A stretch of DNA of 64,000 nt from Mesostigma viride (lineage: Eukaryota; Streptophyta; Mesostigmatophyceae; Mesostigmatales; Mesostigmataceae), in contig RPFO01000165.1 of assembly GCA_009746045.1 (NCBI GenBank), positions 6,827,036 through 6,891,035 of the forward strand. The letters run 5' to 3'. A program made the position numbers and the translations under genes. Numbering within the stretch: position 1 is the first letter of the stretch; every line of letters begins with the position of its first letter. The notes under the pieces are model-generated. The model was not told the origin of the DNA. It did not search any database and saw nothing but the letters and a program-made list of their open reading frames with translations. Below are positions 1 through 64,000 of this stretch, piece by piece.

Positions 1-455
1 CTGACCCGGCCCGAAATTTCCCTACACATCTAGTAATGGACAGAGTTCTTTCTTATGCAAACAAATCTACAGCGTTAATAAACACACCTGGAATTCGATT
101 CAAAGCAATCTACAAGGAAAATATGTTCGTGTAAATCAGGCAACCTCACAACGCTTCATCAATCAGCTCATCAATCATATTCCTAAAACCTTTGCAAGCC
201 ATCATCGAGACATCGACCATTGCCAGTCGTCCTGGGTTACAACTTCACACTCGTCTAGAACTCTCGTCACTCTCGCTGCCAAGCAGGCAAAGGGCCGGCG
301 GGTCTGGCATGGGCATGATAACGGCCTAGAATCTTGAAGCATATCAACGAACAGACCTGAACTGGTGAACTTGAATTCGTAGATATCCAGTACGAAGTTA
401 GCATTTCAGTGGATTTCAGTACATTAGTAGGTACCCACTATATATTGACCCTGCC
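1..455. other. unassigned sequence, no gene seen
   Basis: No open frame with coding character, no RNA gene and no clear repeat is visible here. It lies beyond the 3' end of the minus-strand guanylate cyclase gene. Confidence 0.5.
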
Positions 456-650
456 TGACGCATAGACTCGGTGCCCCTAAGTACTGACGTGCTGCCTGAA
501 TTTACGCGTCAGACGACTGATGTGCAGACAAAATTTATGCGTCAGTCGACTGACGCAGAGCCAAAATTTACGCGTCAGCTGTCTGACGCGCGGACGAAAA
601 AGTCGGACGCGTCAGACACTGACGCGTCAGCGGCTGACGCACGCGTCCCG
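456..650. repeat. CGTCAG/CTGACG palindrome-rich minisatellite
   Basis: A decayed tandem repeat with units of about 33-36 bp, each carrying CGTCAG and its reverse complement CTGACG, several fused into the palindrome CTGACGCGTCAG. In one forward frame it reads as repeats of a TRQ-x-TD-x-x-x-KF pattern, but there is no other sign of coding. It lies about 420 bp past the stop codon of the cyclase gene. Confidence 0.7.
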
Positions 651-689
651 CTACTAAAAACATTGCAACCACCATTACTTGGCTGAATA

Positions 690-1070
690 AAAAACCAGCC
701 CATTTACTAGCAGGGGGGGGAGGGCAAAACTCTTGAAGTGAGATGATATTCTTCCAGCCCCCCCCCCCCCCCCCCCCTCCCCCTGACACTACAGCCTTGA
801 AAAAACCACAAGCACACCAAAATTGGATGAAGAGACTCCTTGAGACAACCAGCGTGGGCTTGACGTCATAATACAGTGCCCAGGGTATCAATGAGACGTC
901 CAGTGCAGGCCAGACATGCGGGTTAAGAGTAGAGCACATAGGGGCACAGGACAGGCCAGGGATCGCACGCCACCAGGACCAGCCATAAAAAAAATCCTCT
1001 CGTCAAAACCACTCCAAAAACCCTCAACGCAATGGCAGCCACGAAATGCGGTCCCAGCCAGAGTATGCTC
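690..1070. other. 3' flank of cyclase gene with poly-C tract
   Basis: Probable 3' untranslated or intergenic sequence of the minus-strand cyclase. It contains a G run near 712 and a C run at about 758-778. No confident polyadenylation signal was identified. Confidence 0.35.
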
Positions 1071-4000
1071 TCAGGCAGTCATCCCTTGCAGCACCGGTGG
1101 TGTTGGCTGGAGCACGGTTACCACGGTCACGTCATTCGCTGCGGGCTGGCCACCGTCCCCCTTTGCACTGGGGCTACCGGTGGTGCGCCGCGATGCCGAC
1201 TGCGATTTGTGCCACTGCACCTCCTCCTCCCCCCCAGGGATGCCATGGTCATGCCCGTCCCCCAGGTCCATGCTAAAGTTGAGGCTGAGTCCCCGCGATG
1301 CGTTCATCTGCCACTCCAGCTCCATCCGGCTCGCCTCGGGCAGGTTTCCCAGGCAACTCTCCAGCCAATACGTGGTCACCTCCCCCTTGCCCTTGAGCAT
1401 GACCGCGCCGCGGCACACCACGCGCATGCTGCGGTCCTGCGCGTGGAGTGCCATGGCGGCCGCCTTGGACAAATGCACGCAGTCCGGCTGGGAGGACGTC
1501 TCGATGCGGTTGGTCATGTTGACCGTGTCGCCAAACAGGCAGTAGCGCGGGTTGAGCGTGCCGACCACCGAGGCGACCACAGGCCCCGTGTGCACGCCCG
1601 TGCGGACGTGGATGGTGCCCATGGAGGGGTCGTCCAGCTTGACAGGGACCGTGTTGGCCACCTGGGAGAGGGATGGAGGGGCATATGGTAAGTATGCATA
1701 GGCCATAGGGCAGTATGAATAATATGAATAGTATGAATAGTATTGGATAATACTCTGAATGATATGAAGAATACTACTATGTATAATATGAATAATGGGA
1801 CTAGTGTGAATAATATGACTAGTATGAGTAGTATGAATACTAGGAATCATATGCAGGGAAGGGCATTGGGCGAGCAAGGATGCACTTGTAAGAGGAATGA
1901 AGAAAAGACTTGAGCAGTAAACGTACACCCGAACATATGCCCCCCCGGCCAAACAGAACTTTGCAATGTACTTGCTTCGTGAAGGTGACCATTGGCCCCC
2001 CCCTGCCAAATAAAACCTCTACAAACTTCCACTCTTAAAATTGATTCATGAGGGCGACAATGGCTTCCCCCCCGGCCCAATAAAACAAAACAAAAATTCT
2101 ATGGAACTTAAAACTTTCAAATGGCTTCGTGAGAGTGACGATGGACGCCCCCCCCCCCCCCCCCCCCGGCCAGATGAAACGTTCTTAGTCCTCCAAACTT
2201 TTCACTCTAAAATGGCTTCACGCGGGTGACGAGCTAATTATAGCTCGTTGTAAAACTCTGTGAATACCATCGCTTCAACAGCAACAAAAAACTCTTTAAC
2301 GTTTGGCGGTCAGATCCCAAGGTCATGGCTCCAACAGCAACCAAAGACACTGTAACGTTTGGTGGTCAGATCCCAAGGTCATCGCTCCAACAGCAACCAA
2401 AAACACTTCAACATTTGGTGGTCAGATCCCAAGGTCATCGCTCCAACAGCAACCAAAAACACTGTAACGTTTGGTGGTCAGATCCCAAGGTCATGGCTCC
2501 AACAGCAACCAAAAATACTTCAAACGACATCATGAAAACAAATAGCACGCGCGTACTTCGCAGTACAAAAATGAAAGCCATGCTTATTATAGGAGCATGT
2601 GAAAAATAGTATACAAGTAGTACAGTCCAGTATCGTACCTAACTATTTCACTAGTATATTAGTAGCACAGCTATCCTTAGAGTACATCAACTACTATCGT
2701 ACCAAATCTTTCACTGCACTTTGGCTGATATTCTGGCGACAAGGTGCTGGCACACTGCGGAGGTCCAGAGTGCAGCTGTGGTCAACCAGGTGCCACCTTT
2801 GCACGGCTTCCGCCGTTGCGTGACCCAGTGAGTAGTACTCCTACTCACATTCGCCCCCGTGGGGCTAGCAGTTAGATTCGATCCACTGGTTCATATCGGA
2901 GAATTTCAAACGCACTTGCAACGCTCTCCGGTAAAGAGCTTTTTCACAGTTGGGCTATCGCTTGGGATGCCTTCGGATCAGGAGACCCCTATAGTCGTGA
3001 AATCATGCAAGAGGTCCTGTGTTCGAATTCAGTATCGTACCAAATCATTCACTAAATCTGTTAATCTCAAAGCAGGTATCTCTACTACTAGTTACGACCC
3101 AAATCCCACGCACCGCGATGGCGTCCAGCGCGAACCGCACAATGCGCGCCGTGTGGTCCTCCGCCTTTGGGTGCAGGTTGCCCACCACCATGTACGCGTC
3201 GCCGATCGTCTCCACCTTGAACAGGCCGTGCTTGACCGTGAGAGTGTCAAACTGGGTGTACAGCCGGTCCAGCATCTGCATGACCTCAATCGGCAGCATC
3301 TTCGCGCTGTGCTCGGTGAAGCCTACGATGTCGCTGAACATGATGGTCACGCAGTCGTGGCGCTCGGGGGGGACCCTCTCCCCCCTGCGCAGCGCCGCGG
3401 CGACATGTGGCGGCATGATCTTGTCAATCAGCGCCTCCTGTGCCGTGAGCTTGGACTGAAGTCGCGAGAATCGCTGCAGCCCACCCTTGGCTTCGTAAAT
3501 CGAGAGCAAGAGAGCGTGAATCTCGGCCGAGGTGGGCCGCCGCTGCGGCCAGGGACTCAGGCAGTCGTACATGAGGCACTGGAGCTCGCGCGGCATGGAA
3601 GCTACGGGCTTGGGGTGGACCGTGCCATCGAGCACCCCCTTCACGATGGCCTCGGGGGTCATGTCCATGTACACGTCCGTGCGGGCAAAGCACTCCCAGA
3701 TGGCGATGCCAAAGGAGTACGCGTCACTCGCGGGCGTGGGCTTCTTGCCGGCGAGCACCTCGGGCGCAGCGTACTCGAGAGTGAAGGGCACAGTGCCCTC
3801 CCCCAGCGCCTTGTTGAGCAGGTAGAAGGGGCTCACCGACGACATCTTGAGCGACATGTGGTCATCCAGGAAGAGCGACCTGCGAGGGGGGGGGGCGCCA
3901 CAAATCGTGCTGGGGGCGTTACAAATCGTGGCGGGGGCGTCCTAGACATGGTGGAGGAGCCATGAAGTCATGCCATGGTGCCATAGGCATCACCAAACAG

Positions 4001-7000
4001 GTTCATGCCATGGTGCCATAGGCATCACCAAACAGGTTCATGCCATGGTGCCATAGGCATCACCAAACAGGTTCATGCCATGGTGCCATAGGCATCACCA
4101 AACAGGTTCATGCCATGGTGCCATAGGCATCACCAAACAGGTTCATGCCATGGTGCCATAGGCATCACCAAACAGGTTCATGCCATGGTGCCATAGGCAT
4201 CACCAAACAGGTTCATGCCATGGTGCCATAGGCATCACCAAACAGGTTGGGACATCATGCTGGGACCAGGGACTACATGGTCGGAAGGGGTTGCTATCGT
4301 GAATATGAAAAGGTTGTTGGGTATGTTGCTCTCGTGAATATGAAAAGGTTGTTGGGTATGTTGCTCTCGTGAATATGAAAAGGGTGTTGGGTATGTTGCT
4401 CTCGTGAATATGAAAAGGGTGTTGGGTATGTTGCTCTCGTGAATATGAAAAGGGTGTTGGGTATGAACATAAGATGGTTGTTGGGTATGAACATAAGATG
4501 GTTGTTGGGTATGAACATAAGATGGTTGTTGGGTATGAACATAAGATGGTTGTTGGGTATGAACATAAGATGGTTGTTGGGCATGAACATAGAATGCGAG
4601 GCGCGACACGCACTTTGGGTTGAGGTCGCCATGCACCACGGGGGGCCGCAGCGAGTGCAAATACTTCATCGCCGCCGCCATGTCCAGCAGGAGGGAGACC
4701 AACACGCTTGCCTCCAGCTCCAGCGTCTTGTTCTGGATGGCCGCGTGCAGGCTGCCACCTGTCAGCCGCTCGAGCAAGATATAGACACTCTCCTTGGCGA
4801 CCCCTCCTCCGATCACGCGCTCAATGTTCGGGTGGTGCCGCTCCATCGCGTCCTGAATCAGCGCCTGGGTGCCGCTGACCAGCGCGTTCTTGACGTCACG
4901 GGGGAGCGGCTGCACGGCGCTCTCGGTCACCTGAAACGAGCTCACGGTGCGGAGAGCGCCTGGGCTGACCGAATGAGGACAGTCGGGCCTGAAACCGAGA
5001 CTCGCCTGGCGGAGCAACGAGCCGGCGACCTCGCCTGTCATCATGCCGCCCTCACCCCCGCTCCCGATACCATGCGACCCACCGAGGGGGGCCCCTGCGC
5101 CGGCGCCGCCGTCCTCCATGCACAGATGCACGTGCACGTCCTCGCCATTGAAGAAGGGCTTGGCGGCGTGCGCGCGGATCACCTCGTTGGCAAAAACGTG
5201 GAAGCTTGAGCGCACACGCACGCAGGGGCCGCGCTCGGCGCACACAGACCCCCAGACGCCCTTCCCGCCGCCCGTGGCGCCCCCTGGGCCCCCCCTGGGG
5301 CTCCGTGCACTCGTCGCGAAGCTCGCGAGCAGGCTCTGGTTGAGCGGCATGCAACGCACGGTCACGTCGCTCCCTTTGTAGACGGCGTCGCAGATCACCG
5401 TCCCGCAGTCGAGCGCCTTGGGCGGGCCCCACAGGATAGCTCGGACGTCCGCGACCCACGCCTTGTGCTTGTGGCGGAAGTGGCGTACGATCCAGAACCC
5501 GTTCAGCAGGAGAACGAACGCGACGATCACGACCGACGAGACGCCCCAGATCCATGCGCTGCCTCTTTCCCTGGGGGCCATGTACACAGGCGCGGGGGGG
5601 GCCGAGGGCGGGGGGGGGTACAGCCTGCGGGCCAACGGTGGCGGCGAGGGCGGGCTGAACGACCCATCGCGCCACATCAGCGGCTGGAGCTGGGTGAGGT
5701 GGCGGGAGCCGTAGTCCCACTTATGGGTCACGGTCACGCGCGAGACGTTAATGGTCCCGTCGGGGTTACCCCCGCTAATCAAGTTCACGATGTCCAGTGT
5801 CCCGATCCGGTTCCCAAACTCGTCAAAGCTCACGGGGCCGGACGTGCCGACAAAGCTGGCGTTCACCATGGACCTGAACAGATGCATGCCGTCAAAGCTC
5901 TTGTTGAACAGCTGGCAGGCGGTCAGCCCCCTGGCCGCCCCCTGCTCAACCACGTCACGCACGCCGTGCGCAATCGTGTACGCGCCGTCGACGACCGACT
6001 GGTGGCTGATCTGGAATGTGGCGGGTACGGACGGGTAGAGCGTCCGGTTGGCGGTGCGAAGCACCTCCTGGAACTCGGTCGTCGCGGTCGTGTTCCCGGG
6101 GGTGCCGATCATGCCGATGAAGCCGTTGAGCGCGTCGTAGAAGCGGCCCACAGTCACGTTCGGGTGAAGCCCGTTGATGCGCAGTAGAGGCTCCTGGTCA
6201 AGGGGGGGGGGGGGCAAAACCGAGGGTGGAAAAGAGGAGGGGGGGCGAAAGGGGGGCGAAAGGGTGGGAAAGGGTGGGAAAGGGGGTAGTAAAAGGGGTG
6301 GAAAGGGGTTGAAGGGCGCGGAAAGGGGGGGGAAATTGGGGGAGCGGTTGAAACGAGGAAAAGGGGTGAAGGGGGGGGCGGGGATTTGGCTGTTTGTGAA
6401 AGGCTATTTTTTCGCTCAACAGCCCCCGGCAACCCCGTGCACCTGCAAATTGTTTTTTTTTGTTCAGATTCTGGCTCCGGTGGGCCGGGCCAGCACAAGC
6501 CCATAATCCCTTTTTTCGTGGGGACACGCAGATTGACCGCAGCAGCAACATCTCCCGTGTACCACGGCATGCATTCCCGCCACCGCCGCCGCCACCCGGG
6601 TCGGTTGCCTTGGGAAGCCGCCCTACTCACCCTGTCGCCCAAGGCATCCGACCAGCTACATGTGGGTGCTACATGCATGCAGCTGCTCCATCCGCATGTA
6701 GGTCTATCGCACAGCACACAGCATGCACACAGCTGCTCTATCCGCACGAGCTTGGTATTTGAAGGGCAACGGCGCTGCCTATTCGTACAGACCAGGTGCC
6801 GTGCAACACCAGATGTAGACATGGTGAGATTGGCACACAGCATAAATCGAGAAAAAAATTCGAGTCATAGTGCGGCACACCAACACTATCACTTGGCACG
6901 CCATGACGCTCCCCCCCCCCCCCCCCAATCTATTTAAAAAACTCACAAAGTTGTTATCGTAGAAGAATCTATGTTGACAGGAGGTATTAGTAACGTATTA

Positions 7001-8926
7001 CAAAGTTTGATTCTTGAAAACTTCCCTCGATATGGCCCCCCTCCCCCGATGTGCCCCTAGATGCCATGCGGCCATGCACACCAACAGGCGCTACAATCCC
7101 ATGCCTCCCATGCGCTGCACAATGTCTGGTGCGCTCTAGCTACCACCCCCACCGTCCATGCCATGCACATTAACATAGTTGCTTAATGTCGACGTAATGA
7201 TTCTGGCGCTCAGCGCTCGGGACCCGATGCACATCCGTATCGGTGCTCACTGTACATAATAATGCCAGTTGGATAACCATGATTCTGAAGTAAAAATCTA
7301 CAATGAAAAGAGCTCACCGCTCGAGACCCTATGCACATCTGTAGAGGTGCTTACTGTCTACAAAACAATGATACTACAATTATACTACAGTGATACTACA
7401 ATGATACTACAATGATACTACAATCATACTACAATGATTATACTACGATGATACTACAATGATACTATGATGATACTACAACGATACTATGTTGTATACC
7501 TATTACTTGTTGTGAAAGAGCGTACCGCTCGGGGCCCCAGGTTGCCGTATGGGTGCTTAGTGCTTACCGTACATAATCATGACAGTAGATTCACCATTAT
7601 TCCATAAGAGAAGGAGCATACCGCTCGGGACCCCAGGTTGCCGTATGGGTGCTTAGTGCTTACCGTACATAATCATGACAGTAGATTCACCATTATTCCA
7701 TAAGAGAAGGAGCATACCGCTCGGGACCCCAGGTTGCCGATCAGGCTCAGCACAAACGTGCCCCCAAAATAGATGAAGTTGCGCTCCGGGCCGAGCCGCC
7801 CGTCGAGGATCGCCGCGCTGTAGAAGGGGACAAACTGGGGGAGCGCTGCGAACACGAGGACAAGGTACAGGTCGGAGTTGAGCAGCTGGTGGACTGCGGG
7901 GGCCGGATCCAGCCCTGCGCGCACGGTAATCTGAAGCCCGACGTCCAGCGGCCGCCCCGCCAGGGTGCTCTCCTGTGCAAACTTCATGAATTGCTGGAAG
8001 TCCTGCACGTGCACGTCGTTCTCGTCGACGATCGCGATCACTTGGGACCAGCCATGCTCGACGACAAAGTCGACGCCCGCCTTGACCTGGGCGGTGGACT
8101 CAAGCGACGTGCGCATGAAGGTCGGGTATGCGACCTTGTTGGAGAGGAAGGGGCTGTTTGCGGTCGCGGAGATTTGGGGGATGTTGCCCGCGCTGGCGAC
8201 GAGCTGGATGATCGTGGACGCCTCGGACGTCGTGCCGCCGAAAATGGCCACCAGGCCTGAACATGGGCGCACGTGGTTTCGTCATACCGCATGCTTCCGT
8301 CCGTTACCACATACTATAGATAATAATAGGCATGGGGGCAGTAATCGCGGGCATGGGAGCAGTAATCACGGGCATGGGGGCAGTAATCATGGGCATGGGG
8401 GCAGTAATCACGGGCATGGGGGCGGTAATGATGGGCATGGGGGCACTAACCACGGGCATGGGGGCGGTAGTTGCGGGCATGGGGGCAGCACTGTCCGGGC
8501 AGTTAAGTATAGCCGACCGTGATGTACCAAGGGGCCACGCACACCAACGCTATTGCCGGAACTAACGTACCAAGGAAGCCATGAACATGCACCTAAAAAA
8601 CAACCATGTGGCGGCATGGTACACTAGTAACCTTACGGCCGATCAAAATGTACCGATGGGGCCACCCTGGCTGCTGGCGACAACCCAGGAGAGAGTGTAC
8701 GCTTTGGGTGGGGGGGAAAGAGGGCCCGCAGACACCCCTCACCCCCTGAAAGAGGGGGGGGGGGGGGCGGGGCTTAAGGAGTTGGCCCCCGCCTCCTTCC
8801 CCCCCCTCCTCCCCCCCCCTAGCTGGGTTTTTAAGGGTTGCATGCCCCAACATGGGCCTGGAAGGCGGTTTTCTGGGGCTCCATCCCCTTCCCGTTGGGT
8901 GTAGAACGGGGGGTTAGGGGGGCCTT

Positions 8927-8959
<33 letters not shown>

Positions 8960-9773
8960 CCCAACCCAACCCAACCCAACCCAACCCAACCCAACCCAAC
9001 CCAACCCCAGGGTCCTCGAGAAGGGGGCCAAGAGGCAACATACGGTCGCTCAGGGCTTGTTGTCGCGAACAGCCGGATGGTAGGATCAAATACTTCAGCA
9101 AGCGGCACGTGCTGCCCCCTTACCCCCCCCCCAAAAAAAATGATTGCTAGCACATGACGTGGCCACATGATGCAAGCGCTCGAAAGGCCACAACCCTGCT
9201 GGCTAGTGACAAATATCTCTACGCCGCATCTTTCACACCAAAGGACCTTGGTAACAAAAAAGCAAGGTCAAGACTGGCCACTTCGTCGCTGTTCGATGGT
9301 GTGGTACCAACACATAGACTAGCTCAATGGCAAAACCAATTATAACAACCAGGCACTGGCTGCTGAACCCGCCGCTAGTGAAAGCCACTCGATGTACCTG
9401 GTGTTGCGGCGATTTTTGTAATGGCGTCAAAAACGCTCTTTCTGTCTTCTGCATCGTATAAACCCCATACGTTTTCGAAAAGCACTTCCGGAAGGAACGA
9501 AGAATCGGAGTTGATTTGGTTGAACGCAAGCTCCATCAGCGCGTACTGCGTTCCCGCCTGCAGGGTGGCCGAATCTCGAAGGACCACATTTGCAACTCTA
9601 AGCACTACGCGGTTGCCGTCGCAGATGCATGTACCGTTGGCAGGGCGTGGGCAACCTGAGCCGATTGCCGTGGCTAGGTTGTTAGCCAGCGTGAAACATA
9701 GGACGAGGATGAATGGCCGAAAGCGCTTCAGCTTGGTGCGCCGTGCAGCAGGATGCTCCGCGCAACCCTGCAT
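1071..9773 (-). CDS. receptor-type guanylate cyclase (ligand-binding, kinase-homology and class III cyclase domains)
   Basis: Five exons on the minus strand: 9773-9398, 8256-7718, 6193-4614, 3879-3114 and 1661-1071. All splice phases agree and give about 1,283 aa. Residues about 17-40 are a basic-then-hydrophobic signal sequence or anchor. Residues about 60-480 form a periplasmic-binding-protein type extracellular domain (GLVAIFGGTTSEAS, and NxT/S glycosylation-type sites). A proline-rich linker precedes one membrane segment at about 519-541. The kinase-homology region follows: it has HGDLNPK instead of HRDxKxxN, has no recognisable DFG, and keeps an APE-like motif (AAPEVLAG), so it is probably a pseudokinase, as in animal receptor cyclases. 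The cyclase domain from about residue 1008 has both metal aspartates (FSDIVGFT, IGDAYMVVG), the Glu of VETIGD and the Cys of YCLFGDTVN that favour GTP, and the transition-state Asn/Arg of VNMTNRIE. Expected reaction: GTP to cGMP at a membrane in response to an extracellular ligand. The ATG at 9773 is chosen because the longer frame upstream has only a GTG. The ligand is unknown. Confidence 0.9.
1700..1860. repeat. AT-rich GAATAGTAT-type repeat in cyclase intron 4
   Basis: Imperfect short repeats of the pattern gaata-gtat/ataatatg inside the last intron of the cyclase gene. Confidence 0.6.
2279..2525. repeat. minisatellite of about 60 bp, four to five copies
   Basis: Units share GGTGGTCAGATCCCAAGGTC followed by gctccaacagcaacc. 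Intronic in the cyclase gene; no resemblance to the neighbouring exons was seen. Confidence 0.8.
2964..3052 (+). mobile_element. tRNA-like SINE fragment (family B), copy 1
   Basis: The segment shares GGATCAGGAGACCCCTAT and AGAGGTCCTGTGTT with a second copy at 55.6 kb. A B-box-like GTGTTCGAATTC resembles the RNA polymerase III internal promoter. Downstream CAGTATCGTACCAAAT also occurs, sometimes inverted, near 2.63 kb, 2.69 kb and 50.5 kb, so it may be the body of the same family. It lies in intron 4 of the cyclase. Confidence 0.55.
3969..4247. repeat. 35 bp minisatellite, about eight copies
   Basis: Near-perfect tandem units containing TGCCATGGTGCCATAGGCAT. Located in intron 3 of the cyclase gene. 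Confidence 0.95.
4298..4455. repeat. second 35 bp minisatellite, about 4.5 copies
   Basis: Units begin gaatatgaaaagg and end ttgctctcgt. They share the core gttgttgggtatg with the adjoining 24 bp array, so the two arrays are probably related by descent. Confidence 0.9.
4456..4590. repeat. 24 bp minisatellite, about five copies
   Basis: Units read gaacataagatggttgttgg plus gtat. The array runs up to the donor side of cyclase exon 3 but does not copy exon sequence. Confidence 0.9.
6200..6380. repeat. G-rich GGGGAAA-type low-complexity tract
   Basis: Purine-rich plus strand next to the acceptor of cyclase exon 3. On the minus (gene) strand it is an extended polypyrimidine tract, as expected before an acceptor but much longer than usual. 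Confidence 0.75.
7214..7717 (-). repeat. tandem copies of the cyclase exon 2 donor junction
   Basis: Exon 2 ends at 7718 with GGGGTCCCGAGCG followed by the donor GTATGC. Copies of this exon end with flanking intron start at about 7622 and 7526 (96 bp period, nearly identical), with older ones at 7318 (donor GTGAGC) and 7214 (donor lost). The copies are intronic and could serve as alternative donors. Confidence 0.8.
7370..7500. repeat. ATGATACTACA short tandem repeat
   Basis: About ten imperfect 10-13 bp units of the type atgatactacaa, lying between junction copies in intron 2 of the cyclase. Confidence 0.85.
8331..8495. repeat. 18 bp minisatellite in cyclase intron 1
   Basis: About nine copies of GGCATGGGGGCAGTAATC with small variation. 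Not coding. Confidence 0.9.
8918..9006. repeat. poly-C tract followed by (CCAAC)n
   Basis: A run of roughly 30 C residues leads into about nine CCAAC pentamers, all inside cyclase intron 1. Confidence 0.9.
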
Positions 9774-9805
9774 GGCTAACACCTCGGTCCCGCAGCTCAC
9801 GACAT

Positions 9806-10490
9806 TTGGGGCGATAGGAAGCTAAAACACTTACCTAATGGGAAAAATGGATGTCCGCGCCAGTGCTATAATTTATGCTATAATTTATGCTATAATTTAT
9901 TATGCGTGCCACTCGCTGCACGTTGTGAGCCGCCTGGATAACATGATTGTTTCCGACGAATGATGTCACTTGGCAACACATAATAATTGTGAACTCCGTG
10001 TATGAGTAATGTGGGGCTGTGCGCGCGTGCTGACACGGTAACTGCAACAATCACCTGGACTACAGCCTACAAGGCACAGATAAAAAATAAATCGACAGGA
10101 ACACGATCAACGGAACTGCCGTGATAGCCGTCCTCATGTCAAACTAAGCAAGGGCATGGGACAGAACTCACAGAACTCACGGAACTGACGGAAATCGCTG
10201 TCTCAGCATGCATACGGGATAGTTTCCACTGAATGACTGATGACTGACAGCATCGTTTCGGATAATATTATATAGGTTCAGGGAGGGTTCTATACCGTGG
10301 CTTGTTGTTTTTTTCGTTTTCGATTTCGTTTTCGATTTCGTTTTCGGTCGGGACCGGGTTGTTGTGATTGTTGTTGCCCAATGCCCACGCCGCACATGGG
10401 CAGGTTCGGTCGGGAACTTACCGTTAAGTTAGTGTCAGATGTTCAGATTTAATGGTTCTGAATTCCGTTATAGATTGCAACTTTGCTTGT
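9806..10490. other. intergenic sequence upstream of the cyclase gene
   Basis: Contains a short triple repeat ctataatttatg near 9870-9900 and a cgttttcgattt repeat near 10315-10345. No gene recognised. The cyclase promoter should lie here, but no reliable core element was found. Confidence 0.4.
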
Positions 10491-10509
10491 TTGTTCAGTT
10501 CAGTTCAGT

Positions 10510-11215
10510 TTGTTGTCCCACGCCCAGGGGGGGTGTCCAAAAACAAGAAAATTTACACGACGCTGGATTCGAGTAGATCTCGCGAAAACAAGCATGTTTG
10601 CCACTGGTCGAAACCCCAGGGGGTCTCTAGGTTAGAAGTTACAGAGCCTCAAAAACCGTTAACTTAAAGGGTAGGTAGGTAGGGTGCCGGGCCGATATGG
10701 GTTTTTTACAACAAAACACTTGGATTTCTGCTAGCTCCCTGTATGGTCGGAATTTTGAAACGGTTTGACGGACAAACTGATAGCACTTGGCGATCTGAAC
10801 CCAAATCTGCAGTCAAAATTTTGGCAGGTACCATAGAGGGGGGGGGGTTGCCCGCAAGATGGTGCTGCCCCTAGGCACGGAAGTATGCTGCCGTCTGCCA
10901 CCACTACAAGGCTTCGGCTGTCCAGTGCCGTCACTGCCGTGCCGTGCCAGTATCGCGTCGCGCCGGCCAATGACCCATTTTAGAAAACCGGAATTTTCCC
11001 ATACACCAATATGCTCAAACGGTAGACGGAGCTCGCGGAGCTGATCATTTTGCTCCCTAGGTCGACCCCTATAACCCTTGGGACCTCAGGGTTTTGCTAG
11101 GTATAGCGCCTGGCTACGTGCTAGGTAGGTAGGGTCCAAGGGCCAACTTTTGGAAATTTTCAGCGTATGTGTCTGATATTTTTGTTTCGGACACCCCCCC
11201 TGCCACGCCCGTTAT
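10510..11215. mobile_element. possible non-autonomous element with degenerate inverted ends
   Basis: The left part (cacgcccagggggggtgtcc, then an A-rich stretch and ACACGACGCTG) reappears in inverted form at 11150-11210 (cggacaccccccctgccacg). GGTAGGTAGGGT occurs directly at both 10671 and 11124. No coding capacity. Target-site duplications could not be defined. Confidence 0.3.
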
Positions 11216-11299
11216 TTTGTTGGGAATTTTGTCCTTTTGGTGTTAACTTTTAACACCATGAAACCGCCAAATAACACCAAATCCCCATAGATTCTCTCG

Positions 11300-11420
11300 G
11301 GTTTATTGTAATATCGTTTGTTAATACTAGAAACCCCACAATTCAGTCTCGTTTCGCTAGTTGCGCCGATTGGTCCATTTTTAACACCAAATCCCTTAAC
11401 ACCAAAAAAGGATTTGAAAC
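11300..11420 (+). repeat. left member of a direct repeat pair flanking a 9 kb block
   Basis: Shares with 20318-20430, in the same orientation, gcgccgattggtccattttt, cccttaacaccaaaa and an upstream tgtaat-tcgtt-taatact segment. Overall similarity is clear but imperfect over about 100 bp. Confidence 0.6.
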
Positions 11421-11854
11421 GGAATGGTCGGAGGATGCACACTGAACAGAACTGAACACTCACTGAACTTAACTGAACATAAAGATCTGCGAATTCCCGC
11501 GCTGCTGGAATGTACAGTGACCAGAAGTAGCACTAGCTTGTGCTGATCGACATGGCGGCAATTTTTCGCGGTGCTATTAGTCTGATACGTTCCCGCCATT
11601 TCGCGAAAATATCGGCAACTGTGTGGATACGCACGAACGTGTCACTGCGCTTTTGCATTTCGGAGCAAAATTTGCCGTGGTGTTATTTGTTGTCCGGCCT
11701 AGTGCAACTCTTACAATACATGGTTTTCAATGGTGTCAGGCGTCGGTTGACGTTCTTTTTGGCGTGGTGTTATTTCTGGGACAAGTCCGCGATACCTTAC
11801 TCTGACAAATGACAGGTCGCAATGACGGTTGGCCTACAGATATTTGGCGTTTAG

Positions 11855-12994
11855 GTGGGTATAAATTGCGTCCGTTCTTCCCTTTTGGTGCCCTTCCACC
11901 ACATTCTAACTTCTGCTGTTGTCAAGCAGAATGCCGCGCATCACCATCGACCTCACGGTCTCTCCTGTGAAGCCCTTCCCGGCAGGCAGACGCAAAGCCG
12001 ACAGCAAGCATCTCCAAGCGCTTCAGTTTTAAGCAGCGATGCAAGTCTTCTTGCCGCTGGGCTCAACGACAGGTGCCGTGCTGCACCCAAGAGGAAGTCG
12101 GCACCTTCTGCCTCCACAGGCCGCGTCGAGGAAGACACGCCTCCGGCCACTGCACCGCTCAACGACAGGTGTGCTGCACCCAAGAAGAAGTCGGCACCTT
12201 CTGCCTCCACAGGCCGCGTCGAGGAAGACACGCCCCCGGCCACTGCACAACACCGCGTGTTTGCTCCAACGGCCGCCCGTAGGAAGGCACCCCCCCGCAC
12301 GGGTGCACACCAGGGGAAGCCTTGCTATGTGATCGGCTGCAGCCCCCCTGTTATCGCCCATGACCTGGCTCGAATGGTGGGTTTCACAGGCTGTTGTCTT
12401 AACCTAGTTCTATCTTCATCGCCCGTTATATTTTATACGGTGAGTCAGTTGCCATTCCAGTTCCTATTTACATATATAAACCGTCTAAGTTTCATGCGCT
12501 TAATTTTAAGGTCTGTAATGCAGCATATTGTTTACATTTTGCTCTTTATTCGTATGTGTCCTACCTTGATCTATTATCTTATATTATCTACATTGTGTGC
12601 CCTCTTCATGTTCATGATGTCATGCATGCAGAAGCGGTCTGGCATACGTGAGGACGACCCCAAGGTCTGGAGGCTGCGCGAGATTGAGGGGGTGCCTCTG
12701 AAATGCGGTGGAAGGGGCACTAGATCAAGGAAGGGCATCGTCTACCGGTGCTCGCATCAGCATGTCCGCAAGCACGTTTACCCGTCCATTGAGGTGGATG
12801 TCACTGATGAGCACGGTGCGCAGCGCCGACAGCTTGTCTTTTTCTGCCCCGCCTGCGTGAAGAAGCCGCATGAGTCACTCAGTGGCAACATTGACCTGCA
12901 CAACCCGCCCAGGTTGTGGGACTCCCCCGTCACGTTGTCCCCGACGGAGGAGCGATATTTTGATGCATTGGGTTCCCAGTTACTCCTGTCCTGA
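11855..12994 (+). CDS. unknown protein with Lys/Pro/Ala repeats and a Cys/His-rich C terminus
   Basis: Not recognised. The most likely structure is an exon ending at 12376, an intron 12377-12631 (GTGGGT...GCAG, in phase) and a second exon to the stop at 12994. The first exon encodes two near-identical copies of a unit with NDRC, KKSAPSASTGRVEEDTPPAT. The second has CSHQH...CPAC spacing that suggests a zinc-binding module, in a compact globular-looking region of about 120 aa. The true start is unclear. A TATA-like box overlaps the first ATG of this frame, and the better placed ATG at 11931 is in another frame that closes at 12030, so a frameshift or unseen splice is possible. It lies inside a block bounded by direct repeats and may belong to a mobile element. 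Confidence 0.45.
   Translation: MGINCVRSSLLVPFHHILTSAVVKQNAAHHHRPHGLSCEALPGRQTQSRQQASPSASVLSSDASLLAAGLNDRCRAAPKRKSAPSASTGRVEEDTPPATAPLNDRCAAPKKKSAPSASTGRVEEDTPPATAQHRVFAPTAARRKAPPRTGAHQGKPCYVIGCSPPVIAHDLARMVGFTGCCLNLVLSSSPVIFYTVSQLPFQFLFTYINRLSFMRLILRSVMQHIVYILLFIRMCPTLIYYLILSTLCALFMFMMSCMQKRSGIREDDPKVWRLREIEGVPLKCGGRGTRSRKGIVYRCSHQHVRKHVYPSIEVDVTDEHGAQRRQLVFFCPACVKKPHESLSGNIDLHNPPRLWDSPVTLSPTEERYFDALGSQLLLS
11857..11862 (+). promoter_or_regulatory. TATA-box-like element
   Basis: TATAAA about 70 bp before an ATG at 11931 that opens a short frame (MPRITIDLTVSPVKPF). If used, it makes the ATG at 11855 unlikely as the start of the gene that follows. Confidence 0.35.
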
Positions 12995-12995
12995 A

Positions 12996-13796
12996 CTTCG
13001 CCTAGAGTTTACCAAGTCCACATCCAGCTGTGCCATAGCAGAGCTCTAGCTTTTAATGGTGTTAGCTTGGGCCAATGAATGAAGGACATTGAGCAAATTG
13101 TGAATCACGGGAAAAATTCTGGCCAGAATACCATGGCGCTCATTTGTGCTTGATCCATATAGTTGTAGCTAGACTTTGTGAGGACCAAGAGTTACTAATG
13201 TCACGGCCATGTTGTGTTTTGGAAAAAAGCAGGCATTGGAGGGTTTGCCTCGACGTATGCCTTTGCAATTTGTTGTGTGCCCCATGACCAAACGACTTTC
13301 ATCTTCTTATCAGGAGAGAAACTATTCGTATACGTAGTATGTTGCTTTATACATCTTGCCATCGTTTTTAGAGAAAATCTTTTTTATGTTTGTTATGTTC
13401 GTGATGACTGGTGTTTAGGGCACAACATTTATCAATATTGCGCTCCAATTGAACCGTTATTTGATTTTCCATGTTACCTCCTTGACAATGTACGGATTAC
13501 ACTAAAATACAAATAATTAAATTAATTAATTAGTCTCGTGTCCCCGTCAGTTGGGGGACCACGGAGCAATGAATTCCCAATTGAAGATACAGTGCAAGTC
13601 TCCCCAAGATCAATGTTGACCAACACGTATAAATGTATGATGTCCACTGCAAACCTGTGTCTCAAGTGAGGCCTACAGCTAATCTTGCGCATGCACGCAA
13701 ACAATGCCTACCATGCTTTTTATATTTCCTAGGACCCACAGTTCCTACGGGGTCGTAGTCTTTGACAACGTCCGCCAAACGCTGCTTATCCGGAGT
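12996..13796. other. no gene recognised
   Basis: AT-richer sequence between the unknown plus-strand gene and the tetranucleotide satellite. A TTAATTAA-type run is at 13515-13533. Open frames here are short and without coding character. Confidence 0.45.
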
Positions 13797-14964
13797 GAGT
13801 GAGTGAGTGAGTGAGTGAGTGAGTGAGTGAGTGAGTGAGTGAGTGAGTGAGTGAGTGAGTGAGTGAGTGAGTGAGTGAGTGAGTGAGTGAGTGAGTGAGT
13901 GAGTGGGGTGGGTGGGTGGGTGGGTGGGTGGGTGGGTGGGTGGGTGGGTGGGTGGGTGGGTGGGTGGGTGGGTGGGTGGTGGGTGGGTGGGTGGGTGGGT
14001 GGGTGGGTGGGGGTGGTGGGTGGGTGGGTGGGTGGGTGGGTGGGTGGGTGGGTGGGTGGGTGGGTGGGTGGGTGGGTGGGTGGGTGGGTGGGTGGGTGGG
14101 TGGGTGGGTGGGTGGGTGGGTGGGTGGGTGGGTGGGTGGGTGGGTGGGTGGGTGGGTGGGTGGGTGCATGGGTGGGTGGGTGCATGGGTGGGTGGGTGGG
14201 TGGGTGGGTGGGTGGGGGTGGGTGGGTGGGTGGGTGGGTGGGTGGGTGGGTGGGTGGGTGGGTGTGGGTGGGTGGGTGGGTGGGTGGGTGGGTGGGTGGG
14301 TGGGTGGGTGGGTGGGTGGGTGGGTGGGTGGGTGGGTGGGTGGGTGGGTGGGTGGGTGGTGGGTGGGTGGGTGGGTGGGTGGGTGGGTGGGTGGGTGGGT
14401 GGGTGGGTGGGTGGGTGGGTGGGTGGGTGGGTGGGTGGGTGGGTGGGTGGGTGGGTGGGTGGGTGAGTGAGTGAGTGAGTGAGTGAGTGAGTGAGTGAGT
14501 GAGTTCACGAGGGAGGGAGGGAAGGAGGGAGGGAGGGAGGGAGGGAGGGAGGGAGGGAGGGGAGGGAGGAGGGAGGGAGGGAGGGAGGGAGGGAGGGAGG
14601 GAGGGAGGGAGGGAGGGAGGGAGGGAGGGAGGGAGGGAGGGAGGGAGGGAGGGAGGGAGGAGGAGGGAGGGAGGGAGGGAGGAGGGAGGGAGGGAGGGAG
14701 GGAGGGAGGGAGGGAGGGAGGGAGGGAGGGAGGGAGGGAGGAGGAGGGAGGGAGGGAGGGAGGGAGGGGGAGGAGGGAGGGAGGGAGGGAGGAGGAGGGA
14801 GGGAGGGAGGGAGGGAGGGAGGGAGGGAGGGAGGGAGGGAGGGAGGGAGGGAGGGAGGGAGGGAGGGAGGGAGGAGGGAGGGAGGGAGGGAGGGAGGGAG
14901 GGAGGGAGGGAGGGAGGGAGGGAGGGAGGGAGGGAGGGAGGGAGGGAGGGAGGGAGGGAGGGAG
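13797..14964. repeat. 1.17 kb compound tetranucleotide satellite (GAGT)n-(GGGT)n-(GAGT)n-(GGGA)n
   Basis: About 27 GAGT units, then about 550 bp of GGGT with rare slips (GGGGGT, GGGTGCAT), a short GAGT block, then about 455 bp of GGGA with occasional GGA slips. The plus strand is almost pure purine plus T and G-rich enough to form quadruplexes. Long frames on both strands are repeat artefacts. Confidence 0.98.
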
Positions 14965-14969
14965 AAAAG

Positions 14970-15333
14970 CAACACACTCGTGAACCAATGAAGAACAAAT
15001 GATATATAAGTAGAACATGTACACAACTACACAAGACTTCATGGACTCCTTCTCGGAGTGCATTCGGGGTTATTAACGTTAGCTCATATCTATTTCTACT
15101 CCGTGGCGCAAGGTCACATGTGTTTTTTTTAGTCTTTGATTCTACGTTGTTCATTCATGTCTTGTGAATGACTACTAAGCACATTTGTTGTCACCAACTG
15201 TCACATTACCAATAATCAATCAAATTGATGGCATGGGACTGTCACAACGGATTATCAATGGCTAAGCATGAAGGGTTCATAGCCTTGAAGGGTTGAAAGC
15301 TCAAAGTGCATACCACAAGTCTATGCTGCCATC
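14970..15333. other. no gene recognised
   Basis: Spacer between the satellite and the 3' end of the OTU protease gene; probably includes that gene's 3' untranslated region. Confidence 0.4.
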
Positions 15334-18300
15334 TCAAACGGCAGCATAGGTCGTACTAAGAGGTTCGGAGGGGTCATCCCATTCGTCGAAAAACTCGTCC
15401 GAAGCATCCGTATCGCTATGAGCATCACTCGGTGCATCATCCAACGTTGTGAGGTCTATTGGCGCGCCACATGTGGGGTCATTGCCAGTTGCGACACACA
15501 TGCCTCCACTAGGGCTGGCCAACGTTGCCTCGGGCATAGGCTCTCCACGGTTTGGCAATCTGAAGACCGTGTAATCCACTTTGAAGTTGTCCAAAGGGTC
15601 TGTAAGGGCGCCAACGAGCAGTGACCACAAGCGCACGACGTGTACAACTTAACTTACATCAGTGTCATATCTGCATAATGCACATGCAAGGGAAAAAATA
15701 ATATGCGGCAATATACACACTTTGATACAGGGAGACCAACGATTACCTGTAGCAAGAGGTTTTCCCTTAGGGCCATTGGCGTTATCGCCCACGTCTTCTT
15801 CCTCTCCAAAAACCTCTGCGAGAAAGAAAGGTAGACAGTGCAAGGTTAAGCATACAACAAATGTGTGTTCATTTCTTGACATCATCAACAACAAACGATT
15901 TGTAGGCACCAGAACATTGCCATGTGGTAGGTAGGCCAAAAGCAACGTGCATCAAAACTAAATGGACAAGGACATAATTACGGCCGTTGGAAGAAAGGGA
16001 TTTCAAAGGACTTACCTTGGGGCTTGCCTTCGGTTTCCCGCTCCAAAGCCTTCTTGCAACGTTTTTTCCGTCCCGGGTTTTTATTCCGATGAAAAGGCTC
16101 CGTCATCTCCTTCAAATCGATGAGCCCCTTGGCGCCCATGACAAAAAATATATGCTTGCACACCATTAGAATATGCTACCAACGCATGCATTATAGCTTT
16201 ATGCATGAGCACAACTTGTACAAGACTTCTGAGCGGCATATTATGATATTAAGCTCAATCAATAGCGCACTAATAGAGTTTCAGGCTTGAAGAATTAGTC
16301 ACGTACAAATTCAGAAGGCGCGTCCCAGCCACGGGGAAATAATGGACTTTAGTAATCAGACCGTTGTCCTGCGTTCACGAACAAGAGGCACAAAGCATTG
16401 TGGTATAATACGACATGCAGTAGGAAGCATGTCGACATGAGCGTTGAAAGATATATACAATGAAGGGGACTGTCACGCCCAACAGCCTGAAAAACTGACT
16501 TTATGAATATCAATGCCCATGCACAACCAAATGATCTAGTGATGATTGGGTATCATAAATATAATGTTTGGACATCCATACCACCACTGGTTGGGGGCCC
16601 CCAACCACGCACTGGTGGCGAGCTAGAAAAAAAAAAAGATTGTATGTATGAATATTTTGCCCAAGATAAACCACTCATCCAAATGACTTGCCCATGAACT
16701 ATTGCAAAGTTCCCCCACATTCTTTTACAAAAGCTGGGCTATTCACATCGTCAAAACAATCACTGTATTTGTTTGAGTTATTAATTTCCTTGCAGAATGG
16801 GTACTTTTTTTAGCCCAAAAAATCCGATCAGGAACACATCGAATTGAGTCATCTACACATTCGAAAGTCCACTGAGTGGGGGGGAACACAGCCGCAAAGT
16901 TTGAGCTCATTCTGACAAGCGTAGCTCAAGTTATTGATTTTCCTTTAATGCCACCTGGACATGCACAAAAAGAAAAGAGAACTCAGCTAGCACTTGCTGA
17001 GCCAAAATGACATGTGTTTTGCCACCCTAGACACTCAAAAAAACATGCCCACTTTGATCACGGAGTGTTATTAGGATGCCAGGCACGTCATACGACCCAA
17101 CCCTCCTTTTGGCACTGTCAGCCAACCTTGTCAGTGTACCCTTAACAACAAGGGTGGCAGGACGACATGCCTGAGCACCATATGTGATGCCTATCTTGGG
17201 CTAATTATCATGTGTGTATTTGTGCAAACAACCAACTTATCCCACCCAACAACACGTTCAAAACTCTCAAGACAATCCCCAACTAGCCGGGCACGTGGAG
17301 GACCACACACGCAGTATATAAAAAGAAAATACGTTGGAAGAGTTCTTATGTAGCAACCCGTGGCTAGCTACTCTGCCTAGCATTACAAAGAGTATCATTA
17401 ACTCAGTGGGACAGTTGAAGAGAACATTTTTCCATTGTGTTTCGGTCAGCCAGCCGTTGGCATACTGGGCCAAACCGGTGCGTCATTCCCTATGGTGCAT
17501 GTGTGCCGTCGTTCTTCTCACTGGGGGCTGTTGTGTTTCAACTGGATCACTGACAGTGCTGTGGAATGTCCCTCAATTGATTTGTTGGCAGATTTGGGGG
17601 CTGCCGTTGGCATACTGGGCCAAACCGGTGCGTCATTCCCTATGGTGCATGTGTGCCGTCGTTCTTCTCACTGGGGGCTGTTGTGTTTCAACTGGATCAC
17701 TGACAGTGCTGTGGAATGTCCCTCAATTGATTTGTTGGCAGATTTGAGGGACCGCTTCTCCATGTGTTACACCATAGCTGCAACTACCCACCCCCGGCAC
17801 CTGCCACCCACCCACCTACCACCCTGACTTGCAGCAACTCCTCCCCGTTCCTGTTCTTGCTGCATCTGCGCGGGCTGGTGTTTTGCAAGCAACTATGCTG
17901 CCTGCGGGGAATGGCATGGACCACGGCGTGGCATCCTGAGCGTCAAGCCCAAGCAAACGGCCCGGGAAATACGATTTGGATCTTGAGCTCCATCTTGTTT
18001 TGTAAATTGTCATGATCAATCTGCACAGGAACTTTACCGGGAATTTTTGGCATCACGCGATTAATGCCGTGTTAAAGGAGACAGTGTCTCTACCTTTGTC
18101 ATGTTTCTAAGAACTATCATGGCGATGGTAATCCTCCCACCCACACTCTTCACCAAGCACACGTGCCACCCACTGACCAAGCACACGTTCCACCCACTGA
18201 CCAAGCACACACATTCAACTCACTGACCAAGCACACGCTTTACCCACTGACCACGCACGGGTGCACCATACTAACCAAAACACTACGGGATAAAGCACTA

Positions 18301-19868
18301 CGGGATAGTAGCATCACCCACGGGTTGTCCAGGTGCTGCCAAGTTACCCTAGCCCCTACACTGCACTCACCCACCGAACCACACAGCCAAGCAAACAACC
18401 CAACCACCAATTGAAAGCAAACGGCATGTCTCTTTACCCTAATAATAAAGTATGTACAGTCATTCATGCCTTAAGTTGGGTTGGCTTAAGTTGTGTTCAC
18501 GCCTTAATGGGTAGGATAATTAATTAAAGTCGTGCTCCCGTTGGCCGGGTCGCATCGGATCTCGCCATTCAAGTTCAAAGTAGTTTAGAACAGTATGTTT
18601 GAGTATCTTTAGTTCAAATCAGTACAATTAAGTAGAGTCATTCACACGTAGGATTTTTCTAGACTAGCTAGCTTAGAGTTAGGATTAGTTCGATTACGCG
18701 GCTCCTTCCATCCCACCCATCCATCAAGGAATATGTGCTACATGATCTCCCAACGGAGGCATGTTATAATTTAATTTAATTCAATTTAATTCACACGTAA
18801 ATTTGGGTTGACCCCTCAAAAACCTTGAACCCAAATCAAGGCGTGAATGATGGAATAACTGTACCAGTAGGGGCTTGCCCCCTACCGGGTCTACTTGTTA
18901 TGGATAAAACACACAAATTATTTTGACCATATAGCTTGTAAATTAGTAACAACATGTAATGGGTGAGACCACGCACCTCGTGGATATTGATGTTAACGCG
19001 GTACAGCAGGGATGCAGCTGCTAGCTCTGGATTGCCGCCCCATGAGCCATCCTTGCGCATCCGTGACAAATAATCTTGAAAGGAGACCTCTTTCTTCGTG
19101 TTGAAAGAAGTGAAGAGGGGCGCGTGTGCCTGCAGAAGCGTGGCAATGTATGTATGGTACAGCACCCCATAGTCCAGCAGTTATGATAAAGAGTGGGCAT
19201 ACTAGGAATGAGTTGGCGGCAGTGCAGGTGGCAAATTAAACGTGTATAATGACGTGTACATGTGTATACGTACGACGTGGGCGCTGCACAACAACATGCT
19301 GTGATCGACAGCTGGCCCATGGAAAGGACATGTGAAATGCAGGCAAGCAAGCATGGGTACTAGACACGTAAAGAACAACGACACAGGCATCTCCACAATA
19401 CCTGCATATAGTCCACGACTTCCTGGCGGCACTGGTGTGTCCCCATGATGTTTCCGGTGCGCTGATGAGTTATAGCCCCAAACAGACAGTTGCCATCAGG
19501 TGGAATGGCGCAGATCTTCATGGCACTTGGAGGGCAAATTGCTGAAGGCCTGTGGTGAGTCCAAGTAACACCATGCTCACCGGCAGTAACGTGTAACCAC
19601 AAGTACTCGAAAGATAATTGGGTATATATAAGTGCGCAGCATGAACTTCATATTGATCAACGTCGCCACATTCGGGCAATAGGCATGGATATCCCTGCCT
19701 ATTCGATATATATGAGTGACGTCGTCGGATTACCCACTCGCAAAGTGAAAGTCTTCCCGAAAAGCGAGCGGGCGCGCTAAAGAAGACTTACATTCGACCA
19801 GGAATCATCAACACGCCCAGCTGCTCGCTAAGTCTTGCTAAATCGCACAGCGCCGATATATATATCAT
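15334..19868 (-). CDS. OTU-domain cysteine protease (putative deubiquitinase)
   Basis: Seven exons on the minus strand: 19868-19792, 19549-19402, 19129-18977, 16368-16303, 16154-16016, 15815-15747 and 15599-15334. Phases agree and sum to 305 codons plus stop. The OTU signature is clear: PPDGNCLFGAI carries the catalytic Asp-Gly-Asn-Cys, and after a helix (CRQEVVDYMQ) comes DYLSRMRKDGSWGGNPELAA, the WGG-xx-EL block of the family, followed by a beta strand (YRVNINIHE). OTU enzymes cleave ubiquitin or ubiquitin-like chains. The usual C-terminal catalytic HYD/HYN motif is not evident; exon 4 has VHYFPVAG and the exon 4-5 junction is the least certain, so an exon may be missing. The tail is basic (GRKKRCKK) then acidic and Ser/Asp-rich, with no known domain. 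The 2.6 kb intron between exons 3 and 4 contains a plus-strand candidate coding segment. Confidence 0.8.
16375..17415. other. OTU intron sequence with no feature seen
   Basis: AT-rich intronic DNA. No exon of either strand, RNA gene or repeat could be supported. Confidence 0.4.
17420..17765 (+). CDS. candidate exon with duplicated HW motif, possibly Ulp1-like protease (weak)
   Basis: One plus-strand frame reads ENIFPLCFGQPAVGILG and then two identical 50-residue units containing SSHWGLLCFNW and ending SIDLLADL. The His-Trp-x-Leu pattern after a hydrophobic strand resembles the catalytic His region of C48 (Ulp1/SENP) proteases. No Asp-Ser-Leu or Gln...Cys partner motif is present in what I can read, so the assignment is weak. 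No complete gene model could be built. An acceptor-like tttcggtcag precedes it. It lies within an intron of the OTU gene on the opposite strand. Confidence 0.3.
17456..17750 (+). repeat. exact 150 bp tandem duplication, in frame
   Basis: Two copies of a 150 bp unit starting at about 17461 and 17611 show no difference over about 140 bp. The unit length is a multiple of three and both copies stay open in the candidate coding frame. The identity implies a recent event. Confidence 0.95.
18155..18262. repeat. short tandem repeat, ACCAAGCACACG type
   Basis: Four to five imperfect units of about 21-25 bp containing cactgaccaagcacac. Intronic. Confidence 0.8.
18640..18800 (-). repeat. dispersed repeat, inverted partner at 60.1 kb
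   Basis: The reverse complement matches 60085-60240 nearly base for base: it includes CTAACTCTAAGCTA, GAAGCCGCGTAATCGAACTA, GATGGATGGGTGG and ATGCCTCCGTTGGGAGATCA, ending in an AATTAAATT tract. No coding capacity; probably a short non-autonomous element. Confidence 0.75.
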
Positions 19869-19900
19869 CGCGATATATATATCATCGCGATGCAGGCCGA
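19850..19900. repeat. tandem palindromic CGCGATATATATATCAT motif
   Basis: Two copies of cgatatatatatcatcg side by side at the start codon of the OTU gene. The gene's ATG lies within the first copy, so the second copy is duplicated 5' leader or start-site sequence. Confidence 0.6.
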
Positions 19901-20317
19901 ACCGACCTTTTTCCGCAAATAATAGGCTGCAGCTTTCACGAGGTTAAAACTATCGCGATATTTCAAACAAATGACACTCCGATCACTGTCAGCATTGTTT
20001 GCAAGCACTCAATATGCCCCAGAATCGATGTCTATTGCAGCACCGCCATTCATTTCTTTATCCCTGCTTTATCCATTACTATCACCGGCCAGGCTGTCTT
20101 TGGCCCGCGCACGCAGTGAAATGTTCCGCCTCTAATTCGACTACGCGACACCGGAACAGTGAGCGCGACGCGGAATTCCGCGGGAAACGGCTCTGTTTAC
20201 CGTTAACGCGGTTTTCCTGAACACCGGTACAACGCTAACCTTGTTCAGCCTGAACCTCCATCTGAGCGAAGCCATTTCGTTCAGTAAAGTTCAGAAATCT
20301 TGGTACGGAATCATTTT

Positions 20318-20430
20318 GTAATGTCGTTGGCTAATACTCGAAATCCTCGAATTCAGTCCCTTCGCGCCGATTGGTCCATTTTTAACACCATTTTAACACC
20401 AAAACCCTTAACACCAAAAGGACTACACGC
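20318..20430 (+). repeat. right member of the direct repeat pair
   Basis: Same orientation as 11300-11420, sharing gcgccgattggtccattttt and cccttaacaccaaaa. The pair encloses the unknown plus-strand gene, the satellite and the OTU gene. Confidence 0.6.
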
Positions 20431-20434
20431 CCTA

Positions 20435-21590
20435 TTTTGTTCACCCATAGCCACGGTGGCGCGCTTTTCTGACATGTCCAGGACCTCCAGGTGAACGGGA
20501 CACCCACGACTTGCCCCAAGCCCCAAACGCGCCAGTTAGGACACGCCACGCCGGGCCTGGAGTGGTCACGGGGTTTGGCGCGGAAAACAGCCAAGCAGAC
20601 GACGCTTTCTACAGTAAGAGATTATTTTCGCAAGGAAGGTCACTTCCTTGGTCGGTGGGCAAAGGGCCACTCCTGGCACCCCGCCCCCCCCCCCGTCGAG
20701 CATTGTTTTTGTGCCATTTGTGTTGGAATGACCGGACATTGGAGAATGAAGGCGAACATCAACAGGTAGGTTATCTTAGCGTGACTAGTTAGCGTCAGCG
20801 GTTGCCTCAAAACAAGGCCGCAATTCTAGCATCTTGCTGGTTCATTGTTGCGGCATGATCGCGGCTTCTTATTAATGAAGACGAGATGACATGTCAGTGT
20901 TGCTGTAGCAAATAACAACGCTCATTTTATGCTATTAACCGACACTGGCTCTGCATTGAGCTCGACAAGCAGCTTATCCGGCGCTCAAAAAAATAATAAA
21001 TAGCATGCCACCGGCGCCCATGACGATCATAACCCCTCGGTCTTGATAGCGGACGTCACCTGCAAGGTTTGGCGCATGATGATAATCATTACGGCGCGGT
21101 GCCATTGTATACGTTGCTGCTGGGTGGACTACAAAGCAGCTAAGAACAAATATGACAGAAATGCTGTCGCAGTCGATCGGTAGACGGCACCATCAAGTGG
21201 GCCCCGCGGAGGAGGCGCATTCATATTGGCTCCGCTACAGTTGGATGCCGGCTCAGGTACCATGGAGCTGGTCGGGAGAAACTGAAGAAGTCCAAGCCGC
21301 GTTGCTGGTAAAACCCTCCGAGCTACCGTACATTTACCATTCGTACACGGAAATGTAGGTGACGATCGACATCCTACCGCAACTAGGTTGCCCAATTTGC
21401 AAATGCGGTTTACAACACAAGTTTATGCATGCTTGTGTTGTAAATCCTCAACAAATCCAAATGATAATGCATGAATCAGCCTCCTCTTGAGGTTAATAAA
21501 AGGTAAGTGTCAAGGAACTTATCAATGCAGGTGACTTCAAGAAGCATTTGTGGACACTGAAATTATTAAAGTAGCCCGGCGTTCATGAGT
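20435..21590. other. no gene recognised
   Basis: Mixed-composition sequence with short frames only. No domain, RNA or repeat structure could be supported. Confidence 0.4.
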
Positions 21591-21598
21591 TTTCGATC

Positions 21599-22515
21599 GC
21601 CTTGCCCTTGCCCTTGCCCTTGCCCTTGCCCTTGCCCTTGCCCTTGCCCTTGCCCTTGCCCTTGCCCTTGCCCTTGCCCTTGCCCTTGCCCTTGCCCTTG
21701 CCCTTGCCCTTGCCCTTGCCCTTGCCCTTGCCCTTGCCCTTGCCCTTGCCCTTGCCCTTGCCCTTGCCCTTGCCCTTGCCCTTGCCCTTGCCCTTGCCCT
21801 TGCCCTTGCCCTTGCCCTTGCCCTTGCCCTTGCCCTTGCCCTTGCCCTTGCCCTTGCCCTTGCCCTTGCCCTTGCCCTTGCCCTTGCCCTTGCCCTTGCC
21901 CTTGCCCTTGCCCTTGCCCTTGCCCTTGCCCTTGCCCTTGCCCTTGCCCTTGCCCTTGCCCTTGCCCTTGCCCTTGCCCTTGCCCTTGCCCTTGCCCTTG
22001 CCCTTGCCCTTGCCCTTGCCCTTGCCCTTGCCCTTGCCCTTGCCCTTGCCCTTGCCCTTGCCCTTGCCCTTGCCCTTGCCCTTGCCCTTGCCCTTGCCCT
22101 TGCCCTTGCCCTTGCCCTTGCCCTTGCCCTTGCCCTTGCCCTTGCCCTTGCCCTTGCCCTTGCCCTTGCCCTTGCCCTTGCCCTTGCCCTTGCCCTTGCC
22201 CTTGCCCTTGCCCTTGCCCTTGCCCTTGCCCTTGCCCTTGCCCTTGCCCTTGCCCTTGCCCTTGCCCTTGCCCTTGCCCTTGCCCTTGCCCTTGCCCTTG
22301 CCCTTGCCCTTGCCCTTGCCCTTGCCCTTGCCCTTGCCCTTGCCCTTGCCCTTGCCCTTGCCCTTGCCCTTGCCCTTGCCCTTGCCCTTGCCCTTGCCCT
22401 TGCCCTTGCCCTTGCCCTTGCCCTTGCCTTTGCCCTTGCCCTTGCCCTTGCCCTTGCCCTTGCCCTTGCCCTTGCCCTTGCCCTTGCCCCTGCCCCTGCC
22501 CCTGCCCCTGCCCTT
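21599..22515. repeat. (CCCTTG)n hexanucleotide satellite, about 148 units
   Basis: About 890 bp of nearly perfect CCCTTG with a single CCTTTG variant near 22429, ending in four CCCCTG units. All six frames read as dipeptide repeats (CP, LP, AL, GQ, AR, KG); none is evidence of a gene. Confidence 0.99.
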
Positions 22516-23045
22516 GCCGGCCGGCCCTCACTTGCATGCCCTTGCCTATTACGACGTAACCCTCTAGTACCTCCTCCGACGTGACGGCCTCGCCCAGGCA
22601 GCCACTCAGATCGAGCACCTCGTCTAATCTGACCTAGACTAACTAAGGTAGTGGACGACATTTCTCCCAAGGCGAATGATCCAGAAACTACCGACCGGCT
22701 GTTTCTCGATACATGCTTATATGTCAACGTGTTACCGGCCATCCACTAAATCAACCATAGACGAACCCGCGGAAACGAACTTGAACTGAAAATATGAACC
22801 CAGCACGAGTGTTACTCCATAACACACGCGTATTGCCAAGTTGAATTCACAGCGGACAACGGCTGCATAAATGTCCACCGACGTGCGTCAGTATGCTCGG
22901 GCCGACATCGACCCTCGCCTACAGGACCAACGCACGTCCACAAGATCTACACTACGTCGTATATCTACTTGTACTTACTTACTTGCTTAATTAATGAATT
23001 AATCAATGTTTATATTGTTCAACCGACTACCACATCAAGTTCATG
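22516..23045. other. no gene recognised
   Basis: Unique sequence after the satellite. Nothing beyond short TTAATTAA-like runs near 22989 was seen. Confidence 0.4.
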
Positions 23046-23287
23046 CTTATTCTGATCAGACACTCCGCAAAGGTGAAAACCTTTGCGTTTAGTGCCAGGC
23101 CGCGGAAAACGCGGAAAACGCGATCTGCAAATGAATCCGACCGGAATCGAACTGGGGACCTCTCGCACCAATTTTGCTGACTATAGGACGGACGTCTCCG
23201 GTTACCATGGCATCGCCAACTTACACCTACAGTCATCCGCAAAAGTTCCTGTCCGGGGAGTGATGCAAGCCTTTCGGATTTGGTACT
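23046..23287 (-). mobile_element. tRNA-like SINE (family A), copy 1
   Basis: Reverse complement of the copy at 50748-51006, nearly identical over about 240 bp. On the element strand it carries CCTATAGTC, AGAGGTCC and a B-box-like GTTCGATTCC, the pattern of a tRNA-derived head. Confidence 0.7.
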
Positions 23288-23777
23288 TGATAAATCACTC
23301 GAGAATTGCTTATGTACATTTCAGGCACCAAGGCACACTTAGCAAGTTCGAGTCATGCTTTGCCCATGCAGGGAGTTACTCTCTGCTGCAGTGTTTCTGC
23401 TAAGGGGCGGGGTGGTTCCGGTAACTCCGGTAAGGGGGGGGGTCCGGCCGAGGCCGCGAAGCGGCCGAGGCCGGGGGGGGGTCTGGGGGGGCGGAGCCCC
23501 CCCGGATGTTGGCGAATTTTTTTTAGAAAAATAAAAACCCAATAGGATTTCTTATACAGTTATATAATTTATCCTAAACTGTGAAGCCTTGCCTTAGTGG
23601 GCTGCTTGTGCCCTGAATCCTGATTCACATAGCCTTGGCATACGCAGGGCTCCCTAATAAAACATACGAAGATGATAACTTAGCATGCATACAAGCATGC
23701 CTAGTCACAATAGGAGGTTACAAAACATAGTTGTCATCACTTGTAGGCTATGTAGCTCACATTAGCTCACCCATACA

Positions 23778-24140
23778 TTATTGGCGTGACCTCACACGAT
23801 GCCGCCTTAGGGTTTGCATGCACCATATACACCCATAGGCCGGAGTCGAAACAACCTGCTCCGACATGGCCTGCTCCGGAACATCACCGCCATGAATTTC
23901 GCGCTGTGGGTGCGCTGAGCCACCTGCATCGCCCTGCTCTACGGCACCCTCATCCCCATTCGTCTTATCAGTGTCGTCCCCTTCTAACTCGTTGCCTGCC
24001 TGCGCCTGGTGTGTAACGACCGTGCCCAAAGCCCGGCGACCGCTCGTACTGCCAGCCAAGGTCAAAACGCCACCACCTCGTGTGAAATGGTCCTTGAACT
24101 TGTAGCCCAGGGGAATCGGGGGCTCTTTCTTCTTCGTCAT
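23778..24140 (-). CDS. hypothetical protein, acidic low-complexity
   Basis: A 120-residue frame starts with ATG at 24140: a basic N terminus (MTKKKEPPIPLGYKFK), then a Gly/Asp/Glu-rich stretch (ELEGDDTDKTNGDEG). No known domain and no splice partner identified. It could be a first exon or a fragment of the element around it. Confidence 0.25.
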   Translation of the reverse strand: MTKKKEPPIPLGYKFKDHFTRGGGVLTLAGSTSGRRALGTVVTHQAQAGNELEGDDTDKTNGDEGAVEQGDAGGSAHPQREIHGGDVPEQAMSEQVVSTPAYGCIWCMQTLRRHRVRSRQ

Positions 24141-24144
24141 GATT

Positions 24145-24900
24145 CACTTCTCTAGCGCACTATCGAAAAATGTAGGATTAGAAAACACGCAAAACAAAGT
24201 CAGCTGGCTCGATTGCCGTGAACTTTATGCATCGTCTAGCGGCTCAGCACCTTTACATCGTGTTGCGTACCTACTGCTGCAGGCATTCTGCAGCGCATTT
24301 GTTACCCGCTCAAGTCTACGCACTTGACAGACTGGAATTGCCGGCTGCCAAGTGCTGAGTGCTGACCCATTCGTTTTAGGGTCAGATCTGCACCGCGCCA
24401 CGCCTTTTGTTACTTGGGTACGGATAATCTATTTGCTCACAAATTTAGGTTGAAACTTTAGCCCCTCCTCGATCAACAGTAGTTGTTAGCACGTCCAACA
24501 ACTCAACTCAACTCAACATCAACAACAACGAGATTTGTGCTGGTCAAGCTCACACCGGTAATAAAAGTGGGCAACAACAACGACAACTGAAGTCGCGAGC
24601 GAGCAATGTTTGTGCAAATTCGCCTAGCCTTGTTGACGAGCCGTTGCCCATGATTATTTTTTTAATACTGCATCTGAGGGTCACGCACTACTATTTTAAC
24701 CTCATCAGTAAGGTATCTTGTACTGTAGCTACGATAGGACCGTCGCGAGATTCCATGCCCTGGCGCACTGGTTTTCGTCGGGCATTCAGCAGGGCTCTGC
24801 TGTGTCGGAATTTACATTCGGTGGAGGTGTTAGCATGGCAGCAATGTGCAAACTATTTGTAAGTGCCGGGAATAGTAACATATAGTAATCGAAATTGATA
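24145..24900. other. no gene recognised
   Basis: AT-rich sequence between the hypothetical frame and the LINE fragment. A short caacaacaac-type run lies near 24490-24580. Confidence 0.35.
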
Positions 24901-24904
24901 TTTT

Positions 24905-25170
24905 GTAATTAATTAATTAATTAATAGACACGTGACTGCGTCACGTGAGCATAAGCCCTCAGTGGGAGCGGAACAGGGGATGGAATGGATGGTATAAGCT
25001 ATCTAGGTCCTAGTTACAGGGGTGTGGGCACCGCGGCCCGAATCGCTATGAATGCCATACTTGGTCACACGCGGAGCCCCCACAGGCTTGGGGGTGGTCT
25101 CCTTCATCACTACTTGCCATCTATCCTTGCGCACCATCTGCCTCCATATTACACTGGTTTGTCTGTAATA
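24905..25170 (-). mobile_element. 5'-truncated LINE copy (3' end only), minus strand
   Basis: Reverse complement of the LINE 3' end at 61.25-61.5 kb. It retains the last codons of the reverse transcriptase frame (WRQMVRKDRWQVVMKETTPK), the 3' untranslated region, the terminal hairpin CACGTGACGCAGTCACGTG (24929-24947) and a TTAATTAA tail. Typical of incomplete target-primed reverse transcription. Confidence 0.85.
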
Positions 25171-25234
25171 TTTTGTAATAGTCAGTATATAAGTACCGGG
25201 TTTGTCTGACGGGGAAACCGGGGAACCCCGGCCG

Positions 25235-25445
25235 GCATTATTTGCTTCCCGGTCGACCAGGTCAGCCCGGGGATGGCTTACCGGTCGGCCGGGGGGGGTT
25301 TCCTGCTCTGAACACAGCATACCGGTCGGTCGGGGGGGGGTTCCTGCTTGACATATAGCATACCGGTCGGCCGGGGGGGGTTTCCTGCTTGGCATATAGC
25401 ATACCGGTCGGCCGGGGGGGGCTTACCGGTCGGCCGGGGGGGCAC
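25235..25445. repeat. about 45 bp tandem repeat with ACCGGTCGGCCGGGGGGG
   Basis: Four to five units of cataccggtcggccgggggg plus ttcctgcttgg. The neighbouring accggtaattaccggagaat has related palindromic character. Confidence 0.85.
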
Positions 25446-25684
25446 CGGTAATTACCGGAGAATTACCGGTACCGGTGCGTTAGCAGAAACACTGCTCTGC
25501 TGAGAGGCCATGTGTACCCCAGCTATAGCCTACTAGCCATATACCTTCCACCCCATATGTCATGCAGGCTCTCCTCAAGCCGCCTTGTGTGCCTGTGCTT
25601 GTTTAGGAGGCATGAACCATCATGGCATTTTCAAGACGCATCTGCTAGTATAATCGGTTACGGCTGTAACGCAGTATTTTGCAA

Positions 25685-27133
25685 ATGCCACCAAAACGCA
25701 GCCTTGACAAACATTTTGAGCTGTCGTCGGCATTCCCGTCGACAGCAGCACGTGCGACATCAACTCCTGCGGACGCCAACCTTTTTGCGCTGATCGAAGC
25801 TCTCCCCCCCGGTCTGCCTCCCTCGACGCAGTGCTCTACGCCAAATTCGTCGCCCATTCCCAAGAAAACCCGAACTTCCCATACCAAATGGGACGTCCGC
25901 CGCTTCGGCGCCGGCCAGCGGGATTTTTGCATCTTGGAAATCTTTACGCTCACGAAGGAACAATGTGACGATGTTATCAAGTTCCTGGCCCGCCATGACG
26001 AACTTTTCCTGCCTACCCCTGGCGACAAGGTCACCAAGCCCGCCTGGGAATGGCTGCTTCAAGAACCGGAGGCGTACTTGAAGGCAGTCATCATGTGCAG
26101 CTACCTGCGCTGCGACGCCCACGACATCACCCAGATTGGCTACGCTGGCCTCAGGAGCCTCCTGCATGAGCGCAGACGGGCAGCCACAGCAGCTGCAGCA
26201 TCCCCGCAGAGCAGCACCTCCCCCAGCACGGACTCCATCCGAGCTGCAGTGGCGGAGCAGCTGGCGCCGATGGCTGAGCAGCTCGCCGCCCTGAACGCGC
26301 CTGACGGCCCACTCAACACTCTCTCGGCCAAGGTCAACAACATTGAAGCCAGAGTCGCCCTTAAGCTCCAGCCTCAGTTTACTGCTACGCAAGAGCACAT
26401 TGCCACCAAAGTTTCCGAGGCCACAGCCACTGTGACCACCCGCCTTAACCAGGTGGAAGGCCGAGTCGGCCAAGGCACCGTGAAACTTGAGGCAGTTGCC
26501 GCCAAGGTAGACGCCCTGGCCACGCAGGTCCCCGAGATCGCCGAGCGAACGGCCACCATCGCCGCCCAACCTGCTGGTAGGGCTAGTGATGACCCCTCGA
26601 CTCGCGCCTCCTGGGCGGACCTGCTCAAGAGCCAGGCATCCTCTACCACGACCGCCATCACCACCAAGCTCCAGGAGCTGGAAGACACGCGCCGCGAGGC
26701 CGCTGACCGCGACCGTCGCCGCTGCCGGGTCATCCTCAGGCGCTTCGACATGCTGCCGGAGGAGACCCCAGACTCTCTTCTCGACGAGCTGAAGAAACAG
26801 CTCTTGGCGCGCATGCAGCTGCCAGGTGCGATACTGCAGGGCGCCTACCGCCTGCCCCATCCACGGGCCAAGGCTGGGCCCCCTCCAGTGGTCCTCACCT
26901 TCAGCGACATCACAGCCCGAGTTCGGTTCCTCTCTCGCCGCAAGAAGCTGGTGGACACCTCCTGGTCGCTTGACGACGACCTGACGCCAGCCCAGCAGCA
27001 GCAACGCCGCAATCAGTGGCCCGACTACATCCGCCACAAGACCAACCCCGAGAAGCCCCAAGTGTACTGGCGGGGCGGGGACCTCTACGTCAACAAGAAA
27101 CTGTGGAAGCCCCCCCGGGCTTCCCCGGGATAG
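25685..27133 (+). CDS. LINE ORF1-type protein (coiled coil plus RRM-like nucleic-acid-binding region)
   Basis: Intact frame of 482 codons plus stop. The N terminus is Ser/Pro-rich and basic. Residues about 85-170 are a conserved-looking helical region (WEWLLQEPEAYLKA). Residues about 190-345 have the Ala/Gln/Leu heptad pattern of a coiled coil. Residues about 345-465 resemble the RRM/C-terminal region of L1-type ORF1 proteins: RRRCRVILRRFD, then PPPVVLTFSDITARVRFL and RRKKLVDTSW. ORF1 proteins bind element RNA and escort it. The ATG at 25685 is the first Met; the frame continues two codons upstream only as TTG. No endonuclease or reverse transcriptase follows: about 400 bp of 3' sequence with the LINE terminal hairpin comes straight after the stop. 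The frame has no disruptions, so it is young or under selection. Confidence 0.75.
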   Translation: MPPKRSLDKHFELSSAFPSTAARATSTPADANLFALIEALPPGLPPSTQCSTPNSSPIPKKTRTSHTKWDVRRFGAGQRDFCILEIFTLTKEQCDDVIKFLARHDELFLPTPGDKVTKPAWEWLLQEPEAYLKAVIMCSYLRCDAHDITQIGYAGLRSLLHERRRAATAAAASPQSSTSPSTDSIRAAVAEQLAPMAEQLAALNAPDGPLNTLSAKVNNIEARVALKLQPQFTATQEHIATKVSEATATVTTRLNQVEGRVGQGTVKLEAVAAKVDALATQVPEIAERTATIAAQPAGRASDDPSTRASWADLLKSQASSTTTAITTKLQELEDTRREAADRDRRRCRVILRRFDMLPEETPDSLLDELKKQLLARMQLPGAILQGAYRLPHPRAKAGPPPVVLTFSDITARVRFLSRRKKLVDTSWSLDDDLTPAQQQQRRNQWPDYIRHKTNPEKPQVYWRGGDLYVNKKLWKPPRASPG

Positions 27134-27545
27134 AGCACTCCAGCTAGTTGTCTAGATGGGGGCAATCGATGATGGGATAGCTTAGGCATTACAGCACTTG
27201 AAACGATATTAGCGCACAGCGTTATAGTACCTTCAATTAGCTCTGGCACCTTGTGGCCATCAGCTTGCGCCTTAATTAGCCGACGTCTTGAGCCCACCTC
27301 ACATTTGTAGCATAAGCTATGCGTCAGCCTACCTATGGTATTGCACTGGTTGTATTGCACCCACAGTGTTGCGCCCCGGCACCATGCCGTGGAGAGAGCG
27401 CTCTGTGGCCTGCCCACCTGCGGCAGTGAGAGAAGCTAGGGCGCCCTCCCTCCTTCTCACTGTGTATATAGGGTTGAAGGTTCCTTTACTCTGTATTGGC
27501 ACCCACGTGACGCAGTCACGTGCTTATTAATTAATTAACCATCAT
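27134..27545 (+). mobile_element. 3' end of the ORF1-only LINE-like element
   Basis: Contains gagagagcgctctgtggcct and agctagggcgccctccctcc, shared with the inverted copy at 34.05-34.25 kb. It ends with CACGTGACGCAGTCACGTG at 27504-27522 and TTATTAATTAATTAA. The coding element upstream plus this tail make a unit of about 1.9 kb. Confidence 0.75.
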
Positions 27546-28359
27546 GGCGGTGCAGGTGCACCTTGTGCACCCAGAGCAGGTGATAGTTGTACATCCTACA
27601 CCTGCAGGTTGTCGCCCTGATTGTATTACAAACCCATAGATGCCCCTTTCTCAGGGCTATGTGTTACATATGCTCCCCACGGAGCTATGATTTTAATTAA
27701 TTAATTAATTAATTAAGGCACACTTCAGGATCTAATGACCCTATTGGTCACGGCTTCGAACCTCCTAGGTTACGCAATTTACTCATTTTTAAATTTATTT
27801 ATGTACCCTTTTGCCAAACCTCCATGATTGTGCTCGAACCCCTAAAGCTAGCGCGCGCTCCTTGGCGGGGCTAGCGCCATCCGGCACTCGGCGGCGGTAC
27901 GTGGTGTCATGCATCTCCCTGGCCGGGGACCGGCCACAAAAAGTACAAGCTCTCATGTCCCCGCGGGCGAAGCCCGCAAAACTTGTTAGTCTTATAATAT
28001 TAAGTGAGACAACTGTAACGAAACACGAGATATTTCAAATTGTAAATCAATACCGGGCTGTCTACTACTTCAACCCTTGACTGTGCCTATAACATCCCTA
28101 TGAGCCTCGACTTCCAGTCAGATGGTCAGATCGAATCTACTCAGAGTACTTGCGCACGCAAGTAAGTTGCACAGTACTTGCGTGCCATGGGCAGAGGCAT
28201 TCCACGGAGTACTAGGCTTATCTCATGAATAACACAAACATACATCGTCTGCATCATTCACAGGCTTAGGGATGGCGCCAGCCATACAGACAGATGTCAC
28301 CCATGATGGGAGCAGCCCAGTGTGTTCAGCAGGTAAGCTCGATGACCTTCCCTTGCCAA
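27546..28359. other. no gene recognised; TTAA microsatellite at 27691-27716
   Basis: Short TTAATTAA run and otherwise unassigned sequence between the ORF1-type element and the terminal exon of the EF-hand-like gene. Confidence 0.4.
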
Positions 28360-31300
28360 CTAGGCGGGCTGGAAGGAAGAAGAATCCGTTTTCTTGAAAA
28401 AGTCCGCCACCTCGCGCCATGACAACTGGTCGTGACCTGCACAGAATAGAATTTGAAATTGGCAATGCCGAGCGCCAAGTGCAGCATGTGAGATGATCGC
28501 ATAAACATAGGTGCAGCAATCCAGGCAAAGGAAACTGCTAGGCTTTGGGAGGACAACCCCCTGGGGTAAACTGGCAAAGGGTCGCTTTGCCAGTTCTAAT
28601 GGTTTGTTGCAACAGATCCTGCCCACAGAATTTCTCATTCTAGAGAAGTTCAACTACTCTATTTGCTAGTAACTCCTCCATTTGCTTGAGCATGTCAGCA
28701 CACCTCTCCTTCTTCTTCCAACTAACCAATGTATTGAAAAAATGAACAAACTGCACACAGAGGTAACCTCCTTACTGCGTTGCTCCACTTGGTTGAGGAT
28801 ATCGGCTACCTCTCTTTCTTCTTCTAACAAACAAACAAACAAACAAACAAACAAACAAACAAACAAACAAACAAACAAACAAACAAACAAACAAACAAAC
28901 AAACAAACAAACAAACAAACAAACAAACAAACAAACAAACAAACAAACAAACAAACAAACAAACAAACAAACAAACAAACAAACAAACAAACAAACAAAC
29001 AAACAAACAAACAAACAAACAAACAAACAAACAAACAAACAAACAAACAAACAAACAAACAAACAAACAAACAAACAAACAAACAAACAAACAAACAAAC
29101 AAACAAACAAACAAACAAACAAACAAACAAACTTATGAACCAAACGAACTAACTGCACATTGAGGTGGCCTTCTTACCGCGTTGCTCCACCTGGTTGAGG
29201 ATGTCGGCGTAAGTCTCTTTCTTCTTAGTGGACGGCCACACCATGGCCACCATGTCCAGCATGCGTTTGACCTGGCCATAGTCACGGTAGACATAAAAAC
29301 CCAAAGTAAGATTTGAAAACAGTTAGGGAAGACGGCCACACCATGGACGCCATGGCCAGCCTGCGCTTGACCTGTAATGGCCATATTGAAGATATGCAAA
29401 CAACGATCTGAGGATATACAACAGTTAGGGAAGACGGCCACACCACGGGCGCCATGGCCAGATTGTGGTTGTCCTGTCCTGGACAGTCATGAGAAGAATA
29501 ATTTTAAGAGCTGAAATAGTTAGGAAAGGACAGAATAAGCCACCATGCCAAAATCGCGTTCCTCCTGACACGACCAGTCGCAAATGATGGCTAGTCCCAG
29601 GATTCAATACAGTACACATTTTAGAAAGGGCGAGCATAGGCGCACCTCCTCGTAGTTGCTCAGCATTAAAGCACAGCCCTTGTAATACATTCAAATAGAG
29701 CACACCTCGTGGCTGCGCAGCATTAAGCAATAGCCCTTCAGCATTAAAACACAGCCCTTAAAAAATTCACATACAGCGCACCTCCTCGTGGCTGCGCAGC
29801 ACTAAAAAACAGCCGCTGAGCTACAAAAAAAGCACCCCATCGGACCACAGCCCTCATGATAATCAAACGAAACGTGCATCTTCGTGGCTGTGCAGCGCAC
29901 CAGGGCATATTAAGTAGGGTTACACCGCCCGCATTGGTAGTTAATAAAATAAAGAATTGGTCGAAAACTTTCCGCCTGAAAACGTTAAAACAAACAAAGA
30001 AATTTTAATGAACAAAGTCCCTGGGCTTTGGATTTGCATTAGAGACAAACTAGCAAACAAACAAAGTAAATAAATTAGTTTCATCTTGCCGGCCCTGGGG
30101 GGTTACTCTGGGGGAAACAGCAAGCTGAAACAACAGAAAATCAGGGGATCTCACCGTAGTATTTAATAAGTACCCGACTGCCTTGAACGGCTGGACGACG
30201 AAAAAACAAAGACTTTTCAATACATAAAGAAAAGCCGGGGGCCCTACTTGGCTCCCAACAATCGATCCAGGGGGATTCAAAATGCACAGAGGGCAGAAAT
30301 TGGGTATGCATTATAACTACCAATGCGGGCGGTGTAGCCTATTGGTTAGATAAGGCGAGCATAAGCGTACCTCCTCATGGCTGCGCAGTGCCTGCAGGTA
30401 CTGCTTCTTGTCCACAAACCCGTGCACGTCCATCGAGTAAAACACCTCTTTGAGACGGCGCAAGTCAACCTGCATCGCCAGCGGCTTGGGCCGCATCTGC
30501 AAACAGGTGGCGCCATTCGGGCGTGGGAGGCAAGAGGTGGGAGGTGGGAGGTGGGAAGTGGCAGGTGACAGGTGACACGTGGCAGGTGGGAGGTGGGGCT
30601 GACCATGAGGAACGCCCAGGGAGGGAACTTGATACCACATGACAGGGTTTACCTTGGGCACCCCCGCCCCCAATGGGAGGGAGAGAGACCCCTTCCCAAT
30701 AGCACAAATAGGACGTACCGCGGACCATGGTCCTGATACTTGCGATTCTGCACATACCTTGTGCAGCCCCGCCCCTGATGCCAGCAAACCGGACATCATC
30801 CCAATAGCACACATAGGACGTGCCGAGGGCCATGTTCTAATTTTGTCAGTTCAATACCCCTGAAAATGAGCAAAATCATCACTCATACTTGCGATTCTAC
30901 ACCTTCTGTGTGAGCCATCACCCCCGGAGGGAAACAGACCCCTTCCCAATCAAAAAAACGGATGAGTGGGGCCAACCTCGAACGAGAGAGAGACCCCTTC
31001 CCAATCCTATGATTAGGGCCAACCAATACTATTGAGTGGGGCCAACCAATACGATGAGTAGGGCCAACCAATACTATTAGTGGGGCCAACCAATACTATG
31101 AGTAGGGCCAACCAATACTATGAGTTGGGCGAACCAATACTATGAGTAGGGCCAACCTGGGACACATTCAAAAGAACAAATACAGGGCATAAAGCCAAGT
31201 CCGACTTATTGCTCCGTCCTAAACCGGCGCCATGCCACTAATAGGTCACACTGACGTAAATGGTCCGACCTAAACTTGCAAAATTAAAAAAAAAAAAAAA

Positions 31301-31712
31301 ATGCGGACCAAAGTAAGTCGGTTCAGGGAAAATCGGAGCGTCGAGTACAATCGACCGTTCAGTCTGTGGCCTCCCGATTCTCCCGACTTTTGTACAGACC
31401 GTTCTATGTGCCTGCGCATACGCCCCAAACCGGTACGGTGCACATCGCGGGTTGTATCCTGGCATCGGACAAGAAAATTTCTGGTCGGGGTAGCAGAAGG
31501 GGTGAAGCGCTCCCTGAGCCAACTAGTTGGTCGTACTGACTTAAGCAGGTTGGACGGCATTTAAGTCGGAGCAGCCTTCAGAAGGGGTCTGCTACACGTA
31601 CCTTGGGCGTTGCCGCCCCTGAGGGCGGCGAGCCGGACTCTACCACGCTGCCGGCCGCGCTGGCATCATCCCCCCGCTCGTCGGTGTACGCGTTGAAGTT
31701 GATGCTCTCCAT
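28360..31712 (-). CDS. small protein with an EF-hand-like segment
   Basis: Four exons on the minus strand with matching phases: 31712-31602, 30496-30371, 29271-29178 and 28436-28360, giving 135 aa. The first exon (from an internal ATG) is disordered and Ser/Asp/Gly-rich. The second has LKEVFYSMDVHGFVDKKQYL, a helix-loop-helix with Asp, Gly and a hydrophobic residue in EF-hand positions but a short, irregular loop. The last exon (HDQLSWREVADFFKKTD) could be the second half of a paired hand. Calcium binding is therefore uncertain. An acceptor at 31747 (ttggcag) would extend exon 1 upstream, so these exons might instead be the 3' part of the larger minus-strand coiled-coil gene. The phase does not fit a direct join, so I keep them apart. 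Introns hold degenerate copies of exons 2 and 3. Confidence 0.6.
28676..28828 (-). repeat. two degenerate copies of EF-hand-like gene exon 3 end
   Basis: On the minus strand, 28776-28828 reads KKEREVADILNQVEQR and 28676-28715 reads KKKERCADMLKQMEELL, against KKKETYADILNQVEQR in the real exon. Both lie in the last intron. Confidence 0.75.
28829..29131. repeat. (CAAA)n tetranucleotide satellite, about 75 units
   Basis: Essentially perfect over 300 bp and located directly beside a copy of exon 3 of the EF-hand-like gene. Long frames on either strand are artefacts. Confidence 0.99.
29325..29480 (-). repeat. copies of EF-hand-like gene exon 3 acceptor side
   Basis: Segments ggacgccatggccagcctgc and gggcgccatggccagattg, each preceded by gacggccacacca, correspond to the start of exon 3 (29271 side). 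They lie about 90 and 200 bp upstream of it in the intron. Confidence 0.65.
29640..29905 (-). repeat. four copies of EF-hand-like gene exon 2 donor junction
   Basis: Exon 2 ends CTGCGCAGCCATGAGGAG before donor GTACGC. Variants with a following GTGCGC or GTGTGC occur at about 29641, 29700, 29777 and 29873. Confidence 0.75.
30520..30605. repeat. GGGAGGTG-type short repeat
   Basis: About eight imperfect copies of gtgggaggtgg or gtgacaggt, intronic upstream of exon 2 of the EF-hand-like gene. Confidence 0.7.
31010..31160. repeat. about 22 bp tandem repeat GGGCCAACCAATACTATGAG
   Basis: Seven imperfect units, intronic. Confidence 0.85.
31195..31595. repeat. GTCGGA-rich dispersed repeat, related to 60.45-60.51 kb
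   Basis: Contains taggtcacactgacgtaaat and ggtccgacctaaa, an A15 run, and at its end taagtcggagcag...agaaggggtct. The last part matches sequence at 60480-60511, and the first matches its inverse. Probably a fragmentary short element. Confidence 0.4.
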
Positions 31713-32344
31713 AGGACCTTTGGCCGGGTGGGCCGTCCCACGTGTGCTGCCAACAGACGTCACGGACAAACACCCATTTTCGAAAGGAGCGCAAGCAGAT
31801 AGGAATACTTACAATAGTTTTATTAGGAGCGTTATACACCGCCATGCTTTCGGGGGGATCCGTTGCCCCAAGGGTTGTAATGCAGGGAGATGTCGCAGAC
31901 CCACCCATTTCATGATTATAGCTAGTATGCGGCTACTATGTTTCCATGTTTGCTATTAGCAGCAAGCCCTTTGGTGTGATGCGTGGACTTGCTATATGTC
32001 CTGCGAGTAGGCGTCCAGATCCCCCATCCGTTTCATTAAGCCCTAGCAGTTACTTTACATGGGTTTTCTCATCACAAACAGTAAATAAAAGTGTGTTTGG
32101 TCTTCAGCGTGAACGCGCTTCTCATGCCACGGACAGGCGTAGCGATTCCCTTTGGCTATTCTTAGTCAAGCCCTTATTGTTAATAGAAATTGTGTCCTCA
32201 TGAGAACAAGACTTTTCATCGACACCTTGAATGCACCTTGCGAGCCTTTTGAATCGAAACCTGGACTCATGACAACTTGCATGGCATCTTGCAGGCTTTG
32301 TCATCGACACCTTGAATGCATGCATCTTGCTACACCACACAGCA

Positions 32345-32860
32345 TGTCCCACCTCATATTGTAACTAGAAGACCCACCTCACATTGTAACTAGAAGACAA
32401 CACCTTGTAACTAGGAAACCCACATCACATTGTAACTAGAAGACCCGCATCACATTGTAACTAGAAGACCCACCTCGCATTGTAACTAGAAGACAACACC
32501 TTGTAACTAGGAAACCCACCTCACCAGCTAACTAGAAGACCCACATCACATTGTAACCAGAAGACCCACATCACATTGTAACTAGAAGACCCACCTCACA
32601 TTGTAACTAGAAGACCCACCTCACGTTGTAACTAGAAAACCCACCTCACATTGTAACTAGAAAAAACACCTCACATTGTAACTAGAAAACCCACCTCACA
32701 TTGTAACTAGAAAAAACACCTCACATTGTAACTAGAAGACTGCACATTGCAACTAGAAAACCCACCTCACACTGAAACTAGAAAAACCACCTCACATTGA
32801 AACTAGAAAACCCACCTCACACTGTAACTAGAAGACAACACATTGTGACTAGAACACACA
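32345..32860. repeat. minisatellite, CACCTCACATTGTAACTAGA units
   Basis: About 21 imperfect units of 22-27 bp; between genes. Confidence 0.95.
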
Positions 32861-32939
32861 AAAATAGCCGTAACAGTGCACCCGGTGAAGTGGGTCCTCC
32901 TCCACATGCCAGGCGATAGGCTGCGGGCCAGCGCTCACT

Positions 32940-33530
32940 TTTCTTGTGCGAGAGAGCTTGTGTGAGGGCAATGGCCCAACACTCACCCGCGCATGATAGG
33001 CAACACGTCGGAAGAATTGAAAGAATTAACGTCGCTGGCGGGGGCTCACCTCCTGGTGGTGCCGTTTTCCGAGTGGGGCGTACTTGTGCCGCTCACCGCC
33101 GTCTGCGGGAACCAAGGAGGGGTGTGGGTGGAGGGTGGGAGGGACTGATTGATTAGGACAAATCAGGATTGATTAGGGGTGAAGCAGGGACCAGGGTACT
33201 TGTGCCGCTCACGGCCGTCTGTGTGAAGTGGTGTGGGCAGAGAGTGGTGAGGACCAGTTATTAGGCACTAAAAAGAGTGAAGCGAGGCCCAGGGGTCGCG
33301 GTGGTTCTTGTGAGCCGAGAAGGGGTGGGTAGGTAGCAAGCGCGGGCAGAGGGTGGGAGGGAAGGATTTAGATAGTGGGAGGGAGGGGAAGAGGGTGGGA
33401 GAGACTAGGATATAGATAGCGACAGGCCATGAAAGAGGGTGGGAGGGACTAGAAAATAAATGATGAGATGGGAATCGCGGCGCTTGTGCCACTGATGACC
33501 ACCTGCGGATGGCACAGAGGTGTGGCTGCC
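32940..33530. repeat. imperfect repeats around GTACTTGTGCCGCTCAC
   Basis: Three related segments (33079, 33196 and 33481) on the minus strand read a possible acceptor CGCAG, six bases ACGGCG, then donor-like GTGAGC. They could be copies of a junction or microexon, but no reading frame supports this. Confidence 0.35.
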
Positions 33531-33544
33531 AAGTGCCAACGATG

Positions 33545-33720
33545 GTCATCTCATGGGGAGAGCCTCCAGTATTAATGGAAAGAGCCGCTAGTATTAATGG
33601 GGAGAGCCGCCAGTATTAATGGGGAGAGCCGCTGTATTAATCGGGAGAGCCGCTAGTATTAATCGGGAGAGCCGCTAGTATTAATAGGGAGAGCCGCTAG
33701 TATTAATGGGGAGAGCCAAA
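33545..33720. repeat. about 24 bp minisatellite, GGGAGAGCCGCTAGTATTAA
   Basis: Eight units with few differences; no link to an exon was seen. Confidence 0.95.
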
Positions 33721-34004
33721 CAAGTCGATTTGAGAACACCTACCAAAGGGGAATTGGCCCACCTTGGCAAGCGCTGGGTGAAGATGAAGCATGGCTCAGC
33801 TTGAAATGTTTAATAAGAATAAGAAATAAGAATGATAACGATGTAATTAGAGATAAACCAAGGTCCACCTTGGCATTAAGGTGAGTAAAACACACCCCAC
33901 CTTGGCCAATATGTACGTCAAGCACGGCCCATCTTGGCCACTAAAGAAACCACGGCACACCTTTGGGGAATATTCTACGAGTGTTTAAACCCTAGTTAGT
34001 TAGG

Positions 34005-34047
34005 TTTTAAACCCTAGACCCTAGACCCTAAACCCTAAACCCTAAAC
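34005..34047. repeat. interstitial telomere-type repeat (CCCTAAA)n
   Basis: Six units, the first degenerate (ccctaga) and the last three perfect CCCTAAA, immediately followed by the TTAA-like tail of a LINE copy. The unit is the plant/green algal TTTAGGG type. Confidence 0.85.
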
Positions 34048-34250
34048 AAGTAATCGTGATTAATTTATTAATTGTCACGTAGACTGCGTCACGTGGGTTC
34101 CAATGAAGGAACCTTCAACCCCTGCACACAATGAGAAGGAGGGAGGGCGCCCTAGCTTCTCTCACTGCCCTTAGTGGCCAGGCCACAGAGCGCTCTCTCC
34201 GCATCATGGTGCGGGCGCAACTGTGGGTGCAATAAAGCTTCGACATATAG
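34048..34250 (-). mobile_element. 5'-truncated copy of the ORF1-element 3' end
   Basis: The reverse complement matches 27346-27545, including gagagagcgctctgtggcct and agctagggcgccctccctcc. The terminal hairpin at 34076-34095 has one inserted base (CACGTAGACTGCGTCACGTG on the plus strand). The tail reads ATTAATTTATTAATT and abuts the telomere-type repeat. Confidence 0.8.
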
Positions 34251-34423
34251 CAAAAGTGTGGCGGATGCAGCTCGGTTGCCCCATGGTCCAGAGCCCACAG
34301 ATAGGCTTGGAACGCATTTAGAGGTGCCAGATTGGGAGAATATAGAGGCCTCTCCCGGAGCATGGAGCAGTTGTGATAACGATGACGATAAGTGATGATA
34401 ATGACAGAAAAATCACCACATCA

Positions 34424-50384
<15,961 letters not shown>

Positions 50385-51459
50385 TTCCTTCCTACTTGCC
50401 AGCACCTTGCTATTCTAACCTATCCGCGCTCTAAAATTGCAGCTATCCGGCTATGACGGGGATGCTGCCAGAATTCTCTGCACGTGCGCACTGAAAGATT
50501 TGGTACGATACTGCATGCGCGGTCAAGAACAAACGGATTTCACGCTAATAACAGATAGCCGTGCGTCTCTTGCATTCCGCCTAACTGGTCTACTTTGTTC
50601 ACCCATTGAAAGCAATTATTCAAGTCACCAAGGTTTGCACAAAGCTGTCGCAAAGACAATCTTCAAATCTCCATTCGGTTTGAAGTGACATATAATAATG
50701 AAACTGCGCACCTGCTCAGGACCTGCTGCGTAATCAAATTTGCGCGTTTGGAAATAAGGAAATACCAAATCCGAAAGGCTTGCATCACTCCCCGGACAGG
50801 AGAACTTTTGCGGATGACTGTAGGTGTAAGTTGGCGATGCCATGGTAACCGGAGACGTCCGTCCTATAGTCAGCAAAATTGGTGCGAGAGGTCCCCAGTT
50901 CGATTCCGGTCGGATTCATTTGCAGATCGCGTTTTCCGCGTTTTCCGCGGCCCGGCACTGAACGCAAAGGTTTTCACCTCTGCGGCGTGCCTGATCAGAA
51001 TAAGGAAATGGCACGTTCTTCATGGTCAAACGCCGAGTTGTTATTATCATACGAACAAAGTTGAGTACCTAGTAACCGGAAGTACTGTCATGCCAAATTT
51101 TTTTAAATCCAACTACTGAAAAATTTATTCATGCTACTGTACTCGGGAGAATTTGTACGACCAAATGAGATTTATCCGTTGTAGGATCAAGTCTCGTGTG
51201 GGGATCTCCGACCCGGCCACACCACCGAATTCCTTCTGCGGGAAAACCACCTGTTACCACATGCATGGGAAGTAAGGCTTACGCCAGGCTCCAACTCACA
51301 CCACGGGTGTGGCGCCCAAGCCCTGTCGATTATCACGTGTGTTTTTCGTGCGCGCACGCAGCTCTCAAAACGCGAGCGTGCGCAGGCCGCACGACATCTA
51401 CCACCACAATGCATTTGGATTAGAGAGTCTGGAAGCAGAGAACAACCCCCAGTTTGAAA
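50385..51459. promoter_or_regulatory. divergent intergenic region between ADIP-type and TRIC genes
   Basis: About 1,075 bp separates the two start codons, so both promoters should lie here. Part of it is a SINE insertion, and a family-B-like tail (TTTGGTACGATACTG) is near 50505. No TATA box or other core element stands out. Confidence 0.5.
50748..51006 (+). mobile_element. tRNA-like SINE (family A), copy 2
   Basis: Matches the inverse of 23046-23287 nearly completely. CCTATAGTC, then AGAGGTCC, then the B-box-like GTTCGATTCC read on this strand. Inserted in the divergent promoter region. Confidence 0.75.
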
Positions 51460-54400
51460 ATGTTAGACATTACGGGGCTGAAGCTAGATTTAGTGCAAGA
51501 GCTAAACAATGCTTCGGTCGCTCTCGGCAAGAACCTTGAGCCACTTTATCCGCAGGCTCGACAGCTGGCTACTGCTCTCTCCTCCATCCCCGAAGAGTAT
51601 CTACTGTTAGGCCACTGCCTGGTGATATCCTCAGCTGGCCGCCATCTGCCGTTCAAGACGCATTTTATTGTCTACTTTTGGGTCGCCTTTTTCACTGGCT
51701 TCGCCGGGGGCACGACAACTGCCCTCTTAATGCAGGTGCGGCTTGCATACTCGGGTTTCCAGCAATTCACCGCATTTTCTTTCGGTATCACATGGCGAGT
51801 ATCAGCTATGAAATTTTTCTCTTCAATCTTTTTTTGTTGCGTAATTTTCTTCAGCATTGCAGCATTGTGATTAGAACCAGTTCCTTGCATCTCCAAAGCT
51901 CTTAGAGTTTGCTTTCCATTCCAGAGTGGCGCAATAGCTGACTATCCATGCAAGCGACAAAAAAAATGCAAGCCGGACACAATTTTGGAAAATTGAAGAC
52001 ACGATGTTGGAAAATTGAAGTCTGCAATGTTATTCCAGCCACCGCATTAGCGGCTTGAGCATTGTCATCAAGGGCGTGAAGTCCCTGACGTTCGCTTTGG
52101 ACAATGACGTAACGTTTGCGTGTGCTGCCAACATCTGCTGCCGAAATGTGCTGCCAAGTTTGCTGCCAAAACGTGCTCCAAAAATGTGCTGCCGACATGT
52201 GCTGCCAAACCGTGGTGCCAAAACGTGATGCGGATGCAGGAAGCGCCGAGTTGGTTCACGAATAACATGGTGATGCTCGTTTGGACCGCGACATGGTGCG
52301 TTGGTGTTTCCTACATCCATAAGTACATGCTAGACAGGCCTCGGTTGGGTGTCCTTGGTACCACCGATGCATCCTAGAATACGCCATTGCCACTGCTAGT
52401 CGGCCGAGAGTTTGCATTAGGGTTGTTGTGATGCTCATTGTGTCCCTCTAATTGGCTAGTTAATGTTGGGTGCTAACAGCCCGCCTTGCCTCGTTCCTTT
52501 TGCCCCTGGGGTGACCTGGTGCGTCCCTGCCAGGTACGCCATGAACTACCTCCCCTGGAACCTGGGTGCAAAGATCTACGACAACCTGCTGCCGCTGAGG
52601 GTACGTATATACTTGGCACCGTGCGCCTTGTTCTGTCACGGCACGCCCCGAATATAGGCAACCTGCGGCCGCGGAGGGTACGGGGCTATACTTGGCGCCT
52701 TGTGCCTGGTTGTGTCTTGACACAGGTGTGATTCCTCGAGGATCAGCAACCTGCTGCCGCGGAGGGTACGGCACGTTTGGTGGAGCTGTTCGTGTCGTGT
52801 CATGCGCTGGTGTGGTATCTACTTCCCAAAGTAACCTGCTGCCAGTGGGGCAACCACCAAGTCGCGTGCTTAATCATGCCGAGGCAGTTGGCCTACCTTT
52901 TCTCAACTCTGTGGTAATGCTTCCCAGCAGCCACTGTGTATTGTACTCGCATATCCATACCAGTTGGGTTAGGGTTCTTTCTAGCTAGTCAAGTATACTA
53001 CGCAAGTTTGTCCGGTGAGTCCTGATCTATCTCAGGCTCGGTGTCAGTCACCACACGTTTGAGCGTTGATAACAATCCTTTAACTACCCTGATAACAATC
53101 CCTTATGAGCGATCCCTTGTTGTTGATATTCCCTTGTTGACAATCCCTAGTCGACAATCCCTTATTATAAACAGCCTTATTGTTAACCATCCCTATTTGT
53201 TAACAATCCCCTTGTTGTTAAAAATCCCCTTGTTGTTAACAATCCCCTTGTTGTTAACAATCCCCTTGTTGTTGACAATCCCCTTGTTGTTAACAATCCC
53301 CTATTTGTTAACAATCCCCTTGTTGTTAACAATCCCCTATTTGTTAACAATCCCCTTGTTGACTCAATTCCAGCACCATGAATGACCGCTGTCGGCATGC
53401 GCGACCATGTCAGCAAACGCATAAACAATGTCGTAATACTTCCCCGCGCCCATGGCAATGTTGTGAGATAACCTGTTGATGTCCTATTACCCTATTCATA
53501 GCCTAGTAACGTCCAACTCTCAACCGACATGGCGAAGCTGGCTCTACTCCCTCCCCCACCCCCACATTTATTATTTTCCATCTTCTGTGTTGAATCTCTA
53601 TCTCATCGTGCCTATCTCATCGTGCCTATCTCACCGTGCCTATCTCATCGTGCCTATCTCACCGTGCCTATCTCATTGTGCCTATCTCATTGTGCCTATC
53701 TCATTGTGCCTATCTCGTCGTGCCTATCCCTTCTTTTGCCATCTCCCCATCTTTTGAATCTCCATGTCACCGCGGCTATCCCACCGTGCATCTCATCCCC
53801 CACCGTGCATCTCATCCCCCGCCGTGCCCTGTGCGTTGACGGCGGCTGCGCACGGCTACGGCATTTCCCTGGTCCTGTGTTTAAACCATCCATCGTATGT
53901 CCATCTCACTGGATGACCCCCTATATTCCGCACGGGCTTCGGGCCCACCGTGCTGCGCGAACGGCTGGCGGTTTTGTGCGTCGGCACGTGCAACTTGCTG
54001 GCGGCGGAGCCCTCGTCCACGGTGTCTTGTGGCCATGCCTTGTGCGGCGCCTTGTGACCTGCCACGGTGTGTTGTGACCGTGCCTTGTGAAATGTGCTGC
54101 TGCATGGATTCATGGCGGGTGGCATCGTGATGGGTTGCCATCGTCGCACCGTGGTGGGCGCTGCCCTGGCGCCGTGACGGATGCGGGCACAGCTGTGCGC
54201 TCAAGTGGGGTTCGCCTACTCGCGCTCGAGGCTCATTGTCACCAAGGCAGGTCCAATGATAATGTTAATACTAATACATTGTTGTTATGACTTACAATAT
54301 GTGCCTAACTGTATGTCCTTATATGTGCCTAACTATATGTCCTAATATGTGCTTATTGCCTAACTACATGTCCTAATATGTGCCTAACTATGTGTCCTAA

Positions 54401-57400
54401 TATGTGCCTAATATGTCCACTCTACTGCTACCGCTTGTGCTCGAGGCTCATCGTCATCAAGGCAGGTCCTAGATTTAAAATAATATTGTTGTCATGTAGT
54501 ACTACTATGTGCCTAACTAGTAGTATGGTTAATTATAATATTGTTGTCATGTAGTACTACTATGTGCCCAACTAGTAGTATGGTTACAGGTACTATCACC
54601 ACGGCCACCCATAGAGCCACCAGTATGTGCCACACACCACCACCACGAGTGCAGCGTGCTTGTCTGTTTGTAGAACTACGTTTCCGCATGCTGGTAACGG
54701 GCTGCTGGCCTGCGCAAGGACAGCCACAGGCAACGTTCGCGTGCCCTTGAAATGTGCGTTCGTTTGCTAGTCCATATACTACCTAGGCTAGTAGTATTAG
54801 GCTATTTTCTCATATACCACCTAGGCTAGTAGTATTAGGCTATCTTCTCATATACCACCTAGGCTAGTAGTATCAGGCTATTTTCTCATGTACTACCTAG
54901 GCTAGTAGTAAATAGGCTATCTTCTCATATACTACCTAGGCTAGTAGTATTAGGCTATCTTCTCATAAACCACCTAGGCTAGTAGTATTAGGCTATCTTC
55001 TCATATACCACCTAGGCTAGTAGTATAAGGCTATTTTCTCATATACCACCCAGGCTAGTAGTATTAGGCTATCTTCTCATATACTACCTAGGCTAGCAGT
55101 ATTAGGCTATCTTCTCATATACCACCTAGGCTAGTTGTATTAGGCTATTTTCTCATATACCACCTAGGCTAGCAGTATTAGGCTATTTTCTCATATAACA
55201 CCTAGGCTAGTAGTATTAGGCTATTTTCTCATATACTACCTAGGCTTGTAGTATTAGGCTATTTTCTCATGTGTTATCATCTGCCGCGCTCCCCTCACAA
55301 CAACCCCAGGTGAACGCGGCGCTGGCGCTGTATGGGCGCGGAGCGATTGCAGGGCCATTGATAATCGGGACGCTCTCCGGTGTGTGCCAACCTGTGGCTT
55401 TGCTCTCGCCCACCACATGGTCCAGCAAGTGGCCTTGTCGTACGTACTACATCGCTACAGCTGCGCAAGGCGTTTGGCTTGCTATGCCGTTGGAACACTG
55501 TACAGTCCTCTCTTGGCCTCACCGTACAGTGATGTACAGTGTTCAGTGGTGAAGACAGGGCCCATGCCTGCTGTGTTGCGTAGCTTTGCTTCCGCCTAAG
55601 GCATCCTCCTCCCTTGGTCGTCCTTATTCCGCACCCCTTGCGATGCCAGAGGATCAGGAGACCCCTATCATCGCGAGATTGTGCTAGAGGTCCTGTGTTT
55701 GAGTCCCAATACCCTACCAAAATTTCGCGCTCAGTGCAAAGCGTACTTGATCTATAGCAAGGCTTTCTCGTCGTCGCGCCCACTGTGCCATTTTCCTCTC
55801 TGGCCATACAAACAGTGGGCTTATCGTCTGCAAGGATTTCACAATGGCTGCCTTGTCTCAGTAGTGGACATACACGGACACGTCTGCCTTATGATAGTTC
55901 ATATGTGGTCCTTGTGATGGTTCCTATTCCATGCACCTAATGCTTTGTGATAGTTCCTATGTGGTCCTTGTGATAGTTCCTATTCCATGCACCTAATGCT
56001 TTGTGATAGTTCATATGTGGTCCTTGTGATAGTTCCTATTCCATGCACCTAATGCTTTGTGATAGTTCATATGTGGTTCTTGTGATGGTTCCTATTCCAT
56101 GCACCTAATGCTTTGTGATAGTTCATATGTGGTCCTTGTGATAGTTCCTATTCCATGCACCTAATGCTTTGTGATAGTTCCTATGTGGTCCTTGTGATAG
56201 TTCCTATTCCATGCACCTAATGCTTTGTGATAGTTCCTATGTGGTCCTTGTGATAGTTCCTATTCCATGCACCTAATGCTTTGTGATAGTTCCTATGTGG
56301 TCCTTGTGATAGTTCCTATTCCATGCACCTAATGCTTGTGCGAGTCCTAATGCCCGCACCAGACTTTCTGATGCATGGTACTAATGAATGCACTCCATAC
56401 CCTAATGCTTCTGCCGAAAGCCCTTTGTCCTTCTCCTGTGAGTTTCGCCTCTCACAAGACTGGCTCTTTGCCTTCCCTTTTCCTGATCCGCCGCGTCTTG
56501 CGCTCCCACGGGCTGCACCGGCAACTGGACGCGTGTGCCGCTCATGCTAACATCCGTTACCGTTACCTTTTGCTGGCTCCCTGCCTCGCGCTACTGCAGG
56601 CTGCGCCGGCAAGCTCACGCGTGTGCCGCTCATGCTAACATCTGTTACCGATACCTTTTGTTGGCTCCTTGCCTTGCGCTACTGCAGGCTGTGCCGGCAA
56701 GCTCACGCGCGACCTGGTCGGACGGCTATGGGGGGAGGAGCCAACACACAAGTCTGAGATGGCCACCCCCTCGTGGTAAGTGCCTCGCTCCCCGGCTGTG
56801 TGGCATCCTTGTTGGAAACAGTGCAGGAATAGAAGTTAACCAGTTGGAGCAGCCAGCACACAAGTCTGAGATGCCCCCCCCCGCCCCCCTAGTGATGTTC
56901 CTGGTGAGGCCCGCGGGCTCCGCCCAGCCCCAAATGGCAGTCCGAGCAGCCAACCGCCCCGCGTGCAGTCCACGTTTTAGTGTTCTGGATTGGGCGTAGC
57001 TTGCAGACCGCCCACTACCGGCCCGCTTTCGGGTTCCCGTGTCTGGAATGGACGCATACTTGGGGAGCTCCCAATAGTCCGGGACAGGTGGACCTTCCTC
57101 AAGTAGTGAAGTAGATTATCCGTCCTGATACCTGATACCTGATACCTGATACCTGATATCTGAAATCTAATGTCGGATATCTAATCATTCAATTTTGACA
57201 TGAGGGTATCTTCTTATATCTGATTCATGATGTACGATACCTGAATTCTTTTCTTAATAATCATAATTGTATCTGTGATATCATATACTATAGAGTATAT
57301 ACTACTATAGATAGATACGATATAGATATAGATATCATATACTATAGAGTATATCATATACTATAGAGCACCAGATATCAGTGCCCCTGTCTATGTACCA

Positions 57401-59851
57401 CACAATCTGACCCCACAGTGTGGGGTCACCAGCGTGGAATGTGGCGGTGACGTTGTTGGCTGTTTGGTCCAAATCTTTCTTGGCAAGGGCAAGCGAAAGC
57501 GCAACTCAGCAAGGGCGACCGCAAGCGAACTCACCCGCATGGAGCGTCGTCCGAGTCAGCCTTCATGGGAGCGTCCCTGTACCTGCTGGTGTCCGCGTGG
57601 CTGCTCACACCTGCATCCTACCCTGTCTGTCTACCTTGCCCTGGTATCGGATACCTGCTGGCATCGTCCCTTGTTCTGTACCGCACAGGTCCTCCAAGTC
57701 AGCCTTCATGGGAGCGTTCCTGTACCTGCTCATGTCCGTGTGGCTGCCCATCCTGCCCCAGGACGTTGCCTTCACCCTGGTGGCCACCCTGCTGGTGGGT
57801 TGTGGGCCAGCTACTCATACCATTCACAAACCAGGCACTCTTTAAGCGTATTTTTAGTCCAAGGGAATGGTAGGCTACTCCAAGGCAATAGGACATTGAT
57901 AGGTGATGCCGCCATAATAAGTAATGCCATCAGGCTTTGCAATTCTCTAGCAGTCCTCTCGGTCTGGCCGGACTGGCCCTTTTCCCCATTCAAAGCAGGT
58001 CCTGGGCGTCCTTAAGTGTTATACGGATCACAGCGGGGGGTAAATTGCGTGATCATTGTACCGTCTCATTCCCAGCTCGTTTGCTCTGTTGTGTTCATGC
58101 GGCGTTGCCTGGCCATGTCATCCTAATCCGCCAATGATCCCAAAACTGGGCATACGGGTCCCACCACCACGCCAGCTGGCGCACGCGCTGGCGTCAGAGA
58201 TTCTGGGCGCCTTTGACCCACTGGACGCCCCCTTCCGGGCCCTCTGCAAGATCTGGTGAGTTGCTGCCTTCCTTCTTTGGAAGAGTCTACCTACCTTGAA
58301 GCGTCTACCTTGAGAAAACTTTGGGGACAGCCAGGTAGTAGCACCAGGTAGTTCTACCAGGCAGCTCTAGCTTGCAATCCGTAACTCGCAAACTATTACG
58401 CACAAACTCACAAACAGCTGTTCACAACAATAACTCACAAGTAGCCACTCGCAAACAGTGATCTGACGGCCTATTGGAGGTATGATGATACCTGGAGGAC
58501 AGCCAGGTACTGGGAGCAGGAAGCGCCAGCGCATGGATAATATTGTATGGCTTGTGTAATGCACGAATAGTAAGAGCCTTTCCACATATGGTGACGAATG
58601 CGCGCGAATTAGGAGGACTCGGATTGGTCCGGACCGCAGTTCCAGGCTCGAGGTCAGATTAGGCGAGGCGAATAATAATAATTAGCGGTGCCTGAGCGGT
58701 GAATTGATCGTGACCTCCTTTCCACAACCAGATCCGATCCGTACCGTCGTGGCGCTTTCCCCGCCGGTTTTCCCACACCGCCGCTTTCCCACTCGACCTA
58801 CCTTTCTTGACCCTAATTCTGACTGGAACTGACCGGAACTGCTTTTTTCGAGTTCCAGGAGTTCCACCCCAGTTCCGGTCGAATTAGCGGTCGCGTCCAA
58901 TTAGCGGTCTAATTGGACGGTCAAATGTGGAAACCTCTAATTCCGGAACCGACTGAATTAGGACCCTAACCCCCCGGAACTAACGAATGTGGAAAGGGCC
59001 TAACTTTGCAGCTTGGAGCGAATCTACTCTAACATTACTTTCTTTTTCTTTTTATTAACTTGGCAAGCAAACATCGCAGACAAACATGGCAAACTAGCAT
59101 AGCAAACAAGCCAACTTGCCGCTGACATGCTGCCAACCTGGATGCAGCCAACCATTTGCGGCCAACCTAGATGCGGCGAACCTAGCTTTATGACCTATAA
59201 GTTGTTACATTTGGACCGAGCTTGCTGACCTATAAGTTATTACATTTGGACCTAGCTTGTTGACCTATAAGTTATAACATTTGGACCTAGCTTGTTGACC
59301 TATAAGTTATAACATCTGGACCTAGCTTGTTGACCTATTAGTTATAACATCTGGACCTAGCTTGCTGACCTATAGTTATAACATTTGGACCTAGCTTGCA
59401 GACCTATTAGTTATAACATCTGGAGTTCTGGACCTAGCTTGCTGACCTATAAGTTACAACATCTGGACCTAGCTGGTTGACCTAAATATATACTACTATA
59501 TATAACATCTGGACCTAGCTTGCTGACCTGTCTTGCTTGCTGACCCAACATGTGGGCCTGTGTGTCTATCTTGTTTCTATCACGCTGCCACCTGGCGAAA
59601 CCTGCAGCCTCATTCCATTCCCAGGCTCGGTAGCTAGCAGCAGCCCCAAGGCGTCGGCGTCAGGAGCAGCCAGTGGCGGTGCAAAGAGCAATCCGGCAAA
59701 GGAAGGCTCGGCCACAAGGAAGGCCCTTCCAGCTCAGGACAGCGCTGCCACCACCGTACTGGATGGACATGCATCGTCGGCATCCGCCACCAGCCGCATT
59801 GAGAGGAAGCCAGGGGTGCCCAAGCTGTCCGACCTGCGCAAGAGAAAGTGA
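51460..59851 (+). CDS. TMEM38: TRIC (TMEM38-type) intracellular monovalent cation channel
   Basis: Nine exons, phases consistent, 335 aa: 51460-51735, 52240-52295, 52534-52600, 54193-54246, 55310-55379, 56688-56775, 57689-57794, 58176-58255 and 59641-59851. The order of motifs follows the family: a first helix (LGHCLVISSAG), FIVYFWVAFFTGFAGG, then NNMVMLVWTATWYAMNYLPW and NLLPLR (animal: NNASIL...WYLIFF...LPVK), a basic amphipathic stretch RSRLIVTK, GPLIIGTLSGCAGKL, RLWGEEPTHKSEM, SAFMGAFLYLLMSVWLPILP and DVAFTLVATLL, and a Ser/Ala/Lys-rich basic tail ending RKRK. Family members are trimeric K+ channels of the ER that balance charge during Ca2+ release. The first in-frame ATG is at 51460. Intron 4 begins GC (AAG-GCAGGT), the only choice that keeps phase. 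The acceptor of exon 9 is ambiguous by a few bases. Confidence 0.85.
52120..52235. repeat. GTGCTGCCAAA short repeat
   Basis: Six to seven imperfect units next to the acceptor of TRIC exon 2; intronic. Confidence 0.75.
52655..52855 (+). repeat. three copies of TRIC exon 3 donor junction
   Basis: The exon ends CAACCTGCTGCCGCTGAGG before GTACGT. Copies at about 52660 and 52746 keep the donor as GTACGG; one at about 52832 is decayed. Spacing is about 86 bp. Confidence 0.9.
53075..53365. repeat. short repeat, AACAATCCCCTTGTTGTT
   Basis: About 14 imperfect 17-18 bp units in TRIC intron 3. Confidence 0.92.
53590..53735. repeat. 13 bp repeat CCTATCTCATCGTG
   Basis: About ten units of 13-14 bp in TRIC intron 3, followed by a looser ccaccgtgcatctcatcccc duplication. 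Confidence 0.92.
54285..54420. repeat. TGTGCCTAACTATATGTCCT repeat
   Basis: Five to six imperfect units of about 22 bp between the real and copied exon 4 junctions. A second repeat pair (attgttgtcatgtagtacta) is at 54486 and 54541. Confidence 0.88.
54437..54475 (+). repeat. copy of TRIC exon 4 donor junction
   Basis: CTCGAGGCTCATCGTCATCA, then AG followed by GCAGGTCC, matching the exon 4 end and its unusual GC donor about 200 bp downstream. Confidence 0.88.
54768..55272. repeat. about 38 bp minisatellite, CACCTAGGCTAGTAGTATTA
   Basis: About 13 units with ggctattttctcatat; runs almost up to the acceptor of TRIC exon 5. Confidence 0.95.
55634..55730 (+). mobile_element. tRNA-like SINE fragment (family B), copy 2
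   Basis: Shares GGATCAGGAGACCCCTAT and AGAGGTCCTGTGTT with 2964-3052. The B-box position reads GTGTTTGAGTCCC. Intronic in the TRIC gene. Confidence 0.6.
55905..56335. repeat. about 57 bp minisatellite, CCTATTCCATGCACCTAATG
   Basis: Seven to eight units containing tgtgatagttcctatgtggt, in TRIC intron 5. Confidence 0.95.
56512..56645 (+). repeat. two copies of TRIC exon 6 acceptor side
   Basis: The exon starts actgcag, then GCTGTGCCGGCAAGCTCACG. A copy at about 56598 keeps acceptor and start; an older one near 56512 (GGGCTGCACCGGCAACTGGA) has lost it. Spacing is about 85-90 bp. Confidence 0.9.
56842..56880 (+). repeat. copy of TRIC exon 6 internal or donor side
   Basis: ccagcacacaagtctgagatg repeats the exon's ccaacacacaagtctgagat about 105 bp downstream. 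The donor is not retained. Confidence 0.7.
57125..57375. repeat. CTGATACC and ATAGAGTATATCATATACT repeats
   Basis: Short direct repeats followed by an AT-rich palindromic cluster, intronic. Confidence 0.8.
57547..57605 (+). repeat. copy of TRIC exon 7 acceptor side
   Basis: CGTCGTCCGAGTCAGCCTTC and GGGAGC...CTGTACCTGCTGGTGTCCGC match the exon start for about 55 nt, 146 bp upstream of it. It reads SAFMGASLYLLVSAWLL. No clear acceptor AG is retained. Confidence 0.85.
58270..59190. other. TRIC intron 8, left part, no gene seen
   Basis: Contains TCCGGAACT-type inverted motifs near 58800-58990 and small duplications, but no exon that improves the gene model. Confidence 0.4.
59195..59530. repeat. 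about 39 bp minisatellite, GACCTATAAGTTATAACATT
   Basis: Eight to nine variable units with tggacctagcttg, in TRIC intron 8. Confidence 0.95.
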
Positions 59852-60084
59852 ACTAGTGAAGACTCATTGGCTCTCAGTTTCTTGGCTGGTTTAGCTTGAT
59901 ACTACTATTAGTTATCGTAGCTGTCTTGGTCCGCTATTAGCGTTAATATTAGCTTTAATATTTCAGTAATGGCAGCTGTTGATTGAACCTGCGGTCACGT
60001 AGGGGAGTCGCAAAGTGTTAACCCTTGTGATGGCATTTGTCCGATGTTATTGTTTTTGGTATTTGGCAACTCGAAGCTAGATAG
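59852..60084. other. 3' flank of the TRIC gene
   Basis: Probable 3' untranslated region. A TGTAA-type polyadenylation signal was not seen. Confidence 0.35.
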
Positions 60085-60240
60085 CTAGATCCGTTCATTA
60101 AAAATTAAATTAAATTATAACATGCCTCCGTTGGGAGATCATGTAGCACATATTCCTTGATGGATGGGTGGAGTGGAGGAAGCCGCGTAATCGAACTAAC
60201 CTAACTCTAAGCTATCTAGTCTAGAAAATCCTGACTACAC
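60085..60240 (+). repeat. dispersed repeat, inverted partner at 18.64-18.80 kb
   Basis: See the 18.6 kb entry for the shared blocks. On this strand an AATTAAATTAAATTA tract precedes ATGCCTCCGTTGGGAGATCA and the element ends near CTAGAAAATCCTGAC. Confidence 0.75.
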
Positions 60241-60359
60241 TACTCATCAAAACGCCTCCTCCTCTTGGGGGGAGGTGGCTTGCCCACAGGGGCTGGCGTG
60301 TGAGCCTTGACAATCTTCTGGCACCGTGTCTTGTTCTGCATGGCAGTCCAAAGAAGGGA

Positions 60360-60436
60360 GAGAGAGTGGATCCGTCCATCCCACTTCATTTCCATCCCAC
60401 TGATGACTTATGGTCACGTGACGCCAGTCTGTGTGC
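60360..60436 (+). mobile_element. decayed LINE 3' end
   Basis: tccatcccac...ccatcccactgatgactta, then TCACGTGACGCCAGTC, parallels the 3' end of the LINE at 61.4 kb, with the right arm of the hairpin damaged and no TTAA tail. Confidence 0.55.
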
Positions 60437-60514
60437 TTGAAAATAAGTTAGCAGTTTATGTCGGTCATTTAGGTCGGACACGGCTTAAGTCGGACGGAGC
60501 AGAAGGGGTCTATT

Positions 60515-61350
60515 ATCAAGGAGACAGCCGGCGCAGGCCAGAAATCGGGAGAATCCGGGGTCTGTGCAACTGCTATGAAATCAGCCCCAAAACGGAGGCC
60601 CTGGCCCTCGGCATGGCAGGGCCCCCACCCACACTCCGCCTCTTAGACGACACCGAGGTCAACTACCCTCCTTCAGGCCGCTTCAAGCTGCTCGGCAGTT
60701 GGCTTCCCGACTGCGAGGACGACCTGACGACACGGATCGGCATGGCGTGGGCGCAACTCCATGCAACTTTCAGACCGTTCAACCACCGCCGCTGGTGGAG
60801 CAAACCCGCCCTTCCCTGGATCGTCAAGCGTGACCTCTTCAAGGTCGTCATTCTGACGATCCTGACCTACTACGGCGCCGAGACCTGGACACTGACGCAG
60901 GAGCTGGAGCAACGACTCGACGGCGCCGTCACCAAGATGCTGCGCAAGGCCCTTAACATCCCCTTTGGTTTGCACATTAGTAATGAGGATTTGTACGCTG
61001 ATTTGCCCTATTTTTCCCTCATTCTTAGGCACAGGTGCCTGGGCCATGCCGGGCACCTGGCCCGCACAGATCAGGTAGACACATCAGATAGACTAGCTGG
61101 CACCAAGCCCGCCCAGCCTGGGCGATATGTCCTCACCTGGCGTGCCCCAGGCCGCGCGCGGCAGGGCCGCCACCCGTGGACTTTTCGTGATAGACTCGGC
61201 ATGGACATGTGCTACACTAGACGTGACGGGCTCACCCCCGGGCAGCCTCCTGGTTTGTCTGTAATATGGAGGCAGATGGTACGCAAGGATAGATGGCAAG
61301 TAGTGATGAAGGAGACCACCCCCAAGTCTGTAGGGGCTCCGCGCGTGTGA
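60515..61350 (+). pseudogene. C-terminal part of a LINE reverse transcriptase (5'-truncated)
   Basis: Open for about 275 codons but without the catalytic YADD block or endonuclease. What remains is the thumb and C-terminal region typical of non-LTR polymerases: ISPKTEALALG, FKLLGSWLPD, AWAQLHATFRP, YGAETWTLTQELEQRLDGAV, LRHRCLGHAGHLAR. A full element would supply ORF2 activities for target-primed reverse transcription. The clade is not assignable from this part. The frame is undisrupted, so truncation at insertion, not later decay, explains the loss. Confidence 0.8.
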
Positions 61351-61596
61351 CCGCGTATGGCATTCATAGCGATTCGGGCCGCGGTGCCCACAACCCTGTA
61401 ACTAGGACCTAGATAGCTTACACCATCCATTCCATCCCATGTTCCCCTCCCACTGAGGACTTATGCTCACGTGACGCAGTCACGTGTTTTCATCATTAAT
61501 TAATTAATTAATTAATTAATTAATTAATTAATTAATTAATTAATTAATTAATTAATTAATTAATTAATTAATTAATTAATTAATTAATTAATTAAT
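61351..61596 (+). mobile_element. LINE 3' untranslated region, terminal hairpin and (TTAA)n tail
   Basis: The 3' region includes ccatccattccatcccatg, the hairpin CACGTGACGCAGTCACGTG at 61468-61486 (8 bp arms, GCA loop), and about 100 bp of perfect TTAA repeats. The long perfect tail suggests a recent insertion or tail slippage. Confidence 0.85.
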
Positions 61597-61742
61597 GATT
61601 GCTATATGCGCCATGGCCCAATACGGGTGGTGGGATTGGCGGGCCGCGGGTCGTACCCTTGGAACATGTCCCCGGCACCTTTACCGGCGCAGCTTTTCGC
61701 AATTAAAGCCGTGCAGGGCATCGGGAAACTTTTTGGAAATGA

Positions 61743-63570
61743 ATGTTACATGCATTTCTGCCCCACGGTTTTTGCATTGAAGGCAAGAGCTTCGATCAAA
61801 GCTCGGTCTCGCCGCCGCCCGCCTCCCCCCAGTCCCCGCCCTCTTATGTTCATCTGTGCCTGGCGTCTGAAGCACAATCTCCACGGGTCCATAGTCGATC
61901 GCCCATATCCCCCCAGCGTCACCCCTGCCCCTCCACCTTCCACACATGTGTCCCCCGCTCCTTCCCTTTATACTCCACCAGTCTCCGCTGCCTACGTCAC
62001 ATGTCTCGGCTTATGCAACGCGGCAACTTTCATGCATCCTATCTCGAAGCCTGCAGCTTGAAGAAGCTTACCAGCTTACACATTGCCGTCGGGTCGTGCT
62101 CCCCAGCTGATCTGCAAGTCCCCCGCTCCCATGCCACTAGTCTGCGAGGCCTTCTGTCACGTATCATTCGGCACCGTGTCAATGGGAATGCAGATGCACT
62201 GCGTACGCGTCGTTTACTGATCTCACCTTTCATCCATGCTGCGATGGATGAGCTGTGTTTGCCACACATTCTGCATTTGCCGCAAGTGCAGGCTGCGATG
62301 CCGCTCGTGGTGCGCAACACTTTCGGCACTCCCATTGCCGCCTGGCATTACTCTCCCACCTTGGGACAAATGGTTTTCAGCAACGGGAAGGTCAGCCGCG
62401 ATACAACGCCCACCGAGCTGGCCACCATCTTGGCAGGGCACTGCCCCTGCCAACAACAACGGTATTTCAAGTACCTTGATCCCACCTCACAGCACGTCAT
62501 GACCGCTGACCTCCGCATCCTGCCAAGCCACACGCTTGTAGACCTTTTTGCCAAAGGCACCAAGTTTTGCCCGTGGGTCCAGTGCACGTGTGCCAAAGAG
62601 GTGAATGCACTGCTCTCAACATCACGGCGCAAATTCTGCAATGCCATTTGCACGGACCTACAGCTTGCTCCCCTTGCCATGGAACCGTGGTTTCAGCGTC
62701 GTTGCATTCACGAATGCAATGCACGTCTCACCATGCAGGCTTGATTACCGTCTCCGGCAGGTCCACCGCACCACCTCGCTCAACACCACAGATAAAGCAC
62801 TTCTTGACCACTTCAAGCAGGATCGACTTTATAATCACGTGTATTGACAAGATCGAGTGCCAACAACTTTGCTTTTATCTGCAAGAAGCACTACCTTGCT
62901 ACTTTGCAACACGAGTTGGCGTCCAGCCCTCAGTACCTATGTTCAGCGTGCACAGTCCACCGCCAGTATCACTGCTGAGCACTCATCGGGCTTTTCTGCA
63001 CAGCCAAAACATTGTTGCTCGGGTATTCCTCAAGCGGCAGCGACGCGCCACCACCACTACGTTCCCATATCTCACTCTTAAGCTGCACAAAACTCCTGTT
63101 GCTTTGCGCACCATTGCTGCATCGCATTCCGCCCCACTGATGCCTCTCTCGAAACTCATCTGCCATGCTTTGAATGCTCTTCTCCCCGAAGCCAATGCAT
63201 TACGGGTGGATGTGCTGTCACTATGCCGGGTATGAATGCGCTGGTAGTTGGATCGATCGTCATAGACTCAGCCCAAGTACGCCTACTAGAAACTCATCTG
63301 CCATGCTTTGAATGCTCTTCTCCCCGAAGCCAATGCATTACGGGTGGAGGTGCTGTCACTATGCCGGGTATGAATGCGCTGGTACAGTAGTTGGATCGAT
63401 CGTCATAGACTCTGACAGCCCAAGTACGCCTACGCCTTGCCGCCCTTAGCCGTTCTAAGACAGCAGCAGAGAAGCGTATACCTATGCCCATAGCCACCTA
63501 TGATTTCACCACTCTATATACCACAGTAGATTTGCACGCTTTGAAAGCTCGCCTTAGATAGCCTCCTTAC
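61743..63570 (+). pseudogene. degenerate Penelope-like retroelement (reverse transcriptase fragments)
   Basis: Pieces in at least three frames. From 61743 to 62744 there is an N-terminal region ending with HVMTADLRILPSHTLVDLF and a Cys-rich FCPWVQCTCAKE. After a frameshift near 62740 come TDKALLDHFKQDRLYNHVY and DKIECQQLCFYLQEAL. Near 63060 LTLKLHKTPVALRTI and APLMPLSKLICHAL match the K-x-HK...R-I...LSK motif of Penelope-type polymerases. Near 63500 ATYDFTTLYTTVDL is their DFTxLYTxI motif A. Stops follow at once. A 138 bp internal duplication and frameshifts show it is dead. No GIY-YIG endonuclease is visible; the 3' part may be lost or lie outside the window. Confidence 0.65.
63151..63425 (+). 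repeat. 138 bp tandem duplication inside the Penelope-like element
   Basis: Two copies starting at 63151 and 63289 (GAAACTCATCTGCCATGCTT). The second has two small insertions (acagt near 63384, tgacag near 63415). Confidence 0.92.
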
Positions 63571-63782
63571 TCGTCTATATGCATGCACGTAGGCCTCGAG
63601 GCGCAACCACCTAGGCATGATCACGGGCGCAACCACCTGCACGTGCGTGTTTCTCAGACCAAGCCCACAGCAACGTGGCTCTCAGGGATTGCGGCAGGTG
63701 CCATCGTGCGAGATGCTTATAACTATATTATCACGAAGGCTGACCTTAATTGTTCATTGGATCTCCTATCTTGTTGATAACA

Positions 63783-64000
63783 CAGCCCACTAGCTGCCCG
63801 CGCTGCCCGCTGCCCGCTGCTCGCTGCCCGCTGCGCGTAATTTGTAGTTAATCGTGCTCCTTCGATCGGCGATCGCTTCGCGCTCCGGAGTAACGCGTAG
63901 TTCGTAGTACGTGGTCCTTCCCTGCGCTCCGGAGAGGGGAACAGTATACGGTGCTCGCTTCCGACGCTCGCTGCTTGCTGCGCTCGCTGTGCGCTGAAGC
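63783..64000. other. CCCGCTG repeats and unassigned window end
   Basis: Six to seven CTGCCCG-type heptamers (63788-63835), then sequence with cgctccgg and GCTCGCT short repeats; no gene seen. Confidence 0.6.

Follow-up and report, generated by a model that had tools for sequence, protein, structure and literature searches.

Intronic copies of exon-intron boundaries in Mesostigma viride, probably minisatellites of the amphioxus mirage type

The window, a stretch of 64,000 nucleotides of Mesostigma viride DNA analyzed here as a whole (contig RPFO01000165.1), carries an ADIP-like gene, a TRIC channel gene, and a receptor guanylate cyclase gene (Table 1). The ADIP-like model reads as a single open reading frame across all 20 exons; its protein matches the Pfam family ADIP (1.4e-20) and is 97% identical to the protein model P0001 of jgi/Mesvir1, a label that we read as Mesostigma viride, with 95% of the query covered. 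P0001 matches the model from E1 to E21 without E3 or E6, two draft exons (4 junctions, 0 copies) that were removed because they are missing from it. It continues past E21 without E22, and support for this last exon comes from the reading frame and from the copies at its junctions. Exons that the original prediction had placed in a separate EF-hand-like gene appear from the sequence to be E21 and E22 of the ADIP-like gene, as the frame is continuous and E21 is present in P0001. The TRIC protein is 92% identical over 92% to the jgi/Mesvir1 model P0027. Its C-terminal piece matches Pfam TRIC (4.1e-6), its N-terminal piece matched no Pfam family, and the draft exon T3 was removed from the model. 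The intron between T4 and T5 (54246/54247) has the sole GC donor of the TRIC model (AAG/gcaggt), and the decayed intronic copy of the T4 donor retains the GC. The cyclase model is based on a continuous frame of 1277 residues with Pfam matches to ANF_receptor, kinase, and Guanylate_cyc.

Several other features were observed along the stretch. We take the region 15340-19980 on the reverse strand to be a likely OTU-protease-like gene by its motif; its four blocks have local copies in 0, 19, 11, and 2% of windows. Two regions, 25700-27150 and 60500-63700, contain long open frames, along with fragments, that we presume to resemble retroelement genes. Between genes lie ~1.2 kb of 4-nt units (13793-14964) and 919 bp of CCTTGC simple repeat (21600-22518), and an ADIP intron contains a short interstitial TAAACCC tandem repeat (34008-34047) that resembles the plant-type telomere repeat. 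A two-copy tandem repeat of ~93 nt (12061-12248; 94% matches), whose copies differ by 3 nt, sits in what is by eye a coding exon; local duplication may occur in coding sequence too, when in frame.

Table 1. Gene models and intronic copies of exon edges in the window. Fractions are matching over aligned positions; TRF marks arrays found with that program.
Feature	Position	Strand	Copy or array	Remarks
ADIP-like gene	29178..50384	-		20 exons used: E1, E2, E4, E5, E7-E22
TRIC channel gene	51460..59851	+		9 exons; P0027 differs at the N-terminus only
Receptor guanylate cyclase gene	1090..9773	-		5 exons; end of last exon provisional
E5 acceptor-edge copy	49223..49252	-	29/30	Upstream of junction 49144; no intron-side homology found
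E7 donor-edge copy	47668..47726	-	45/59	No intron-side homology found
E8 donor-edge copy	46735..46789	-	40/55	No intron-side homology found
E9 donor array	45606..46106	-	Period 53, 9.3 copies	TRF; enters exon by 18 nt
E10 acceptor-edge copy	44862..44886	-	25/25	Intron flank homologous, 54/84
Copy of most of E11 with donor	43975..44033	-	49/59	No intron-side homology found
E13 donor-edge copy	42060..42132	-	60/78	Flank homologous, 20/23
E14 acceptor array across junction	41146..41692	-	Period 102, 5.4 copies	TRF and alignment
E14 donor-edge copy	40742..40780	-	29/39	No intron-side homology found
E14 donor edge, second copy	Intron position 204-227	-	19/24	
E15 acceptor-edge copies, two	40206-40239; 40470-40534	-	25/34; 44/65	Flanks homologous
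E15 donor-edge copy	39625..39666	-	34/42	No intron-side homology found
E16 donor array	36387..36496	-	Period 49	TRF; flank homologous for nearer of two copies
E18 acceptor-edge copy	34958..35006	-	44/71, gapped	No intron-side homology found
E19 acceptor-edge copy	33196..33218	-	22/23	Flank homologous, 54/82
E20 donor-edge copy	30758..30794	-	27/37	No intron-side homology found
E21 donor-edge copy	29782..29799	-	17/18	No intron-side homology found
E22 acceptor-edge copies, two	29323..29471	-	41/49; 36/47	~100 nt apart; flank homologous
E22 donor-edge copies, two	28676..28823	-	Scores 37, 22	Offsets 354-401 and 460-502 downstream; outside the 62 tested edges
T2 donor-edge copies, two	52652..52765	+	22/27; 18/19	Flank homologous for nearer only
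T4 (GC) donor-edge copy	54434..54461	+	24/28	Flank homologous, 89/127
T6 acceptor array across junction	56511..56709	+	Period 88, 2.3 copies	TRF and alignment
T6 donor-edge copy	56846..56882	+	33/37	No intron-side homology found
T7 acceptor-edge copy	57546..57614	+	60/69	No intron-side homology found
Cyclase C2 donor array	7514..7739	-	Period 96; 22/22, 21/22	TRF; flank homologous for nearer only

In terms of boundary copies, the 40 exon nucleotides at each edge (fewer where the exon is shorter) were aligned to the adjoining intron and to 100 chunks of equal length from other introns, and a copy was scored where the alignment beat all 100 with a z of at least 4. The three rebuilt genes provide 62 edges and 31 introns. 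A copy in the edge's own adjoining intron is found at 23/62 edges (37%), comprising 14/31 donors and 9/31 acceptors, with 17/38 in the ADIP-like gene, 5/16 in TRIC, and 1/8 in the cyclase. Within the same three genes, this test returned no copies for wrong-side (far) exon edges against the same intron (0/40), for exon centres against the adjoining intron (0/24), or for the reverse strand of the exon edges (0/62). An initial run with the draft model and a looser criterion had given 25/64 edges with copies; the E10 donor and the E13 acceptor, which beat 60 nulls in that run, failed the final criterion. The boundary copies in the introns of these genes are thereby confirmed as a real observation, and the expectation of extra intronic copies at no fewer than fifteen junctions, on donor and acceptor sides and of many ages, is borne out, the best copy per junction ranging from 44/71 (gapped, E18) to 25/25 (E10). 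The accompanying statement that exon interiors rarely take part needs correction, as interiors are copied in short exons or by long units, with 59/66 nt of E11 and 69 aligned columns of T7 as cases.

The copied unit visibly extends into the intron at 12 of the 23 junctions with copies. Tandem arrays detected by TRF cross the junction at E9, the E14 acceptor, C2, and the T6 acceptor, reaching ~35 nt into the intron at E9, where seven aligned copies match 16-18 of the 18 exon nucleotides, and ~75 nt at E14. Spaced copies with homologous intron flanks occur at E10, the E13 donor, the E15 acceptor, E16, E19, E22, T2, and T4. Intron-side homology was sought and not found at 11/23 junctions (E5, E7, E8, E11, E14 donor, E15 donor, E18, E20, E21, T6 donor, and T7), nor was any recovered in the intron flanks of the more distant copy at E16, T2, and C2. 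Between copies of the same junction, the gapped identity (taken without a null) of the intron part lies at most 10 points from that of the exon part in 5/9 pairs, among them 28/35 and 40/47 at E22 and 29/39 and 26/34 at E15, and is clearly lower in 4/9 (T2, E14 donor, C2, and one E14 acceptor pair). The nearest detected copy lies at most 160 bp from the junction in 17/23 cases, 215-220 bp in 2 (T4 and the E13 donor), and 323-844 bp in 4/23 (E15 acceptor, E18, E20, and E21).

The missing flank homology of diverged copies may be explained by decay. At E5, the T6 donor, T7, and E21 the exon part is too similar for point decay alone, and at E10 and E19 the drop from exon part to flank exceeds simple two-branch decay (identities in Table 1). 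For young-looking copies that lack their flanks to a degree beyond point decay, a later rearrangement or filler DNA must therefore be assumed. The copies at E5, E21, the T6 donor, and T7 are the best remaining argument for a process tied to the junction.

Such a process, a local mechanism that targets splice sites and copies junctions into introns by way of R-loops, splicing-coupled breaks, or slippage, would account for the gap between edges (23/62) and centres (0/24) and for the recognizable homology that stops near the splice site at 11/23 junctions, the young-looking copies just named among them. The distribution of local duplication along the introns speaks against it. When sliding 40-nt windows are carried through the 31 introns and a copy is sought elsewhere in the same intron, 622/1454 windows (43%) have a local copy, as against 27 for the reverse strand. 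Among windows no more than 40 nt from a junction the fraction is 24% (28/118); it rises to 35% at 40-100 nt, 39% at 100-200 nt, 42% at 200-400 nt, and 54% (233/428) beyond 400 nt, and a scan of the draft model shows the same inward-rising trend. Duplication is thus at least as frequent deep in introns as at junctions. The 37% of exon edges with copies is not above the intron-window mean of 43%, even though conservation of the exon makes edge copies easier to pick up. The arrays at E9 and E14, moreover, run well past the junction into the intron.

The excess of boundaries over centres is also reproduced without any targeting. A simulation of unbiased duplication followed by an exon filter (four settings with three repeats each; unit lengths picked from the observed range) places copies at 13-30% of edges, 3-8% of centres, 1-3% of wrong-side edges, and 24-30% of intron windows. 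The observed values, 0% at centres and at wrong-side edges, follow this pattern, while the observed 37% of edges and 43% of intron windows exceed the simulated rates. The excess alone is thus no proof of a splice-site mechanism, because geometry combined with selection can generate it. The count of boundaries against centres on which the original prediction was to be judged therefore came out as it expected, but is not diagnostic, and the mechanism centred on splice sites is not supported, local copies being rarest at the junctions and commonest far from them. Nor do predicted introns stand apart from other non-coding DNA in a random genome sample. Inside the window, 294/1400 intron windows (30 blocks) have local copies versus 36/921 windows of other DNA (21 blocks; p = 3e-7), a trend also present in an earlier run, whereas random genome blocks give 151/659 windows in 19 predicted introns and 754/2980 in 64 other non-coding blocks (medians 0.10 and 0.08; p = 0.74). 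Intron-specific duplication, strong in the window and unrepeated in the random sample, was dropped. Taken with these observations, splice-site targeting is an unlikely source of the copies.

A second alternative holds that the copies are partial exon duplications retained through splicing as alternative exon ends. The AG, GT, or GC dinucleotide is retained in 22/25 aligned copies; the adjoining exon bases are kept at 257/300, from which ~18/25 dinucleotides would be expected by our own arithmetic. Among 24 copied sites checked (12 acceptor and 12 donor), 3 yield an open in-frame product, namely one E5 copy with an extension of 108 nt and two E14 copies with extensions of 102 and 204 nt. Against this, use of the other 21/24 would cause a frameshift or run into a stop, and a stop interrupts all of the donor-copy extensions (12/12), and the protein models P0001 and P0027 splice at the outer sites. 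Substitutions in the copies are flat across codon positions (42/346, 56/344, and 58/345), which indicates that the copies are not kept as coding sequence. The earlier suggestion that the copies supply ready-made alternative splice sites holds in principle only, in view of the dinucleotide counts, the absence of codon constraint, and the few open in-frame products, and retention as alternative exon ends is very improbable. That misassembly of repetitive sequence created the copies is scarcely credible, for although assemblies may misstate the copy number of an array and an amphioxus mirage is described in the available text of PMC3087553 as aberrantly assembled, the copies here span a wide range of divergence, preserve order as well as side, and are seen again in another gene.

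We consider it likely that the junction copies are mirage-type minisatellites produced by ordinary local tandem duplication placed without regard to splice sites. The copies are direct, they lie on the side that geometry requires, and they carry no codon constraint. Because a tandem copy is a contiguous stretch, exon letters can reach the intron only together with the boundary, and on that side. Under this explanation, frequent local direct tandem duplication, with units from tens of bp to ~220 bp as judged by array periods and copy spacings, would land irrespective of splice sites; the copying step itself could be replication slippage, unequal exchange, or break repair. A unit falling wholly within an exon would alter the protein and presumably be lost, one falling wholly within an intron would make the intron longer, and one lying across a single junction would copy the exon edge and its splice site into the intron. 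If the outermost original site continued to be used, the mRNA would stay correct and the duplication would survive, its copies subsequently drifting as non-coding DNA. The proposal that local copying lengthens introns is supported.

The junction-copy form also occurs elsewhere in the genome, unevenly, and the window is richer in it than the sample. Genomic stretches were searched with a rough home-made exon predictor, whose edges are right in 58-70% of cases on the cyclase and in 75-100% on TRIC and ADIP where it predicts, and 27/35 of whose predictions in the window overlap model exons. Run on the window, this pipeline finds copies at 11/34 edges, 1/15 centres, and 0/24 wrong-side edges. The corresponding counts are 5/120, 1/89, and 0/103 in a first round of the genome sample and 2/44, 0/33, and 0/36 in a second. 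In 25 stretches with 229,805 non-N bases they are 4/90, 0/60, and 1/67, an edge excess that is non-significant (4/90 vs 1/127, p = 0.16; 3/72 for chains of at least 4, p = 0.31). Two of the random stretches are probably satellite-like DNA: in L017, 67-92% of windows in ten blocks have local repeats, and in L021 up to 100%.

We further examined two dynein heavy-chain loci, picked with their letters unseen from twelve that had at least two exon blocks, for their many blocks and long gaps. Here the blocks come from a Pfam profile search, and the edges are the ends of profile matches rather than exact junctions. Copies are found at 4/14 edges, 0/14 wrong-side edges, and 0/14 centres; the edges with copies are 4/8 in L034 and 0/6 in L035. 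One L034 block, which contains two stop codons, probably extends into the intron. It is possible, though we regard it as rather doubtful, that local tandem duplication has gene-specific hot spots, in the ADIP/TRIC region and in one dynein heavy-chain gene, whose introns are still growing by units that carry junctions. The alga would then present boundary duplications at all stages, fresh as well as decayed, a natural series for following how introns grow, how splice sites are chosen, and perhaps how introns are gained.

The closest known relatives of these copies come from amphioxus. In the available text of PMC3087553, "mirages" are minisatellites that span exon-intron junctions, with units of 10 to ~160 bp at 5' and 3' boundaries, varied identity, and many copies that keep AG/GT; regular splicing is undisturbed, and length is unstable between haplotypes or in soma. 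The phenomenon, which the original prediction did not know as a described system, had thus already been reported. As far as that text goes, the Mesostigma copies are alike in that the unit spans the exon-intron boundary (12/23 junctions with copies), in that 5' and 3' boundaries are both hit (14/31 donors and 9/31 acceptors), and in that the splice dinucleotide is kept (22/25 copies). They differ from the mirages of the same text in having larger spacings at 6/23 junctions, four of them at 323-844 bp; in their host, a streptophyte alga, where 17/38 tested junctions are affected in one gene; and in the dispersed, decayed copies that stand beside neat arrays, the likeness itself being drawn from genome sequence. 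Introners are characterized by near-identical introns dispersed across many genes; in the present analysis, other introns of the three genes entered as the null. The reference list of the amphioxus mirage paper includes the Adh3 paper (Canestro et al. 2002, NAR 30:2871).

The systems treated in the available portions of PMC3443670 and PMC4974935 likewise involve tandem duplication of segments with splice-site sequence, but what is seen in Mesostigma is the lengthening of existing introns. For the Mesostigma viride genome, PMC6947507 as available gives repeats as 30.1% of intron space and a mean intron of 1141.9 bp; its main text has 0 occurrences of "tandem repeat", "splice", and "intergenic", so that the junction-spanning form is seemingly undiscussed in that text. 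If the turnover of copies is fast, the species would allow a direct test of intron lengthening and of the choice by the spliceosome of the outer of near-identical sites. Prior algal reports are possible, and the present stretch would add a streptophyte alga to amphioxus as a host of junction-spanning minisatellites, of which it provides a dense example.
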